This document shows, piece by piece, positions 1-64,000 of a stretch of 64,000 nt of DNA (position 1 is its first letter; every line of letters begins with the position of its first letter). Below the pieces are notes generated by a model that saw only the letters and a list, made by a program, of their open reading frames with translations, made no database searches and had not been told where the DNA came from. Position numbers and translations under genes: made by a program. The DNA lies in assembly GCF_003173355.1 (NCBI RefSeq), contig NZ_QGMY01000006.1:372001-436000 (forward strand), in the 5' to 3' direction. The DNA comes from Methanospirillum lacunae (GTDB taxonomy: Archaea > Halobacteriota > Methanomicrobia > Methanomicrobiales > Methanospirillaceae).

Positions 1-109
1 CAAATTCATCATCAGCGATTGAAAGGCTGACACCACCGATAGCCTGGACAGAGAGTCCGTCATCACGGGTGAACTGCCTTGTTATCTCTGATATCTCGAC
101 GTTTCCCAT
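1..109 (-). CDS. ABC transporter ATP-binding protein, N-terminus only (nitrate/sulfonate/taurine type)
   Basis: Only the first 36 or so codons are inside the window; the gene runs off the left edge. The translation starts MGNVEISEITRQF and continues into a typical first beta-strand of an ABC ATPase (AIGGVSLSIADDEF), before the Walker A motif. The ATG at 109-107 overlaps by one base the TAA stop of the permease gene upstream (TAATG), so the two are translationally coupled. By family knowledge it would energise the importer formed with the permease at 109-897 and the lipoprotein at 1042-2112. Substrate cannot be told from this fragment. Confidence 0.8.
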   Translation of the reverse strand, partial: MGNVEISEITRQFTRDDGLSVQAIGGVSLSIADDEF

Positions 110-897
110 TAGTTTACCTCCCCGACACGCCAGCGTAGAAGACTGTGGTCAATCCCATATCTGAAGAGATAATCGATAAAGAGACCAATGAACCCGAGAA
201 GTAACATGTATACAAGAACACTGTCCATCTGGTGAAGATTGTAATACCACCAGATCTTCTGACCAAGCCCAAACCGGGATACTCCAAACATCTCTGCTGC
301 TACTAGGCACATCCATGCTACACCAGATGCTATTCTGAAACCCGCAGCAAGATGAGGCAGTGCGGCTGGGAGAGCTATGTACCTGATAAGAGAGAGGCTA
401 CTGGTGCAGCCAAGCATTCTTCCAGCTTCTACAAAGACTCTTGGAACACTTCTGAATCCCTCATATGTATTGATAAGAATTGGAAAAACGGACCCGATAA
501 ATATGACAAAACCCGCGGAGAAATCAGTGAGCCCGAACCATACAATAGCAAACGGGATCCAGGCAAGAGGTGGAATCGGACGGATGATTTCAATAAGGGG
601 ATCAAGCAACCGGTTGACCTTCTCAAACCACCCGATACAAATACCGATCGGAACCCCGATTGCAAGGGCAAGAAAAAGACCAATGGCAAAATGCATCAGG
701 CTGGTCCAGATATCCACCCATATTGTTCCACCTGCCCAAAGCTGGAGAAAAGCCGCAAAAGTGTCAGTAGCAGAAGGCAGTATGAACTTGTTCCTGACGA
801 CATAATCTGCAACTACCTGCCAGAAGATGATTGCAGCTGCGAGCGAGATCACCAGCCAGACTGGTGAACGTTTCCCTGGCGATGTGTTTGTACCCAT
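109..897 (-). CDS. ABC transporter permease (SsuC/TauC/NrtB family)
   Basis: A 262-residue integral membrane protein of normal family length. A cytoplasmic N-terminus is followed by about six hydrophobic segments. The stretch from about residue 140 (INTYEGFRSVP, then EAGRMLGCTSS and YIALPAALPHLAAG) is the EAA loop that docks on the ATPase and is diagnostic of binding-protein-dependent permeases. It lies between the substrate-binding lipoprotein gene upstream and the ATPase gene downstream, with which it overlaps by one base. Related systems import nitrate, aliphatic sulfonates, taurine, thiamine precursors or similar small molecules. The sequence does not decide between these. Confidence 0.9.
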   Translation of the reverse strand: MGTNTSPGKRSPVWLVISLAAAIIFWQVVADYVVRNKFILPSATDTFAAFLQLWAGGTIWVDIWTSLMHFAIGLFLALAIGVPIGICIGWFEKVNRLLDPLIEIIRPIPPLAWIPFAIVWFGLTDFSAGFVIFIGSVFPILINTYEGFRSVPRVFVEAGRMLGCTSSLSLIRYIALPAALPHLAAGFRIASGVAWMCLVAAEMFGVSRFGLGQKIWWYYNLHQMDSVLVYMLLLGFIGLFIDYLFRYGIDHSLLRWRVGEVN

Positions 898-1041
898 ACC
901 AATATCTCAATTATTCTGATGATGACACGACCTGAAGTCAGGTCATGAGATCTTTGATTATATGTTACAGAAAAGAGCAGGAAAAAGTATGGGTAAAGAC
1001 CTAAATGTCATTTGACTTTAGTGCCCTTAACCCGGTCCTCA

Positions 1042-2112
1042 TTACTGGGTGATCTTTTTCCAGAAACTGGTGTCAAAGAGATCCTGTTCGGTTACATTTT
1101 TCTTGATGTATCCGAGAGCCTGCTGCTCAGTTGCATACCCTGCAACAGACTTGGTGATGATTTCTGGATCAGAAACCCACTCCCCATCCCACTCCTTAAG
1201 TGAGCGTGTGATGGTTGAGGCATTCATACCGGTCATTGATGCCATGTACCCGGCTGCTTCTGCACTGTTCTTCTTGTTGAATTCTGTTGCATTCTGGTGA
1301 ACAGAGAGTACTGCCTGGACAATATCCGGGTGATTTCGAATCATGTCACCGCTTGCCACAAGGACACAGCATGCATGACCTGGAGCCATCTGTCCAGAGT
1401 GAACAATGATCTTGCCCGCTCCTGCATCCTCAACAGTTGTCGGGGAAGGTGCCGGAAGGAACGCAGCATCAACTTTACCAGCGATGATTGCGGTAGTTGC
1501 ATCTCCTGGCCCCATTGCTACGATCTCGACATCCTTGGTGTCATCAAGACCCTGTTCTTTCAGCCAGGTCCGAAGGATGGTATCCTGAATGGTTCCTGCG
1601 GGGAATGTTGCGATCTTGAGGCCTTTCAGGTCAGACGGCTTTGTATAGTTCAGACCGTTACGCAGTACCAGATCAGATCCCTGGGTCTGTACGGCTCCAA
1701 TAATCTTAGCATCCAGACCGGTGGCAACAGCAGTCACGAACGGAGCTGAACCGGTATAGGCGAAATCAAGATCACCAGCGAGCATTGCCTGCATCTCCGG
1801 GGCACCAGTCGGGAAGTTGAATGGTTTTACTTCTTTGATGCCTGCTGCAGATAGGGACTCATTGTACATGCCTTTACTGTAGGCTGTCATGAATGCCATC
1901 TGGTGAGTACTTGGCTGGTACCCGATATTCAGGACCGTCTTCGGTCCTGACTGTGCTGCCTTTGCAGGTGCCTGGGTGGTATCAGCCTTTACCGGAGCGG
2001 TTGTTTCTTTTGCTGCTGTTTCATTCTTCTGCGGTGCTGAAGTGCAGCCGCAGAGGAATACCATTCCTGCCATAAGAGCAAGAACGACGAGAAGGGCGAA
2101 TGTTCGCTTCAT
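1042..2112 (-). CDS. ABC transporter substrate-binding lipoprotein (NMT1/SsuA-like)
   Basis: About 356 residues. The chosen ATG at 2112 gives MKRTFALLVVLALM, a basic n-region and hydrophobic core, ending in a lipobox-like LCGC with the cysteine to be lipidated, then a low-complexity linker rich in A, T, K and P. An ATG two codons earlier (2115) is also possible; the GGAG at about 2119-2122 sits 6 bases before 2112, which favours that start. The mature part resembles periplasmic binding proteins of the NMT1/SsuA/TauA class (NIGYQPSTHQMAF; LKIATFPAGTIQD; DAAFLPAPSPTTVEDAGAG). It acts outside the membrane, delivering a ligand to the permease at 109-897. The 144 bp to the permease contain no other gene. 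Ligand unknown. Confidence 0.88.
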   Translation of the reverse strand: MKRTFALLVVLALMAGMVFLCGCTSAPQKNETAAKETTAPVKADTTQAPAKAAQSGPKTVLNIGYQPSTHQMAFMTAYSKGMYNESLSAAGIKEVKPFNFPTGAPEMQAMLAGDLDFAYTGSAPFVTAVATGLDAKIIGAVQTQGSDLVLRNGLNYTKPSDLKGLKIATFPAGTIQDTILRTWLKEQGLDDTKDVEIVAMGPGDATTAIIAGKVDAAFLPAPSPTTVEDAGAGKIIVHSGQMAPGHACCVLVASGDMIRNHPDIVQAVLSVHQNATEFNKKNSAEAAGYMASMTGMNASTITRSLKEWDGEWVSDPEIITKSVAGYATEQQALGYIKKNVTEQDLFDTSFWKKITQ

Positions 2113-2130
2113 CATACACTCCTGTTGCAC

Positions 2131-2480
2131 AAATCTGGGATGGACAGAGACTTAAAATCGTCGTTGGAATTCCCGATAAACCAGAATGATTTGCACCATA
2201 AGGGCAATTTGTTACGACAAATTTACCTTTAAAAGCATGAGTGGAGGAAAGAGTGATCAAATGAGTATTGATTCAGAGCATGAAGGGATTCCATTTGAAA
2301 GGAGTTCTTAATCTTGTGCCCAACTCTTTGAGAGCAATACGATAACTAATTTGAAGTACGGACGGCGTATTGTAAGGAAGGATACTGGTTATTTTATGGC
2401 ACGTAATCATCATCGTAGGATTTTTTTTAGGGCCGAGCCATCGTTGAAGGCTAACTGCACACATTACAGAGGATAACCAG
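2131..2480. other. Divergent intergenic region between the ABC importer and argH
   Basis: No convincing gene lies here. It must hold the promoters of both divergent units. On the minus strand a TATA-like CTTTTAAAG lies near 2228-2236. On the plus strand a TTATTTTATG stretch near 2390-2400 is a possible box A for argH. A 24-codon open frame at 2237-2311 has no support beyond a start and stop. Confidence 0.5.
2206..2223. promoter_or_regulatory. Inverted repeat at the importer promoter, possible operator
   Basis: AATTTGT-TACG-ACAAATT is a perfect 7-bp inverted repeat with a 4-base spacer. It begins a few bases downstream (minus strand) of the TATA-like sequence at about 2228-2236, so it would cover the expected transcription start of the substrate-binding protein gene. 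That is a common place for archaeal repressors. It may also arise by chance in AT-rich DNA. Confidence 0.35.
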
Positions 2481-3959
2481 ATGAAGGATGTGATAAGACA
2501 GGGCCGTCTCGGGGGAGAGAGGACACATGATATTGAATCGTTCCTCTCATCAATGGAAGCAGACCGGTTCATTGCAGAACCGGACCTCCTGGTTGATATG
2601 GCACATCTCCTCATGCTTGTCAGGCAGAAAATTGTCACAGAGGAGATAGCATCAGCCCTGATGAAGCCTCTGCTTAGGATGTACCAGGAAGGTGTCCCAA
2701 CCGATGCATTTGACGAGCAGTATGAAGACATTCACGCAGGGATCGAATCCGGGCTTACCAGAGAGGCCGGCTCAGAGGCAGGAGGAAGACTACACATCGG
2801 GAGATCACGTAACGACGAGGTTGCCACCTGTATCAGGATCAAAACACGGAGTGAGATATTTGATCAGCTTCATGCCCTCATCAGGCTCCGTAGAGTACTC
2901 ATCACTCGTGCACGTGAATTTCGTGATACAATCATGCCGGGATTTACTCATCTTCAGCATGCCCAGCCCACTACGCTGGCTCATCATCTCCTTGCTTATG
3001 AGCAGGCATTTGGGCGTGATTTCTCCCGCCTGTCAGATTCACTTGCACGGGTGAACCTGTCTCCGTTAGGTGCTGCTGCTTTTGCATCAACCGGATATCC
3101 TATTGATCGGAAGATGACAGCAGACCTTCTCGGTTTTGACGGTATTGTTCTGAACACCATGGATGCTGTCGCCGGACGTGATACAGCAGGGGAGATTCTT
3201 GCTGCTGATACGATCCTCCTCACCACCCTTTCCCGGTTTTGTGAGGAACTCGTTATATGGAGTTCTGCCTTTGTAAGATTTGTTGATTTGAATGAGATAT
3301 ACTGCTCAACCAGTTCTATCATGCCTCAAAAGAAGAATCCTGACGTTGCTGAGATCCTCAGATCACGAGCAGGAAGCCTCCTGGGGGAGTTCGTGTCAGC
3401 AATCACGATCACCAAAGGTCTCCCCATGTCATATAATCGCGACCTGCAGGATCTGAACCCCCACCTCTGGAGGGGCATCACCGGAATCAGGCGTGATATC
3501 GATCTGTTAGCCGGAATGATAAGGACTGCCCGGTTTGAGACTGAACGGATGGCAGAAGAGGCAGGAAAAGGCTTTTCAACGGCAACTGAGGTTGCGGATC
3601 AGTTAGTGAGAGAGTTTGATATTCCATTTAGAACTGCACATCATATCGTTGGTCATGCAGTTCGTAAGGGAACAATGGATCTGAATACCCTTGATGAAGC
3701 AGCCATTGAAGTGACCGGGGTCAGTCTCTCATCCCGCGGTCTCACCCAGATAATTATAGATACTGCTCTGGACCCTGCTGTCGGAGTAAATATCAGAAGA
3801 TGGCCGGGTGGTCCGGCTCACTCGGCAACAGAACAAGCAATTATTGAACGGGAAAGGGTACTGGCAGACGATGAGACTGAACTCATTGAAAGAGTGTCAA
3901 GAGTAGAAGAGGCGATATCCCGCCTCATCAAGGAAGCGAAGAGGATAGCAGAGTCATGA
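2481..3959 (+). CDS. argH: Argininosuccinate lyase
   Basis: A 492-residue member of the fumarase/aspartase superfamily that splits argininosuccinate into arginine and fumarate, the last step of arginine synthesis; cytoplasmic homotetramer. The N-terminus has the conserved EDIHAGIESGLTREAG and HIGRSRNDEVAT segments that bind substrate. TMPGFTHLQHAQPTTLAHHLL is the second conserved block. SSIMPQKKNP near residue 278 is the superfamily signature loop with the catalytic serine. Length is slightly above the usual 460-490. The start is ATG at 2481, with GAGGAT upstream as a weak ribosome site. The stop overlaps the gatD start (ATGA), so this heads an argH-gatD-gatE operon. Confidence 0.96.
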   Translation: MKDVIRQGRLGGERTHDIESFLSSMEADRFIAEPDLLVDMAHLLMLVRQKIVTEEIASALMKPLLRMYQEGVPTDAFDEQYEDIHAGIESGLTREAGSEAGGRLHIGRSRNDEVATCIRIKTRSEIFDQLHALIRLRRVLITRAREFRDTIMPGFTHLQHAQPTTLAHHLLAYEQAFGRDFSRLSDSLARVNLSPLGAAAFASTGYPIDRKMTADLLGFDGIVLNTMDAVAGRDTAGEILAADTILLTTLSRFCEELVIWSSAFVRFVDLNEIYCSTSSIMPQKKNPDVAEILRSRAGSLLGEFVSAITITKGLPMSYNRDLQDLNPHLWRGITGIRRDIDLLAGMIRTARFETERMAEEAGKGFSTATEVADQLVREFDIPFRTAHHIVGHAVRKGTMDLNTLDEAAIEVTGVSLSSRGLTQIIIDTALDPAVGVNIRRWPGGPAHSATEQAIIERERVLADDETELIERVSRVEEAISRLIKEAKRIAES

Positions 3960-5200
3960 GTACAAAAGAGAGTACGTTTGTAACCGGGGATCTGGTAAAT
4001 TGCAGAATAGGGGAATCCAAGACGGAAGGATCATTTATCACCTGCCGCGATGGGATGGCTGTTGTAAAACTGGAATCAGGATATAACATCGGGGTCCCTG
4101 AAGGAGATTGTTCACTCATTTCCAGGCCAGAAATTATGGAATCTGCTGAACCTGCAGAAGCAGAACAGAATCAGAATCTGCCCCAGGTTACAATTGTATC
4201 AACCGGAGGAACGATCGCAAGCAAGATCGATTACCGGACAGGTGCTGTTACCAGCCAGTTCAGGGCTACCGATATCCTCCACGCAATACCTGGCCTCGCA
4301 TCAATAGCCCGGTTCCGGGCCATCCAACTCTGCAATATCCTGTCTGAAAATATGACTCCAGCGATCTGGCAACAACTTGCCAGGGCAATTTATGAGGAGA
4401 TCAAAGGGGGCGCAGAAGGAGTAATTGTTACACATGGAACTGATACCATGGCATACAGTGCAGCCGCGATCAGTTTCATGGTTCAGACACCGGTTCCAAT
4501 CATCTTTGTTGGCTCTCAGAGATCTGCAGACAGACCAAGCAGTGATAACCTGATGAACGGTCTTTGCGCTGCAAAAACTGCTATCTCTGAACTCGGAGAA
4601 GTGGCAGTCGTCATGCACGCAAACACCAGCGATGATATTTGTGCCATTCACCGTGGAACCCGGGTCAGAAAGATGCACACCTCCAGGCGTGATGCATTTC
4701 AGAGTCATGGGACTCATCCCATCGGAATTGTAGCATATCCTGATCTCACCGTCTCCCTCTCACCGGAAGCAATGAAAAGAGGGAGCCGGAGCCTTACCCT
4801 CGCGGATAACCTGGAAGAGCAGTGTGCACTCATTACGTATTATCCGGGCATGGATCCAGCAATCCTTTCAGCCTATACCGGATACAAAGGAATTGTTCTT
4901 TCCGGAACCGGCCTTGGACATGTAAGTAGCCGATTTATCGAGCGACTTTCTGACCTGATCAGAGACGGAATGACGGTTGTCATGACGTCACAATGCCTGA
5001 ACGGGAGAGTCTGTGACCGGGTATACGACACTGGCCGGGATCTCCTCTCGATTGGTGTTATCGAAGGAGAGGATATGCTGCCCGAAGCTGCACTGGTAAA
5101 ACTCATGTGGGTACTGGGAAATGCCACATCCCCTGAACAGGCGAGGGAGATGATCCAGGAGAGTCTGGTTGGTGAGATTGACAGGAGGTCTGTAGCATGA
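3956..5200 (+). CDS. gatD: Glutamyl-tRNA(Gln) amidotransferase subunit D
   Basis: A 414-residue asparaginase-like subunit of the archaeal GatDE complex. It hydrolyses glutamine or asparagine to feed ammonia to GatE, which amidates Glu-tRNA(Gln). An N-terminal beta-barrel domain (about residues 1-75) precedes the L-asparaginase fold. The catalytic threonines and their context are visible: STGGTIAS (about 82-89) and THGTDTMAY (about 159-167), then RDAFQSHGTHPIG and a C-terminal domain. It overlaps argH by 4 bases upstream and gatE by 4 bases downstream, which fits obligate co-expression of the two subunits. Confidence 0.97.
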   Translation: MSTKESTFVTGDLVNCRIGESKTEGSFITCRDGMAVVKLESGYNIGVPEGDCSLISRPEIMESAEPAEAEQNQNLPQVTIVSTGGTIASKIDYRTGAVTSQFRATDILHAIPGLASIARFRAIQLCNILSENMTPAIWQQLARAIYEEIKGGAEGVIVTHGTDTMAYSAAAISFMVQTPVPIIFVGSQRSADRPSSDNLMNGLCAAKTAISELGEVAVVMHANTSDDICAIHRGTRVRKMHTSRRDAFQSHGTHPIGIVAYPDLTVSLSPEAMKRGSRSLTLADNLEEQCALITYYPGMDPAILSAYTGYKGIVLSGTGLGHVSSRFIERLSDLIRDGMTVVMTSQCLNGRVCDRVYDTGRDLLSIGVIEGEDMLPEAALVKLMWVLGNATSPEQAREMIQESLVGEIDRRSVA

Positions 5201-7047
5201 CTCAATTACCAACAGATTACGAAGGACTCGGCCTCATTGCTGGTTTGGAGATCCACCAGCAGCTCAATACAAAAACAAAACTGTTCTGCCGGTGTCCTAC
5301 GACAATACGGGAGGCAGACGAAGCGAGTGGCGAATTCTTCCGGTATCTGCGGGCAACCAGATCAGAACTTGGAGAACTTGACCGCGCAGCCGAAGAAGAG
5401 ATGATGCAGGTCAGGCGTTTTCGGTACCTTCAGTATGATAGTACCTGCCTGGTTGAGAATGATGAGGAGCCACCAACCCCACTTAACAGGGAAGCTCTGG
5501 ATATCGTTCTGACAATTGCTAAACTCACCGGCATGTCACCGGTTCCTGAGATCCACACGATGCGCAAACTTGTCATCGATGGATCCAATACATCAGGGTT
5601 TCAGCGGACAGCCCTTGTTGCATTACATGGGCACCTTCCATCGGGATCGATTATCGAGACTGTCTGTCTCGAGGAGGAAGCAGCCCAGCGGCTTGAAGAT
5701 GCAACTTTCTCATTAGATCGTCTCGGCATCCCTCTGATCGAGATTACAACTGCACCCTGCCTGCACACTCCGGAGGCAGTTCAGGAGACTGCAGCACTTA
5801 TTGGAATGTATCTCAGATCAACCGGACGGGTAAAGAGGGGTATCGGAACCATCAGGCAGGATGTCAATGTCTCGATCCGTGACGGAGGCCGTGTTGAGAT
5901 CAAGGGAGTCCAGGAGCTCGACCTCCTCGCTGAAGTTGTCAGGCGTGAAGTGAGACGTCAGGTTGAACTTCTTGCAATCAGGGACGAACTCATTGCCCGT
6001 GGGGCAACAGTTGAGACTGAACCGGTTGACGTGACACATCTCTTCAAAGAGAGTGGGAGTAAGATTCTGAAGAAAGCAAAGAAGATCCTTGCCATCAGAC
6101 TCAATGGGTTTGCAGGACTTGTAGGCAGAGAGATCCAGCCGGGAAGACGTCTTGGCAGCGAGATGTCTGATTACGCTAAGAAATGTGGTGTCGGCGGTCT
6201 CTTCCATACCGATGAACTACCAGCCTACGGTGTTACGGAAGAAGAAGTAAAAACGCTTAAGAGCGCCCTTTCAGCAAAGGTTGATGACTGTGTGATCATC
6301 GTTGCAGACACACCAGAAAAATGCAGGTGTGCAATCAAGCAGATTATCAGGCGCGCAAACCTCGCATTTGAGGGTATTCCCAAGGAAACACGAAAAATGC
6401 TTGACGAGGGATCCACAGCTTACATGCGTCCTCTCCCGGGTGCTGCGCGCATGTACCCCGAGACAGATGTGCTTCCAGTCAGGATCACAAATGAGGACTG
6501 GGAGAAATTGAACCTTCCAGAACTCCTCATTGATAAAATCGAACGGTACATGCGTGATTACAGGTTTGACAGAGAAGTAGCCAGACAGATTGCATACTCA
6601 GAGCGATCACTTGCTTTTGAAGAGGCTGTAACTGCCGGTATCAAGGCGAGTATTGCTGAACGTGCATTCAATTCAACACTGCGAGAACTGAGCAGAGATG
6701 GAGTGAATGTTGATGCAGTGAGTGATGTTTCAATCAGGAATGTTCTGAACGCGATTCAGGAAGGTAAGGCTGCCAAGGAAGCAATGCCATCATTACTGAC
6801 TGCCATTGCCGAAGGAAAAAATCTTGAGGAAGCTCTTTCGACCCTTGCACCAGCAGTCTCTGCATCAGATCTTGATGGAATTGTAAAGCGAGTTGTTGAA
6901 GAAAGGATCGGATTTGTCAGGGAGAAGGGAGCATCTGCTGCTGGCCCACTGATGGGCGTTGTCATGAAAGAGGTCAGGGGGTCTGTTGACGGAAAAGCAG
7001 TGAGTCAGGCACTCCAGGCTGCCATTGCAAAAGTTCTGAATGTATAA
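5197..7047 (+). CDS. gatE: Glutamyl-tRNA(Gln) amidotransferase subunit E
   Basis: A 616-residue archaeal GatE, the tRNA-binding and kinase/amidotransferase subunit. The start GLIAGLEIHQQLNTKTKLFC is the GatB/GatE cradle signature. Later blocks are SNTSGFQRTALV, LIEITTAPCLHTPEAV and GIGTIRQDVNVSIRDG. An insertion related to the bacterial AspRS GAD domain follows at roughly residues 280-410. The helical/YqeY-like tail that holds the tRNA elbow occupies about 470-616. Length is normal. The ATG lies in an ATGA overlap with gatD. Methanogens lack GlnRS, so this pair is expected to be essential. A gene boundary of 77 bp follows. Confidence 0.97.
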   Translation: MTQLPTDYEGLGLIAGLEIHQQLNTKTKLFCRCPTTIREADEASGEFFRYLRATRSELGELDRAAEEEMMQVRRFRYLQYDSTCLVENDEEPPTPLNREALDIVLTIAKLTGMSPVPEIHTMRKLVIDGSNTSGFQRTALVALHGHLPSGSIIETVCLEEEAAQRLEDATFSLDRLGIPLIEITTAPCLHTPEAVQETAALIGMYLRSTGRVKRGIGTIRQDVNVSIRDGGRVEIKGVQELDLLAEVVRREVRRQVELLAIRDELIARGATVETEPVDVTHLFKESGSKILKKAKKILAIRLNGFAGLVGREIQPGRRLGSEMSDYAKKCGVGGLFHTDELPAYGVTEEEVKTLKSALSAKVDDCVIIVADTPEKCRCAIKQIIRRANLAFEGIPKETRKMLDEGSTAYMRPLPGAARMYPETDVLPVRITNEDWEKLNLPELLIDKIERYMRDYRFDREVARQIAYSERSLAFEEAVTAGIKASIAERAFNSTLRELSRDGVNVDAVSDVSIRNVLNAIQEGKAAKEAMPSLLTAIAEGKNLEEALSTLAPAVSASDLDGIVKRVVEERIGFVREKGASAAGPLMGVVMKEVRGSVDGKAVSQALQAAIAKVLNV

Positions 7048-7124
7048 GGCAGTAAGACAAGAATATGAATAACCTTTAATTGATGAGAACCAGCAATAGT
7101 ATAGGCATTTTATAGGTGATCTGA

Positions 7125-7466
7125 ATGGGCAAGACAGGCACAACAGAATGGAATCAGGTAAAAGGGAGTAAAGGTCAGATTAGACTTGTTCCCAGAAAAG
7201 AAGCAGCAGCCAAGAAGCCAGGGCCGAACCAGCGTTTCAAAGCGCAGGCTGCACTCAAGAAACTTGAGCGCAATGCCAGCCGCGGACGTGGCCGTGACGG
7301 AAGAGGAGGCGCAGCACCAGCAGGACGTGGAGGTCGTGGAGGACGCGGCGGTCGCGGAGGACGTTCAAGCCCGGGACAGCCACAGGATCTCAGGACCATG
7401 GCTGCCCGCCGCAGGATCACCAGACCAAAGGTCTCAATGCTCGGACCAAAAACCCGTTCTAAATAA
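7125..7466 (+). CDS. Small basic RGG-repeat protein (possibly DUF5350-like)
   Basis: A 113-residue, strongly basic protein with three parts: an ordered-looking N-terminus (MGKTGTTEWNQVKGSKGQ... about residues 1-50), a glycine/arginine tract with a run of RGG/GRGG repeats (about 51-82), and a basic tail. RGG boxes bind RNA in eukaryotes and in some archaeal proteins; nucleic-acid binding is inferred, not shown. The start ATG has a good ribosome site, AGGTGAT four bases upstream. Codons keep the same GC bias as neighbours, and the opposite-strand proline-rich frame is only a shadow. I recall a methanogen family (DUF5350) with a similar N-terminus near gatE but cannot confirm it. Confidence 0.75.
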   Translation: MGKTGTTEWNQVKGSKGQIRLVPRKEAAAKKPGPNQRFKAQAALKKLERNASRGRGRDGRGGAAPAGRGGRGGRGGRGGRSSPGQPQDLRTMAARRRITRPKVSMLGPKTRSK

Positions 7467-7536
7467 CCTGAATATCAGAACCCTTTTTTCTACCACCGCT
7501 GGCAGGCTACATTAAGTCTGCAGGACAGTAAGTACT

Positions 7537-7893
7537 ATGGATAAGAAACTTGCAGTATCTGCGTTTCAGTACGGGGAGCGATCCAAGTCAGAACTGATGA
7601 TCGCTTCACAGCTGATCACTGTTCTGTCAGGTCTGAAAGATGCTGAACGGGCAGGTGGCAGAAAGATTGTCCAGCAGTGCCTCGAGTCAGTACGAATGGA
7701 ACTTCAGTTCGCACTTCGTTCGACAAATCTCCCTGACTTTCAAAGGGCAATTGACGCCCTGAACGGAGCCATCAGTCTTGTTGAAAGCAATGACTTTGAC
7801 GGTGCAGTCAGGCAGATTGGATCTTCCATCAGCGCTGCCACAACAGTGGCACAGCACTCCTGGCAGGAACTAGAAAAACATGAATTTATCTGA
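7537..7893 (+). CDS. Conserved-looking helical hypothetical protein
   Basis: A 118-residue soluble protein predicted to be almost all helix (long amphipathic stretches such as ALRSTNLPDFQRAIDALNGAIS). No signal peptide, no cysteine cluster and no motif I recognise. Its 3' end overlaps the nitroreductase gene by 14 bases, suggesting co-transcription and coupling. An oligo-T stretch at about 7480-7485 upstream probably ends the RGG-protein transcript, so this gene may have its own promoter. Function unknown. Confidence 0.7.
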   Translation: MDKKLAVSAFQYGERSKSELMIASQLITVLSGLKDAERAGGRKIVQQCLESVRMELQFALRSTNLPDFQRAIDALNGAISLVESNDFDGAVRQIGSSISAATTVAQHSWQELEKHEFI

Positions 7894-8407
7894 TTTCGGA
7901 CAGTTTCTTTCAGGCAGATCTTCGGTCAGACAATACGAGGATCGGGAGATAGAGCCTGAACTTCTTGAAACGATACTGAAACTGGGAGCAAGAGCGCCAT
8001 CGGCTGGTAATGTAGAGTCATGGGATATTGTTGTTGTACGAGATCCTTCAGTGCGTGAATTTCTTTCAGATGCAGCATTGAATCAGGAACACATTGCACA
8101 TGCACCTGTAGTCCTCGTGGTCTGTGCAAACTATGTGAGATCCATGGCACGGTACAGTGAAAGGGGGATACTTTATGCGCTCGAAGAGGCATCGATCGTT
8201 GCTACCTATCTGATGCTCGGCGCCCATGCTGCGGGTCTTGCAACCTGCTGGACTGCAGGGTTTGATGATGACCAGGTGCGGGATATCCTTAAACTTCCAA
8301 ACCACATCAGACCAGTCACACTGCTCGCACTCGGATATGGAGCCGAGGCAGCAATATCACCTGCACGTAGGGACGTGCAGGAACATATACATCAGGACGA
8401 GTGGTAA
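7880..8407 (+). CDS. Nitroreductase-family flavoprotein
   Basis: A 175-residue FMN-binding protein of the nitroreductase fold. RSSVRQYEDREIEPELLETILKLGARAPSAGNVESW is the classic N-terminal block, in which the RxSVRxY basic residues bind the FMN phosphate. Later come AHAPVVLVVCAN, ASIVATYLMLGAHAAGLATCW and a C-terminal LLALGYGAE. The family reduces diverse substrates with NAD(P)H or acts on specialised cofactors; the substrate is not deducible. Length is at the short end, as usual for archaeal members. It overlaps the hypothetical gene upstream by 14 bases. A 12-bp palindrome (8408-8419) directly follows the stop. Confidence 0.88.
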   Translation: MNLSDFGQFLSGRSSVRQYEDREIEPELLETILKLGARAPSAGNVESWDIVVVRDPSVREFLSDAALNQEHIAHAPVVLVVCANYVRSMARYSERGILYALEEASIVATYLMLGAHAAGLATCWTAGFDDDQVRDILKLPNHIRPVTLLALGYGAEAAISPARRDVQEHIHQDEW

Positions 8408-8441
8408 CCGGCATGCCGGGGCCCGTCTATAGTGAGAAGGA

Positions 8442-8780
8442 ATGACAGATTATCTGGTAGTGCTGGAATCGGCATGGGTCATCAAAGACGTCAAATCAGT
8501 TGATGACGCGATCGGAATTGCGATCAGTGAAGCAGGAAAGAGACTCAATCCCACCGCCAAGTTTGTGGATGTCGAAGCAGGAGTGATAGCCTGCCCGTCC
8601 TGCGACGAAGAACTCCCTTGTGCATTACTCATTGCACGGACTGCTCTTGTGGGAATGCGGATGGAAATGAAAGTTTTCAAGGCCGATTCATCAGAGCATG
8701 CTGGGAGGATTGCACGATCAGTTATTGGGAAGGCTCTGCGTGATGTACCACTTGAGATCGTGGAAGTGCAGGAGTTATGA
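8442..8780 (+). CDS. UPF0212 (DUF555) family protein
   Basis: A 112-residue cytoplasmic protein matching the methanogen and halophile UPF0212/DUF555 family. It starts [11 protein letters not shown] and contains a [10 protein letters not shown] metal-like cluster around residues 50-60 followed by [12 protein letters not shown]. The paired cysteines suggest zinc or another metal. Function is not established. A strong ribosome site (GAGAAGGA) sits directly before the ATG. The stop overlaps the start of the PfkB kinase (ATGA), so the two are co-translated. Confidence 0.85.
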
Positions 8781-9679
8781 TAGAGGTCGTTGGACATACT
8801 GCAGTTGATCATATCTGCAAGGTATCCCATCTGCCATCACCCAATGCATCTGCATCAGTTCTTGAACGAAAGGTTTTCTTTGGAGGGGGAGCTGCAAACA
8901 TCGCAGCCGGGATATCGGTACTCGGAGGTGAAGTTGCTCTCATCAGTGCGGTGGGTGGTGAATTTGCCGGAAGCGAGTATGACAGATGGATGGACAGTCT
9001 GAAAATTGACAAGCGCTTTTTCGTGATTCCAACGGCGAACACAGCCACCGCATTCATGTTCACTGATCCTCAAGGCGCGCAGATGACCTTCTTTGAGTGG
9101 GGAGCATCACGGGCATTTGAAACTGAACAGGCACCAAAACTTGAGTTTGTTCATATGGCTACAGCAGATCCTGCATTCAATGTAAGAGTTGCAGAAAAAG
9201 CAGAATTTGCGAGTTTTGATCCTGGCCAGGATATACATAGGTACACCAGGGAACACCTGCAGGTGATCCTTGAGAATATCGACATTCTGATAGCAAACCA
9301 TCATGAATACAGCGGGATGTGCAAAACGCTTGGAATTTCTCATGAAGATCTGATAAAACAGGTCCCAATCGCGATCGAGACGAGAAGTTCAGAAGGATGC
9401 CAAATCACAGAGCAGGGTAATACCACCACCATTCCTGCAGTGACTGTACCATGTGTGGACCCTACAGGGGCAGGAGATGGTTTTCGAGCCGGGTTTCTGA
9501 CTGCCTATGCCGAAGGATATGATACAATCACATCAGCAAAGATCGGAACAATCACTGCTTCATTTGTTGTGGAACATGTAGGATGCCAGACAGCACTTGC
9601 AGACCGGGCACGCATGAAAGATAGGTATACCGACACATTCGGTCAGTTATCTGAACCACAAGGACCGAGACGTTCCTGA
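8777..9679 (+). CDS. PfkB-family carbohydrate or nucleoside kinase
   Basis: A 300-residue ribokinase-like enzyme. The N-terminal [25 protein letters not shown] is the PfkB signature 1 region for substrate binding. [13 protein letters not shown] near residue 230 is signature 2, carrying the anion hole and the catalytic aspartate. Archaeal relatives phosphorylate nucleosides, ribose or sugars; the exact substrate is unclear. The ATG lies inside the last codons of the UPF0212 gene. The DUF2070 gene follows 10 bases after the stop, so an operon continues. Confidence 0.9.
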
Positions 9680-9689
9680 ACGGAGGAGT

Positions 9690-11435
9690 ATGCAACAGGG
9701 GAGGACAGAGAGCGCGGTTAAGATAGAATCGATGTCCCGGTACATCTTTACAGCACCTGGATGGCCAAAATCAATTATCATTCTTGTTCTTCTAGGACTA
9801 CTCATTGAGGCAATATCATGGCGTCTCTCACCTCAGTACCGCTTCTTTGGATTTTTCTGTTTTATCATACCCGGACTTGTCGCACTCATAACAACCCGGC
9901 CTCTGATCACCATGATTGGCAGGCAGATGACGTGGAACCGAAGCGCACTGCTCGCGGTATCATGCACCCTTTTCTCTACGCTCATTACACTGATTGGCCT
10001 TATAGCACTCAGGGAATTTCTGGCCCTCATCTTTGCAATAGCACTGGGATTCATCTTTGGGATCAGACTTTTGACCCTAGTTTCCATCGCAGATTACCGG
10101 ATGAACCGGGTGATACTGCCAGCGCTCATCCAGAGCCTTACCGGTTACGTAGGCGGCCTGTTCATCTTTCCCCAGCCATTTTTGACGCTTGCCCCGATCC
10201 TGTTTCTCCTCTTTGGAACAGGGTTTGCCATCCTGATATGGCTTATTGACAGGCCGTTATACCGTGCATTCAGGATCAGGGGGCTTGAGTTTCTTAACGC
10301 ATTTATTGCACATCTGACAGACGGGTCCCGAAGTATGGAGGATTTCTTCCGCAGGATTGGAGAAGAGGCATTTGTCCCACAGGTGAGTATATTCTTCAGG
10401 CGCGAAGGAAAGCAGGACCTCATCTTTACAATTCCAAACGTTCATCCCGGGCCAATGGGGGAGATCGGTGGCGGAAACCTCCCCGCAATACTGCGAGAGC
10501 AGTTCGATGAGGAAGTAATGGTAGCACACGGGTGTGCAACCCATGACTTTAATCTCGTCTCTGAGTCAGAGATTCAAAAACTGGTTGATGCCGTCAACAA
10601 AACACGAACCCACCTTGAGTATACCGGTGTTGCTTGTAAATCTACCCGGATTATCGAAGGGACAGTCTCACTTCTGTATCAGAGGATCGGAAACGCTCTC
10701 CTGATGGTCAGTACACGCTCCCCTGACAAGACTGAAGATCTCGACTTCTGTATCGGTCATTCAATTTTGTGTGAAGGACACCGGATGACCCCTCACATTG
10801 GATTTGTTGATGCTCACAACTGCATCGGCGATGAGATCGCATCTATCAGACCCGGAACAAAGACAGCACATGAGTATTTCACTGCTGCATGTCACGCCTT
10901 TGATCAGTGGGAGGTAATGCAGACATCTGCTCTCTCGGTGGGATATGCTCACATCCCTCTCCCATATGGACGGACATCAGGCATTGGTGATATTGGCCTT
11001 CAGGTTCTGATCATTGAAGTCAGTGGTCAAAAAACTGCATATATTCTCCTTGATGGCAATAATATGGCATCTGGAGCACGTGAGGAAATCAGGGATGAAG
11101 TCCTTACCATGGTCAACGAAGCGGAAATTATGACCACTGACACGCATGTCGTGAATACAATATCAGGAAAGAATCCGGTTGGCCTGCGTGTCCCTCCCAC
11201 TGCACTAATGCCATACATTGACGATGGTGTTATCAAGGCACTTGAGGATCTTTCACCTGCAAAAGCGGCAGGTAGTACCGCCTCATGCGAAGGTGTAGTG
11301 ATCTTTGGTTCAGACTCTATTGCCCAGCTCGCAAGTATTGTAAATACAATCCTGATTTATGTCATTCCCATCAGTGGGGGAATGCTTCTACTGGCTGTGG
11401 TCCTATCAGTTATAGCATACATGGCTCTCTCCTGA
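9690..11435 (+). CDS. DUF2070 family archaeal membrane protein
   Basis: A 581-residue protein. The first about 190 residues hold six to seven hydrophobic segments. A long soluble domain follows, with the family motif NVHPGPMGEIGGGNLP (about residue 250) and histidine-rich blocks (HGCATHDFNLVSE; GFVDAHNC), then one or two C-terminal membrane helices. This is the architecture of DUF2070, found in methanogens and other euryarchaea. The HPG and AHNC motifs look like a metal-dependent catalytic site, but no activity is established. The start has a strong ribosome site (GGAGGAG) immediately upstream. Confidence 0.88.
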   Translation: MQQGRTESAVKIESMSRYIFTAPGWPKSIIILVLLGLLIEAISWRLSPQYRFFGFFCFIIPGLVALITTRPLITMIGRQMTWNRSALLAVSCTLFSTLITLIGLIALREFLALIFAIALGFIFGIRLLTLVSIADYRMNRVILPALIQSLTGYVGGLFIFPQPFLTLAPILFLLFGTGFAILIWLIDRPLYRAFRIRGLEFLNAFIAHLTDGSRSMEDFFRRIGEEAFVPQVSIFFRREGKQDLIFTIPNVHPGPMGEIGGGNLPAILREQFDEEVMVAHGCATHDFNLVSESEIQKLVDAVNKTRTHLEYTGVACKSTRIIEGTVSLLYQRIGNALLMVSTRSPDKTEDLDFCIGHSILCEGHRMTPHIGFVDAHNCIGDEIASIRPGTKTAHEYFTAACHAFDQWEVMQTSALSVGYAHIPLPYGRTSGIGDIGLQVLIIEVSGQKTAYILLDGNNMASGAREEIRDEVLTMVNEAEIMTTDTHVVNTISGKNPVGLRVPPTALMPYIDDGVIKALEDLSPAKAAGSTASCEGVVIFGSDSIAQLASIVNTILIYVIPISGGMLLLAVVLSVIAYMALS

Positions 11436-11455
11436 TTGCCAGGGAGGAAGTGAAT

Positions 11456-11509
11456 ATGAACATACATATCCAACTCAGCATGATGATTTGTCAGTCAGGG
11501 AGGAGATAA
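11456..11509 (+). CDS. 17-codon open frame coupled to fdhC (possible leader peptide)
   Basis: An ATG at 11456 preceded by GGGAGGAAGTGAAT, a good ribosome site, opens a 17-residue frame (MNIHIQLSMMICQSGRR). Its TAA stop shares its last base with the fdhC ATG (TAATG at 11507-11511), and its last codons are the fdhC ribosome site. This arrangement would make fdhC translation depend on ribosomes finishing the small frame. Alternatively the frame is untranslated leader sequence. No homologue is known to me. Confidence 0.35.
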   Translation: MNIHIQLSMMICQSGRR

Positions 11510-12369
11510 TGAGTTATCATCCACCTATATCCATCCTTCCGGCAGGATCTGATCTCGGTGCCTATAAGGCTCAACTCCCGGCATGGAATCTTCTGCTCAG
11601 GTCTGCAATGTCAGGAGCGTACATTGGGATGGGGGCAGCTCTGATGGTCGTTGTCACAACCGGTATGGAATTGACACTAGGCTCAGGGATGGTCAGATTC
11701 ATTGGAGGGGCAGTCTTTCCTCTCGGTGTGATCCTGACTGTCCTGACCGGTGCAGAGCTCTTCACAGGAGATGCAATGCTGGCGCCGCTTGCGGCCTGCA
11801 GAAACCAGATATCCTGGCTGATGGTTGTTCGCCTCTGGGGATTGGCGTGGGCAGGAAATTTCATTGGAGCTTTCTTTTTCGCTGCGATTATGACAGCAGG
11901 ACCTTTGACATTCACTGATTCATCCGGGCTTACCAGCGCAACGGCAGCAGGTATTTCCACAGTAAGCATTGCCACTGTAAAGTGTAGCGTAATGGGACTA
12001 GGGGGATTCTTTTCTCTATTCTTAGGCTCTCTTGCTGCCGGATGGCTTGTGAACCTTGGAGTTCTCCTCGCGTTATGTGCTGATGATGTCATAGGGAAAA
12101 TAGTGGGAATCTGGTTCCCTGTTATGGCAATGATGGCAAGTGGCCTTGATCATGTTGTGACGAACATGTACCTGATCCCTGCAGGGCTTCTAACCGCAGG
12201 AGATCTTTCACCACTTCAGGTCGCACAGGTAGGGCCGGGGATTACAAATCTTGGGTGGAGCACCATGTGGAATAACCTGATCCCGGCCTCTCTTGGAAAC
12301 CTCATCGGTGGTCTGTTCTTCGTAGGACTGTTGTACTGGCTTTCGTTTAAAAAAGAACTTGAGGGGTAA
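11509..12369 (+). CDS. fdhC: Formate/nitrite transporter family protein (FdhC-like)
   Basis: About 286 residues with six membrane helices in the FocA/FdhC aquaporin-like pentameric fold. AMSGAYIGMGAALMVVV, GAVFPLGVILTVLTGAELFTGDAM and LGNLIGGLFFVG correspond to the FNT signatures. It probably passes formate across the cytoplasmic membrane for formate-dependent methanogenesis. The ATG at 11509 is preferred over a frame start at 11488 because GGAGGAGATA lies right before it. No formate dehydrogenase genes are adjacent, although FdhC is often encoded beside fdhAB. The gene may be translationally coupled to a 17-codon frame upstream. Confidence 0.87.
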   Translation: MSYHPPISILPAGSDLGAYKAQLPAWNLLLRSAMSGAYIGMGAALMVVVTTGMELTLGSGMVRFIGGAVFPLGVILTVLTGAELFTGDAMLAPLAACRNQISWLMVVRLWGLAWAGNFIGAFFFAAIMTAGPLTFTDSSGLTSATAAGISTVSIATVKCSVMGLGGFFSLFLGSLAAGWLVNLGVLLALCADDVIGKIVGIWFPVMAMMASGLDHVVTNMYLIPAGLLTAGDLSPLQVAQVGPGITNLGWSTMWNNLIPASLGNLIGGLFFVGLLYWLSFKKELEG

Positions 12370-12384
12370 ACTGACCCCACATAT

Positions 12385-13887
12385 TCATTCAATATAATCC
12401 TCATACCGGTGAACATGGCAACTGACCGGAAATGGGATACCAATCGTTGAGATGATCGCATCACCGCGATCAAGGGTTTGAATCTCCAGATCCAGAACCC
12501 GAAGATCATGTTTTGCAGATGATGCAATAGTTTCCCTGTCCTGACGGTCTGCAAGTCCCATGATCACAAATGTATTCATCTGGGCAAGAACACGAGGATC
12601 AATATTTTTTGGCTGCTGAGTAACTGCACACAAACCTACACCGAATTTTCTTCCTTCCATTGCTATCTGCCTGAATATTCCAGTCTTCTCTGATTCCATA
12701 GAAAGCACCCGCTGTGCTTCTTCAATTGTCAGAAGTACACGGTGCGGTTCATCCTCACCAGCTCGACCAGATTGAACAATATTTTTGTACTTATGCAGTA
12801 CTGCCCGTGAGATAACAGAGAGGAGGAATAATTCTGCAACCTCACTCATACGGGGAATATCGATCAATACCACCTTGTTTGCCAGAAGGTCTTCAATGAT
12901 ATCAGGGATAGATGACGTAGTTTTGTGCAGAAAGGCAGAGGAGATATCTACAAGAGTTTGAATCTGGCGCTGAACCACCCGGAGTGCGTCAGGGTTTGCA
13001 CTTCTAACACGCTGGGCAATATCCTGGTGATCACCGATGTGTGCAGTCGTTTTGACATGTGAAGGGAGTGACTCAACGTCTTCGTTCATGAAAAAATCGA
13101 TTATGTCATGACCAGGGAACGGGGTGAGAAGGTTCATGACTTCACGTTCTGATGGAAGAAGATCAAAGAGAAGTGTCAGATCAGTAATATCCATGTCATC
13201 ATGGCTGATCAAAAGTTGTTTCATATCAAGTTCAGTCCTGACATTCTCATTCTGAATAGAGAAGACAGAGAGACCTGTATCTGCATCATGGTGATGAAGC
13301 AGTCCACGACTCTCATAATCAGAACTCATTCCTGCCGCATACTCCCCATGCGGGTCAATGATAAGAAGCCCAAATAACCGCGCTGAAATAGATGAAGCAC
13401 AGAAGACCTTCATATAATTACTTTTTCCCATACCGGTAGTGGCAAAAACACCCATGTGTTGTGAGAGAACTTTGGCTGGTATCCGTACCGGAAGTTCAGG
13501 GATCGGTTGCTGACCGCTGACGACAAGACCGACCTCGATCTCACCCATAAACCTGTTCAGATAGGTGATATCCTCGGGGGCTAGTGTTCTTACAGGAGAA
13601 TACCGAGATGGCATAATTCTGGGACGCCTGAAGACCCCATCCACTCCGATACATCCTATCGGGTACGCTGAAATTACCAGCGAAGTATCGTCTAGAGAAT
13701 CACCAGTACATGACTGCTCATCATGACCAATGCCCGTTATTCGTGCAAAAAAGCGTGCCCGGTTCTGCTGGTCATCAACCACAACCAGATCTCCAATACT
13801 CATTGGGGAGGCAGCCGGGGTCCGGAAGACATAATGAAGAACACTGGTACCGGTGAGCCTGTTGTCCAGCAACCTGCCACTGCTCAT
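12385..13887 (-). CDS. HerA-like hexameric P-loop ATPase
   Basis: About 500 residues from the preferred ATG at 13887; a longer frame can start at TTG 14016. An N-terminal HAS-barrel (SVLHYVFRTPAASPMSIGDLVVVDD) is followed by the RecA-like ATPase with Walker A ATTGMGKSN (about residue 147), Walker B LLIIDPHGEYAAG, and a C-terminal arginine-rich block (QMNTFVIMGLADRQDRETI). HerA translocates DNA and partners with NurA in end resection; no nurA is adjacent here. The 13887 start leaves about 130 bp for the promoter of the divergent gene at 14018, whereas the TTG start would leave one base. It ends convergent with fdhC, 15 bases away. Confidence 0.85.
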   Translation of the reverse strand: MSSGRLLDNRLTGTSVLHYVFRTPAASPMSIGDLVVVDDQQNRARFFARITGIGHDEQSCTGDSLDDTSLVISAYPIGCIGVDGVFRRPRIMPSRYSPVRTLAPEDITYLNRFMGEIEVGLVVSGQQPIPELPVRIPAKVLSQHMGVFATTGMGKSNYMKVFCASSISARLFGLLIIDPHGEYAAGMSSDYESRGLLHHHDADTGLSVFSIQNENVRTELDMKQLLISHDDMDITDLTLLFDLLPSEREVMNLLTPFPGHDIIDFFMNEDVESLPSHVKTTAHIGDHQDIAQRVRSANPDALRVVQRQIQTLVDISSAFLHKTTSSIPDIIEDLLANKVVLIDIPRMSEVAELFLLSVISRAVLHKYKNIVQSGRAGEDEPHRVLLTIEEAQRVLSMESEKTGIFRQIAMEGRKFGVGLCAVTQQPKNIDPRVLAQMNTFVIMGLADRQDRETIASSAKHDLRVLDLEIQTLDRGDAIISTIGIPFPVSCHVHRYEDYIE

Positions 13888-14017
13888 ACGTACTGATACA
13901 GGTTCTTCCTGATAAGACCATATGGAATCATCATGGTCCGAGGAAAGGAGAGCAGGTAGATAACAATATTCGTCACATTGTATATCCACGTGAGGGGGCT
14001 GTTGCCCGGTTTCCAAT

Positions 14018-14200
14018 ATGTCAAGAAGAGTAGCAGAGGCAGTATTTCAAGGGTTGTTCCTGCTTTGTGAGATTAGAGGTGTGCTTCGGGAGACCGCTCC
14101 CCACCACCGGTTATCAGCAGATCAGAAGGCAAAAACAGCAAAAACTCTGGAAAAACTTGAGAAACAGATCAATATTCTGAAAGAGGAACTGGTATCATGA
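14018..14200 (+). CDS. Small coiled-coil protein coupled to SepCysS
   Basis: A 60-residue protein with a hydrophobic helical N-terminus (VAEAVFQGLFLLCEIRGVL) and a charged heptad-like C-terminus (KTAKTLEKLEKQINILKEELVS) that looks like a coiled coil. Its stop overlaps the SepCysS ATG by four bases (ATGA), so the two must be co-translated, which suggests a functional partner. In some methanogens a separate protein, SepCysE, tethers SepRS and SepCysS. Whether this small protein plays such a role is a guess. No homologue is recognised with certainty. Confidence 0.6.
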   Translation: MSRRVAEAVFQGLFLLCEIRGVLRETAPHHRLSADQKAKTAKTLEKLEKQINILKEELVS

Positions 14201-15378
14201 ACTGTGGTGACGGGATTGACACCAGGCTCATAGAAGAACTCTATATCAACCTGGATCCGATTCAGGCAGGGGGGAGACTTACTGTCGACGCCATGAAGGC
14301 AGTTCTCGCATACGGTGACGGGTACTCGGTATGTGATAACTGCGAAAAACCTTTCAGACTGGATTGTATCAAAAAACCACCTCTCGCAAAGTTCCATGAC
14401 GATCTCGCTACTTTTGTCAACATGGATGTTGCGAGGCTTGTGCCGGGAGCCAGACGCGGATTTCAGGCAGTTGCAGGTACTGTTGTAAACAAAGGAGATC
14501 CGGTACTCCTAACAGCCTTTTCGCATTATACCGAATTTCTCTCTGTCGAACAGGCAGGAGGCATTCCCCATGAGGTTCCACCAGATGATTCACAAATAAT
14601 CACTGCTGATACCGTGGCTGTGAGGATTGAGGAGATCACCCGATCAACCGGGAGACCCCCGTCTCTTCTGTACGTAGAAGAGGTGGATTACCAGTTTGGT
14701 AATCTCCATCCAGTACAGGAGATCGTAAAGGTTGCCCACCAGTATGATGTGCCAGTTTTGTGTAACGGAGCATATACAGTTGGGATCATGCCGGTAGATG
14801 GGAAAAAGATCGGTGCTGATTTTCTCGTGGGTTCTGGGCACAAAAGCATGGCTGCTCCAGCGCCATCAGGTATGCTTGCCACTACTTCAGAGTGGGCAGA
14901 TAAACTCTTCAGGACCACACAAGCAAAAGGTGACATCACAGGCAGAACATTTGGAGTCAAGGAAGTCGAGATGATGGGATGCACGCTGATGGGTGTTACA
15001 TCAGTCGGAATGATGGCTTCATTCCCACATGTCAGGGAGCGAGTAAATCAGTTTGACCAACATCTGAAGCGGTGTAATCAGATTGTTGATGCTCTTTGTT
15101 CAATTGATGGCACAAAGGTGATGAGTGAGTACCCGCGCAAACACCCGCTCACCAGGATGAATACAACCGAATCGTTTGATAAGATTGCAAAGACCCACAA
15201 GAAGAAAGGATTCTTTTTACTTAGTGCTTTACGTGAGAGGGGAATAACCGGGATCATTGCAGGGTCGACTAAGGTCTGGAAATTTAACCCATACGGGCTC
15301 ACTGAGGAACAGGCACAATATGTAGGGGATATGTTTGTGGAGATAGCAAAAGAGGATGGATTATCGGTACAGACATAG
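14197..15378 (+). CDS. pscS: Sep-tRNA:Cys-tRNA synthase (SepCysS)
   Basis: A 393-residue PLP enzyme that turns phosphoseryl-tRNA(Cys) into Cys-tRNA(Cys), working with SepRS in methanogens. YINLDPIQAGGRLT is the family N-terminal signature. Cysteines 46, 49 and 57 (YSVCDNC...LDC) match the conserved cysteine region thought to carry sulfur. FLVGSGHKSMAAPAPSG contains the PLP lysine, about residue 216. A further conserved cysteine lies in EMMGCTLMG. Length matches the family. It is coupled to the 60-residue protein upstream and converges on thiI, another sulfur-transfer enzyme acting on tRNA. Confidence 0.95.
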   Translation: MNCGDGIDTRLIEELYINLDPIQAGGRLTVDAMKAVLAYGDGYSVCDNCEKPFRLDCIKKPPLAKFHDDLATFVNMDVARLVPGARRGFQAVAGTVVNKGDPVLLTAFSHYTEFLSVEQAGGIPHEVPPDDSQIITADTVAVRIEEITRSTGRPPSLLYVEEVDYQFGNLHPVQEIVKVAHQYDVPVLCNGAYTVGIMPVDGKKIGADFLVGSGHKSMAAPAPSGMLATTSEWADKLFRTTQAKGDITGRTFGVKEVEMMGCTLMGVTSVGMMASFPHVRERVNQFDQHLKRCNQIVDALCSIDGTKVMSEYPRKHPLTRMNTTESFDKIAKTHKKKGFFLLSALRERGITGIIAGSTKVWKFNPYGLTEEQAQYVGDMFVEIAKEDGLSVQT

Positions 15379-15405
15379 TTTAGTCTGCGCAAATACCTGG
15401 CTTCA

Positions 15406-15420
15406 TTTTTTTAATTTTTA
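15406..15420. terminator. Oligo-T run between pscS and thiI
   Basis: Seven T residues at 15406-15412 and five more at 15415-15419 lie between the convergent pscS and thiI genes. Archaeal transcription commonly ends at such T runs. It serves pscS on the plus strand; on the minus strand it is only A-rich. Confidence 0.5.
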
Positions 15421-16628
15421 GAGAACTCGGACAGAATTTTTCCGTTCAGTGCGATGACTTTCTCCCGGTTATCCAGAAGTGAGGGTATTATGGATCTCAT
15501 GTGTAATCGCTCCTCAAGATCTCCAATCAAAGAACTATCTGCTGCGGTTGCAGGTTTTGATGGAACAACACCACAGGAGGTGTTACCTGGATTATTGGTG
15601 AAGGTCCCGATTTTTCTCGCTAGCGAAATAATATCTTCTTTATCATATCCAATGAGTGGCCGTAGGACTGGGATAGCCACTGAAGATGATATTGTCACAA
15701 TATTCTGAAGAGTCTGGGTTGCAACCTGACCGAGATTATCACCGGTCACTATTGCCTGAATTTTCCGCTGTGCTGCAAACGTTTCAGCAAGCATAAGCAT
15801 TCCACGTTTACAGAGAACACACCGATAACGAGGCTCACAGTCATTCATGAGCAGATCATACAATGGCTGGGCATGGACAATATGCAGGGAAAGGCTGATT
15901 CCCGGAACCCATGATGAAAGAGCAGCAAGATTGCGAAGGACATTATCAGTGCAATCACAACCTGCCCATGTACCAGTGTCAATATACAGGAAACTAACCT
16001 TTACACCCCGCTTCATCATCATCCAACTTGCAACTGGAGAGTCAATTCCTGCGGATATCAGGGATAGAACAGATCCCTGGGTACCGTATGGCAACCCGCC
16101 AGGACCTGGTATCCGGATATCATATGCTAGTCCACCCTCTTTCCGGGCTTCAAGATAAACCTCATAGTCTGGATGAGTGAGATCAACCCGTACTCCAGGT
16201 ACTGATTCAAGTACTGCTCCACCGGCTTCTGCTCCAAGTTCCTGACTGGTGAAACCTGGAACCTGATCACGCCGTGCTCGGATTGCAAAACTCATTCCCG
16301 GTTTTAGATTTCTGGATGCAAGTTTCCCGGCAGCATCACAAAGAGCAGGCAGCGATGAATCAGTCAGAAGAGCAGGGGCAATATCCACTATGCCAAAGAT
16401 GTGGCTCAGGAGAGGAATCATTGCTTCAGGAGTTTTAGAACAAACAATGATACGACTCCGGTTGTCCACGAGAGAGTATTCGATTTCATGACTTGAAAGA
16501 GCCGATCTGATATTGCCGATGAGCACCTTCATGAACTGTCGCCTGACCGGCTCACTCTTCAGAAAGAGTTCGCCAAAGCGGATCATAACAGCGCCGGACT
16601 TTCCATTCTCCATTGAATGCTCATACAT
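15411..16628 (-). CDS. thiI: tRNA 4-thiouridine synthase ThiI
   Basis: A 405-residue enzyme that adenylates uridine 8 of tRNA for sulfur insertion and in some lineages supplies sulfur for thiamine. An N-terminal ferredoxin-like region starts MIRFGELFLKSEPVRRQFM. A THUMP domain follows (about 60-165). The PP-loop ATPase has SLISAGIDSPVASWMM near residue 190. CVLCKRGML in the middle may hold a catalytic cysteine. No C-terminal rhodanese domain is present, as usual in archaea. The first ATG (16628) was kept, although ATGs at codons 6 and 15 are possible and no clear ribosome site separates them. Confidence 0.92.
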   Translation of the reverse strand: MYEHSMENGKSGAVMIRFGELFLKSEPVRRQFMKVLIGNIRSALSSHEIEYSLVDNRSRIIVCSKTPEAMIPLLSHIFGIVDIAPALLTDSSLPALCDAAGKLASRNLKPGMSFAIRARRDQVPGFTSQELGAEAGGAVLESVPGVRVDLTHPDYEVYLEARKEGGLAYDIRIPGPGGLPYGTQGSVLSLISAGIDSPVASWMMMKRGVKVSFLYIDTGTWAGCDCTDNVLRNLAALSSWVPGISLSLHIVHAQPLYDLLMNDCEPRYRCVLCKRGMLMLAETFAAQRKIQAIVTGDNLGQVATQTLQNIVTISSSVAIPVLRPLIGYDKEDIISLARKIGTFTNNPGNTSCGVVPSKPATAADSSLIGDLEERLHMRSIIPSLLDNREKVIALNGKILSEFSKN

Positions 16629-16658
16629 TGGCGCTACCCGTGTTAGGTAGTTTGTGTC

Positions 16659-16751
16659 ATGAAAAGGCTAATCATCCCGGAGATAAAGAAGATGGTCAGA
16701 CCCTTTGATCAGGAACAAAGACTATACGATCAGACGGTCAGGTGTACGTAA
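16659..16751 (+). CDS. 30-codon open frame coupled to the DUF2150-like gene
   Basis: ATG at 16659, with AGGTAG eight bases upstream, opens a 30-residue basic frame (MKRLIIPEIKKMVRPFDQEQ then RLYDQTVRCT). Its TAA overlaps the next start (TAATG at 16749-16753), and its end carries the AGGTG ribosome site of the next gene. This could be a real small protein or a translated leader. It fills most of the 122 bp between thiI and the next gene. Confidence 0.35.
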   Translation: MKRLIIPEIKKMVRPFDQEQRLYDQTVRCT

Positions 16752-17392
16752 TGGCTCCAAAAAAGAAGAAGGACGCTGCCTCTGCTCAGGATGAAGCGCC
16801 GCTGAAGCTCTTTTATATATTCTACAGCCAGGAGCGCTGGGAGAATTGGCTCAAAGCACTCAGCGAGGCTGATTTTGAGGGTAGTGCAGATGATGATGAG
16901 ATGCCTGAAGGATTTCAGTTGCTCTCAAGTTTTAACCAGGACATCTGTATCGAGGTACTGAAGATTGTAAAACTCTACCAGAACAACCGGTTTACCAAGG
17001 AAGAATCTCTTCAACGGATTAGTGACGTGGAAGAGATCGTCTTGAACCAAACTGTTGAAGGGGATCTTGAAGAGGTTATTGCTTCACTTCAGTTCTCAAT
17101 GCTCGTGCTCTTTGCAGCTACGAGAAAGTTCCTGGAAGGTGGATTTGACGAGGATATCAAAGCACTTGTGAAGAAAGGAAAGTCCATAGATGAAGAGCAG
17201 ATGGAAGAAATTCTGGAAGTAGCGGCTATCATCGGTGCAAATGTCATCAATGGGAAGTCATGCTGTGGACGTTATATCAAGGAAAGTGATGATCCTGGGA
17301 TGTTCGATGAATGGCTTATTGAAGTTGAGACCATCAACGAAGCACTAGCAACCCTGAAAAACTTTGACGAGGAAGCAGGCGAAAGTTCGTGA
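16751..17392 (+). CDS. Conserved archaeal protein (DUF2150-like)
   Basis: About 213 residues, acidic and mostly helical apart from a short lysine-rich start (MAPKKKKD). LKLFYIFYSQERWENWLKAL and later DVEEIVLNQTVEGDLEEVIASLQFSM resemble the uncharacterised archaeal DUF2150 family. The ATG at 16751 is preferred over GTG at 16742 because AGGTG lies six bases before it. The stop overlaps the next gene's GTG start (GTGA). No catalytic motif is visible; a CC pair occurs near residue 172. Function unknown. Confidence 0.75.
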   Translation: MAPKKKKDAASAQDEAPLKLFYIFYSQERWENWLKALSEADFEGSADDDEMPEGFQLLSSFNQDICIEVLKIVKLYQNNRFTKEESLQRISDVEEIVLNQTVEGDLEEVIASLQFSMLVLFAATRKFLEGGFDEDIKALVKKGKSIDEEQMEEILEVAAIIGANVINGKSCCGRYIKESDDPGMFDEWLIEVETINEALATLKNFDEEAGESS

Positions 17393-17856
17393 TTGCATCA
17401 CGGGCACGTCTGCGGTATCACAGGCAGCTTGGAAGATTAGTAGGATACCGGTTGCCTGAAGGAGCCTTTCATGGGGCCGTGATTGAGGCATTATTCTCAA
17501 TCCCCTACGACGGTTTTGATCGCCCCACCCGTGAACAGATTATGGCTTTTTTAAAAGCCTTTGTAAACTGCAAATGCAGAGAAAGCCCGAACTGTGGGTG
17601 TCCAGAGCGGAAGTTTGCTATTGAGATCATCGAACTGCGTGAGTCCGGGCTAGATCACCGGCAGATAAGTGAATTCATTTTAGAAGAGTACGGTATAGAG
17701 ATATATGCTGCTGATATCCTCAGTTATCTCGAAGAATCAGTTCATCTGCTTGAAGCAATCCGGGATGTTGCAGAGCAGACCCAGATTCGCCAGGTTCAGA
17801 TAAGAACCGAAGATCACATTGAAGCAATAGAAAAAGGGATTCCGATTTTAGGATAG
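17389..17856 (+). CDS. Cysteine-cluster hypothetical protein
   Basis: 155 residues starting at a GTG that overlaps the preceding stop (GTGA). The middle holds CKCRESPNCGCPERKFAIEI, a CxC...CxC cluster that looks like a zinc or Fe-S site. Helical segments follow (ELRESGLDHRQISEFILEEYGIEI, HTH-like). I recall a similar CGCPERK element in archaeal proteins associated with superfamily II helicases (DUF5814), but this is from memory and unconfirmed. Nucleic-acid binding is plausible from the HTH-like region. The operon ends here, 17 bases before a convergent gene. Confidence 0.7.
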   Translation: MIASRARLRYHRQLGRLVGYRLPEGAFHGAVIEALFSIPYDGFDRPTREQIMAFLKAFVNCKCRESPNCGCPERKFAIEIIELRESGLDHRQISEFILEEYGIEIYAADILSYLEESVHLLEAIRDVAEQTQIRQVQIRTEDHIEAIEKGIPILG

Positions 17857-17873
17857 TTATCCCAAAAAAATAT

Positions 17874-18272
17874 TTATCTATTTTTCTTGTCAATTGCCTG
17901 CTGCTTGACAAGGTTTCTAATCCGCTCAGCTGTGCTGCCTTTGAAGTCAGTCAGATCCTTCTCTTGGACTGCGGCGACTTCTGATCCGGTTACAGCGATT
18001 GCATCAGCAAGGACATGATCCAGTTTTTTTGCCCGCTCCCAACATTCATATGCTTCTTCATTTCTTCCAAGGCCACCTGAGAGGGTGATTGCTTTGAATG
18101 CCCAGAGATCCGGATTTGAAGGATATATGGCAAGAGCCTGATCATACCGCTCGACTGCCTCTTCGTATTTTCCCTGATATGAGAGTTGATCAGCCTCAAG
18201 AGCCAGTGCATCCGCCTTATTGAGGAGTTCATCCCGTTTGCTCAGGAGCTTTTTGGTGGTATTTTCAGCCAT
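17874..18272 (-). CDS. Small TPR-type protein
   Basis: About 132 residues from the ATG at 18272, which has an AGGTGA ribosome site four bases upstream. A longer frame from 18377 lacks one. Coiled charged helices (KKLLSKRDELLNKADALALEADQ) precede a TPR motif (LSYQGKYEEAVERYDQALAIYPSNPDLWAFKA) and a second, less regular repeat. TPRs mediate protein contacts; no partner is evident. Convergent with the cysteine-cluster gene. Confidence 0.72.
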   Translation of the reverse strand: MAENTTKKLLSKRDELLNKADALALEADQLSYQGKYEEAVERYDQALAIYPSNPDLWAFKAITLSGGLGRNEEAYECWERAKKLDHVLADAIAVTGSEVAAVQEKDLTDFKGSTAERIRNLVKQQAIDKKNR

Positions 18273-18513
18273 CAGTTCACCTGATTCGCGTATATCATAC
18301 TTGTCTTGGGAGTATTTGAGAATATGGGGAAAATCCCCAAAAAAATCCATAATTAGGATCTCACTATTTCCTCCCAATCGAGATGGTGCCTTGGTTAGTC
18401 AAAACAAATATGCAATTGTAGAACTAAAATCCTGTTCATTATCCTATAACATTCAGATCTCAAATTTTTCCAGGTCTATAAAGATTTTAGAAACTTTTAT
18501 TCTACTAAAAGAA

Positions 18514-18654
18514 ATGTTCGAATTACATGATACTCTTAACGAAGTAAAAGGCATACCGCATGGTCTTGATAAAACCTTGATTACAGAGGTAAAAGAGAAC
18601 CAGATAGAAATCAGAAAAAGCCTGATTCAGGCAGGAATTATTAATTTCACATAG
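18514..18654 (+). CDS. Possible 46-residue small protein
   Basis: An ATG at 18514 opens a 46-residue frame (MFELHDTLNEVKGIPHGLDK then TLITEVKENQIEIRKSLIQA). The composition is protein-like and helical. No ribosome site is evident and nothing is recognised. A longer frame from 18220 runs antisense to the TPR gene and is unlikely. It could be a remnant of a larger gene. Confidence 0.2.
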   Translation: MFELHDTLNEVKGIPHGLDKTLITEVKENQIEIRKSLIQAGIINFT

Positions 18655-18685
18655 TCATATTGACGAATTTTTTTAATCCAGCAAA

Positions 18686-18711
18686 ATGATACTCATATAT
18701 AATAGTATCAT
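18686..18711. promoter_or_regulatory. TATA box flanked by a perfect inverted repeat (likely operator)
   Basis: ATGATACT (18686-18693) and AGTATCAT (18704-18711) are perfect 8-bp inverted repeats. They frame CATATATAAT, a good archaeal box A. The gene at 18730 starts 18 bases further on, giving a very short leader. A dimeric regulator bound here would compete directly with TBP. Confidence 0.5.
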
Positions 18712-18729
18712 CAAGATCAATTTAAGCTC

Positions 18730-19710
18730 ATGGAGAATAAATACGAGATATCTTCTTCTCTTCAGTCTCTCCTCGATCATGTAGAGGATCAACTGGATAC
18801 ACGGATACATCTTCAACGGAAACAGGATGCTCCAAAGAAAGGCCTTTTACTTGATCAGTATTCGTTTCAATCCGGACGGAATGTCATCGTTTTTTCGAAT
18901 CAGCAGATCGGAATGCTGAAGGATTTTGTTATTGCACAAAACGCAATAAAACTCCTTCTCAAAGGTATTGCTGCGAAAAACTCAGGATACCGTGTTCTTT
19001 CATTTGATGGAAAATCGGCTACGGTGGGAATGGAGCAGATCTACCTTGATGTCCTTAAAGATGAAAAAACCCGGCATCTTGATTTCTGGATCAAAAAGAA
19101 ACTGATGTTTTATCTGTATATGCTGTTTCACGAGACCTTGAGTGAACTACCTTGGACGTTGATGGCGAACATCGTGGTCTCAAAACTTTGTCCGGTAATG
19201 CGCAACGCTCAGGTCTATTTCCTGATGAAAGAGAGTATGCGTGACATGCATGATCTCGTTTCATTCAAGGATTTCATCCCAAGAAGGTACTTTGTCATGC
19301 ACAACGGCATGTTTTATGGTCGTGATCTTCTGCTTGGTGAAGTGATGAGTGAGATGAAACTCAATCCGATGATCAACATTCCGGAGATGAAGAAGTTCAA
19401 GAATCTCAATCTCATGGAGATGCTGACTCACCGGTGGCAGAAGAATCCCTGGTACCAGACAAAACTTGTTGGGGATGCGATGGTAAATATCATCAAAGAA
19501 CTCAAAGTTGCCCAAACCTGTGAAAACCCAAGAGCAGAAACATACCCAACGATATATAATTTCATAGAGGAGATCACGAACCGCTGGATAAAACTGATGC
19601 AGATAGAGAAATATTATTTTTGGGATACAAGTGAACATCAGCAGAACGCCATGAAAATGCAGGAAGAGTACGAGAAGGAAGCGAGGATGAGTATATTTGG
19701 GGAAATTTAA
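18730..19710 (+). CDS. Hypothetical cytoplasmic protein
   Basis: 326 residues, largely helical, with no signal peptide and no clear membrane segment. The most conserved-looking part is aromatic and methionine-rich (LMFYLYMLFHETLSELPWTL; RRYFVMHNGMFYGRDLLLGE; HRWQKNPWYQTKLVGDAMVN). No known motif is recognised. The gene stands alone between a TATA box framed by an inverted repeat upstream and a 141-bp gap downstream, so it is probably a single regulated transcript. Function unknown; the histidines and aromatic residues might form a ligand or metal site. Confidence 0.72.
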   Translation: MENKYEISSSLQSLLDHVEDQLDTRIHLQRKQDAPKKGLLLDQYSFQSGRNVIVFSNQQIGMLKDFVIAQNAIKLLLKGIAAKNSGYRVLSFDGKSATVGMEQIYLDVLKDEKTRHLDFWIKKKLMFYLYMLFHETLSELPWTLMANIVVSKLCPVMRNAQVYFLMKESMRDMHDLVSFKDFIPRRYFVMHNGMFYGRDLLLGEVMSEMKLNPMINIPEMKKFKNLNLMEMLTHRWQKNPWYQTKLVGDAMVNIIKELKVAQTCENPRAETYPTIYNFIEEITNRWIKLMQIEKYYFWDTSEHQQNAMKMQEEYEKEARMSIFGEI

Positions 19711-19851
19711 TTATAGATATAAAGAGATCCCACAATATTTCAATTTTTTTAGTTGACGCTATTTAATAAGTTAATGATAATAAGATCAATAAGAGGGATT
19801 TCATACAATCGGTATCATATATACATAAAGTCCGACTCAAGGTGAAGCCAC

Positions 19852-20943
19852 ATGAATAATCTAATTATTCAATATATCCATGGAAACCGGCATATAATTG
19901 AGATTGGAAAATTAATAACAATTGCGTTATTTGCTCTTTTATCATTTTTTACTACAATATATTTTTTATATTTTAGCCCCTATGCGGGGTTTCGATTTGT
20001 ATACGTATTTATCCCCCATCTTTACCTAATTCCAATAATTCTTCTGGCCCTCTGGTATCCAAAATCAGGAGTAAAACTGGTTATGGTGATCCTAGCCTCA
20101 CTTTTTGTATTCTGGGTACTGGCCAATATTTTTGGGTATACCTTTCCTCCACTTTTTGTAATCCTGTATACAGGGATTGATTTGGCTGCATTCGTGGTTT
20201 TTTTATTATATGTAAAAGATCAGCGTCTTGTTGAGGCAGTTATTCTAGATCTGCTTGAGCGGAGTACTGATATCGAAGATAAAAACCGGAACAATGTGGG
20301 AAATATAAAGGGAGATTTTGATGTAATTATTTCCGCCCTCAATTCACATGATGAAAATATCCGGGAAGAAGCAATATCCGCATTATCATCCCTTAATGAT
20401 GAAAGGACAATTTTTCCGTTAATTAGAACACTTCAAGACGAAAGTCCATATATCAGGCGATGTGCTGTGGAGGCACTAGGAAAAACTCATTCACCTAAAG
20501 CAATAAAGCCACTAATTGAAAAACTTGGCGATGATGATCGATATGTAAGAGAATCTGCTGCTGAAGTTTTAGGTCATTTGGGTAATATTTCCATACCTGA
20601 AATGATTAAGCATATTTCTAATCCTGATTGGAGAATAAGGATGGGAATCGCAATTTCCTTTAGATTATCTCCGGATTTACCAGATACAGATATCATAATA
20701 CGAATGCTTTCAGATGAATCTGTTTATGTCCGTCGTGAAGTGGTAAAGACACTTGGAAGGATTGGAGATAGCAGAATTATGCCCTACCTTATTCAGGCAA
20801 CAAATGATCCAGATTCTGGAGTTAAGATTCGAGCCATTAGAGCGGTAAAAAAAATTGGAACATCAAAGGAAATTCAACAAGTTCTAATGAGATGTATGAA
20901 TGATCCAGATAATGCAGTGAGAATATTTGTAAAAGAGGGATAA
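19852..20943 (+). CDS. Membrane protein with C-terminal HEAT repeats
   Basis: 363 residues. The first about 125 hold four hydrophobic segments. From about 155 to the end run HEAT/PBS-lyase-like repeats of about 31 residues (HDENIREEAISALSSLND; DESPYIRRCAVEALGKTHS; DDDRYVRESAAEVLGHLGN; and more). The repeats would face the cytoplasm and act as a protein-binding scaffold at the membrane. AAGGTGA lies six bases before the ATG, and a TATA-like CATATATAC lies at 19816-19824. It is next to the archaellin genes; a role in archaellum or envelope assembly is possible but unsupported. Confidence 0.82.
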   Translation: MNNLIIQYIHGNRHIIEIGKLITIALFALLSFFTTIYFLYFSPYAGFRFVYVFIPHLYLIPIILLALWYPKSGVKLVMVILASLFVFWVLANIFGYTFPPLFVILYTGIDLAAFVVFLLYVKDQRLVEAVILDLLERSTDIEDKNRNNVGNIKGDFDVIISALNSHDENIREEAISALSSLNDERTIFPLIRTLQDESPYIRRCAVEALGKTHSPKAIKPLIEKLGDDDRYVRESAAEVLGHLGNISIPEMIKHISNPDWRIRMGIAISFRLSPDLPDTDIIIRMLSDESVYVRREVVKTLGRIGDSRIMPYLIQATNDPDSGVKIRAIRAVKKIGTSKEIQQVLMRCMNDPDNAVRIFVKEG

Positions 20944-21040
20944 ATAAAATAATTTTACTCGTAACGTACATAGAAATATTGTTGAAACAAAATCGAAATT
21001 TCAATATACCCCTACTACTAATAAAAGATTGGGGGTAGTT

Positions 21041-21595
21041 ATGAGGAAAAAAGATGAAGCGTTTAGTGGTCTAGAAGCAGCCATCATCGTTATCGCTTTA
21101 GTAGTTGTAGCTGCAGTGTTTGGGATAAGTGTAATGAGTTCTGGTTTTTACGCTTCAGATCAGGCAAAAACTACAACAACTTCAGGATACAAACTGGCAT
21201 CGTCAACAGTATACATTGAAGGAGGGGTTTATGCTTCCTTGTTAGGAGGAGCAGGAACAAGCCTCGATAAAGTATGGTTTGCAGGGGGAATTCCGGAAAC
21301 GGGACAGGCACAGGATCTCCGGGATATGATTATTGTATATACACACTCTGTTGATTCGTCGATAGTAAGAGAATATACCTATGGTGGACCAGGAGGAGAA
21401 ACAGCAACAACATTCGGAGTAGAGGGTGACCCTATTATGCTTCCGGGAGAAAAACGAACATTCCGATTAGCACAAGTAAACGGACCTATACCAGGAGGGT
21501 GGTTTACTATTGAAGTGAAACCAAAGAGTGGTGCAGCTACATTCGTAACGTATCATTTACCGGATTCATTCCAAGGGGGATCAGTTCTTACCTAA
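21041..21595 (+). CDS. Archaellin, divergent paralogue
   Basis: 184 residues from ATG 21041 (GGGGGT upstream). A 10-residue class III leader, MRKKDEAFSG, would be cut by the prepilin/prearchaellin peptidase before LEAAIIVIALVVVAAVF, the hydrophobic helix that builds the filament core. The beta-rich outer domain ends PKSGAATFVTYHLP. It shares the architecture and several landmarks (DRE-like turn, VKPKxGA near the C-terminus) with the two archaellins downstream but is clearly diverged, so it may be a minor or basal subunit. No N-X-S/T sequon is present. A T run at 21632-21638 probably ends the transcript. None of the archaellum motor genes are in the window. Confidence 0.85.
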   Translation: MRKKDEAFSGLEAAIIVIALVVVAAVFGISVMSSGFYASDQAKTTTTSGYKLASSTVYIEGGVYASLLGGAGTSLDKVWFAGGIPETGQAQDLRDMIIVYTHSVDSSIVREYTYGGPGGETATTFGVEGDPIMLPGEKRTFRLAQVNGPIPGGWFTIEVKPKSGAATFVTYHLPDSFQGGSVLT

Positions 21596-21631
21596 TTTGG
21601 ATGAATCAGAATTTATTTCATATCATCAATC

Positions 21632-21638
21632 TTTTTTT
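21632..21638 (+). terminator. Oligo-T run after first archaellin
   Basis: Seven T residues 37 bases after the stop codon, flanked by TGAATCA and TGATTCA, which can pair across a 29-base loop. This is a typical archaeal termination signal position. Confidence 0.4.
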
Positions 21639-21779
21639 GATTCAGATGAACTATACAAGAAGTATTAAAATAATTAAAGAATCTACATTTTGCCTTGAAA
21701 CTGCTTGGTGTACTTGATGTATGGCGATATATTCTGACCTCCCAACCATGATCTTTTTTCCTTAAAAAAGATTGAGAGA

Positions 21780-22170
21780 CTGTATTTGACAATCGACTAT
21801 TTTTCCGTCAAATTTCATGTAATCACCCACTTATGGTACAAAACCATCGTGTTAATGGGATCATTATTGGAATGAAAAAATCCTTTTTGTCTTCCTCATC
21901 CACGAATCAACCATAACTGTGAAATTTGAGAGCGATGCTATAATGAATCTTGTTGAAATATGTTTCAATTCCGGGATCTCAAACTGGACCAGCGAGACAA
22001 ATACCTGTGTAATAACTCAAATGATTATTGCCTCGTAACACCTCAGGCCGGTTGATCCAGTCATGAGACCTTTTTATGGTGAAATTATCAGTCAATATGT
22101 AACTGATGAGAGTTCGAAGCTGATTATTGAGATTGATACCCCTCGTCTTGTATTTCCAAAAATAACGCAA
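21780..22170 (-). pseudogene. Probable decayed transposase fragment (IS1634/DUF4277-like)
   Basis: Read on the minus strand, 22140-21985 gives LNNQLRTLISYILTDNF followed by a DWINRPEVL stretch. This recalls the N-terminal domain of IS1634-type transposases, where an SYIL block is followed by a DW or EW motif. After a stop at about 21980 the same frame continues with IHYSIALKFHSYG, a stop, then FVDEEDKKDFF, similar in pattern to the catalytic-domain entry of that family (LHLDSTSFHxxGxY). Several in-frame stops make it non-functional. No terminal inverted repeats were found. This is pattern recognition only. Confidence 0.3.
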
Positions 22171-22604
22171 AAATCAAGATTTCAAACCGTTTATCAACAA
22201 GGGAAACGGTATCGATACGAGAGTGTATTTTTTTGGCTTAATTGTATCAGTTTTTAGTTTGATTTCATTTTGGCCTATTCAAACACAACCAGGAACACCT
22301 TCATCTTGTTAGTCGCAAAGTTGGGATGAAAATGGCCCACATTTGTGATGCCAGTTATTATTCTTGAACATCTGTTAGCATGAATGATAGACCATGAATC
22401 CATATGGTCAATGGATTTATTTTGATCATAAAAAAGAACAGGATAAACGGGATCATTCTATCAAAAGTCATATAACCCCCTTGAAGAATCAAGTGTTGGT
22501 TGTAATGCCAACCATTTGGGATGAAGAGGGTAACAGTTTATATGAGGATAATCCAATAAAAGAGTTACCAAAACCTTTATTGCTATTTAAAATAACAATA
22601 TCAT
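22171..22604. other. Non-coding AT-rich stretch upstream of the second archaellin
   Basis: No convincing gene. An 83-residue frame at 22394-22645 overlaps the archaellin start and has no recognisable motif. The end of the stretch holds a TATA-like TATTTAAAATA at 22585-22594. The rest may be remnants of the decayed element to the left. Confidence 0.4.
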
Positions 22605-22621
22605 GTTCGGGTGAACCGAAC
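22605..22621 (+). promoter_or_regulatory. Hairpin at transcription start of the second archaellin
   Basis: GTTCGG-GTGAA-CCGAAC is a perfect 6-bp inverted repeat with a 5-base loop. It lies about 20 bases after the TATA-like sequence (22585-22594) and touches the ribosome site AGGAAG (22622-22627). It could be an operator over the transcription start or a 5' hairpin affecting translation. The nearly identical third archaellin lacks it. Confidence 0.45.
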
Positions 22622-22634
22622 AGGAAGTATAGAA

Positions 22635-23138
22635 ATGAAGAATGAGTCAGCATTTTCAGGCCTTGAAGCAGCAATCGTTCTGATTGCGTTTGTCGTCGTG
22701 GCCGCAGTTTTCTCCTACGTTATGCTGGGAGCAGGGTTCTTCGCAACCCAGAAGTCACAGGAAGTTACATATTCAGGTATCAAACAGTCAACATCTAACA
22801 TCGTCCTTGATGGTCAGTTATATGGTGATGCAAGTGATATTACCTCACTGACACTTTACCTCTCAATTCCTGAAGGCGGCCAGCCACAGAAACTGAGTGA
22901 TGTGGACTACCTCTGGACTCTGAATGGTGGAGCTGTTACAATTGTAACAGGTACTGACGCAGGTTCTGTTGGTCTTCTACAACCAGGAGACAGAGCAAAG
23001 ATTACCATTGCACTTGTTGCAGCAAACCGGCCAGGACCGGGATCCAGTTTCACTCTTGAAGTTAAGCCAAAGGTTGGAGCATCCTCACTCATATCCAAGT
23101 CGCTTGGCAGTGGATATGCTGGTGGAGTGATTGTTTAA
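22635..23138 (+). CDS. flaB: Archaellin (major type), copy 1 of a near-identical pair
   Basis: 167 residues. MKNESAFSG is the cleavable leader, and LEAAIVLIAFVVVAAVFSYVML is the core helix. The beta-sandwich domain includes QSTSNIVLDGQLYGD and ends VKPKVGASSLISKSLGSGYAGGVIV. The closest match I know is Methanospirillum hungatei FlaB. The ATG at 22635 follows AGGAAG; an upstream in-frame GTG (22611) lies inside the hairpin and is less likely. It differs from the copy at 23661 at only 7 of 167 residues by hand count. No N-X-S/T sequon is present, so any glycan would be O-linked. Confidence 0.95.
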   Translation: MKNESAFSGLEAAIVLIAFVVVAAVFSYVMLGAGFFATQKSQEVTYSGIKQSTSNIVLDGQLYGDASDITSLTLYLSIPEGGQPQKLSDVDYLWTLNGGAVTIVTGTDAGSVGLLQPGDRAKITIALVAANRPGPGSSFTLEVKPKVGASSLISKSLGSGYAGGVIV

Positions 23139-23145
23139 TCCTCTC

Positions 23146-23152
23146 TTTTTTT
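23146..23152 (+). terminator. Oligo-T run after second archaellin
   Basis: Seven T residues eight bases after the stop codon. This separates the transcript from the third archaellin, which has its own promoter region. Confidence 0.5.
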
Positions 23153-23611
23153 GATCAATTCAACCATTCATTCGTAATATATGAAGGCAGTGATTCTGCT
23201 TTTTGCGTATAGTTCTCTTTTAAATAGTATTATCATTTCCTCCCGTGAACATTTAGGATGTTTAAAATGTTCGCATTTAAAGATAAGGGAAGAATCAATT
23301 CATAAAAAAATCTTTGATTAATATACCAACATTATTTCAAAATATTGTATGAATATCCGTGTCCGATTCTACTAACCAGATTATGGAATAAAAATTACTT
23401 AATAGTAACAATTTTTCAATTATTATACTCAGCGACAGAAATTCAAATTTTAAATACTCCTAATTTAGCATCCTTTTAATCCTAAATTTCTATAAATTTG
23501 AATAAGAGAATGTCATTCAGAATTTACTCTGGCGTTAAGTATAATATGAATCTGTGATTTACTCATTTTCATTTCTAGAAAAAAATAAGATCCACATTGA
23601 AAGAAACAAAT
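23153..23611. other. AT-rich spacer between the paired archaellins
   Basis: About 460 bp with no credible frame in any of the six readings. The sequence is strongly AT-rich with several T and A runs. It appears to separate two independently regulated archaellin genes. No direct repeat or insertion sequence was recognised. Confidence 0.5.
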
Positions 23612-23639
23612 ATTACATATAAGAACAATTACCTGTAAT
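23612..23639 (+). promoter_or_regulatory. Probable promoter of the third archaellin
   Basis: ATTACATATAAG (23612-23622 region) is a good archaeal box A, preceded by a purine-rich BRE-like stretch. The start codon lies about 40 bases further on. A short palindrome ATTAC-CT-GTAAT (23628-23639) sits just before the expected transcription start and might be an operator, though 5-bp arms can be chance. Confidence 0.4.
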
Positions 23640-23660
23640 CCTGAAAAAGGGGTTTTTAAC

Positions 23661-24164
23661 ATGAAAAAGGAATTAGCATTTTCGGGCCTTGAGGCAGCAA
23701 TCGTTCTGATTGCGTTTGTCGTCGTGGCTGCAGTTTTCTCCTACGTTATGTTAGGAGCAGGGTTCTTTGCAACCCAGAAGTCTCAAGAAGTAACATACTC
23801 AGGAATCAAACAATCAACATCTAACATTGTCCTTGATGGGCAGTTATATGGTGATGCAAGTGATATTACCACCCTTACGCTCTATCTCTCAATTCCTGAA
23901 GGTGGTCAGCCCCAGAAACTGAGTGATGTAGATTTTCTCTGGACTCTGAATGGTGGGGCAGTTACAATTGTAACTGGTACTGACGCAAATTCTGTTGGTC
24001 TTCTGCAACCAGGAGATAGAGCAAAGATTACCATAGCTCTTGCTGCAGCAAACCGGCCAGGACCGGGATCCAGTTTCACTCTTGAAATCAAACCAAAAGT
24101 TGGAGCATCTTCACTCATTTCCAAGTCATTGGGTAGTGGATATGCTGGCGGAGTGATTGTTTAA
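23661..24164 (+). CDS. flaB: Archaellin (major type), copy 2 of a near-identical pair
   Basis: 167 residues. The leader is MKKELAFSG, and cleavage before LEAAIVLIAFV exposes the filament-core helix. Seven substitutions separate it from the copy at 22635 (N3K, S5L, one S/T, one Y/F, one G/N, V/A and V/I), most of them conservative. The pair therefore comes from a recent duplication or gene conversion. The upstream DNA is unrelated to that of the first copy and has its own TATA box, so they are probably expressed separately. N residues occur as NIV, NGG, NSV and NRP, none an N-X-S/T sequon. Confidence 0.95.
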   Translation: MKKELAFSGLEAAIVLIAFVVVAAVFSYVMLGAGFFATQKSQEVTYSGIKQSTSNIVLDGQLYGDASDITTLTLYLSIPEGGQPQKLSDVDFLWTLNGGAVTIVTGTDANSVGLLQPGDRAKITIALAAANRPGPGSSFTLEIKPKVGASSLISKSLGSGYAGGVIV

Positions 24165-24221
24165 TCCTAATTGTCCTTATCATACCCATTTTTTGTGATG
24201 AGAAGTTTGAATAACAAACAG

Positions 24222-24247
24222 TTTTTTTATACCTTACCTTAAAAAAA
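24222..24247. terminator. Bidirectional T/A-run terminator
   Basis: TTTTTTTA (24222-24229) and TAAAAAAA (24240-24247) are inverted and give a T run on each strand between the convergent archaellin and TPR genes. The remainder of 24165-24486 holds another T run at 24189-24194 and no gene. Confidence 0.45.
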
Positions 24248-24486
24248 GATAATTCAAATTCGGTAGATTTCACGAATAATACTACAAATGGTCTTTTGTC
24301 AACCAGACCCTTCATGGTACATACTTAATCTATGGTACAAATCTGATCGCTTAAGGGGGTTATCTCATAAATTGTATAAATTTAACCATATTTTCCAAAA
24401 TATGATGCTTTTTTTTAATCTTTATCACTTCAACCCAGAGAGAACATATTCAAGTTGTCAATATTTTTTCTAGTATCCCCTTTTTT

Positions 24487-25440
24487 CTATTTTCTTATTA
24501 TGGCTACCAAACCTAATACAATAAGTAATCCAAAGAATGTCATTAGAAATGATGATGATGGAGCTGCAAATAAATATTCTGCAACAGTATTCGTATACTT
24601 TCCTGAATAGACATCAAGATATCTTTGATATTCCTGATTCGTAGGATTCAAACTAATCGCCTTGTTTAGAGCATCAATCGATTCATTAACATGATCTGTT
24701 CTTTTCAAACTTTGCGAATACCAAAACCAACCAACATCATCAGTTGGTTCAAGTTGTACGTATTTATCAAACGAAGTTAATGCCATACTTGCATTTCCAA
24801 AAGAACTATATATACGTCCTTTAAAAAACCAGGGTTTTGAATATGAAGGATCTTTTTCAATTGCAGAATCATATGCCATAACCGCGCGGTCATATTGCCG
24901 AGTTTTTTCATAAGCCATGCCGAGATTAAACCACGCTGCAGGATCCTCAGGACGTAATGTTGTCACAGTTTGTAGCAAATTTACGGCCTTATCATAATGG
25001 GCAAGACCATATTGAACAAGCCCCTGGTAAAAATACGTATCAGGAAAAACTGGATCCAGAAGTAGTGACTGATTAAAATACATATCAGCTTCACTAAGGT
25101 TACCTCGTCTAAATGTCACAAGACCTAAATTATAGAGAATCCTCGCATCTTGTGGGGTAGAATTTAACGCTTTTAAAAAGGATACTTCAGCCGAGCTGTA
25201 TGTTCCATTACTCATTAAAATTAACCCATTAAGATTCCAAGCCGATGCATTTGTCGGATAAAGAGCGAGGTATTCATTTATTTCCGTAAAAGAATCGTTG
25301 AAATCACCATTAATGTAATGAGTTTTAGCATCTTGAAGTTGAATATCCGCCTCATTTGCCCAGACTCCATTTCCACATATTATTCCTATACAGAAGAACT
25401 GAAGTATGAACAGACTAATCAGATATCGGTAAGACCTCAT
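24487..25440 (-). CDS. Exported TPR-repeat protein with C-terminal membrane anchor
   Basis: About 317 residues from ATG 25440, which gives a signal-like MRSYRYLISLFILQFFCIGI. About seven TPR units follow (AWNLNGLILMSNGTYSSAEVSFLKALNSTP; ARILYNLGLVTFRRGNLSEADMYFNQSLLLDP; PAAWFNLGMAYEKTRQYDRAVMAYDSAIEKDP). A C-terminal helix FLMTFFGLLIVLGLVAIIRK ends in basic residues. The TPR domain should face outward, anchored at the C-terminus. Several NGT/NTT-type sequons occur, so unlike the archaellins it could be N-glycosylated. It is divergent from the GT-C-like gene at 25502. A role in envelope or glycan assembly is only a contextual guess. Confidence 0.82.
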   Translation of the reverse strand: MRSYRYLISLFILQFFCIGIICGNGVWANEADIQLQDAKTHYINGDFNDSFTEINEYLALYPTNASAWNLNGLILMSNGTYSSAEVSFLKALNSTPQDARILYNLGLVTFRRGNLSEADMYFNQSLLLDPVFPDTYFYQGLVQYGLAHYDKAVNLLQTVTTLRPEDPAAWFNLGMAYEKTRQYDRAVMAYDSAIEKDPSYSKPWFFKGRIYSSFGNASMALTSFDKYVQLEPTDDVGWFWYSQSLKRTDHVNESIDALNKAISLNPTNQEYQRYLDVYSGKYTNTVAEYLFAAPSSSFLMTFFGLLIVLGLVAIIRK

Positions 25441-25501
25441 AGCAGAACATTTGTTCCTCTTTCCAGATAGAGTGAGCGGAATTAAAACGGAACGGTCTAT
25501 A

Positions 25502-27349
25502 ATGTTAGCGCTCAATACTATGCAAATGAATGTTCGAGAATTATTTAAAAATTCAGATTACATAATCCTCTTTATTCTGGCAAGTCTGTCCTTTTCTATC
25601 GCATTTGGCCTCTCATCACCTTCATTACTTGTCAATGATGAATGGATTACTGTTAACCAATTAAACCAACTTGCTACTGGTTCACAACTCATAGAAAATG
25701 AAGGAAAGTTTGGTAAAACAATATTTGGAGAAGAATCAGCATATTTTACATCTCGAGGGAATTATCTTGCATATAGTATCTTCCTACCGGTTATATCATT
25801 ACCTGTATTGTTTCTGATTATAGGGTCCGGGGAATTATTCCGATTAGTTTTCCTAACTCTCTGGTTTTGTTGCAGTATTTGTGCCTTACTCGCATGTATC
25901 TGGTTAATTGGTAAATCTGACAAAAAGTTACCGACATATATTCTATGGATAACTATATTCCTATTTTTTGGATTATTTCTTGCAAATCTATATTTCTATC
26001 AGCCATTTTCTGCTTCTTTTCAAGACAGTCCCATTGAATCCGCAGCAGTAATCTTCACAAATGAGGTTTTATTCGCTCTAATAGCACCAATGGTTTATTC
26101 CATTTTTCGGAACCTTTCATTGGATCGCCAGACAGCGATTATCGGGACTTTATCAGTAATTTGTTGTTCCACATACTTTTTCTGGTCTGCATCCGCAAAA
26201 GATCATCTCCTTATCGCATTTTTATTAACCACAATATTCTGGATTTTTTCAAATATCCTAACAAAACCGACAAATTTAAAGTGGTTTGCCCTATTTATTA
26301 TCTCCGGCCTCTTATGTTGGGCGAGACCAGAATATGGTGTCATTGTCCTGGTAGGACTTTTTATCTGGAAATTTCTTTCCATATTATTATTTCAAAATGG
26401 GTCAGTGTGTGTAAATTTCAATAAATTGATACCTCAACTTTTATTAGATATCCTCGGTATTTTCCTAGGATTAACTCCATTTTTCCTAAATAATTTTACC
26501 GTGACAGGAAATCCACTAATTCCTCCTCAATATCTCTACATTACTTCAAGTAGGACCGCCATGACTTCAGTGCTTACATCGGGTAATGATGTCATGCAGA
26601 TCGGTATTGGTTCGAAAGTGATCACTTACATAAGTCAGATATTTAGTTTTTTTACCCCTGATGTAGGAAATATTCTCCAGGACATTTCCGGTCTGCTCTT
26701 TTCTCCTACCAATGGAGGAGTTGGCATATTATTTATCTGTCCGATTATTCTCCCGGCCCTATTGTATGGAATTATCAACCACCAACGATATAGATATCAA
26801 TACTCCCCAAATATCAGACAGATGATCCATTTTTCTACCTTTATCGCTGTTCTTACTTTTATTGCATATATGAGGGTATTACATGGTTCAACTATTAGTG
26901 GGGGTAGTCTTCCCGATATGCGATATTTTTCACCAATCTATCTCCCTCTTGGGATTATCTCTGTCCTTCTTCTTTCCCCGATTATCTGCCATCAAGCGGG
27001 ACGATGGTTAAAATATTTACTGGTATCTGTTCTATTATTCGCTCCGTTACTGGTAATAGGTACAACATTAATTCTTCCTTATGGTATTACATATGATATG
27101 TATGGATACTTTTTTATGCGAATTCTAATTGTTCTCCTGATCCTGATATTCGGAATAGCAGTATTGAGTAAAAAGTTCTGGAATTCGGAAAAGGCATTTC
27201 CAATACTATTTGGATTGCTGATTATGATCCCAACAGCATTCCAGTTCTTTTATGTCGTGATTTACAGTTATAACAAAACTAATGGTTACTATTTCTGGCA
27301 ACCAGTATTAGAATTCTTATTTACCAATATTATTATGATAATTCGATAG
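25502..27349 (+). CDS. Polytopic membrane protein, probable GT-C-type glycosyltransferase
   Basis: About 615 residues from ATG 25502 (a TTG frame start at 25451 would overlap the divergent promoter). Roughly 12-13 hydrophobic helices. The first extracytoplasmic loop carries NDEWITVNQL after helix 1, the place where GT-C enzymes hold their acidic catalytic residues. A late DMRYFSPIYLPLGII is also typical of PMT/ArnT-like proteins. Such enzymes move sugar from a lipid-phosphate carrier to protein or glycan outside the membrane. Acceptor and donor are unknown. An O-mannosyltransferase-like role towards surface proteins is possible given the archaellins next door. Confidence 0.6.
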   Translation: MLALNTMQMNVRELFKNSDYIILFILASLSFSIAFGLSSPSLLVNDEWITVNQLNQLATGSQLIENEGKFGKTIFGEESAYFTSRGNYLAYSIFLPVISLPVLFLIIGSGELFRLVFLTLWFCCSICALLACIWLIGKSDKKLPTYILWITIFLFFGLFLANLYFYQPFSASFQDSPIESAAVIFTNEVLFALIAPMVYSIFRNLSLDRQTAIIGTLSVICCSTYFFWSASAKDHLLIAFLLTTIFWIFSNILTKPTNLKWFALFIISGLLCWARPEYGVIVLVGLFIWKFLSILLFQNGSVCVNFNKLIPQLLLDILGIFLGLTPFFLNNFTVTGNPLIPPQYLYITSSRTAMTSVLTSGNDVMQIGIGSKVITYISQIFSFFTPDVGNILQDISGLLFSPTNGGVGILFICPIILPALLYGIINHQRYRYQYSPNIRQMIHFSTFIAVLTFIAYMRVLHGSTISGGSLPDMRYFSPIYLPLGIISVLLLSPIICHQAGRWLKYLLVSVLLFAPLLVIGTTLILPYGITYDMYGYFFMRILIVLLILIFGIAVLSKKFWNSEKAFPILFGLLIMIPTAFQFFYVVIYSYNKTNGYYFWQPVLEFLFTNIIMIIR

Positions 27350-27472
27350 GAGGGAACGCATTTTATATTATATATTATATGAATAAAAAGGAACTACCGC
27401 TAATTCAATCGAACATATCTTTTAATGTTAATATTTTTCAATCAAAATAAATAATTATACAGGTATCAATAC

Positions 27473-28609
27473 ATGAGTGTCCTCATAACAACAGGAGAAA
27501 GTATTAAGGCATTAACCATAGCCAGAAGCCTTGGGGAAAAAAAGATCTCAATTACAATAGGATCTTCTGAAAATCGTTCAATTTCATCTTTTTCTCGATA
27601 TTGTCATTCAAATTTTTTATATCCATCACCATCTAATAGTCAAAAATTCATCAGTGCCCTCTCTCATTTTCTAAATCATAACCATCATGATGTATTGATA
27701 CCAGTACATTCAAAAGATACAATAATTATTTCAAAATATAGAGAAAAACTAGAAAAATATACTACAATACCTCTTGCTTCATATGATACTATGCTCACTC
27801 TTAGTGATAAGAGTAAATTACCGAGTATTGCAAAAGAATTAGAAATTAAAATCCCAAAGACTTTTTTACCATCTAGTAATTATCCACTACAAAAAATCTC
27901 TGAAATTATTCAATATCCCGTAGTAATTAAATTAAGAAACCGAACAAGTAGTATAGGCCAGACATATGCATATAATGCTGATGATCTATGCCAAAAATAT
28001 CAAAAGACAATTTTAACATATAATTTAGCCCCAAATGAATATCCGATTATTCAAGAATATATTAACGGAGTAGGCTATGGAGTTTCAATGCTCTATAACA
28101 GGGGAGAACTTCGTGCTAAATTTACTCATAAAAGGATTCGTGAATATCCGATAACTGGAGGACCCAGTACATATCGTATCAGTACTAAACATGCGAAAAT
28201 GGAAAGTATAGCAGAACAACTACTATCACACAACTCATGGCATGGTGTAGCAATGGTTGAATTTAAACTTAATAATGAAGGAGAACCATATTTACTTGAA
28301 GTAAATCCTCGATTCTGGGGTTCATTGAATACTGCTGTGCTTTCAGGTGTTGATTTTCCTTATCTACTCTACCAAATGGCAGTTGAAGGTGATACCCCAA
28401 GGGTTATGGATTACAATATCAACGTTGTCAGTATGAATTATTGCATTGATACACTCACACGATATAATCTTTTTAAATCTCAAAAATCTTTACATATAAT
28501 AAAGGATTTTATGGTTTTTCCCTATCATGATGATATTGCTTCCATTAAAGATCCTCTTCCAATAATCAGATTTATGTACCAAGGGTTAATGAAAGGAAAA
28601 AGGGTTTAA
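27473..28609 (+). CDS. ATP-grasp ligase of the carbamoyl-phosphate-synthase-like type
   Basis: 378 residues. An N-terminal Rossmann-like domain (MSVLITTGESIKALTIARSL) binds a carboxylate substrate. The ATP-grasp domain follows from about residue 115, with PVVIKLRNRTSSIG as the first ATP-binding block, IIQEYINGVGYGVSM as the adenine-contacting strand, and GVAMVEFKLN...PYLLEVNPRFWGS carrying the magnesium-binding Glu and Asn. Members form carboxylate-amine bonds; in polysaccharide loci they often attach an amino acid to a sugar acid. It is the first gene of the AT-rich glycan block on this strand, 123 bp after the GT-C-like gene. Confidence 0.85.
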   Translation: MSVLITTGESIKALTIARSLGEKKISITIGSSENRSISSFSRYCHSNFLYPSPSNSQKFISALSHFLNHNHHDVLIPVHSKDTIIISKYREKLEKYTTIPLASYDTMLTLSDKSKLPSIAKELEIKIPKTFLPSSNYPLQKISEIIQYPVVIKLRNRTSSIGQTYAYNADDLCQKYQKTILTYNLAPNEYPIIQEYINGVGYGVSMLYNRGELRAKFTHKRIREYPITGGPSTYRISTKHAKMESIAEQLLSHNSWHGVAMVEFKLNNEGEPYLLEVNPRFWGSLNTAVLSGVDFPYLLYQMAVEGDTPRVMDYNINVVSMNYCIDTLTRYNLFKSQKSLHIIKDFMVFPYHDDIASIKDPLPIIRFMYQGLMKGKRV

Positions 28610-28615
28610 ACACTT

Positions 28616-29395
28616 TCACTCTTTTTTTCGTAATGGCATTAAAACCACCTTTTTGCCAACATTTGAAATCAAATCAAATGAATAACTTTTAAAGTAATCA
28701 AAGGTGCTATCATTCCAACGCTCTGGATGAATGGTTAGATAACAGATATTATACCGCGTATGGGAAATCCAATCAATGAGATCATCTGTTTTTCGAATTT
28801 TGGGTAGTTCTTTTGAAGAAATCAAATGATCTCGCATTGAATATTCAAAAGACCAGGTTCTTCCAGTATCTGAAAAATAAGGTACATTATTGATTGAATG
28901 ATAAGCATCACAAATTAAATTATATGAAGATAACTTATAAATTTTAAAAAAATCATAATTCGAATAAGAGGAAAGAGGGCTGCCGTGCATACAAACCGAG
29001 GTTACTGAAGAAATATTTCTGAACATTTTTAGTTCTTTGCGAAATATTTGTTCAGCTATTTTAACATCACCTTTTGCCTTCGCCATGACTTCATAGTGAT
29101 ACCCAATCTCATGGCCAAAAGATTTTATTAATTGAATTGTTTCTTGATTAAATGTATAAGGATATCGAAAATAGAAAGTTGAGATAATGTTTAATTTATA
29201 TTCTAATTCGGCTATACGCAAAGCATTCTTAATATTCCGATCAATATCATGACGGATTAATACAACACGATTATTACTAGAAGACGGTAGACTGGAACAA
29301 TAATCAGATATCTTTAGTGGTTTAAAATGAGAAGAAATTAGAGCATTACACAATTCTCTATATTTGTCAAGAGTAAAATCTGTAATTATCTGCAT
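28616..29395 (-). CDS. Polysaccharide deacetylase family protein
   Basis: 259 residues of the NodB-like carbohydrate esterase 4 fold. VVLIRHDIDRNIKNAL holds the catalytic Asp and metal-ligand Asp. STFYFRYPYTFNQETIQLIKSFGHEIGYHYE holds the H-x(3-4)-H-like metal site. VCMHGSPLSSYSNYDFF and YLTIHPERW are later conserved segments. Such enzymes remove N- or O-acetyl groups from sugars. It lies antisense between plus-strand genes, convergent with the ATP-grasp gene six bases away, so it has its own promoter in the 29396-29473 gap. Confidence 0.82.
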   Translation of the reverse strand: MQIITDFTLDKYRELCNALISSHFKPLKISDYCSSLPSSSNNRVVLIRHDIDRNIKNALRIAELEYKLNIISTFYFRYPYTFNQETIQLIKSFGHEIGYHYEVMAKAKGDVKIAEQIFRKELKMFRNISSVTSVCMHGSPLSSYSNYDFFKIYKLSSYNLICDAYHSINNVPYFSDTGRTWSFEYSMRDHLISSKELPKIRKTDDLIDWISHTRYNICYLTIHPERWNDSTFDYFKSYSFDLISNVGKKVVLMPLRKKE

Positions 29396-29473
29396 ATAAT
29401 TTATTTATCCTATCAAAATTTTAAAGGAATCATTATTAAATTTGATTATCTACATTTTTAATTGAACTGTATC

Positions 29474-30685
29474 ATGAAAGTCCTTATGATAACTAGTGCT
29501 TATCCTTCAAACATCACTCAATCACACGGCATAATAATTGCTTCACTCGCTAATGCTTTATCCCAAAAAGGAATCGAAATATGTATTTTAGCTCCTAAAA
29601 CAACGAGTAAAACTCCAGATACTTTGAATGAAAATGTTAAAGTATTTAGATTTAATTACTTCTTTCGAAGAAAAATGCAAATCCTATCAGAAGGACCAGG
29701 TTTGTATTTTCAATTTCAAAGTTATCTTTTAGCAAAAATCCAGATTCCATTTTTCTTATTTTTTGAACTAATTTTCCTTATTTTAATAATAAAAAAAGAG
29801 AATCCAGATCTTATACATACTCATTGGATTATCCCTCATGGTATCATTGGAGCGATTGTCCACAAATTTTTAGGAATACCACATCTGATTTCTATTCACG
29901 GAACTGATGCTTACATAATCAGTAGTAATAGATATTACATACAATTTCTCAAAATGGTATTATCTAACTCTAATGCAATATCTGCAAACAGTACACATAA
30001 CGCAAAAATGATAGAACCTTTTATCATTTCTAATAGTAGGAAAATTTCAATCATCCCAATGGGCATGGGCATTCAAATACCCCCCATACCTTCATTAAAA
30101 ACGAGACAGATCAATAGGAAAAAAAATCTGAATATTCTATTTGTAGGTCGATTAATTGAACTGAAGGGTGTTGATATTCTCATAAAAGCATTTGTACATA
30201 TACTTGAAAAAAAACCGATCGCCAAGTTGATAATTATTGGTGATGGTCCAGAATTTCAATCATTAAAACAATACTCTCATAATTTTTCAATTTCTCATGC
30301 AGTTAAGTTTACAGGACGACTATCAAAAGATGAATTATATGATTATTATAAAATAGCCGATCTCCTAGTATTACCCTCCCGAATAGTTAATGGTCAATGT
30401 GAAGGACTAGGAGTTGTATTGCTTGAGGCAATGGCCGCTGGTATTCCGGTAATCGGGAGTAATATCGGGGGAATACCAGATATTATTATTGATAAGGTAA
30501 ACGGCCTACTCGTTCCCCAGGGAGAGCCTCATGTTTTAGCGGAGGCGGTAATCCAGGTTTTAGAAAATCCGAAGTTAGCAGAGAAATTCAAAAAAGCCGG
30601 ATTAGAAACAGTGAATGAACGATTTTCATGGGACATCATTTCGGCACAATTTGTTGATATATACAAAAAGGTATTGAACAAGTAA
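29474..30685 (+). CDS. Glycosyltransferase family 4 protein
   Basis: 403 residues from ATG 29474 (a TTG four codons earlier is less likely). GT-B fold: an N-terminal Rossmann domain (MKVLMITSAYPSN; PDLIHTHWIIPHGIIGAIV), then the C-terminal nucleotide-sugar domain (NILFVGRLIELKGVDILIKAF; IIGDGPEFQSL). The GT4 motif E-x7-E is seen in CEGLGVVLLEAMAAGIPVIGSNIGGIPD. It acts at the cytoplasmic membrane face, adding one sugar to a growing lipid-linked glycan. Donor and linkage are not predictable. No signal peptide. Confidence 0.92.
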   Translation: MKVLMITSAYPSNITQSHGIIIASLANALSQKGIEICILAPKTTSKTPDTLNENVKVFRFNYFFRRKMQILSEGPGLYFQFQSYLLAKIQIPFFLFFELIFLILIIKKENPDLIHTHWIIPHGIIGAIVHKFLGIPHLISIHGTDAYIISSNRYYIQFLKMVLSNSNAISANSTHNAKMIEPFIISNSRKISIIPMGMGIQIPPIPSLKTRQINRKKNLNILFVGRLIELKGVDILIKAFVHILEKKPIAKLIIIGDGPEFQSLKQYSHNFSISHAVKFTGRLSKDELYDYYKIADLLVLPSRIVNGQCEGLGVVLLEAMAAGIPVIGSNIGGIPDIIIDKVNGLLVPQGEPHVLAEAVIQVLENPKLAEKFKKAGLETVNERFSWDIISAQFVDIYKKVLNK

Positions 30686-30986
30686 CATGCCCGATCGCCA
30701 AAAAGGATACCCTAAAAAATTAATTATTCAAAAATTATCGATGAATAAAGAAAGCAGTTAGAATGCAATTTATAGCAGATAACAATATGATAGATAATAT
30801 TGTCAAAAAGAATTGACTGGATCTCAAAGTTCAGGAGGGATTATTATCATTCATTTCATTATTCCTGTCTCTATAAAACCTACCAGGAGATCTTAATCGC
30901 AGAAATTTTCGATGATTTTACTAGGTCTTGTATCCAAGAATCCAACCGAGATTCAATAGCTAGAAAAATAAAATTTAGGATGATTT
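30686..30986. other. Intergenic stretch between two glycosyltransferase genes
   Basis: About 300 bp with no intact gene. A 76-residue frame (30800-31030) overlaps the next gene and is not convincing. In another frame IIHFIIPVSIKPTRRS followed by stops faintly recalls the N-terminus of a GT2 glycosyltransferase, so a decayed gene is possible. An AGGATGAT ribosome site ends the stretch. Confidence 0.3.
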
Positions 30987-31988
30987 ATGAAAATACTATT
31001 TCCATTATTATCTGCAGGTTCAGGATCTGATGTTTTTACTTTAAATCTGGTGTTTGGACTAAACAAATCATCAGTGAATGCTGAAATCCAGTACATCCCT
31101 TCATGGTCCGGGTATATACCATCATTTGCCGGCAGGCTGTGTAATTCATCAGGGTATGATATTATCCATGCCAATACCTGGAATGGATATGGTTTTAAGC
31201 GGAGTCAACCACTTGTTGTTACTGAGTATCATGTAACTCATGATCCATTGTTAAAGCCATACACAACTCCTCTACAGAGATCTTATTATAGGCATATCTT
31301 CAAATGTGAACAAAAAAGTCTTGATTCCGCTGATCTGGTAACCACAATAAGCCATTATACTCAGGACAAACTAGAGGAAATTTTTGGTTATTCAGATTCT
31401 AAAATGATCTACTGTGGAATCGATACATCGCTGTTTAGTCCATCTCATGTTTACAAAACAGATTGGGGTATTGATGAAAAGACCACAGTTCTTCTATATG
31501 TCGGAAACCATCTACGTCGAAAAGGAGCAGATCTTCTCCGCCCGATTATGGAGGAACTAGGCGATGGATTCCTTCTTTTGACGACGACAGGACTACGGAC
31601 CAATAGAGACATCCCTTCCAGAAATATTCGTTCATTAGGAAAGATGGGAACTCAGGAACTTGTACAGGCATATAATCTCTGTGACATGCTCTTGTTTCCC
31701 TCGCGGCTTGAAGGGTTCGGTCTCTGTGTTGCTGAAGCAATGGCATGTAAAAAACCAATAGTTACAACGAATACTTCAAGTCTTCCGGAACTTGTTCAAC
31801 AGGATAAAGGAGGGATTCTCTGTGAGATAGATGATGTATCTGGATTTGCTGACGCAGTCAGGTATCTGGCTGAAGACGAAAATCTCAGGAAAGACATGGG
31901 GAGATATAATCGGCAGAGGGTACTCGAAAGATTTAATACTGAACATGTGACCAAAAAATATTGTCGAATATATAATTCAATATACTAA
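30987..31988 (+). CDS. Glycosyltransferase family 4 protein
   Basis: 333 residues, GT-B fold, with a compact N-terminal acceptor domain. MKILFPLLSAGSGSDVFTLNLVFGL opens it, and DIIHANTWNGYG and TEYHVTHDP are the acceptor-side loops. The donor domain starts TTVLLYVGNHLRRKGADLL and holds the E-x7-E motif in LEGFGLCVAEAMACKKPIVT. Start ATG 30987 has AGGATGAT two bases before it. Codon use is somewhat richer in G+C than the neighbour at 32036, hinting at a different origin within the island. Donor unknown. Confidence 0.9.
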   Translation: MKILFPLLSAGSGSDVFTLNLVFGLNKSSVNAEIQYIPSWSGYIPSFAGRLCNSSGYDIIHANTWNGYGFKRSQPLVVTEYHVTHDPLLKPYTTPLQRSYYRHIFKCEQKSLDSADLVTTISHYTQDKLEEIFGYSDSKMIYCGIDTSLFSPSHVYKTDWGIDEKTTVLLYVGNHLRRKGADLLRPIMEELGDGFLLLTTTGLRTNRDIPSRNIRSLGKMGTQELVQAYNLCDMLLFPSRLEGFGLCVAEAMACKKPIVTTNTSSLPELVQQDKGGILCEIDDVSGFADAVRYLAEDENLRKDMGRYNRQRVLERFNTEHVTKKYCRIYNSIY

Positions 31989-32035
31989 AGATCTCCTTAA
32001 GATAATAAATAATACTCATAATCCGAGTTATCAAG

Positions 32036-33268
32036 ATGAAAATACTAATGATTTCAGGAAGCCCGATAATGGGTGGAGCAGAAATTGCTTCTCGAAGAAT
32101 TGCATTGGCATTAGCATCCTGTGGTTGTGAAGTAATATTTATTAGTCTGGTCAGGACACCAATTATTCATTCGCGAATTGTCCATATAATTATAAAATAC
32201 GAAAAAAATCAAGAGTTTCTATTTAAAGTTCTAAAAAAAACCTCATATCCTTTATCATTTTATTTTTCTACCCGATATTTTTTTGATAAAGTTAAAACAA
32301 TAATTATTAAAGAAAAGCCGGATATTATCAACATTCACAATATCAAGCAAGCTTTTTGGTCGTCGGATTTTGTTGCCTGGTGTAGCAGGTTAATCCCAAC
32401 AATATGGACTCTGCATGATATGAGCAGTTTTACAGGAAGATGCGTTTATACATTTGAATGTGAGCAATTTTTATGTGGATGTAATAACTGTCCTCGTATT
32501 AATATACCAATTATTTGTTCCAAAAAGTTTATTCATACACAATGGAATAAAAACCGGTATAATATTGTATCAAATAAAAATTTGTATGCCGTTACCCCAT
32601 CAAATTGGTTAAAATCTCAAGCAACACGAGGATTTTGGGAAGAAAAACAGATTATGGTAATTCCCAATTGTATAAATTTAACTGAGTATTATCCTCGTGA
32701 TACCATTAAATCTAAAAAAGAACTGGGCATATTTGATTCAAATCAAACAATTTTATTAACTTCGCATGATCTTAATGAAAAAAGAAAAGGTATAGGCGCC
32801 ATAATTGAGTCATTGTCTAATAATCATCCTGAAGCAAAAATATCTTTTATTTTAATGGGAAATGGGGATAAGATAAAGGGATTAAAACATAAATTTCCTG
32901 TATATCACCTGGGATATATTTCCAAAGAATTAATGCCTATAGTGTATTCTGCCGCAGATCTCCTCGTTCATCCCTCCATTGCTGATAATTTACCAAATGT
33001 AATTATGGAGTCATTATCAGTCGGTACTCCCGTAATCGGCTTTAATATAGGAGGTATCCCAGAGATGATAATTCCTGAAAAAACAGGATGGCTCGTCGAA
33101 GATATTAATTATGAACTGATGAGTGATAAAATATTGGAAGCATTAACAATTATTAAAAAAGATCCGTTAATTATTCAAAACGCTTGCCGTTCATACGCAG
33201 AGGAGAATTATGCAGAAAAAATTATCGGATCAAAGTATATGAGGCTTTATAATTCATTGATTTCCTGA
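32036..33268 (+). CDS. Glycosyltransferase family 4 protein (WcaC-like)
   Basis: 410 residues. The N-terminal half has the HNIKQAFWSSDF / TLHDMSSFTGRCVYTFECEQF segment and a CGCNNCP cysteine cluster (about residues 142-148) typical of one GT4 subgroup in polysaccharide loci. The donor domain contains ILLTSHDLNEKRKGIGAIIESL and the motif PSIADNLPNVIMESLSVGTPVIGFNIGGIPEM. It should add one sugar in the cytoplasm. The 3' end overlaps the convergent methyltransferase gene by 15 bases. Confidence 0.9.
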   Translation: MKILMISGSPIMGGAEIASRRIALALASCGCEVIFISLVRTPIIHSRIVHIIIKYEKNQEFLFKVLKKTSYPLSFYFSTRYFFDKVKTIIIKEKPDIINIHNIKQAFWSSDFVAWCSRLIPTIWTLHDMSSFTGRCVYTFECEQFLCGCNNCPRINIPIICSKKFIHTQWNKNRYNIVSNKNLYAVTPSNWLKSQATRGFWEEKQIMVIPNCINLTEYYPRDTIKSKKELGIFDSNQTILLTSHDLNEKRKGIGAIIESLSNNHPEAKISFILMGNGDKIKGLKHKFPVYHLGYISKELMPIVYSAADLLVHPSIADNLPNVIMESLSVGTPVIGFNIGGIPEMIIPEKTGWLVEDINYELMSDKILEALTIIKKDPLIIQNACRSYAEENYAEKIIGSKYMRLYNSLIS

Positions 33269-33991
33269 TTTTTTTGCAATTATAAAAGTTCCAAAAAACA
33301 TACACCCATTCTTGGGTAGTATATAATAACCGACCAATCCTAAGATATTAATTAATGAGTAAATAAAAATTGAAAATGTTGTTCTAATAATAATATTATT
33401 TATTTTCTGAATAAAGACTGTTCTTAAGAAACAATTCATCAAAAGGGTCAATACCCTAAAATCTGGAATAATCTTTGTCATATATTGGATAGTAAAACCA
33501 TTGTTTGATAATTTATTTGCAATCCCAAATGATGTGAATCGGTAAAAATCATATGGTATTTCATGTTCTTCCCAAATAAATGGAACAGTTAGGATTAATC
33601 TTCCTTCATACGTTATTATCCGATTTACATCACTCAACAACCTATTCGTATCCTTAACATGTTCTAATACTTCAATCATCAAAACTGTATCAATTGTGTT
33701 ATTTTTTATAGGAATGCTTTTCCCATCAAAAAATACATCGATGGGTTCATCCATATGTGAATGACCTGAAAGAGGGGTATCTAATCCTATATATGTAGAA
33801 GTCTTGAAAAGATCAAAATATGGTTTTTTTCCACATCCAAGATCAAGAACTATATCAGATTTATCAGGAACATTTCTTTTTATTTCATCAAGTATTCCTT
33901 TTCTAGAGTAATAAAAAGGATTTGTAAAAAAACCTATCAATCCAGGATGATGAGATTTTTTAGAGATGAATTGTTTAAAATTTTTTATCAT
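33254..33991 (-). CDS. Class I SAM-dependent methyltransferase
   Basis: 245 residues, Methyltransf_11-like. SDIVLDLGCGKKPYFDLF is motif I for SAM binding. IPIKNNTIDTVLMIEVLEHVKDTNRLL is the motif II/III region, and GRLILTVPFIWEEHEIPYDFYRFTSFGIANKL is a pattern common in methyltransferases of surface-polysaccharide clusters. A C-terminal hydrophobic segment may contact the membrane. Probably methylates a sugar hydroxyl or carboxyl. It is antisense in a run of plus-strand glycosyltransferases and overlaps one by 15 bases at the 3' ends. Confidence 0.85.
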   Translation of the reverse strand: MIKNFKQFISKKSHHPGLIGFFTNPFYYSRKGILDEIKRNVPDKSDIVLDLGCGKKPYFDLFKTSTYIGLDTPLSGHSHMDEPIDVFFDGKSIPIKNNTIDTVLMIEVLEHVKDTNRLLSDVNRIITYEGRLILTVPFIWEEHEIPYDFYRFTSFGIANKLSNNGFTIQYMTKIIPDFRVLTLLMNCFLRTVFIQKINNIIIRTTFSIFIYSLINILGLVGYYILPKNGCMFFGTFIIAKKSGNQ

Positions 33992-34170
33992 AACATTATA
34001 TCGACATATTATTCTCTATTTTTCATTGGAAGTATGCGTTGTATATTCAATTATCTGAATCCAAAGATCATAAAGGGTTCCATAACACGCGGTTTCCGAT
34101 GTAAACAGAAACAATCAAATGTTTTGTTACTCATTTTTGTTTAAAGTTGGGAATTAAACCCTCATTTGCA

Positions 34171-34178
34171 TATAAATA
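34171..34178 (+). promoter_or_regulatory. TATA box before the glycosyltransferase-sugar module
   Basis: TATAAATA lies in a 267-bp spacer between divergent genes. It is the best box A candidate for the plus-strand run that starts at 34259 and continues with tight spacing through 41067. Confidence 0.4.
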
Positions 34179-34258
34179 TAGTCACTACCAATTTCTTATA
34201 AGGTTATTCGCATAAAAGTTTCTGAATAAATTCAATAATAAAAGTGGGTGGGTTTTGT

Positions 34259-35542
34259 ATGAAAAAAGTTTTATTAATTTCTTACTTCTATAATCAACTC
34301 AATGAAATTGGATCAATTCGTATTCAAGGTTTAACAAAATATTTACCAGTTTTTGGTTGGGAACCAGTAATCCTTACAATATCAGATTTTGAAAACAAAG
34401 AGGATATTATTAAATCCATTCTCATTACGACCCCATGTCGGAGTGTGCTCGGCGAATGGAAAACAAAAATAGGTATAAACCCAAATAAAAGAATTCGTGA
34501 AAAAGTAGGATTAGATTCTAAAAAAGAAGGGAGGAGTATAAGAAATCGCTTATATCTCTTATGGAAAGAAATGTTTCTTTATCCCGATGACGCAAAACTA
34601 TGGCATTCAGAGGCAATAAACGCGTTTGAAAAATATATTCAGAATCAGAATGTTGACGCAATTATAAGTTCATCCTGCCCCTTCACCTGCCATCTTATCG
34701 GACACGACATTAGTTCCCAATACAATATTCCCTGGATTGCGGATTTCAGAGATCTCTGGACTGAAGGTCCATATTATGAGTACTCCAATATCAGACGAAG
34801 AATCGAGCGGAAATTAGAGATTAAAACTATAAGTAATGCATCAAGGATCGTTTCAGTCTCTGACTCGTATGCACATGAACTTCAAATGGTGCATCCTGAT
34901 CATCAAATAGAAGTTATTCAAAACGGATTTGATGAAGATTTACTTCAATTGAATGCAAATGTTTTAGATTTAAAATTCTCGATTACCTATACAGGAACAT
35001 TGCGTTATGGTCGTCGTGATCCCGGATTGTTATTATATGCTATCAAAGAACTGATTGAAGAGAATAATATTGATCAGGATGAGATAGAGATCAATTTTTA
35101 TGGGGATTCACCACATTGGTTATATGATGAGATCAGGAATCTTGGAGTGCAAAACATTGTTAAAGTCCATGGTCATGTAACCAGAGATGAGGCACTGGCA
35201 GTACAACGTTCCTCACAAATCCTTCTCCTTCTAACCTGGAATGATCCTCATGATAAAGGCATGTATACTGGAAAATTATTTGATTATCTGGCAGCCTGTC
35301 GACCAATACTCTCAATTGGTTATCCAGATTCAGTAGCAAATCAGGTTATCAGAGATGTGGGAGCGGGTAGTATTGCCAGTTCAAAGGAAGAAACAAAAGA
35401 AATTATACTTAATACCTATAAACAATTCAATCGAACCGGATTCGTTAAATATACTGGTGATAAATCAAAGTTATTCCCATACTCACAGAGGAAAATGTCT
35501 GAAAAATATGCTAGAATTCTGACAGATATAATAGGTGATTAA
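34259..35542 (+). CDS. GT-B glycosyltransferase (GT4-like)
   Basis: 427 residues from ATG 34259. The N-terminal domain starts MKKVLLISYFYNQLNEIGSIR. The central WIADFRDLWTEGPYYEYSNI and ASRIVSVSDSYAHELQM are typical of WbuB-type GT4 enzymes that act in O-antigen assembly. The donor domain has FSITYTGTLRYGRRDPGLLLYAI and the end LLTWNDPHDKGMYTGKLFDYLAACRPILSIG. First gene of a run that includes the amino-sugar module 22 bases downstream, so it may transfer that sugar. Confidence 0.87.
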   Translation: MKKVLLISYFYNQLNEIGSIRIQGLTKYLPVFGWEPVILTISDFENKEDIIKSILITTPCRSVLGEWKTKIGINPNKRIREKVGLDSKKEGRSIRNRLYLLWKEMFLYPDDAKLWHSEAINAFEKYIQNQNVDAIISSSCPFTCHLIGHDISSQYNIPWIADFRDLWTEGPYYEYSNIRRRIERKLEIKTISNASRIVSVSDSYAHELQMVHPDHQIEVIQNGFDEDLLQLNANVLDLKFSITYTGTLRYGRRDPGLLLYAIKELIEENNIDQDEIEINFYGDSPHWLYDEIRNLGVQNIVKVHGHVTRDEALAVQRSSQILLLLTWNDPHDKGMYTGKLFDYLAACRPILSIGYPDSVANQVIRDVGAGSIASSKEETKEIILNTYKQFNRTGFVKYTGDKSKLFPYSQRKMSEKYARILTDIIGD

Positions 35543-35563
35543 TACGATTAATGGTAAGGGATT

Positions 35564-36559
35564 ATGATTCAGGTTGCCCAGATTGGAATCGGCTACTGGG
35601 GACCTAATATTTTGAGAACATTAAGGAATAATACTGAGTGCCAGGTGAAATATGTTGTTGATATCTCACTGGAACGACGTACATATGTAAATAACCTGTA
35701 TTCAAATATTATAACTCTTGAATCGCCTGAATCTGTATTTCTAGATCCGGATATTGATGCAGTCATCATTTCAACACCTGTTCATACCCATTATAGTCTT
35801 GCAATGGCGGCACTTCATCATGGAAAGCATATTCTGGTAGAAAAACCACTCGCAACCTCTATTCATGAAGTAGATATGATTCATCAGATCGCGAGCGAGA
35901 AATCCAAAGTTGCAATGGTAGGGCATACGTTTCTGTACAATAGTGCTGTCCGTTATATTAAGAATCTAATAAATTCAGATTCTCTGGGAAAAATCCGTTA
36001 TATTTACTCCCAACGCCTAAATCTTGGACGAATTCGTTCAGATGTAGATGCACTATGGAATTTTGCACCACACGACATTAGTATACTACAGTATTGGCTG
36101 AATGATCCAAAACCAGATGCTGTTTTCAGACATGGCATGGATTTCATCCAGGATAATATTGAAGATGTTGTTTTTCTTACAATTAGATATCCACAAAAGA
36201 TATTGGCAAATATTCATGTCAGTTGGCTGGACCCGAGAAAAGTTCGTCAGATTACTATAGTTGGATCAGAAAAAATGGTTATATATGATGATATGAAGGA
36301 GGATAAGGTCGTAATTTTTGACAAAGGGATAGATAAAAAAGCAATTCTCGGGGAAAATATGGACTATGATTCTCCATCGTCGTACTTTTTTTCATACAGG
36401 TCAGGAGATATTTTAATTCCCAAAATAAATTATGAAGAACCGCTGATGGTTGAGATTCAGCATTTTATAGATTGTATAAACGGTAAAACACAATGTATTT
36501 CAGGGCCTGAACATGCCAGGAAAGTAGTAGATATACTATCTCGGTGTAAGTTGGTATGA
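35564..36559 (+). CDS. Gfo/Idh/MocA oxidoreductase (WbpB-like)
   Basis: 331 residues. The Rossmann NAD-binding N-terminus is VAQIGIGYWGPNILRTLRNN, and the family EKP motif is HILVEKPLATSIHEVD (about residues 89-105, with the Lys used in catalysis). The C-terminal alpha/beta domain holds the substrate pocket (LWNFAPHDISILQYWL). In the WbpA-WbpE pathway WbpB oxidises UDP-GlcNAcA at C3 before transamination. Here it precedes an acyltransferase (4-base overlap) and a DegT aminotransferase, fitting that chemistry. A second WbpB-like paralogue is at 61780. Confidence 0.85.
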   Translation: MIQVAQIGIGYWGPNILRTLRNNTECQVKYVVDISLERRTYVNNLYSNIITLESPESVFLDPDIDAVIISTPVHTHYSLAMAALHHGKHILVEKPLATSIHEVDMIHQIASEKSKVAMVGHTFLYNSAVRYIKNLINSDSLGKIRYIYSQRLNLGRIRSDVDALWNFAPHDISILQYWLNDPKPDAVFRHGMDFIQDNIEDVVFLTIRYPQKILANIHVSWLDPRKVRQITIVGSEKMVIYDDMKEDKVVIFDKGIDKKAILGENMDYDSPSSYFFSYRSGDILIPKINYEEPLMVEIQHFIDCINGKTQCISGPEHARKVVDILSRCKLV

Positions 36560-37440
36560 AATTAAGTGATTGTCCATCATTTTTCAAAATCCATAATGAT
36601 GGTAATTTTTTATCACTAGGAATTCTAAGATATTCCGGGGATGAAGTCCTCAGTTTCTTAACTGATCTCTCATACTTACCTATACTTCTTAATAATAGTT
36701 CTATTAGTTGCATAATTACCTTTCCTGATTTTATTTGCAACATACCATCTCACATAGGTATTGCATATTCGTCAGAACCACGACGTTCCTTTCTTGAGCT
36801 TCATAATTATTTAGCATTAAACACCGATTTTTATTCTAAAAGTAAATTTTTAACTAATATTCACCCTACTGCAAAGGTTTCTCCTTCTGCAATAATTGCA
36901 GAAAACAACGTTTCAATAGGAGAAAGAACAATTATCCATCCAAATGTGGTAATCAATAAAAATGTAACAATAGGTTCGGATGTAATCATCAGAGCAGGAA
37001 GTATCATCGGGACTGAGGGATTTTATCCACAAAGATACGCTGATAAGATCTATAAGGGTATTCACTCAGGAGGTGTTGATATTGGAGAGGGGTCTGAATT
37101 GCAAGCAAATGTTACGGTGTGCTCAGGTATATTTGGAGGAAATACCCGTGTCGGGCAGAATTGTATGATTGCCAATGGCGTTGACATTGCCCATGATGTA
37201 ACCATTGGGGAAAAAACACTAATCGGTGCAGGAACGATATTATCTGGTAATTTAGTCATAGGTTCAAATGTCTGGATAGGTCCAAATTCAACGATTTCAA
37301 ACAACTTAGTAATCGGAGATGGGGCAAATATATCTCTGGGCTCTGTTGTGACATGCTCAGTTCCTCACCACACCAAGTACTCAGGCAACTTTGCTATCGA
37401 ACACAAAAAATTCTTGCAGTTCATCCGAACAATACGATAA
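36556..37440 (+). CDS. Left-handed beta-helix N-acyltransferase (LpxD/WbpD-like)
   Basis: 294 residues. A small alpha/beta N-terminal domain (about 1-95) is similar in layout to LpxD. Hexapeptide repeats follow ([LIV]-G-x4: VSIGERTIIHPNVVINKNVTIGSDVIIRAG and on), containing IANGVDIAHDVTIGEKT with a likely catalytic histidine. It probably acetylates the amino group made by the neighbouring aminotransferase. The ATG overlaps the oxidoreductase stop (ATGA). It differs in layout from the shorter acyltransferase at 60101, so the two modules are not simple copies. Confidence 0.85.
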   Translation: MKLSDCPSFFKIHNDGNFLSLGILRYSGDEVLSFLTDLSYLPILLNNSSISCIITFPDFICNIPSHIGIAYSSEPRRSFLELHNYLALNTDFYSKSKFLTNIHPTAKVSPSAIIAENNVSIGERTIIHPNVVINKNVTIGSDVIIRAGSIIGTEGFYPQRYADKIYKGIHSGGVDIGEGSELQANVTVCSGIFGGNTRVGQNCMIANGVDIAHDVTIGEKTLIGAGTILSGNLVIGSNVWIGPNSTISNNLVIGDGANISLGSVVTCSVPHHTKYSGNFAIEHKKFLQFIRTIR

Positions 37441-37452
37441 TTCAGGTAAATA

Positions 37453-38565
37453 ATGTCTGAAAAAATTCCATTTGTTGATCTAATAACTCAGTATAATCTC
37501 ATTAAAAATGAAATTGATACAATCATAAATGAGGTAATATCCTCTGCTTCTTTTATTAGAGGAACTTATGTGCAGCAGTTAGAAAACTCATTTGCATCCA
37601 TGTGTGGAGTTGAACATTGTTTAGGTGTTGGCAATGGGACTGACGCCTTGCATATTGCTTTAAAGTGCCTGGGAATTAAAAGGGGTGATGAGGTACTCAC
37701 ATCCGCTCATAGTTGGATCTCAACACCCGAAAGTGTAAGCATAACCGGTGCAAAACCTGTTTTCGTAGATATCGAACCAGATTACTATACAATCGATCCT
37801 TCTTTAATAGAACAGAAGATAACTAAAGATACAAAGGCGATTCTTCCGGTTCATATATACGGCCAACCGGCTGATATGGATCCAATCCGCGATATTTGTG
37901 AGGATCGGAATTTATTTCTCATAGAAGATTGTGCACAGGCTCATTTCGCAGAATATCATGGGAAGAAAGTAGGAAACCTGGGAGATGTTGGGACATTTAG
38001 TTTTTATCCAAGTAAAAACCTGGGTGCTTATGGTGATGGCGGTTGTATCACATGTAATGATAGTAAACTTGCAGAGAAAATGAGGAGGTATGCAAATCAC
38101 GGTTCATTAAAGAAGCATGATCATCTATTTGAAGGAATCAACAGTCGTCTTGATGGGATTCAAGCTGCAGTTTTGCTTGTAAAAATGCGATACGTTGAAC
38201 GGTGGAATGCAAAACGACAGATGATCGCTGATGAATACAAATTAAAACTTCAAAACTTATCCGAAATTTCTGTGCCAAAAATCCGTGATAAATCCTCTCA
38301 CGTATTTCATGTATATGCAGTTGAAGCTGATAAACGTGATAATCTGGCAATGTTTCTTGAAGAGAAAGGGATACAAACAGCAATTCATTATCCAAAATTT
38401 CTTCCATTCGTTACCGCTTATTCAGGTATGAACAATAATAAAGATGATTTTCCGGTATCATGGAAATTTCAGAATCGAACCTTGTCCCTTCCAATGTATC
38501 CGGAAATGATGAGTGAACAGGTCGAAGTCGTATGTAAAGCGATTCAATCATATTATGATTGTTAA
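37453..38565 (+). CDS. DegT/DnrJ/EryC1/StrS aminotransferase (WbpE-like)
   Basis: 370 residues of the PLP-dependent sugar aminotransferase family. GVGNGTDALHIALKCLGIKRGDEV is the PLP phosphate region, and FLIEDCAQAHFAEYHGKKVG the cofactor Asp and Gln. FSFYPSKNLGAYGDGGC holds the PLP lysine, about residue 188. HIYGQPADMDPI is typical. It should transfer an amino group from glutamate to the 3-keto sugar from the oxidoreductase at 35564. A paralogue lies at 60691. The 3' end overlaps the long form of the next gene by seven bases. Confidence 0.9.
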   Translation: MSEKIPFVDLITQYNLIKNEIDTIINEVISSASFIRGTYVQQLENSFASMCGVEHCLGVGNGTDALHIALKCLGIKRGDEVLTSAHSWISTPESVSITGAKPVFVDIEPDYYTIDPSLIEQKITKDTKAILPVHIYGQPADMDPIRDICEDRNLFLIEDCAQAHFAEYHGKKVGNLGDVGTFSFYPSKNLGAYGDGGCITCNDSKLAEKMRRYANHGSLKKHDHLFEGINSRLDGIQAAVLLVKMRYVERWNAKRQMIADEYKLKLQNLSEISVPKIRDKSSHVFHVYAVEADKRDNLAMFLEEKGIQTAIHYPKFLPFVTAYSGMNNNKDDFPVSWKFQNRTLSLPMYPEMMSEQVEVVCKAIQSYYDC

Positions 38566-39680
38566 ATTTCTTTACCAGGGGTGATACTATAAATACAATA
38601 ACTTGTAACCGGTGTATTCTGGATAATACATTTCCGGATATATTCTTTGATGAAGAAGGGATATGTTCATACTGTCGGAAATACGAGAGTATGAACTTGA
38701 AATACTCAAGTAATGATGAAAAATCATCCATATTACCTAGTTTGATTCAGAAAGTGAAGAATGATGGAAGAAGTAAAGAGTACGATTCAATAATTGGCCT
38801 TAGTGGAGGACGTGACAGTACATACTGCCTGTATCTCCTTAAAGAATGGGGTCTCAATCCTCTCGCAGTTCATTTTGATAATAATATGGATTCAAAAATT
38901 GCTGTTCAGAATATTAAAAATGCTTGCAGAAAGCTGGATGTAGATCTCCACACATTTGTAGTTGATTGGGAGGAGTATAAGGATTTACAGATGGCATTTT
39001 TTAAAGCTTCAATCCCTGCTATAGATGCACCACTCGATCATGCAATTATTTCCACTCTTTTTCAATATGCATATGATAATAAAATCTCATATATCATTAG
39101 CGGAGGTTATTTCAGGGGGGAGGGCCCGATACCACGAGAATGGTCATGTATAGATGCAGATTTTATCAGAGATGTATATAAAAAGCATGGTAAACTTTCA
39201 CTTAAAAAATATCCAATAAGATCGTTTTTTCAGCAATTGCAATATCGTTTAAACGGCCTTACTACAATTCATCCCCTGAATTACCTGAACTTTGCCTATC
39301 GTGATGCAATGCAATTGATGGAGAGAGAACTAAATTGGCAATGGTATGGTGGACACCACTTCGAATCAATATTTACCAGGTGGGCTTTTGGATACTACCT
39401 CCCAACTAAATTTGGAATCGATAAGAGAGGGACGGATTTCTCTGCATTAATCCGATCGGGTCAGATGACAAAAGATGAAGCGATGGCAAAAATGAATGAT
39501 GTTTTCTACTCAGCTGATCAGGAGAAAGATGATCGACGATATATAATGAATAAACTTGAAATATCTGATTCAATGATGGATGATATACTTTCAGCGCCAC
39601 CACGTAAAAACTCGGATTATGCTCATAGTTCACAGTACATCCGCATCATCCGCAATCTTATCGGACCGAAACAAATTTGA
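38559..39680 (+). CDS. wbpG: N-acetyl sugar amidotransferase (WbpG-like)
   Basis: 373 residues from TTG 38559, or 363 from a possible ATA at 38589. Two CxxC pairs at the N-terminus (CNRC...CSYC) form a zinc site. The PP-loop ATP motif is IIGLSGGRDSTYCLYLL, followed by FDNNMDSKIAVQNIKNACR. WbpG with HisH2 and HisF2 converts an acetamido into an acetamidino group on a sugar (P. aeruginosa O5; a similar set modifies the archaellin glycan in Methanococcus maripaludis). The strong ribosome site AGGGGTGAT (38577-38585) points to a start at ATA 38589; the in-frame TTG has no ribosome site. Confidence 0.9.
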   Translation: MLNFFTRGDTINTITCNRCILDNTFPDIFFDEEGICSYCRKYESMNLKYSSNDEKSSILPSLIQKVKNDGRSKEYDSIIGLSGGRDSTYCLYLLKEWGLNPLAVHFDNNMDSKIAVQNIKNACRKLDVDLHTFVVDWEEYKDLQMAFFKASIPAIDAPLDHAIISTLFQYAYDNKISYIISGGYFRGEGPIPREWSCIDADFIRDVYKKHGKLSLKKYPIRSFFQQLQYRLNGLTTIHPLNYLNFAYRDAMQLMERELNWQWYGGHHFESIFTRWAFGYYLPTKFGIDKRGTDFSALIRSGQMTKDEAMAKMNDVFYSADQEKDDRRYIMNKLEISDSMMDDILSAPPRKNSDYAHSSQYIRIIRNLIGPKQI

Positions 39681-39683
39681 TTT

Positions 39684-40292
39684 ATGATTCTTGTTCTAGA
39701 TTACGGACTTGGGAATGTACATTCTATTGCAGCAAAGTTCGTTCAAATGGGAGAAGAAGTTCAGATATCATCATCGATAGAATCCATTGAAGCTGCAGAT
39801 CGGATTATTCTTCCAGGAGTGGGAAATTTTGGCACCGGGGCTAAAAATCTGTCAAATCTTGAGATCTGTGGTTTACTGAGGAGGCGTATCATACATGAAA
39901 AGGTGCCAATTCTTGGAATATGTCTTGGTATGCATTTACTGACACAAAGAAGTGAGGAGGGAAACGGAGACGGACTAGGCCTCATTGAAGGAGAAACAAA
40001 ACGATTTAGATTTGAAAATAACATTCTCCCTCTTCCCCATATGGGTTGGAATGAAGTTCGCATTAGAAATAATTCTCCTCTCTTCGACTCGATTCCAGAC
40101 AACAGCAGATTTTATTTCGTTCATTCGTTTCATCCAATATGTGTCGTATGTTCTGATGTAATCGCGACAACGAATTACGGATATGATTTTTCATCTGTCA
40201 TAGGGCGGGATCTCGTGTGGGGTGTTCAGTTCCATCCGGAAAAAAGTCATAAACAGGGAAAGCAACTCATGAAAAATTTTGCAAGGCTCTGA
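39684..40292 (+). CDS. hisH: Glutamine amidotransferase, HisH-like (amidine-sugar type)
   Basis: 202 residues of the class I glutaminase fold. ILGICLGMHLL carries the nucleophile cysteine (about residue 78). The C-terminal GVQFHPEKSHKQG holds the catalytic His and Glu. GVGNFGTGA near residue 52 is the HisH oxyanion loop. It would release ammonia from glutamine and channel it to the HisF-like partner. Its position between wbpG and a HisF-like gene, not with other his genes, assigns it to sugar amidination rather than histidine synthesis. Three bases separate it from wbpG. Confidence 0.9.
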   Translation: MILVLDYGLGNVHSIAAKFVQMGEEVQISSSIESIEAADRIILPGVGNFGTGAKNLSNLEICGLLRRRIIHEKVPILGICLGMHLLTQRSEEGNGDGLGLIEGETKRFRFENNILPLPHMGWNEVRIRNNSPLFDSIPDNSRFYFVHSFHPICVVCSDVIATTNYGYDFSSVIGRDLVWGVQFHPEKSHKQGKQLMKNFARL

Positions 40293-40296
40293 TTTG

Positions 40297-41067
40297 ATGC
40301 TCCAAAAGCGTGTAATCCCATGTCTGCTTTTAAAGGATGGTCTTTTTGTCAAGACAATCCAGTTCAAGAACCCAAATCATATCAGCGAACCTATTTACGC
40401 CATTAAAATTTTTAATGACTATGAAGTAGATGAGCTGATGATTCTTGATATCATGGCATCCCGAACAGATACATCCAATATTCCATTAGATCTCATCTCT
40501 AAGATTTCTGATGAAAGTTGGATGCCAATTACCTACGGGGGAGGAGTTCGCTCACTTGAGGATATGCATCAGTTGTTTCGGTCGGGTGTTGAAAAGGTCT
40601 GTATTTCCTCTTATGCAATTAAATATCCGGATTTTATTACAAATGCTGCACGAGAATTCGGATCTCAGAGTATTGTAGTCTCAATTGATGTCAGAAGACG
40701 GGTGAATGGTTCGTACAACGTCTGGACTCATGGAGGGACTGAAGAGACCAATTTAGAGCCATTACAATGTGCAGAAATAATTGCAGAAGCAGGAGCAGGC
40801 GAGATCATCATCCACTCTATTGATAATGATGGGATGATGTCGGGATATGATATTAATCTGATTCGAAAGATCACTGATCGGGTCAGAATACCGGTTATAG
40901 GTCTCGGGGGTGCCGGAAGTTATGATGATATTAAAAAGGTTATACATGATGGAGGTGCTTCAGCAGCAGCGGCAGGAAGCATATTTGTATATTTCGGGAG
41001 AAAAAAGGCAGTTTTAATTAATTATCCGGATCGGGAAGAAATAAACATGATATTAAGCGGTACTTGA
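40297..41067 (+). CDS. hisF: HisF-like amidation protein (WbuZ/HisF2 type)
   Basis: 256 residues from ATG 40297 (a TTG frame start at 40279 would overlap hisH). The TIM barrel resembles HisF, but the catalytic Asp11 of true HisF (CLDVKDG) is replaced by Leu (CLLLKDG), while the second Asp (VVSIDVRR) is kept. Loss of Asp11 argues against imidazole-glycerol-phosphate synthesis and fits the glycan-amidation paralogues (HisF2, WbuZ). It probably provides the ammonia tunnel from HisH to WbpG. It is the last gene of the plus-strand run. Confidence 0.9.
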   Translation: MLQKRVIPCLLLKDGLFVKTIQFKNPNHISEPIYAIKIFNDYEVDELMILDIMASRTDTSNIPLDLISKISDESWMPITYGGGVRSLEDMHQLFRSGVEKVCISSYAIKYPDFITNAAREFGSQSIVVSIDVRRRVNGSYNVWTHGGTEETNLEPLQCAEIIAEAGAGEIIIHSIDNDGMMSGYDINLIRKITDRVRIPVIGLGGAGSYDDIKKVIHDGGASAAAAGSIFVYFGRKKAVLINYPDREEINMILSGT

Positions 41068-41072
41068 TTTCC

Positions 41073-41095
41073 TTTTTTAGTACTATCAATTTTTT
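41073..41095 (+). terminator. T-run terminator at convergent junction
   Basis: T runs at 41073-41078 and 41090-41095 follow the hisF-like gene by a few bases, before the convergent methyltransferase gene. Typical archaeal stop signals; they mark the end of the acetamidino-sugar operon. Confidence 0.5.
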
Positions 41096-41161
41096 AGTTG
41101 CGATATTTATTACAGTTCACGTGAAAGTTTTTCTACAATTAAATTCTCGAATTATCACTGA

Positions 41162-41884
41162 TTACAATGTTAATTTTTGTGCCCGTACCCAAAGATACCC
41201 GGGCTTACCTTTTTCATATGACAGATTGCCATGAAAGAATGCTTCATATCCTTCATCTTTTCGTTGATTTGTTATCCTGTAGGATTCCACATTAAGTTTA
41301 TTTAATAAATATTGATGAATAGATTCTTCGTCAAGTTTTTGAGGTTCAGTTGGTGTTGGAAGTTCATCCAGATTAAAACTTCCGATAAATTCTCCTCCGG
41401 GCTTTAATATTCTGATAATCTCACTACACATATTTGGAAAAGAATCGACATGATCAAGGGCATTTAAAGTAAATAGTACATCAACAAAATTTGAAGGGAG
41501 GGGTATTACATCTTCAGTAGATTTAAGATATATCATATTATGAGAAATAATATTATCCTTAAATTCATCAGCGTACTTATCTGCAAGCACATCTATCCCT
41601 ATTCGTAAACTTGGTGATGTAGTCCAAACCAAACTCCCCCTTGGACCACAGCCAAAATCAGCTACTATTTTTCCTCTTAAAAAGGTATCGTCAGGTTCCT
41701 GGGCAATCCCTAACATCAGTCGCTGATAATGAGAATTTTTAAAAACGCCACTATCAATATTAAGTCTGTTCCTCCAAAATGCCATTTCAGATGATTTTTT
41801 ATCTATCAATTTATTTCTTATAAAACGTAGAATCTCTTTTAATGGTTTAGGCATTTTTCGGATTAATGATACTCGATCACACAT
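41162..41884 (-). CDS. Class I SAM-dependent methyltransferase
   Basis: About 240 residues from ATG 41884, which has AAGGA five bases upstream; a longer frame to 41962 has a lysine-rich extension and is less likely. GKIVADFGCGPRGSLVW is the SAM motif I, and LPSNFVDVLFTLNALDHVDSFPNMCSEIIRILKPGGEFIGSFNL is the standard Methyltransf_11 block. FFHGNLSYEKGKPGYLWVRAQ forms the end. It is the last gene of the long minus-strand block and probably methylates a glycan component. Acceptor unknown. Confidence 0.85.
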   Translation of the reverse strand: MCDRVSLIRKMPKPLKEILRFIRNKLIDKKSSEMAFWRNRLNIDSGVFKNSHYQRLMLGIAQEPDDTFLRGKIVADFGCGPRGSLVWTTSPSLRIGIDVLADKYADEFKDNIISHNMIYLKSTEDVIPLPSNFVDVLFTLNALDHVDSFPNMCSEIIRILKPGGEFIGSFNLDELPTPTEPQKLDEESIHQYLLNKLNVESYRITNQRKDEGYEAFFHGNLSYEKGKPGYLWVRAQKLTL

Positions 41885-42086
41885 TTTTATCCTTAACTGT
41901 TTAAATATTATAATTAATGAGTATATTTTTAATTTTGTTACATTTACATTGATGACTCTCATACTCTACGAAAAACTGTAAATTATTGACATTTCAATCA
42001 TTAATATCACTTATAATAAGCACAGATATATAAAAAATAAAAAATACATCGCACAAAAGAGATCATTATAAAATGATGGATAAATT

Positions 42087-43673
42087 TTACTGGTTATTCT
42101 CCTTTAATGTAAGATGGCATGAAATTCCTGCTTCTTTAAACAAATTGTTTAATGCAATATTAGAATCGACAAAATTGACATTCAGTATTTTTTTCAAATC
42201 TTCAAAATCCGAAATCGGGTGCTCAATAGAACTAATTAATTCCTCTGAAGAATCTGCATAAGAAAAATTTCCGGATTGAATGAATTTATACATATTAACG
42301 AATCCCACATTGTGAATTATTGTCGTAGGTTTTTCAAAAGCGGCTGCTTCAAAACTTACTGTTGACATATAACTAACATGGTGATCTACCTTTTCCAGAA
42401 GTGGATAAAGGGGGTAAGTGTTCGTTTTTTCTATTTCCACATTAACAATACCATTACTAGAGAAAAAATTCAAAAAGTCATAGAGATTTGATTTAAGAAG
42501 TGGATGAAGACGAATGAGCCACATCCATCGGCCAGAAGTTTTTTTTATTGCATCAAGCAGATGTGGAAGAATCGGAGGGTTTGTATAATCTACTGTTACG
42601 AGGATAATTTTTTCATATGATGATAGTTCATTGAAAAAGAGATTGCATTCCGGATTAAAATGATTAAAATTACTATTTATCCATTTATACATCCAGAAAT
42701 GCCCTCCGATTATTACTTTGTGTTTGGAACAGTCTGACGGTATCCATTCCCTATGGACACGTGCAAAATATTCAGACCATACCCAAAAGAACTGTGGTAA
42801 TAGGTCGTAGCCCTCTTTTGGAGTTTTTGACCAGAATGAATACATGTAATGTATCTTCCCCTGACAACCATGCTGGACATCAACAGTCAGGATATTCATC
42901 TTTCTTGCTGCCAGAATGGCCCCCATCCATGCTACGTTATAGTATGTTGACATAAATACAATTTTAGGTTTTATCTGATGAAATGCATGACAGAAAAATC
43001 TACTATAGGTCAATAATGATGTTATCTTGTCAACAATAACCTCTTTTTCAAGACGAACAAGGCCATTAGTTTCTTGAGATATTACCTGATTAAGAATATC
43101 TATATTGATGGATTTCCAGGTTTTTACTTTGAAATATTTTTTTAGAATAATGAACTGAATGGGATAACCTTTTGGATTTACACCATGAGCAGGAATATAA
43201 TATGAATTCTCATTATGCCTGCCACAATCGTATAAAATTTTTTTCACTTTAATATTTGCAGGTATCTGTTGAATAAGTGGATCAAATTCAGCACTATATT
43301 TTTTGTCATTTAAAATTTCCCGATGATCACCATCCAATGTCAGAAAAAGGCAATCTGTCCGGGTACCTGAAATTTTTTTGATCCCCCTACATCTAAAAAG
43401 ACACTCATGGAAAATTTTTTCCCACAGAACATAAAAACTTTTTATTTTTTTCCACAAATTTGAAGGTTTGCCTTTTGTTTTAATAACGCTCTCTGATTTC
43501 TCAGTTTTATTAAAATTAAATTTTTCCTGATTAATCAATTGTTCACGGATCTCAAGTCTAATCAGAGGCCAATAATTTACCCCAAAAATGATTAGGGAAT
43601 TTGTATCATAGGCATCCTCAATACTTTTTATTATTGCAACGATTTTTTTGTCAGGAATTGTCCAGGCAGGCAT
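42087..43673 (-). CDS. Probable GT-B glycosyltransferase, family not recognised
   Basis: 528 residues. Central and C-terminal parts look like a GT-B fold of the capsule/CDP-glycerol transferase type: IVFMSTYYNVAWMGAILAARKMNILTVDVQHGCQG; WMWLIRLHPLLKSN (the RLHP motif); and VDHHVSYMSTVSFEAAAFEKPTTIIHNVG resembling the sugar-nucleotide site. The first about 200 residues match nothing I know. It is followed within five bases upstream by the SpsG-like gene, so it may transfer the nonulosonic sugar made by this cluster. No signal peptide or membrane helix is evident. Confidence 0.6.
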   Translation of the reverse strand: MPAWTIPDKKIVAIIKSIEDAYDTNSLIIFGVNYWPLIRLEIREQLINQEKFNFNKTEKSESVIKTKGKPSNLWKKIKSFYVLWEKIFHECLFRCRGIKKISGTRTDCLFLTLDGDHREILNDKKYSAEFDPLIQQIPANIKVKKILYDCGRHNENSYYIPAHGVNPKGYPIQFIILKKYFKVKTWKSINIDILNQVISQETNGLVRLEKEVIVDKITSLLTYSRFFCHAFHQIKPKIVFMSTYYNVAWMGAILAARKMNILTVDVQHGCQGKIHYMYSFWSKTPKEGYDLLPQFFWVWSEYFARVHREWIPSDCSKHKVIIGGHFWMYKWINSNFNHFNPECNLFFNELSSYEKIILVTVDYTNPPILPHLLDAIKKTSGRWMWLIRLHPLLKSNLYDFLNFFSSNGIVNVEIEKTNTYPLYPLLEKVDHHVSYMSTVSFEAAAFEKPTTIIHNVGFVNMYKFIQSGNFSYADSSEELISSIEHPISDFEDLKKILNVNFVDSNIALNNLFKEAGISCHLTLKENNQ

Positions 43674-43678
43674 AATAA

Positions 43679-44692
43679 TTAATGTAGTGCGATAATGTCC
43701 AGAATTCGGGAAATTCCCTTACCATCAATTATTTTCTTTGCAGATTCAGACATTTTTTTTCGTAACTCAAAATTATTCAGGTATAGTTCCATAGTTTTAT
43801 CCAGTTTATCCGGAGTTTCTTCAGATTTCCAAATTCCCAGATTAACTGATCCGGTCATCCTGGAATACTCATTTGCAGTTGAACTTTCATGATCAATTGA
43901 GGGGATAATTACCACGGGTAATCCGAGATATGAACATTCAAACAGTGTTCTACCGGCTGCAATTATTGCAATATCTGCATTTGCCAGAATATCAATAAAA
44001 TTTTGTGGATCTTTGTATAACGTCACGTTTGAGATTCCATTACATAATTGAGCAATATCCTGATAATGTTGGAAGGCAGGACCCATTATTACATGATAGT
44101 GAAGAGAAGCCTGAAGAGGCAATTTTGAGAGAATTTTGATCGTTAATCCAGCGGGGTCCGATCCTCCCATCGAAATAACGACATTTTTAACTTCTTCTCT
44201 AATTATCGGTTTTTTAACTACCAGGTAGTCCCGAGGAAGAAGGAAATATTCAGGTCCTGAAAACAATTTCGTTTCTTTACCAACATTATCATACTGAACA
44301 AATTCAGAGACAAATGAATCATTGATTATACAGGAAGGATCACCCTTGACCAGACCCTTAATATCAAAGACAATTAGATCTATTTTATTTTTCCGGGCAT
44401 ATTTGGTGAAATCAGGATAGTTAAATTCTGGTAAATCAAATATTATCTTATCAGGGTTGACTCGTTCACAATATTCAAGAAGATATCTGGAGCAATCCAT
44501 CCCAATAGGGATTGTAGATACCATCCATCCATTATCCTGTACATATTGTACACCATCAGAATAATCCTGCATTAAAAAGGTTATATTATATTTTTGACGA
44601 AGCTCGGTTGCCAGGTGAAGAGTTCGTTTCACATGTCCCATTGATACTCCCCACACATTCCCTCCATCAACCCGGAAAATTAGATTCTTCAT
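43679..44692 (-). CDS. SpsG/PseG-like nucleotide-sugar hydrolase or transferase
   Basis: 337 residues from ATG 44692. The start IFRVDGGNVWGVSMGHVKRTLHLA aligns with PseG's FRVDASxxIGxGHxxRxxxLA; the histidine matches the catalytic His of PseG. The second half shows a GT28-like donor site (VVISMGGSDPAGLTIKIL; ADIAIIAAGRTLFECSYLGLPVVIIP). PseG removes UDP from UDP-2,4-diacetamido-2,4,6-trideoxy-altrose on the way to pseudaminic acid. Its neighbour NeuB supports a nonulosonic pathway. No PseB, PseC or PseH lies in the window, so its substrate may differ. Confidence 0.8.
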   Translation of the reverse strand: MKNLIFRVDGGNVWGVSMGHVKRTLHLATELRQKYNITFLMQDYSDGVQYVQDNGWMVSTIPIGMDCSRYLLEYCERVNPDKIIFDLPEFNYPDFTKYARKNKIDLIVFDIKGLVKGDPSCIINDSFVSEFVQYDNVGKETKLFSGPEYFLLPRDYLVVKKPIIREEVKNVVISMGGSDPAGLTIKILSKLPLQASLHYHVIMGPAFQHYQDIAQLCNGISNVTLYKDPQNFIDILANADIAIIAAGRTLFECSYLGLPVVIIPSIDHESSTANEYSRMTGSVNLGIWKSEETPDKLDKTMELYLNNFELRKKMSESAKKIIDGKGISRILDIIALH

Positions 44693-44697
44693 AGTGA

Positions 44698-45891
44698 TTA
44701 GCACTTCTTCTGAAAAACCAAAATGACATTTCCTGCATCTTCTTCTGACAGGGTTGATGTTTTCTCTGATTTGATAGTCTCATCAATTGCCATATAAATT
44801 GGAAGAGTGCTCGTAATTGAGGGATAATAACCACGATATTCCAGATCCATAAATAACGCAAACAATTTTCCGGTAAAAAAATGATGTTCTATGAGGTGAA
44901 AACCATATTTCTCCCCGGTTTCCTTCCACTCTTCAATAGTAAACAAATTTCTTCCAGTGGCATAATACTCATTATCTGACTTTAGCGGTATTCCTCCACG
45001 ATAGGGATTTTCGGTTGTTTCTCTCCAGGTTTTATAATTAAGGGCCCATTTTTTTGAGATGAACGATCGGTAACGGACACCCGGTAAAAGATCAAACACG
45101 TATTTTGAGTACGTGTCCATCACCAGAAATCCTCCAGGCTTCAGGATTCTATATAACTCTTTAAACCAGATATCAAGAAGGGATATATGATCAATAATGT
45201 GGACCATGTATACACTTTGGAATGCATTTGAGGAGAATGGGAGAGATGAAATTGAACCACCAACATAATGATGAATAACCCGATACATCTCTCCAGATGT
45301 ATTGTGGAAATTATTCATGAAATACTCACAACCAAAGGTTACATTCTTTTTGTCACGAAAAATCATGTTTGTTGTTTCACATGAGCCGCATCCAATCTCC
45401 AATGAAGGTTCAGAAATAAATGAACCCATCTTGCTAAAAGCACTAATTTCACCTCCTTTGAGCAACAGATTAAAATAATTATTCCATCCATAGTAAAGTG
45501 CTCTTTGGACGTCATTGCTATAAGGAGTCCCGGTAATCCACCTATACCAATTATGAATAAATGTCCGCGGCTTTTTAATCCAGAAGAGAACACTGATGAT
45601 AAAATATAAAAATTCACTCAGAATTACATGAAAAACACTGATCCTACGATATTTAAAGGGATTTTTTTGATTGCCTGCCTTTTGTTCCAATCCAAGGAAC
45701 TGATGACTCAAAGGATGAATCTCATCATGATGCATTAGTGCAGGTATATCATGGGAAATAGGAAATATTGTGTTACAATTGTTACATGTTATCCGGTTCA
45801 AATGACCATCATATTGTAATTTTTGTTCAATGTGACAGACAGGACATCTCAGATAAGTATCACAGATCTCCTGGGAAAGATTAATCGTCAT
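44698..45891 (-). CDS. SAM-dependent methyltransferase with N-terminal zinc ribbon
   Basis: 397 residues. A Trm112-like zinc ribbon at the N-terminus (CPVCHIEQKL...ITCNNCNTIFPISHDIPALM) precedes a class I methyltransferase: EPSLEIGCGSCETTNMIF is motif I, SSLPFSSNAFQSVYMVHIIDHISLLDIWFKELYRILKPGGFLVMDTYS covers motifs II and III. A hydrophobic insert at about residues 88-105 may be membrane-associated. Such ribbon-methyltransferase fusions are common in polysaccharide loci. Probable sugar O- or N-methylation. Confidence 0.85.
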   Translation of the reverse strand: MTINLSQEICDTYLRCPVCHIEQKLQYDGHLNRITCNNCNTIFPISHDIPALMHHDEIHPLSHQFLGLEQKAGNQKNPFKYRRISVFHVILSEFLYFIISVLFWIKKPRTFIHNWYRWITGTPYSNDVQRALYYGWNNYFNLLLKGGEISAFSKMGSFISEPSLEIGCGSCETTNMIFRDKKNVTFGCEYFMNNFHNTSGEMYRVIHHYVGGSISSLPFSSNAFQSVYMVHIIDHISLLDIWFKELYRILKPGGFLVMDTYSKYVFDLLPGVRYRSFISKKWALNYKTWRETTENPYRGGIPLKSDNEYYATGRNLFTIEEWKETGEKYGFHLIEHHFFTGKLFALFMDLEYRGYYPSITSTLPIYMAIDETIKSEKTSTLSEEDAGNVILVFQKKC

Positions 45892-45904
45892 TTAATAATC
45901 CTGT

Positions 45905-46915
45905 TTAATATAGATCGTCAATAAAAATTGGATCCATTTTGTTAACTTTTTTATTCAAAACGCGGTTTTTCATCAAATCCCAATCAGTCACATTGCAATT
46001 ATGATGCGAAGGAGCATAGAATAAAACATGGTTTTCTGTGAGCACTGTTCCCTGTTCTAACGGTCCAGAGGCATAAATTCCACGACGTTTGAATTTCCGG
46101 GGTTCTTTTTCTTCCGGTGCAGGAATTTTTCTTCCATGACCCATCGCAGACTCAATACCACGAATATTTTGAATAAATGTTTTCAATTCAGAGGGATCCA
46201 TTGAACACCGTTGATCCGGGCCTGGCAGGTTCTTATCAATTGTGAAATGTTTTTCAATCACATTTGCTCCGAGAGCAACTGCTGCTAATGGAATATGGAT
46301 TCCCTCTGTATGATCAGAAAAACCAACAGGACAATCCAGCACTCTCTTCAATGTCTGAATAACCCGCAAATTACATGAATGATCGGCAGCAGGATAACAC
46401 GAAACACAATGAAGAACAATATATTGGGTGTTTCCCACTTCTTCAACCCATCTGACTGCCTGTAGTACTTCTTCCATGGTACTCATACCTGATGAAAGGA
46501 TGATGGGCTTCTGCAATTTCGCAACTGCCTGAATCAGATCTTTATAATTAAAATCCATGGCAGCAATTTTAATTAACGAGGGATTCTGTTGAGCAATGAA
46601 ATTCAGACTGGCAAACTCCTCCGGGGTAGAAAACAGGTTGATACCATGTTTTTTTGCAAAATCCCAAATCTCTTGTTCATTATCATGGGTAATTTCTGCG
46701 TCTATATCATAATTATATCCGGGATGGGAGGGATGAAGGAATTGATCGGTAATAAACGTCTGAATTTTCACTGCATCAGCCCCACTGCTCCATGCAGCAG
46801 CGATCATGTCTTTTGCAAGTGAAACATTCCCATTATGGTTTATTCCAATTTCTGCAATTATATATGCTGGATATCCATCTCCAACATGTCTTCCATTAAT
46901 TGTTATGGCATTCAT
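45905..46915 (-). CDS. neuB: NeuB-family nonulosonic acid synthase
   Basis: 336 residues. YIIAEIGINHNGNVSLAKDMI is the TIM-barrel N-terminus with the metal and PEP site. IILSSGMSTMEEV, VGFSDHTEGIHIPLAAVALGANVIEKHFT and LPGPDQRCSM are NeuB/PseI/LegI signatures. A C-terminal SAF (antifreeze-like) domain runs from about residue 280 (RRGIYASGPLEQGTVLTENHV). It condenses PEP with a six-carbon amino sugar to give a nine-carbon acidic sugar. The ATG at 46915 is preferred over one two codons earlier. Which of sialic, pseudaminic, legionaminic or a new acid is made cannot be told from sequence. Confidence 0.9.
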   Translation of the reverse strand: MNAITINGRHVGDGYPAYIIAEIGINHNGNVSLAKDMIAAAWSSGADAVKIQTFITDQFLHPSHPGYNYDIDAEITHDNEQEIWDFAKKHGINLFSTPEEFASLNFIAQQNPSLIKIAAMDFNYKDLIQAVAKLQKPIILSSGMSTMEEVLQAVRWVEEVGNTQYIVLHCVSCYPAADHSCNLRVIQTLKRVLDCPVGFSDHTEGIHIPLAAVALGANVIEKHFTIDKNLPGPDQRCSMDPSELKTFIQNIRGIESAMGHGRKIPAPEEKEPRKFKRRGIYASGPLEQGTVLTENHVLFYAPSHHNCNVTDWDLMKNRVLNKKVNKMDPIFIDDLY

Positions 46916-46930
46916 AATCATCGATAGATA

Positions 46931-48025
46931 TTAAAATAAATGGGTGTTTCGGAACAAAAAGGGATACGTAATTTTTTTTCGATGATTATACTGTTTATGT
47001 ACAATATCAATGATAACATGGTGAAAACATTCTATACCACCAGCATTTGAATCTAATTCATGAGATCCAATTGAATCTGATAAGTCATGGTATGTATAAC
47101 TAAAACCATCAGGTAATAATGTCAGCATGTGTTCATATAGAAAATCTATACCATTTATTATTGGACTTCGTGTTAAAATGTAGGCACGACCACTTTTTTT
47201 TAATAAATGAGGAATTTTATGAATAATTTCAATGGTGATACCAAGCCCATAAGGTTCACCACCATCTGAATCCAAAGGACCAGACACGACTTTTGGAAAA
47301 TGGATAAATGGAGGATTGGCTACAACAAGATCAAATAAATTATTGTTACATTCCTGAAATGATTTGTTGAAGAATTCACAATTTACTATCTCATGTAATT
47401 CAGCATTCATTTGAGCGAGATTGATAGAGGCAGGATTAAGATCAACGCCACAGATCCTAGTACAGTACCTGCTCATGACTAATGAGAGGATTCCTACTCC
47501 GCAACAAATATCTAATCCATTTTGCCCCCGAAATTTTCTTTTATCTAACTGATCCCTAATAAAATCAGCAAAAAAAAGAGAATCATAACTAAGATATGTA
47601 AATGCTGAGTCATTTCGGTCAAACCTTGAAGTAATTAGTAAGAAATCACGATACGGAACAATCCGGTACAAAAATCGAATCGAATTATTTCCTTCGACCT
47701 TTATCAGGCCTGACGTGATAGATTTTTCCAACCAATTTTTTCCTATAAAATTTATTTTTTGTGTTTCTACAACTTCGTTTAGAAACAGTATTTTACGAAG
47801 TAACCCTAATTCGCGATTAAATATAAATTTCAGGTATATATGTGGAAATAGGGATATTGAAAAGAGGTTACTCCGGCCGAAAATAAAATTGAAAATAATT
47901 TGGATTTCATTAATAAATGTAGATGTCTGAAAAGGATACTTTCTCAGTGGAAATTTAATAATGTTTTTATATTTTGTTTTATGAAGACAGTCGGATAATT
48001 CAGATACCTGATTTTTTATATTCAT
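46931..48025 (-). CDS. Methyltransferase with NPPF motif (N5-glutamine/adenine-type)
   Basis: 364 residues. The first about 150 match nothing recognised. NGLDICCGVGILSLVMSRYCTRICGVDLNPASINLAQMNAEL is the SAM-binding region. FDLVVANPPFIHFPKV holds the NPPF tetrad that in related enzymes orients an amino or amide nitrogen for methylation. It lies between the rSAM gene and neuB. The NPPF motif suggests N-methylation or a non-hydroxyl acceptor, unlike the other methyltransferases in this cluster. Possible target: an amino sugar nitrogen. Confidence 0.8.
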   Translation of the reverse strand: MNIKNQVSELSDCLHKTKYKNIIKFPLRKYPFQTSTFINEIQIIFNFIFGRSNLFSISLFPHIYLKFIFNRELGLLRKILFLNEVVETQKINFIGKNWLEKSITSGLIKVEGNNSIRFLYRIVPYRDFLLITSRFDRNDSAFTYLSYDSLFFADFIRDQLDKRKFRGQNGLDICCGVGILSLVMSRYCTRICGVDLNPASINLAQMNAELHEIVNCEFFNKSFQECNNNLFDLVVANPPFIHFPKVVSGPLDSDGGEPYGLGITIEIIHKIPHLLKKSGRAYILTRSPIINGIDFLYEHMLTLLPDGFSYTYHDLSDSIGSHELDSNAGGIECFHHVIIDIVHKQYNHRKKITYPFLFRNTHLF

Positions 48026-48107
48026 TCGTTTAATATAATGATTTATCCTTAAAACACTTAGTTAGACATTACTGAAATCGTTCGTCTTTTAATATTTTAG
48101 GATCAAA

Positions 48108-49361
48108 TCAAAGATTTTTCAGGTAACGATACCATTTTCTCAAAATTTCATCTGAATATTGAGTCAGATTAACGCTAATTTCATTCTGTAGTTTTAGATT
48201 TTCAATGTAATCTATTTCGTCATCAATAATGGATTTTTTAACAGCATATTCGTAGAAAGTGGTTCTTGGATAAAGAGTCATAAAGAAAACTTGATAATTA
48301 CTTTTAAACCCATTTCGAATTAAAAATTGTTTTGTCAATTCTATGGTTTCAGGATTCTCGCTGATACTTCCAACAATAAAGGTTGCATTGTATTGAATTC
48401 CATAATCCTTGAGCCATTTCAGTATCCTTTCCACCTTTTCCAGTTGAATATTTTTATTTAGTTCCTTTAAAATCTGAGGACTTCCTGACTCAATACCCAT
48501 ACTGATTCCAGAAAGGCCAGCATCTTTTAACATTTCAAGTAACTCTTCTGTTAAATGCTGAATGGAAGCCTGGAACCGAAATTTTATATGCAAAGGTTTA
48601 ACTTTCAAACAAAATTCTTCAATCCATTTTTTATTTGTAGTAAAATTATCATCTTCAAATGATACTTTTTCAAGACCGTATTTCGTTTTTATCATACGGA
48701 TATCTGCAATTACATCATCCACATTTCTATACCTGACATTATGGCCTGATATATGATAACAGTAATTACATCGATATGGACAACCTTTCGAGCAATACAT
48801 TTCAAAAGAGAGTCCCGATTCAATATAATATTTTATATATTTATCCATTGGAAAGAGATCATATGCTGGAGAAGGAGTTTTTGATATATCCGGAGGATTT
48901 AAGGGAGGTGTAAGAAAAATTGTCCCATTATTATTGTACTTTATTCCTTTTACTTGCGCTAGATTCCCTTTTTTTAATAATGAGTCTATGAGAGGGAGAA
49001 TAATTTCATCACCTTCTCCAATTACATAAATATCAGCATTTATCCGTTTTAATATCTCATCAGGGGCAGTAGTTGCTAGTCCTCCACCCACAATAATATA
49101 GGATTCAGGCCACTTTTTTTTGAGGAGATCACAATAATACCGGACTCGTTTATAGGTTGTGATCATACCGGTTAGTAATATTATTTCTGGTCTTGGAATG
49201 CAATTAAGAGACTCACTAGGGTTATCAGTTCTGTTCGCATCAAAATCAATGACACTTATGTCATATCCGGCATGTTTAACAATTGAAACGATCGTTGCAA
49301 TTCCAAGTGGAAAAGACAGACGATATTCATCATTCCATTGTGGATTAATTGCAAGAATCAT
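48108..49361 (-). CDS. B12-binding-domain radical SAM protein
   Basis: 417 residues. The N-terminal cobalamin-binding-like Rossmann domain (about 1-150: SIVKHAGYDISVIDFDANR; YIIVGGGLATTAPDEILKRI) is followed by the radical SAM barrel with CPYRCNYCYHISG (CX3CX2C, near residue 193). Later blocks are LEKVSFEDDNFTTNKKW and GISMGIESGSPQILKELNK. This class methylates unactivated carbons or rearranges carbon skeletons. Its stop-start ATGA overlap with the SPASM gene upstream links the two in translation. Substrate unknown; a sugar or isoprenoid intermediate of the cluster is likely. Confidence 0.88.
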   Translation of the reverse strand: MILAINPQWNDEYRLSFPLGIATIVSIVKHAGYDISVIDFDANRTDNPSESLNCIPRPEIILLTGMITTYKRVRYYCDLLKKKWPESYIIVGGGLATTAPDEILKRINADIYVIGEGDEIILPLIDSLLKKGNLAQVKGIKYNNNGTIFLTPPLNPPDISKTPSPAYDLFPMDKYIKYYIESGLSFEMYCSKGCPYRCNYCYHISGHNVRYRNVDDVIADIRMIKTKYGLEKVSFEDDNFTTNKKWIEEFCLKVKPLHIKFRFQASIQHLTEELLEMLKDAGLSGISMGIESGSPQILKELNKNIQLEKVERILKWLKDYGIQYNATFIVGSISENPETIELTKQFLIRNGFKSNYQVFFMTLYPRTTFYEYAVKKSIIDDEIDYIENLKLQNEISVNLTQYSDEILRKWYRYLKNL

Positions 49362-50392
49362 TGCAATCCTTTATTATGAGGATTCACTTTTTCCCCTTCT
49401 GGTTTATCTCCCAGTTGTTCAGTTGAAGGACGATGACATTTTTTACAGCATGGTATGGATAAACGTTTACCATTCAATTGGGCATTTCGAAAATCCTCCA
49501 TCTCTTTACCAAGCCATACCTCTTTAATAGTTTGCTTATTTAAATCCCCAATTTTTGTATGGAGGTTCCAGTCAGAAATACAGAGGGGAATTTCCCCATT
49601 CCAGGTAACGGTTATTCGTTGCCAGGGATATTGACAGATGAAATCGCCATCTTGCGGCACTTCCCTAAGTGAATAATCATTTTCAGGATCAAAATTAATT
49701 TTGTCTGTAATGTCTTTAAAATGAGAGTAGAAGGCTATTGGATCTTCTTTGATATATGTCCAGATCGCCTGAATTTTTAAACGGGGATATCCTCCACCAA
49801 TACGGTTTTTTAACTCATAAAATTTTTTTATCTTACTGGTTATTTCCCTGAATGTTGAAGGGTTCCTGAGTTTGTTGTAGTGCTCTTCAAGTCCATCTAC
49901 AGATATCGTAAGATAATCAAGTCCTGCGTTTATAAGGCCTTCAGCAATATCCCCTTCCAGGAGGCGACCGTTAGAAATGAATGACACCTCTTTAATGCCC
50001 TTCTTTTTTGCATATTCGACCATTTCAACGATCCGGGGATTGAGTGTTGATTCTCCTCTCCAACTTAATCGGATTGAATAAAGGTCATTTTCCACACACT
50101 CATCAATTCCTTTTTTGTAGAGATTAAAATCCATATCCCCGTAATTTTTTTGCTCTATATGAGGGCGAAAACACATGGGGCAATTCAGGTTACACCTAAA
50201 ACTCGCCTCAAAATCGACATGAAGGGGAAAAGGAGAGACATAATGCCATTTTGGATAACTAAACCATTGATATCGGTTGACACAATAATCTTTAAAATAT
50301 CGCCTCTGTTCCTCCCATGATCGTTCTCTTTCATACGAATCAAGTGAAAATTGATGGTGATTTATTTTCATTTCCTGGTCTTTATTTTTCAT
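49358..50392 (-). CDS. Radical SAM/SPASM-domain enzyme
   Basis: 344 residues. C67-x3-C71-x2-C74 (FRCNLNCPMCFRP) binds the catalytic 4Fe-4S cluster. YLTISVDGLEEHYNKLRNPSTF is a typical later strand. A SPASM-type tail holds further cysteines (ICQYPWQRITVTWNGEIPLCISDWN; CCKKCHRPS) for auxiliary clusters. SPASM enzymes modify peptides or small molecules, including sugars (dehydrogenation, epimerisation). It sits next to a SpsF-like cytidylyltransferase and overlaps the B12-type enzyme, so a sugar substrate is the best guess. Confidence 0.88.
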   Translation of the reverse strand: MKNKDQEMKINHHQFSLDSYERERSWEEQRRYFKDYCVNRYQWFSYPKWHYVSPFPLHVDFEASFRCNLNCPMCFRPHIEQKNYGDMDFNLYKKGIDECVENDLYSIRLSWRGESTLNPRIVEMVEYAKKKGIKEVSFISNGRLLEGDIAEGLINAGLDYLTISVDGLEEHYNKLRNPSTFREITSKIKKFYELKNRIGGGYPRLKIQAIWTYIKEDPIAFYSHFKDITDKINFDPENDYSLREVPQDGDFICQYPWQRITVTWNGEIPLCISDWNLHTKIGDLNKQTIKEVWLGKEMEDFRNAQLNGKRLSIPCCKKCHRPSTEQLGDKPEGEKVNPHNKGLQ

Positions 50393-50403
50393 ATGACATC
50401 AGT

Positions 50404-51138
50404 TTAAGCAACATAACATTTTTTTTCGGATTCATGCTCAAAATTGGTCAGAATATTTATCAGATCGATAAAATTGAAATTAAATGGCAAACCACCACAG
50501 TTGAAAAGTTTTGAGATTCTTAAATAGTCCTCTTTTGTATCAATTGAAAGTTTAAATCGGGAATAATCATGCCCCATGTTATGGTTAAAATACCGAATTC
50601 GGTACTTATCATCTCTTCTTAAAAAAAAATAATTTATATGTTCTCTCTCATCAATAGAAGTGGCATTTTTTGCGGCTTCTTCAAGAATTTGAGAATTAAA
50701 AATTTCTGTATCAAGACCTTCGGGGAAATTAGTATATTGGCGGTTACTCAGATAATCGATGAAATGTAAATTATCAATATAATACCTAACCATCTCATCA
50801 ATGACCCCGGGAACAATTAAAGGGCAATCTGCAGTGATCCGAACAACAATATCGAGTGAAAAATTTTTTGCGGCATTATAATACCGATCCAGGCAATCGG
50901 ACTCACTACCTCGAAAATACAAATAGTTATTATTTTCCAGATATTGACTTAATGTATCATCTTTTGAATTTTCAGATGTTGCTACAATTATTTTATCCAC
51001 CATGCAACATTCAGAAAGTCGTTTAAGGATATATCCTAGAATACCACATCCATTTGTTAAATCCATAAGTACTTTTCCAGGTAATCTGGTTGAACCCATC
51101 CTGGCTTGAACAATTACCCCAATACAAGGTTTAGACAT
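50404..51138 (-). CDS. spsF: SpsF-like cytidylyltransferase
   Basis: 244 residues. IGVIVQARMGSTRLPGKVLMDL is the SpsF/NeuA-type nucleotide-binding start (R-x-GSTRLPGK). DKIIVATSENSKDDTL and VVRITADCPLIVP with its metal-binding Asp are further family blocks. Such enzymes activate nonulosonic or related sugars with CMP. Genes of this type often occur with NeuB and SpsG homologues, as here. The chosen ATG 51138 gives a normal-length protein. It lies between a SPASM enzyme and the GSA-type aminotransferase. Confidence 0.87.
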   Translation of the reverse strand: MSKPCIGVIVQARMGSTRLPGKVLMDLTNGCGILGYILKRLSECCMVDKIIVATSENSKDDTLSQYLENNNYLYFRGSESDCLDRYYNAAKNFSLDIVVRITADCPLIVPGVIDEMVRYYIDNLHFIDYLSNRQYTNFPEGLDTEIFNSQILEEAAKNATSIDEREHINYFFLRRDDKYRIRYFNHNMGHDYSRFKLSIDTKEDYLRISKLFNCGGLPFNFNFIDLINILTNFEHESEKKCYVA

Positions 51139-51165
51139 TTTTTTCCTTGAAAAAATTATACAATA

Positions 51166-52461
51166 TTAATAACGCTTGAATACTTCTTCAGCGATTGGCC
51201 CTTTTAATAATGATGCTGTTGTCTTGTTATTGATTGATTTATCAATTAATTTGAACACTTCTGAAGCCATATCCAGAGAAAACTGAATATCTTTCTTTGT
51301 ATGTGAATATGAGATAAAATGTCCATATCCCAGAAACACTCCGCGGGCAAATGATTCCTGCCTGAATAAAGTCTGGATCAGTTTACCGGACACCTGATCG
51401 GTATCATTAAAAACCAAAAAAGTCTTGTGAGGAAGACCTTCGCAGCTCCCTGAAATTTGAGTTTCATTAATTAGTGCTCCAAGACCCCTTTGCAATTCCT
51501 TACCAAGTTTATGAAGATGCCCGGTTACATTTTCATCCGAAATTATATTGAGAGTCTCAATTGCTGCAGTTATGGCTAACAGATCTCCACCATATGTTGA
51601 GGATATAAATACTTTATCTTCTACTTCATCTAGGATTTCTTTTTTCCCAACAAGCGCTGAAATAGGATATCCATTCCCCATTGCTTTCCCAAATGCACTG
51701 ATATCCGGAGTTACGGAAAAATATTCCTGAGCACCTCCGGGGCTTAAACGAAATCCTGTGATGATCTCATCAAAAATTAATAGTGCACCATGCTCTTTCG
51801 CAACTTTCGCGACCTTCTTAAGAAACTGTTTTTTGGGAGCATACATCCCGACCGGTTCAAGGATTATTGCTGCTATCTGATCAGGAAAACGCTCAATAAT
51901 ATTTAAAAGTGAATCAATATCATTGTAAGAGAATTCATGTATGAGAGATTGTGATGTTGTTTCTACCCCGACATTTCTGGTAGTTCTGCACACAGTCCAA
52001 TCATGCCATCCATGGTATCCACAGACAGCTACATGTTCCCTTTGAGTATACGCCCGGGCTATCCTCACCGCTGCAGACATAGCTTCAGATCCACTCTTCA
52101 GAAATTTGACTTTTTGAGCAGATGGGATCATTGCACAGAGTAATTCAGCTAATTCAATTTCTTTGGGACTAGACAGACTAAATAATGAGCCATTCTTCAT
52201 CTGCTTTTTAACTGCCCGATCCACCCTTGGATAGGCATGTCCTAACACTATCGGACCTAGAGCGAGAGGATAATCGATATACCGGTTACCATCACAATCC
52301 CAGAAATATGCCCCTTTAGCCTTCTCAACAAAGATCGGACATGCCCCAAAAGCAATATGCAATGGTGACTTGGAAAGTGTCTGAACACCATTGAGAATCA
52401 CCTGAGGTGCTTTTTTCCACAATGCCATCGACTTTTTATATCGTTTTTCTGGTGAAATCAT
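51166..52461 (-). CDS. Class III aminotransferase (glutamate-1-semialdehyde aminomutase-like)
   Basis: 431 residues from ATG 52461, which overlaps the stop of the radical SAM gene (ATGA); the longer frame from 52503 is not needed. FLKSGSEAMSAAVRIARAYTQ is the PLP phosphate block, LLIFDEIITGFRLSPGG the cofactor Asp, and ISAFGKAMGNGYP carries the PLP lysine. HemL moves an amino group within glutamate semialdehyde, but this copy is embedded in a sugar cluster with SpsF and NeuB and coupled to an rSAM enzyme. Transfer of an amino group to a keto-sugar made by that enzyme is inferred. Other heme genes are absent here. Confidence 0.87.
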   Translation of the reverse strand: MISPEKRYKKSMALWKKAPQVILNGVQTLSKSPLHIAFGACPIFVEKAKGAYFWDCDGNRYIDYPLALGPIVLGHAYPRVDRAVKKQMKNGSLFSLSSPKEIELAELLCAMIPSAQKVKFLKSGSEAMSAAVRIARAYTQREHVAVCGYHGWHDWTVCRTTRNVGVETTSQSLIHEFSYNDIDSLLNIIERFPDQIAAIILEPVGMYAPKKQFLKKVAKVAKEHGALLIFDEIITGFRLSPGGAQEYFSVTPDISAFGKAMGNGYPISALVGKKEILDEVEDKVFISSTYGGDLLAITAAIETLNIISDENVTGHLHKLGKELQRGLGALINETQISGSCEGLPHKTFLVFNDTDQVSGKLIQTLFRQESFARGVFLGYGHFISYSHTKKDIQFSLDMASEVFKLIDKSINNKTTASLLKGPIAEEVFKRY

Positions 52462-53474
52462 GATTCTTTTTCTTCGTAAAAGGTTTTTTCTTTTTTCAGC
52501 CAATCAGTTAAATCACCGATTGAAACCCAGACAACGCAATCTTTACATACATCGTATTTGTGGTATTTTTTTTCAATCTGTGATCTTCGTGCATCCTTGA
52601 TTTTCGACCCATTCCATATTTCATGGAGAGACTGAGAATTTGCATCTCCGACATTTATTTCCGTATCCCAGTCTACAGAGCAAACAGTTACTTCACCATT
52701 CCAACACACAACCAAGGAATACCACATAATAAGACATGGATATCGAACATCAGATGACTCATCGGTGACTTTTAAATCGGGAATTGCACCGCTCCAGTTG
52801 TGAACTCCCGTAATCTGAACAAGATCGGCGATATTCTCCCACTTATTATAGAATTCTTCGATCTCCCCGGGTTGGATCTCGTCAAACTCCATCATCTTAA
52901 CTCTTAAAAACGGCTTATCCAGTCCCCTCTGATTACGGATTTTTAAAAATAATTTGACATTATTTTCCACCTCACCTAACCGGTTAAATCCTTTATGTTT
53001 AGAATATGTTTCAGAACGGGCTGCATCTATACTGACCGTAATATCATCAAGGCCGGAGTCTAAAATTTCTTCTATAGTTTCTTTATTCCAGCAAAGAGCA
53101 TTGGTATTCAGGTGTATTGTTTTAGCGACCTTTTTTTCCTTTGCATAACGAATCATATCAAGAAATCGTGGGTGTAAAAATGATTCGCCATCTTTGTGGA
53201 AATTTAACATGATAAGGGGATCATACCTTGCAGCCTCGTTTATTATTTTGGTGTACAACTCCCAGCTCATATCTCCAATCCCTTTTTTGGCTTTCATCCG
53301 TGGGCAGTATACACATCGTAAGTTGCATCGGTTTGTGGGTTCGATATTTAAAATATTAGGAAATTTGTTATTAACTACCTTCATTATTGTCGGTTGGTTA
53401 AGACAAGTTAACGTACCCTGTACAAAATCCTCATGTAATGTCCGATAATGATCTGGGTTTGGACCTCGCCCCAT
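52458..53474 (-). CDS. Radical SAM/SPASM-domain enzyme coupled to the aminotransferase
   Basis: 338 residues. C50-x3-C54-x2-C57 (NRCNLRCVYCPRM) binds the 4Fe-4S cluster. DDITVSIDAARSETYSKHKGFNRL follows. The C-terminal cysteines (LIMWYSLVVCWNGEVTVCSVDWDT; KYDVCKDCVVW) form a SPASM region. GGAGTGAT lies three bases before ATG 53474. The four-base overlap with the PLP aminotransferase argues for a two-step conversion, oxidation to a ketone followed by transamination, or an aminomutase-type reaction. It differs clearly from the SPASM paralogue at 49358. Confidence 0.88.
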   Translation of the reverse strand: MGRGPNPDHYRTLHEDFVQGTLTCLNQPTIMKVVNNKFPNILNIEPTNRCNLRCVYCPRMKAKKGIGDMSWELYTKIINEAARYDPLIMLNFHKDGESFLHPRFLDMIRYAKEKKVAKTIHLNTNALCWNKETIEEILDSGLDDITVSIDAARSETYSKHKGFNRLGEVENNVKLFLKIRNQRGLDKPFLRVKMMEFDEIQPGEIEEFYNKWENIADLVQITGVHNWSGAIPDLKVTDESSDVRYPCLIMWYSLVVCWNGEVTVCSVDWDTEINVGDANSQSLHEIWNGSKIKDARRSQIEKKYHKYDVCKDCVVWVSIGDLTDWLKKEKTFYEEKES

Positions 53475-53489
53475 TGAATCACTCCATTT

Positions 53490-55193
53490 TCAGATACATT
53501 TCGGTTTTACTACCCGGAACTTCCCAATATATAACTCATGAATACCAGTTCCAAAAAAAGTTCTTATCGCTTCTTTTGGTGTACAGACGACAGGTTCATC
53601 ATTATCATTGAATGACGTATTCAAAACAAGAGGTATACCGGTTATTTTCCTGAATTCATTGATTAAATTCCAGTAAAGCTCATTCGTTTCCTTAGTAACG
53701 GTTTGTAACCTTCCAGTCCCATCATTGTGAACAACAGCAGGGATGAGAGATTTCATACTCTCACGCACCGGATATACCATCTGCATGAAATTACTATCTG
53801 ATGCTGATTCAAAGAACTCATACTGGAATTCTTTTAAAACTGATGGTGCAAAAGGACGGAACCACTCCCGATGTTTTATTAGCAGATTGATCTTTTCTTT
53901 CATATGTGGATCTCGTGGATCTGCAATCAGGGATCGATTTCCTAACGCCCTCTGACCTGACTCCATACGTCCCTGAAACCAGGCGATAACTTTACCTTCG
54001 GATATTGCTTTGGCAGCAGTTCGCTCAGGATGATCTATGTATTCATAATCGATCAAGGCATCATCAAGTGCATTCCGAATTTCTTCGTCAGAAAATCCAG
54101 GGCCCCAATAATCATGATCCATGACAAAATTGCGTTTATTTTGAAGAATATGATTCCAATAATAGAAACATGCACCGATCGAGGTTCCGGCATCATCGGC
54201 ACTTGGCTGAACCCAGACATTCGAAAACGGTGATTCAAGCAATATACGCCCGTTCATTTTACTATTCATGGCAACACCTCCAGAAAGGCATATTGTATCC
54301 AATCCGGTTATTTCGGCAAGGTAATTGCACATTTCAAGTACTACATCTTCTACACGTTTCTGAAAACTTGCAGCAATATCCATATGCCGTTGATCAATTT
54401 CCTGATGTGAATATCGCTCATTACCAAATACCTCAATAAACTGGTCTGAATATCGTCTCGGACTCCAGAAATAAAATGTAAAGAAGTCAAGATTAAATCT
54501 CAGTTCACCACGATTTTTATCGAAATGGATAATCTCAGCAAATTTATCATAATAGGTCTGATTACCATAAGCAGCGAGCCCCATCACTTTCCATTCATCA
54601 CTATTTGCGCGAAATCCCAGGAATTGGGTGATAGCTGCATATACCTGACCCATCGAATGTGGGAATTGTGTTTTTCCAAGAGATTTCAACTGGTTTTTTT
54701 CTCCGATAAAAAACTGATGAGTGATATCATCCCCATATGCATCGATGGTAAGAATGGCTGCTTTCTCATATGGTGATGTAAAAAAAGAACCTGCTGCATG
54801 GGCGTGGTGGTGGGGAATGAAATGGATATTTATATTACTATCATTTAATCCCAGAGTCTCATGTATAAACCTGATTTTTTTATTGTTTTTATCACCACCG
54901 ATATGCCTCAGGAGATTATTCGGAATATAATGAAGGAAATCTTTGTGATATCGGATTGCTGCTGCAGATTCCTGGGGTTCTATCTCATGACCCGGATTCC
55001 ATGCAAAGACGATATGATCAATATCAGTCAGACTAATCCCTGCATATCGGAGACAATAATCAACTGCCTGCTGAGGATAAGCATCCGAAAATTTTATCCT
55101 GTCAAATCGTTCTTCCCGAACTGCTGCAAGTAATTTCCCATCTTTTATTAATGCTGCAGCTGAATTGGAATCATTTAATCCCAGAATGTACAT
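53490..55193 (-). CDS. Carbamoyltransferase (NodU/CmcH family)
   Basis: 567 residues. The N-terminal Kae1-like ATPase half begins MYILGLNDSNSAAALIKDGKLLAAVREERF and contains IHFIPHHHAHAAGSFFTSPY with metal-binding histidines and AILTIDAYGDD. LSGGVAMNSKMNG is the nucleotide motif. The C-terminal part has SGQRALGNRSLIADPR and NTSFNDNDEPVVCTPKEAI, the carbamoyl-transfer region. It moves a carbamoyl group from carbamoyl phosphate onto a hydroxyl of a sugar or other metabolite. Length matches NodU. It is followed upstream by a WbqC-like gene, a pairing common in glycan decoration. Confidence 0.92.
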   Translation of the reverse strand: MYILGLNDSNSAAALIKDGKLLAAVREERFDRIKFSDAYPQQAVDYCLRYAGISLTDIDHIVFAWNPGHEIEPQESAAAIRYHKDFLHYIPNNLLRHIGGDKNNKKIRFIHETLGLNDSNINIHFIPHHHAHAAGSFFTSPYEKAAILTIDAYGDDITHQFFIGEKNQLKSLGKTQFPHSMGQVYAAITQFLGFRANSDEWKVMGLAAYGNQTYYDKFAEIIHFDKNRGELRFNLDFFTFYFWSPRRYSDQFIEVFGNERYSHQEIDQRHMDIAASFQKRVEDVVLEMCNYLAEITGLDTICLSGGVAMNSKMNGRILLESPFSNVWVQPSADDAGTSIGACFYYWNHILQNKRNFVMDHDYWGPGFSDEEIRNALDDALIDYEYIDHPERTAAKAISEGKVIAWFQGRMESGQRALGNRSLIADPRDPHMKEKINLLIKHREWFRPFAPSVLKEFQYEFFESASDSNFMQMVYPVRESMKSLIPAVVHNDGTGRLQTVTKETNELYWNLINEFRKITGIPLVLNTSFNDNDEPVVCTPKEAIRTFFGTGIHELYIGKFRVVKPKCI

Positions 55194-55212
55194 AAGATTT
55201 GCTCTCCTTTTT

Positions 55213-55917
55213 TCACGGATTTGTAGCCAGATTCATAATAATCCTCAGACTTTCAGGTCCTTTATTAAACAGCAAATCAAGGGTAGACAGACCCGGTATG
55301 AACTCATCACATAACTGCTTATAATAAGAACATTGATAGTCGATGTATTCAATAATAATTCCTTTTTTAGCAAATTCTTCTTCTTGAAGATAGTCTCTTC
55401 CTGAAGGCCCGCATAAATAAACATCTGCTTTATTTAGCAGACAGATTTGTAAAATCAAATCAGAACCCTTGTATGAAGACACATTCATATTCGAGGAAAA
55501 TTTCATCGGAGTATGTATCCCAAGATGTTTTCGGAAAAAATTGATAAACATCATATTTAATGAGATTAATTTTGTGTACTCAATATCATATATTAAAGCG
55601 TTCAATTCATCGAAGTAATCATTGAAAAAGGGAGCTTTACCATAGTAATGAATTAATGTTTTTATGAATTTTCTTTTCCATTCTTTCGTTTCATCAATTT
55701 CTACGTTATTTATTGCCTGAACATGTTGGTCTTTGCCTTTTACAGGTACTGTAAGAAACTGAATATCCCCTCCAGGAGTAATCAATCGGTTCCTGTTCTC
55801 GAAATAACGTTTTTTAAATTGAACATGGTCAAAAACTACATACTCATCAGCCAGAGCCATTTTATTAAAAAAACCCATCCATGGCATAAATTCCGGTTGA
55901 TGAATAGCTATTTTCAT
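55213..55917 (-). CDS. WbqC-like family protein
   Basis: 234 residues matching the WbqC family: MKIAIHQPEFMPWMGFFNKMALADEYVVFDHVQFKKRYFENRNRL and FLTVPVKGKDQ near the start, YLCGPSGRDYL later. Members occur in O-antigen and surface-glycan loci and have been suggested to add amino acids or acyl groups to amino sugars; biochemistry is thin. GGAGAT lies seven bases before the ATG. It forms a tight unit with the PIG-L deacetylase (six-base gap) and the carbamoyltransferase. Confidence 0.87.
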   Translation of the reverse strand: MKIAIHQPEFMPWMGFFNKMALADEYVVFDHVQFKKRYFENRNRLITPGGDIQFLTVPVKGKDQHVQAINNVEIDETKEWKRKFIKTLIHYYGKAPFFNDYFDELNALIYDIEYTKLISLNMMFINFFRKHLGIHTPMKFSSNMNVSSYKGSDLILQICLLNKADVYLCGPSGRDYLQEEEFAKKGIIIEYIDYQCSYYKQLCDEFIPGLSTLDLLFNKGPESLRIIMNLATNP

Positions 55918-55923
55918 TACTTG

Positions 55924-56553
55924 TTATCTCCAGATCATCTTGACCATCTGAAAAGTCTCAGCATAATCAACGCCAATCTTAGCCCCGGCTGCTGAATTTT
56001 GTTTTATTACAAAGTCAATCCACGAGTAATTTACAGCTTTCATTTCTGATTCAAAAACCGCAATTAATTCCTTTTTCTGCTCAATACAATCAGATATATC
56101 CACATAATATTTATCTTCGGCTCCATTATCCATAATGTACCAGTTACTCCGATACAAGAAAACCGAATCACATTTTCTGGCAGCTCTTATTGCCACATAC
56201 CCGACTGCTGCATGATCACTATGATTATCTGATGAACGATGAACATAGATTCTATCAGGCTTAATACGATTAATAACCTCATCCAGTTCAAGGACCAATT
56301 TTTCATTCGGTACCAGAACCAGAGGTTCTTTTTCAAGACACAAAAATTGGGCTTTTAAAATCGATGCACTCCTTTTACCCTCCTCCAGAGCAGTCTCTTT
56401 ATGGCGGACCAGATTTTTATTGGTACTGGTGTATCCAGAGTGTGTTACAACTGTTATGTAGATCTCATCCCCTGCATTCCTATGACGGAGTAATGTACCC
56501 CCACAACCCAGTTCTACATCATCAGCATGTGCACCAATTGCTAATACTTTCAT
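55924..56553 (-). CDS. PIG-L/LmbE family deacetylase
   Basis: 209 residues. VLAIGAHADDVELGCGGTLL holds the zinc ligands of the AHxDD motif. RIYVHRSSDNHSDHAAVGYVAIRAARK holds the second zinc motif (HxDH). These enzymes remove N-acetyl groups from GlcNAc-containing substrates, as in GPI, bacillithiol and mycothiol synthesis. Here it would free an amino group for re-modification, perhaps by the WbqC-like protein next to it. The ATG overlaps the Wzt gene stop (ATGA), so it is coupled to the export genes. Confidence 0.9.
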   Translation of the reverse strand: MKVLAIGAHADDVELGCGGTLLRHRNAGDEIYITVVTHSGYTSTNKNLVRHKETALEEGKRSASILKAQFLCLEKEPLVLVPNEKLVLELDEVINRIKPDRIYVHRSSDNHSDHAAVGYVAIRAARKCDSVFLYRSNWYIMDNGAEDKYYVDISDCIEQKKELIAVFESEMKAVNYSWIDFVIKQNSAAGAKIGVDYAETFQMVKMIWR

Positions 56554-57842
56554 ATTTTTCCTTCATTTGAAATATTAATCGCTTCCCACGTGATTTCCGG
56601 AGCAACAGGATAGTCATAGTAAGATCGGTTATCCGGAGGATTCATCATTGCTCGCCTGGATTCCACATCCATAATCTCAAATGAGATTGCATTAAAACGT
56701 TCATCAATGTATGGTCCAATGAATATATATAGAGAATATTTTCCAGGAGGTAACAATTTTTCAGGCATTTTAAACCGAATCTCATATGTTCCTGAAGACA
56801 AACTGGAAAGGAGCGGTTTCTTAATATCATCATCAGTCACCCGCATGATCCCCTCTCCCCTGGAATTTTCAATGATAAAGCCAATATAAGCAATAGGGAT
56901 TAATTCATTTACGAGGATTTGCATTCGAATTTCAAAATGTTCCTGGTAATAAATGACCCGGGATAACTGTTCTCGCGAATTAAAAACAGAGATCTGAATA
57001 AATTGTGCTTTTGCATTACTTCGCAGAATAAAGCATACCAAACCATCTATTTTATGTACTACCTCTTGGGTTGATATGGATTGTGTATAATAATCAACCG
57101 CCTTACCAGTCGGGCCATTAAAAACTATCTGGCCTTTATTTAGTACAATACATGAATCAGTCAACCGGTTTATCGCAGATAGATTATGACTTACAAATAA
57201 GACAGTTCTTCCTGCCTTTGCCACTTCTTCCATTTTTCCCAAACATTTTTTCTGAAATTCCCCATCTCCAACTGCTAGCACCTCATCAACGACAAGAATC
57301 TCAGGATCCATATGTGCTGCAACGGCAAACCCAAGCCTTACCGCCATACCACTTGAATAGCGCTTTACCGGTGTATCCAAAAAATTTTCAATGCCTGAAA
57401 ATTTCACGATCTCATCAAATTTTTCATCAACTTCCCGTCGGGTCATTCCAAGAACTGAACCATTAAAATAAATATTCTCCCGGCCGGTTAATTCAGGGTG
57501 GAATCCAGTACCTACCTCAAGTAAACTTCCAACCCGGCCATTCAATTCAATTTCACCGGAAGAGGGAAAAGTAATTCCTGAAAGAATTTTAAGCAGCGTG
57601 GATTTTCCTGCTCCATTCGGACCTATAATTCCAACAACTTCACCCGGATATACATCAAATGAAATATCGTGGAGAGCATTAAACGATTTCTTATTATTCT
57701 TACTGGATGACAACAAAAAACCAGGATGCATCAATGCATCGGTGACTGACTCCGAGAATCTTTTGTACTTTTCTCTTTTCCTTCCTATTTGGTAGGTTTT
57801 CGTAAGGTTTCTAACAGAGATAATAGGTTTTTTATTATTCAT
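56550..57842 (-). CDS. wzt: Wzt-like ABC transporter ATPase with C-terminal glycan-binding extension
   Basis: 430 residues. ABC ATPase: Walker A GPNGAGKS (residues 74-81), signature YSSGMAVRLGFAVA, Walker B EILVVDEVLAVGD. The N-terminus has a RNLTKTYQIG strand and an insert of about 30 residues before Walker A. From about residue 255 to the end runs a beta-rich domain (FEIRMQILVNELIPIAYIGFIIENSRGEGIMRVT), the layout of Wzt C-terminal domains that recognise the finished non-reducing end of an O-polysaccharide. So the exporter probably selects a terminally modified glycan. Four-base overlaps with the permease upstream and PIG-L gene downstream. Confidence 0.92.
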   Translation of the reverse strand: MNNKKPIISVRNLTKTYQIGRKREKYKRFSESVTDALMHPGFLLSSSKNNKKSFNALHDISFDVYPGEVVGIIGPNGAGKSTLLKILSGITFPSSGEIELNGRVGSLLEVGTGFHPELTGRENIYFNGSVLGMTRREVDEKFDEIVKFSGIENFLDTPVKRYSSGMAVRLGFAVAAHMDPEILVVDEVLAVGDGEFQKKCLGKMEEVAKAGRTVLFVSHNLSAINRLTDSCIVLNKGQIVFNGPTGKAVDYYTQSISTQEVVHKIDGLVCFILRSNAKAQFIQISVFNSREQLSRVIYYQEHFEIRMQILVNELIPIAYIGFIIENSRGEGIMRVTDDDIKKPLLSSLSSGTYEIRFKMPEKLLPPGKYSLYIFIGPYIDERFNAISFEIMDVESRRAMMNPPDNRSYYDYPVAPEITWEAINISNEGKI

Positions 57843-58669
57843 ATGAGATCTGCAAAATAATATTCAGTTTTTTTCAGATAGACAACTCCAAGGACGAAAA
57901 CCAGAATACTGATCCCAATTGCTACAATAAATCCGTTCAAATCGGGCGCCATATGACCAAGAAGAACCGACCGATGGAGATCTAGGAGCCCCGTCATTGG
58001 ATTAAGATACAACAGCCATTGAAGATTATCAGGAACCATACTTACCGGATAAATAACCGGTGAAGCAAACATCGCCAATTGGATAAAAAAAGGAAGTGCA
58101 AACTGGACATCCCGGTATTTCACACAGACAGATGAGAGGATACACCCAAGACCTATTGCAAAGAGGATTGTACCCCCGAGAATTACTGGGAGTAAAAGGA
58201 TACCGACTGAAGGAGCAAATCCATATATGACCATCAAGGCAAAAAGAACCAGAAGTGAAATAAAGTAATCAAGTAATCCGGATATCACCGGTGCTGCAGG
58301 GAAAAAAATTCTTGGAAAATAGACCTTTGATAGCATTTGAGCATTGTCCACCATACTAGTTGAAGCGTGACTCAAGGCATTGCTAAAGAATATCCAGAGG
58401 ATCAATCCAGTAAAGGAGAAAAGAGGATAAGGAACCCCATCAGAAGGCATTTTTGCCAGTCTCCCAAAGAGAAGTGTAAAAATTATCATCGTAAACAGGG
58501 GTTGAAGAACTGCCCATCCCGCACCCATAGCTGTCTGTTTATACCGGATTTTCACCTCTCTCCATGCCAGATAAAAAAGAAGTTCACGATACGCCCAAAG
58601 TTCCGGTACGTTAATATTAATCCCTTTCCCAGGAGGGCGTATAAACCGGTGATGGGGATGATCATTCAT
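57839..58669 (-). CDS. wzm: Wzm-like polysaccharide ABC exporter permease
   Basis: 276 residues of the ABC-2 type. After a cytoplasmic amphipathic N-terminus (ELLFYLAWREVKIRYKQTAMG, the family signature) come six membrane helices. AMFASPVIYPVSMVPDNLQWLLYLNPMTGLLDLHRSVLLG is the conserved re-entrant region before the last helices. It forms the channel that moves a lipid-linked glycan across the membrane with the Wzt ATPase. It is the first gene of the long minus-strand block and the upstream 260 bp (58670-58928) hold no gene, only an AT-rich promoter region. Confidence 0.93.
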   Translation of the reverse strand: MNDHPHHRFIRPPGKGININVPELWAYRELLFYLAWREVKIRYKQTAMGAGWAVLQPLFTMIIFTLLFGRLAKMPSDGVPYPLFSFTGLILWIFFSNALSHASTSMVDNAQMLSKVYFPRIFFPAAPVISGLLDYFISLLVLFALMVIYGFAPSVGILLLPVILGGTILFAIGLGCILSSVCVKYRDVQFALPFFIQLAMFASPVIYPVSMVPDNLQWLLYLNPMTGLLDLHRSVLLGHMAPDLNGFIVAIGISILVFVLGVVYLKKTEYYFADLI

Positions 58670-58928
58670 GATGACTTATATACGGATACAAAGAATATAA
58701 GGATGTACATATTTTTCGCGTTAAGTATGAAATGGGATCTGGTAGTTCATAATCGCTTATTCACCAATTAATAGATATATCATGTTCTATTATATGGTAT
58801 ACCAAATCATTAATCGAAATCGACAAACTCCATTCTGTGTACAAATAAGATATCATATATAACAGTTCTATCTACAATCCATTGATACTAAATAATAGGC
58901 TAAAAACTTTGGTAAAATGAATCCAGGA

Positions 58929-59921
58929 CTAATACCATGTTCCATTATTCTCTTCCTGCATGTCAAAAAGCATTGCAAATAATATAAACTGGACACCAAG
59001 GGCAAATAATATAACCGAGACAACAGCTGGAACAAATATCTCATTCTTTAACAGGAATTTGAAATACATTGCATAGATTCCAAATAGGAAACCTAAAAAA
59101 CTAAAGAAAAATCCAAAGAGATAAAAGAAAACCAGTGGGTGAAAACTGAGCAATACATATTTTGTTTTAAGTCTCCAAAAAAAGGCATTGAATAGCAGCC
59201 ATGACAAACGGACAATGTAAGAAGAATACTTTATCTTTGACCTTTCAATCCCATACCTTGCCGGGTGGGGGACATTCCGGACCCGAAAACCAAATGTATT
59301 CAGCCACACCAGTAGATCATTACAATATCCATATCGTGGATAGATTGCATCTAGAGTAATCGTCTCAAGAGCCCTGCGGGAAATAGCCGTATACCCATTC
59401 TGGGGATCCATAAGTTGCCAATATCCAGATGCAATCTTCGTAAGCAGAGTTAATACTGAATTCCCCACAAATCTCCATTTTGACATTCCCTGGCGAAATT
59501 TCTCATTTATAAGCCGGTTTCCAACTGAATAATCAACCTCACCTTTAACAACCGGATCAAGAAGTTCTGGAAGAAAGGTAGGATCCATTTGGTTATCCCC
59601 TGCCATCACAGTCACTATATCCATCCCGTCTTCTAGTGCCTGCTTATACCCGGAGACTATTGCTCCCCCGACTCCTTTATTGAGAGAATGATGAATCGGT
59701 ATAATCTTCGAGTCCTTCTGAGCATATGCATCTATCAATATTCCGGTTCTATCAGGAGATGCATCATCTACTGCATAAACCCGATCCACAAAATCAGGGA
59801 TTGAAAATAATGTTCGCTCAATAAGTACTTCTTCTTTATATGCCGGAACAACAACGGCGATTTTTTTTTCTTGATACATCCCCAGTTCATCCCACCAATA
59901 TTGTACTGGTTGATCTGACAT
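58929..59921 (-). CDS. GT2 glycosyltransferase, dolichol-phosphate mannose synthase-like
   Basis: 330 residues; ATG 59879 (316 residues) is an alternative start and gives the family's usual MYQEKKIAVVVPAYKEE. The GT2 domain has VYAVDDASPDRTG (donor site) and VTVMAGDNQMDP (DxD-like, metal). LMDPQNGYTAISRRAL is the conserved acceptor block. Two to three C-terminal helices (VFFYLFGFFFSFLGFLFG; AVVSVILFALGVQFILFAML) anchor it, as in DPM1-type enzymes that load sugar onto a polyprenyl phosphate. It would supply lipid-linked sugar, possibly to the GT-C-like protein at 25502. Confidence 0.87.
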   Translation of the reverse strand: MSDQPVQYWWDELGMYQEKKIAVVVPAYKEEVLIERTLFSIPDFVDRVYAVDDASPDRTGILIDAYAQKDSKIIPIHHSLNKGVGGAIVSGYKQALEDGMDIVTVMAGDNQMDPTFLPELLDPVVKGEVDYSVGNRLINEKFRQGMSKWRFVGNSVLTLLTKIASGYWQLMDPQNGYTAISRRALETITLDAIYPRYGYCNDLLVWLNTFGFRVRNVPHPARYGIERSKIKYSSYIVRLSWLLFNAFFWRLKTKYVLLSFHPLVFFYLFGFFFSFLGFLFGIYAMYFKFLLKNEIFVPAVVSVILFALGVQFILFAMLFDMQEENNGTWY

Positions 59922-60100
59922 AAAATATCAGCATAAAATTTTCAGAACCGGGATAAATTGTGGACTAAATATTCCTTAATATACCGGTTGAGGAACAGAA
60001 AGAAAAATCAATCAAATAGTAGATTAATATCTTGAAACAAACGATAATACCAGAATTATTTTTCCTTAAACGTAACCATATTATTTTTTGGGCAAATACT

Positions 60101-60694
60101 ATGCAGAATTACGGAACCAATAATCTTGGAAAAAATATCACTCTCTTCAATCCAGTCTTTCTAGGCTTTCCGGCCAGGTATCACCTGGGATTAGATGTAT
60201 TTACCGGATGTACAATCGGAGATAATGCTGTAATCCGCCCGGGAACAACCATATATGCAGATGTAACTATAGGTGAATCGTTTTCATCCGGGCATAATGT
60301 GATGATCCGGGAAAAGACAATTCTCGGGAATCAGGTTTCAATCGGAACAGGATCAATCATCGAAGGATATACAACCATTGGAGATCGGGTGAACCTCCAG
60401 AGTCTTGTATATATCCCAACTCATACAACTATAAAAGACGATGTCTTTATCGGACCGAACACAGTCCTGACAAATGACAAGTACCCACCAAGTAGAAATG
60501 CCATAATGGAAGGTCCTATCATATATGACAGAGCGCGAATCGGGGCAAATGTTACCATCCTTCCAGGTGTGACAATTGAAGAAGATGCCCTTGTTGCAGC
60601 AGGATCAGTAGTAACCAAAGACGTTCCTGCAGGTATGCTTGCAATTGGTTCTCCAGCACGCCACAAACCTCTTCCAAAGGAAACTGCACGATGA
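60101..60694 (+). CDS. Hexapeptide-repeat N-acetyltransferase (WbpD-like)
   Basis: About 197 residues from ATG 60101; a TTG frame start at 60032 adds a hydrophobic stretch with no ribosome site. Left-handed beta-helix repeats run nearly through the protein (CTIGDNAVIRPGTTIYADVTIGE; ILGNQVSIGTGSIIEGYTTIGD) and end with a typical VAAGSVVTKDVPAGMLAIGSPARHKP. WbpD acetylates the 3-amino group of UDP-GlcNAc(3N)A. It is the first of four coupled genes (acyltransferase, aminotransferase, oxidoreductase, dehydrogenase) that match WbpD, E, B and A. ATGA overlap with the next gene. Confidence 0.85.
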   Translation: MQNYGTNNLGKNITLFNPVFLGFPARYHLGLDVFTGCTIGDNAVIRPGTTIYADVTIGESFSSGHNVMIREKTILGNQVSIGTGSIIEGYTTIGDRVNLQSLVYIPTHTTIKDDVFIGPNTVLTNDKYPPSRNAIMEGPIIYDRARIGANVTILPGVTIEEDALVAAGSVVTKDVPAGMLAIGSPARHKPLPKETAR

Positions 60695-61779
60695 TTCCAA
60701 TTGCCAAACCTTCAGTCGGGGAAGATGAAGCGATCGCAGCAGCAGAGGTAATCAGATCGGGGATGCTTGCCAGTGGGCAGGAAGTCACAAAATTTGAGAC
60801 TGCATTCTCCAGATTTATTGGATCAAATCATTCTATTGCAACCAGTTCTGGAACTTCTGCCCTTCATACAGCACTTTTATCTGCGGGAATCAATGCAGGC
60901 GATGAAGTAATCCTGCCAGCTTTCACTTTTATAGCAACAGCAACCTCGATCAGCATGTGCAATGCATCACCAGTTATCGCCGATGTTGATGATACCTTTT
61001 ATTGCATTAATCCCGAATCGGTACTTGAACAGATAACCCCAAAAACACGTGCGATAATTCCAGTGCATCTTTTTGGTCAGTCATGTGATCTTGAACCACT
61101 CCGTCAGATCTGTGAAGACCACTGCCTTACTCTGATAGAAGATTGTGCCCAGGCACATGGTGCCAGGTATCACGGTAATACTGTCGGAACATTTGGAATG
61201 GCAGGTTGTTTTTCATTTTATCCTACAAAAAATATGACGACAGGAGAAGGAGGGATGATCACAGCGCATGATGAGGCATTTGCACGACGCGCAAGACTGT
61301 TAATCAACCACGGGCAGGAAATTAAGTACACCCATATTATGATTGGGTATAATTACCGGTTAACTAATATCGGTGCTGCAATTGGGAGAATACAATTAAA
61401 AAAACTCCCTGATCTCAACAAAATGAGGACAGAAAACGCAGAATTCTATCAGACTCATATCAACCGTGCTGGCATTATCTGCCCGACAATAAGACCGGGA
61501 TGTGAACATGTCTTCCATCAGTATGCAATCCGCATACTTCCTGAGTGCGACCTCTCCCGGGATGATCTGATTCAGGCACTTTCAAGAGCAGGGATTGGTA
61601 CTGCAATTCATTACCCGACACCAGTACATAAACAACCGGTTTATCAAGGGAGAATAAAAGGAGATGAAGCACCGGTATCTACCCGGCTTGCTAATGAAAT
61701 TCTGAGTATTCCAGTCTGGCCTGGACTCTCAACTGAAGAGTTATCATACATATGCCAGACAATTAACGAGGCTGAATAA
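60691..61779 (+). CDS. DegT/DnrJ/EryC1/StrS aminotransferase (WbpE-like)
   Basis: 362 residues. IATSSGTSALHTALLSAGINAGDEVILPAFTFIATA is the PLP region. LTLIEDCAQAHGARYHGNTVG contains the cofactor Asp and Gln. CFSFYPTKNMTTGEGGMI holds the PLP lysine, about residue 180. HLFGQSCDLEPL is a substrate-loop pattern. It transfers an amino group to the 3-keto sugar produced by the oxidoreductase at 61780. It overlaps the acyltransferase by four bases; the oxidoreductase ATG directly follows its TAA. Confidence 0.92.
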   Translation: MIPIAKPSVGEDEAIAAAEVIRSGMLASGQEVTKFETAFSRFIGSNHSIATSSGTSALHTALLSAGINAGDEVILPAFTFIATATSISMCNASPVIADVDDTFYCINPESVLEQITPKTRAIIPVHLFGQSCDLEPLRQICEDHCLTLIEDCAQAHGARYHGNTVGTFGMAGCFSFYPTKNMTTGEGGMITAHDEAFARRARLLINHGQEIKYTHIMIGYNYRLTNIGAAIGRIQLKKLPDLNKMRTENAEFYQTHINRAGIICPTIRPGCEHVFHQYAIRILPECDLSRDDLIQALSRAGIGTAIHYPTPVHKQPVYQGRIKGDEAPVSTRLANEILSIPVWPGLSTEELSYICQTINEAE

Positions 61780-62694
61780 ATGGATGTAGGAGTAATCGGA
61801 ACCGGACAGATGGGAAAAAACCACGTCAGGGTGTATTCTGAACTCAAAGAAGTTGGAGATGTATATGTATATGACCTGCAAAAAGACGCTACAAATCAGG
61901 TATCCAAGGATTATGGCGCCTTTGCTGCATCAAATATCAGAGAACTTATCCATGAAGTAGATGCAGTCAGTGTTTGCGTTCCAACACCATACCATTTCAA
62001 CACAGTATGGGAACTCCTAAAAGAGGATAACCATATTCTCATCGAAAAACCACTCTGTCAGAGAGCAGAAGAGGCCAAGAAACTTATTGAACTCATTTCA
62101 AGGGATATAATCATTGGAGTTGGCCACATAGAGAGGTTTAATCCAATCGTTTCAGAAATAAAAAATATGATCAAGGATCCCCTTTTTGTCGAGTTAAAAC
62201 GTCACAATCCTGCATCCAACAGATTATCAGGAACAAGTAATATCGTTGAAGACCTCATGATACATGATATTGATATCATTCTTCATTCTCTTTTTTCAGG
62301 AACACCTTTGATTCATGCAATGGGCACTGAAGATGTCGCTTCAGTCCAGATGAGATATAATCAATCAATAATACAGGTTTCAGCAAGTCGAAAATCATCA
62401 AAAAAGATTAGGATGATTCACATAGAACAGGAAGATATGACCATAGAAGGGGATTTTATGACACAGGAGGTATATGTGTATCGAAAGCCCGGGAAATATA
62501 ATGTAGAAAATGAACGGTACGTGCAGGAGAATATTGTTGAAAAAGTACAGGTTGCAAAAAAAGAACCTCTCCGGGAAGAACTACAAACATTTCTCTCCTG
62601 TATAAAAACGAGTACTCCCTTTCCGGTCACCCCGATACAGGCACTTGAGAATATAGAAATGTGTGAAATTATCACAAACCAGATGAAACAATGA
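61780..62694 (+). CDS. Gfo/Idh/MocA oxidoreductase (WbpB-like)
   Basis: 304 residues. DVGVIGTGQMGKNHVRVYSEL is the Rossmann start. HILIEKPLCQRAEEA carries the EKP lysine, and HIERFNPIVSEI and VEDLMIHDIDIILHSLFSG form the substrate domain with the His/Asp active-site pattern. It is shorter than the paralogue at 35564 and clearly not a recent copy. In the WbpA-E route it oxidises C3 of UDP-GlcNAcA. The stop overlaps the dehydrogenase gene start (ATGA). Confidence 0.88.
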   Translation: MDVGVIGTGQMGKNHVRVYSELKEVGDVYVYDLQKDATNQVSKDYGAFAASNIRELIHEVDAVSVCVPTPYHFNTVWELLKEDNHILIEKPLCQRAEEAKKLIELISRDIIIGVGHIERFNPIVSEIKNMIKDPLFVELKRHNPASNRLSGTSNIVEDLMIHDIDIILHSLFSGTPLIHAMGTEDVASVQMRYNQSIIQVSASRKSSKKIRMIHIEQEDMTIEGDFMTQEVYVYRKPGKYNVENERYVQENIVEKVQVAKKEPLREELQTFLSCIKTSTPFPVTPIQALENIEMCEIITNQMKQ

Positions 62695-64000
62695 TTGATC
62701 ACCTTCAGAAGATCATCCAGCAGCGGGGTCCGATTCAAACAATCGGAGTGATAGGAATGGGGTATGTTGGGATTCCTGCAGCTCTGCTTTTTGCACATGT
62801 CCCTTCAGTCAAGATGGTATATGGTCTGCAACGAAATTCATTAAGTTCAGGGTATAAAATATCCATGCTCAATGCCGGAGAACTTCCCCTGAAGGGAGAA
62901 GAGCCGAACCTTCCCGGGCTGCTCAAAGAAGTAATTGCCTTAAAGAAATTCAGATGTACCGATGATTTTTCCATTATCCGTTCATGCGATGCTGTAACGA
63001 TTGCAATTCAGACACCATTTTTAAACCCGCTGGATTTAATTCCTGATTTTTCGGCACTTGAAGAAGGTATCAGACAGGTTGGTCGCTACCTGACCAAAGG
63101 GATTCTTATTGTGCTTGAGTCTACGATCACCCCGGGAACCACAATTGGTATTGCACGAAAAATTCTTGAGGAAAAATCAGGACTGGTTGCAGGAAAAGAT
63201 TTCGCACTCGCTCATGCTCCGGAACGGGTGATGGTTGGAAGATTAATCCAGAACATCCAGGAACATGATAGGATCGTTGGGGGAATCGATGAGATTAGTA
63301 CTAGCAGGGCCTGTGAACTCTATTCAATGGTGCTAACTAAAGGGAAAGTAATCCAGATGACCGCCACTGCAGCAGAGGTTACAAAAACAGCCGAGAATAC
63401 ACTGCGTGATCTCCAGATAGCTGCAGCAAACCAGTTGGCACTCTATTGCGAAGCAATGGGGGTGAACTTTTACGATGTCAGGGCCGGTGTTGACTCACTC
63501 AAAGGGGATGGAATAACCCGGGCAATCCTCTGGCCAGGAGCAGGAGTCGGTGGGCACTGTCTGACGAAGGATACATATCATCTGGAACGGGGAGTGCAGG
63601 CATCAGGGATAGAACCACTGGATTTTCCATCTGGTACTGATTCACTCTTTGTTACTGCCCGTAAAATCAATGACTTTATGCCTGATCATATGTTCCACCT
63701 GCTCAAAGACGGGCTGAAACGGATTCATAAGGAGATAAGAGGGAGTCGTGTTGCTTTATTGGGATGGGCATTTCTTGCCAATACTGATGATGCCAGAAAT
63801 TCCCCATCAGAACTCTTTTACAAGCGATGTCTTGAGGTAGGTGCGGAGGTCAGAGTTCATGATCCCTGGGTAAAGGGCACATTAATTTCATCATCGCTTG
63901 AAGAAGTGCTGACTGGAGCTGATGCTGTCGTAATCTTTACCGGACATCGGGAATACCTGTCATTGAATTCTCAGGAGATCAGGAAAGTGATGAAAAAAGA
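62691..64000 (+). CDS. UDP-N-acetyl-hexosamine 6-dehydrogenase (WbpA/WecC-like), 3' end outside window
   Basis: 436 codons are visible and the frame is still open at the right edge. IGVIGMGYVGIPAALLFA holds the NAD-binding G22-x-G24-x-x-G27. VLESTITPGTTIG, HAPERVMVGR and EVTKTAENTLRDLQIAAANQLALYCEAMGV are the central-domain signatures. GAGVGGHCLTKDTYHL contains the catalytic cysteine at about residue 290. RVALLGWAFLANTDDARNSPS opens the C-terminal UDP-binding domain. It oxidises the C6 hydroxyl of a UDP-HexNAc to a carboxylate, the first step of the WbpA-E route. ATG overlaps the oxidoreductase stop. Confidence 0.92.
   Translation, partial: MIDHLQKIIQQRGPIQTIGVIGMGYVGIPAALLFAHVPSVKMVYGLQRNSLSSGYKISMLNAGELPLKGEEPNLPGLLKEVIALKKFRCTDDFSIIRSCDAVTIAIQTPFLNPLDLIPDFSALEEGIRQVGRYLTKGILIVLESTITPGTTIGIARKILEEKSGLVAGKDFALAHAPERVMVGRLIQNIQEHDRIVGGIDEISTSRACELYSMVLTKGKVIQMTATAAEVTKTAENTLRDLQIAAANQLALYCEAMGVNFYDVRAGVDSLKGDGITRAILWPGAGVGGHCLTKDTYHLERGVQASGIEPLDFPSGTDSLFVTARKINDFMPDHMFHLLKDGLKRIHKEIRGSRVALLGWAFLANTDDARNSPSELFYKRCLEVGAEVRVHDPWVKGTLISSSLEEVLTGADAVVIFTGHREYLSLNSQEIRKVMKK

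Follow-up and report, generated by a model that had tools for sequence, protein, structure and literature searches.

A BtrN-like radical SAM enzyme recurrently paired with a class III aminotransferase, including in a nonulosonate operon of Methanospirillum lacunae

The analysed stretch of Methanospirillum lacunae DNA, 64,000 nucleotides in length and hereafter termed the window, carries two adjacent genes on its minus strand. One encodes a twitch-type radical SAM enzyme of 338 amino acids (rSAM1; positions 52458 to 53474) with the motif CNLRCVYC (C50, C54 and C57), and the other a class III aminotransferase of the PRK06209 type consisting of 431 amino acids (AT; positions 51166 to 52461) with the signature GYHGWHDW. 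The minus strand at their junction reads ...GAATCATGATTTC..., where the TGA stop codon of rSAM1 and the ATG start codon of AT share the tetranucleotide ATGA (positions 52461 to 52458), in accordance with the preliminary description of this DNA. The ATG at 52461 is the start of AT, and the TTG situated upstream at 52503 is merely the mechanical start of the open reading frame. Since 5 of the 15 junctions within the operon of the window overlap, the ATGA has little meaning by itself; it gains weight because the homologous junction in an operon from the planctomycete phylum (locus L237) overlaps by 4 nt as well, as GTGA. Both junctions were read directly from the sequence.

The aminotransferase gene is followed, as the preliminary description had noted, by an SpsF-like gene (CTP_transf_3; positions 50404 to 51138), whose product is 56% identical in L237, is fused to AT in other genomes, and is a probable CMP-sugar synthetase. 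Further along the minus strand lie genes for a second twitch radical SAM enzyme, rSAM2 (49358 to 50392; 80% identical in L237), a radical SAM enzyme with a B12-binding domain, recognised by domain match (48108 to 49361; not conserved in L237), a methyltransferase-like protein (46931 to 48025; 41%), a nonulosonate synthase of the NeuB/PseI family (45905 to 46921; 67%) and a PseG-like UDP-sugar hydrolase (43679 to 44704; 43%), with a second methyltransferase gene between the latter two. Upstream of rSAM1, on the same strand, are a NodU-like carbamoyltransferase (53490 to 55193; 76%), a WbqC-like protein (55213 to 55917; 59%) and a PIG-L type deacetylase (55924 to 56553; 66%), as well as an ABC exporter. 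The locus is a nonulosonate (NulO) locus.

Several other features of the window and its relatives were recorded. The rSAM2 protein falls into a clade of its own (support 100/99) that is tied to loci with NeuB, SpsF, WbqC and PIG-L, often together with PseG and DegT, and this gene set occurs in archaea and on Rhizobium plasmids (L218, L219, L220, L179 and L213); it looks like a second radical SAM pathway for NulOs, more widespread than the rSAM1-AT pair. A 528-aa protein without a Pfam match (42087 to 43673), which has a weak relative in the archaeal NulO locus L175 (11233 to 12897), is a possible NulO transferase. The row of Gfo/Idh, acyltransferase, DegT, amidotransferase-like, HisH-like and HisF-like genes at 35564 to 41067 presumably resembles the acetamidino-sugar set WbpB-D-E plus WbpG-HisH2-HisF2. 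Moreover, three open reading frames near the glycan locus read as archaellin-like (21029 to 21595, 22611 to 23138 and 23661 to 24164), and the glycan of the locus may decorate the archaellum.

The rSAM1 protein contains the CxxxCxxC motif and the PF04055 domain of the radical SAM superfamily. Its auxiliary cysteines C247, C265, C310 and C313, together with G260, are invariant in an alignment of 14 homologues and fit the twitch pattern CX9-15GX4C plus CX2C of the BtrN/MoaA type, which holds one auxiliary cluster. The CX2CX5CX3C block of full SPASM domains, which hold two auxiliary clusters, is absent from rSAM1, and the second cluster is missing because no cysteine follows C313. The Pfam assignment of the C-terminal domain to SPASM (PF13186) is thus a match only as the one-cluster type, and the SPASM label used in the preliminary description has to be replaced by "twitch", the domain sharing with BtrN a set of four auxiliary cysteines. 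A related case is the spiro-SPASM family (TIGR04321), whose C-terminal half matches rSAM1 over its full length, but rSAM1 scores 111 against a cut-off of 250. The N-terminal half of spiro-SPASM matches the SpsF of the window weakly (2e-5), so this family may represent a fusion of a cytidylyltransferase-like protein with a radical SAM enzyme.

The best solved relative of rSAM1 by sequence is BtrN (E-value 5.8e-11), in an alignment that spans both domains and all four auxiliary cysteines. BtrN is also the best fold match (1.9e-11, at about 16% identity by fold alignment) of an rSAM1 model of moderate confidence (pLDDT 69, built from a four-row alignment); further fold matches include SkfB, SuiB, BlsE, DesII and EpeE. 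Sequence and modelled fold together support the assignment of rSAM1 to the BtrN-like twitch type, and by homology it is probably a dehydrogenase, or alcohol oxidase, of the BtrN type. BtrN offers a precedent for radical dehydrogenation followed by PLP-dependent transamination, as in the butirosin pathway its product is aminated by an aminotransferase of the DegT/StrS family. That pathway concerns a cyclitol substrate and an antibiotic, whereas in the window the partner is a class III aminotransferase and the setting a nonulosonate operon. The cyclitol alcohol 2-deoxy-scyllo-inosamine is oxidised by BtrN to the ketone in a two-electron step, and four cysteines ligate the auxiliary cluster of BtrN, in which it differs from MoaA (PMC9012708).

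The aminotransferase resembles HemL, as had been described: it matches TIGR00713 with 296 bits, is about 30-39% identical to HemL in sequence and belongs to the same fold type. Its structure model (pLDDT 90) has GSAM enzymes as nearest folds and best solved relatives. It would therefore be conceivable that AT is a second HemL and that the pair forms a side branch of tetrapyrrole synthesis leading to heme or F430; these GSAM relatives are what speaks for it. The score, however, lies far below the TIGR00713 cut-off of 527, which is exceeded by the HemL of the host genome itself (541 bits). Behind its GxHGxHD motif, this HemL has the loop GSGxxTxGxPxSxGVP, which AT lacks in the alignment; AT has a conserved C-terminal tail that is extra relative to HemL. 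There are no heme genes near AT, as had been stated earlier, and the true HemL is encoded on contig C16 beside hemB (porphobilinogen synthase) and hemC (hydroxymethylbilane synthase), so AT is not the only HemL-like protein available for heme or F430 synthesis. Furthermore, 120 related loci are of the NulO type and not of the heme type. These findings rule out AT as a HemL paralogue and leave the tetrapyrrole reading a practically negligible probability. The best family match of AT is instead PRK06209 (NF004856), aminotransferases of NulO loci, with 362 bits over the full length, although below the curated cut-off of 486; AT clearly passes the class III aminotransferase family PF00202 (202 bits against 30.5). 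K259, invariant in 19 sequences, is taken by alignment as the PLP lysine. The name "aminomutase" carried by the PRK06209 family finds no support in the contexts described here.

Genome and viral scans yielded at least 122 loci with relatives of AT, 120 of them readable. Of these 120 listed loci, 90 have NeuB and 72 have SpsF within six genes of AT. An SDR gene lies directly downstream of AT in 62, and the gene directly upstream encodes a transketolase subunit (50), an aldo-keto reductase (10) or a Gfo/Idh protein (9); in most loci an oxidoreductase borders AT. Most relatives occur without any radical SAM enzyme, and in none of the 120 loci, a set gathered by similarity to AT, does a radical SAM gene directly adjoin it. 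Open reading frames with the size of an SpsF::AT fusion are present in at least 16 loci, including an archaeal one (L009, 681 aa). At least 20 loci hold, besides AT, a pair of 4,6-dehydratase and DegT, so AT is most likely an additional aminotransferase. The earlier proposal that the amino group is placed beyond the reach of 4,6-dehydratase chemistry stands as probable on this coexistence. The idea that AT replaces PseC, to which PseB directly before AT in several viral loci had given rise, is weakened by the same loci; one locus that seemed free of DegT by the open reading frame filter (L144) proved to contain it by tblastn.

Two further arrangements were seen within this family. In about 50 loci of Bacteroidetes, Ignavibacteria and others (L016-L092 and L178), a conserved operon comprises SpsF, a split transketolase, class III AT, SDR, a HAD protein resembling KDN-9-phosphatase, and NeuB. 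Fusions of SpsF::AT size also lie on the viral contigs L108, L112, L114, L116, L118, L120, L121, L123-L125, L127 and L132, eight of which carry both PseB and DegT genes, which suggests that phages remodel the NulO glycans of their hosts.

Close relatives of rSAM1 were found in three other loci, and the four proteins form a clade with 100/99 support. The first, L237, came from a survey of 246 genomes in the phylum of Candidatus Brocadiaceae (Planctomycetota) and contains ten genes of the operon in the order of the window (PIG-L, WbqC, NodU, rSAM1, AT, SpsF, rSAM2, methyltransferase, NeuB, PseG) with 41-80% identity, among them rSAM1 with 66% and AT with 64%. Fourfold-degenerate sites match in 23-38% between the two operons, which is near random; since the proteins are nevertheless conserved, they are under strong constraint. 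Contamination is formally conceivable as the source of this match, as trpA and trpB, both present on the L237 contig, are uninformative as to bacteria or archaea. The second, L217, derives from a survey of 299 genomes in the phylum to which the Rhodospirillales locus L091 belongs (Pseudomonadota). Its rSAM1 relative (full-length, 43%, 7.7e-92) precedes an SpsF::AT fusion of 684 aa and is the only gene beside it, the pair being otherwise set among unrelated bacterial genes, e.g. Mg-ATPase and ccoG. The third, L225, is a viral contig found when the rSAM1 proteins of the window and L217 were used together as queries; scanning viral contigs with the window rSAM1 as sole query gave no match. It encodes an rSAM1 relative (46%) surrounded by class III AT, NeuB and SpsF-like genes, with AT three genes away. 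On the same contig, a B12-binding radical SAM gene is split into two adjacent open reading frames (6594 to 7956), possibly by a frameshift.

A class III aminotransferase of the AT family thus lies within 4 kb of rSAM1 in all four members of the clade, a small sample in which two (window and L237) come from one conserved operon. The aminotransferases of these loci do not form one clade (AU test, p = 0.00028 for the four and 0.00011 for three of them). The L217 protein groups in the tree with those of loci L028 and L035, and a tree calculated without the L237 row gives no settled placement of the window AT. Because the rSAM1 proteins are one clade and their aminotransferases are not, the pairing was formed more than once, and joint function is therefore favoured over co-inheritance. 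That the two genes are chance neighbours in a crowded polysaccharide locus would be in line with the frequent overlaps in the operon and with the absence of adjoining radical SAM genes from the 120 AT loci, but it is a very unlikely explanation of an aminotransferase in every rSAM1-clade locus and of two or more independent joinings. The impression that the pair was a singleton, drawn from those 120 loci, was overturned by L217, L225 and L237. Recurrence of this kind (AU p about 0.0003) supports rSAM1 and AT as a functional unit at the level of sequence comparison, and bears out the two-enzyme unit of the preliminary description, which had suggested a search for adjacent or fused pairs in other loci.

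Twitch radical SAM genes were also surveyed under relaxed settings; 9 of 65 directly adjoin an aminotransferase gene, and 7 of the 65 lie next to a DegT gene, figures that serve as support only because the survey has no proper control for locus composition. Distant twitch radical SAM genes directly adjoin DegT genes in L176, L177, L215, L138, L182, L187 and L194, with an overlap of 4 nt in L176 and L182. Pairs of radical SAM enzyme and aminotransferase may be common in surface-sugar loci.

We infer the dehydrogenation, the order of the steps, the level of the substrate and the aminated position as follows. Using SAM and its [4Fe-4S] clusters, rSAM1 would abstract a hydrogen atom from a carbon bearing a hydroxyl group and complete a two-electron oxidation to the ketone, as BtrN does; AT would then convert this ketone into an amine in a PLP-dependent reaction. 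The amine would be additional to those arising from dehydratase and DegT chemistry, and the most likely substrate would be a NulO or CMP-NulO kept close to SpsF, a stage to which the fusion of AT to SpsF points. The partner oxidoreductase of AT varies between loci (SDR, Gfo/Idh or aldo-keto reductase), so the BtrN-like rSAM1 can be seen to fill the oxidoreductase slot. Altogether, we consider it likely that rSAM1 and AT act one after the other in a NulO branch, dehydrogenating and then transaminating a nonulosonate intermediate. By analogy, C8 is the leading candidate for the aminated carbon. In Acinetobacter prophages, EpaA (a CTP_transf_3::aldo-keto reductase fusion) and EpaB (an SDR) alter C8 of pseudaminic acid to the 8-epi form (PMC12053666), and 8-amino-3,5,7,8,9-pentadeoxynonulosonic acid occurs in the LPS of Flexibacter maritimus (PMC3210612). 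As a NulO-remodelling module of two genes, a dehydrogenase and an SpsF-like fusion enzyme, EpaA/EpaB corresponds in layout, judged from the genes alone, to L217 (rSAM1 plus SpsF::AT) and to the window (rSAM1-AT-SpsF); it differs in lacking a radical SAM enzyme and in ending with epimerisation by the aldo-keto reductase rather than amination.

The pair could also act earlier, at the UDP-sugar stage, where rSAM1 would oxidise C4 of a UDP-HexNAc while keeping O6 and AT would form the 4-amine in place of PseB and PseC, after which PseG and NeuB would build a 5,7-diamino NulO retaining its 9-hydroxyl group. PseG and NeuB are present in the operon of the window as well as in its counterpart L237, and neither operon contains a dehydratase or a DegT gene; lacking a dehydratase of its own, the window operon leaves the precursor sugar uncertain. 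The host genome has, however, a second NulO locus on contig C10 (L172, 8984 to 14287) with a PseB-like protein, a PseC/LegC-like DegT, NeuB and PseF, the last scoring above its family cut-off, and this set could supply the precursor. Together with the SpsF::AT fusions, which suggest action on a NulO or CMP-NulO, and with the AT relatives that coexist with a full dehydratase and DegT set, it makes action on a UDP-sugar fairly unlikely.

The functional breadth of the twitch/SPASM enzymes, which include epimerases, deaminases and peptide-modifying enzymes, is a counterpoint to the dehydrogenase reading. rSAM1 might be an epimerase, a deaminase or another radical tailoring enzyme, with the ketone for AT made by an NAD(P) dehydrogenase encoded elsewhere, and two Gfo/Idh genes, at 35564 and 61780, are indeed present in the window. 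Both of these sit in WbpB-like sets on the opposite strand, though. rSAM1 has been joined with AT proteins of more than one lineage, the pair is not flanked by any further oxidoreductase gene, and in L217 rSAM1 is the sole gene beside SpsF::AT. A tailoring role is accordingly unlikely in our view. The actual partner of AT in the window operon could also be rSAM2. Dehydrogenation by rSAM1 followed by transamination by AT at the NulO level remains the reading that we prefer.

In a wider sense, rSAM1 and class III AT may form a cassette for an oxygen-independent route to NulOs with an extra amino group (e.g. 8-amino), shared as an operon or a two-gene module by methanogenic archaea, bacteria of the planctomycete and Pseudomonadota types and a viral contig, in which the radical enzyme replaces NAD(P) dehydrogenases; we put this forward tentatively, with doubt slightly outweighing confidence. 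Among open-access papers searched in full text, none was found that links radical SAM enzymes with NulO aminotransferases. For an aminotransferase encoded in the NulO locus of Leptospira, the role is given as "4, 13, or ?" (PMC3438082). If the proposal is true, it would establish a link between the chemistry of radical SAM enzymes and surface sugars of the sialic acid type, and would assign a function to a large family of aminotransferases that carry a HemL annotation in many NulO loci. Moreover, it would provide a gene-level source for NulOs of the 8-amino type, which have been described only chemically, and a substitute for NAD(P)-dependent oxidation that suits anaerobes.
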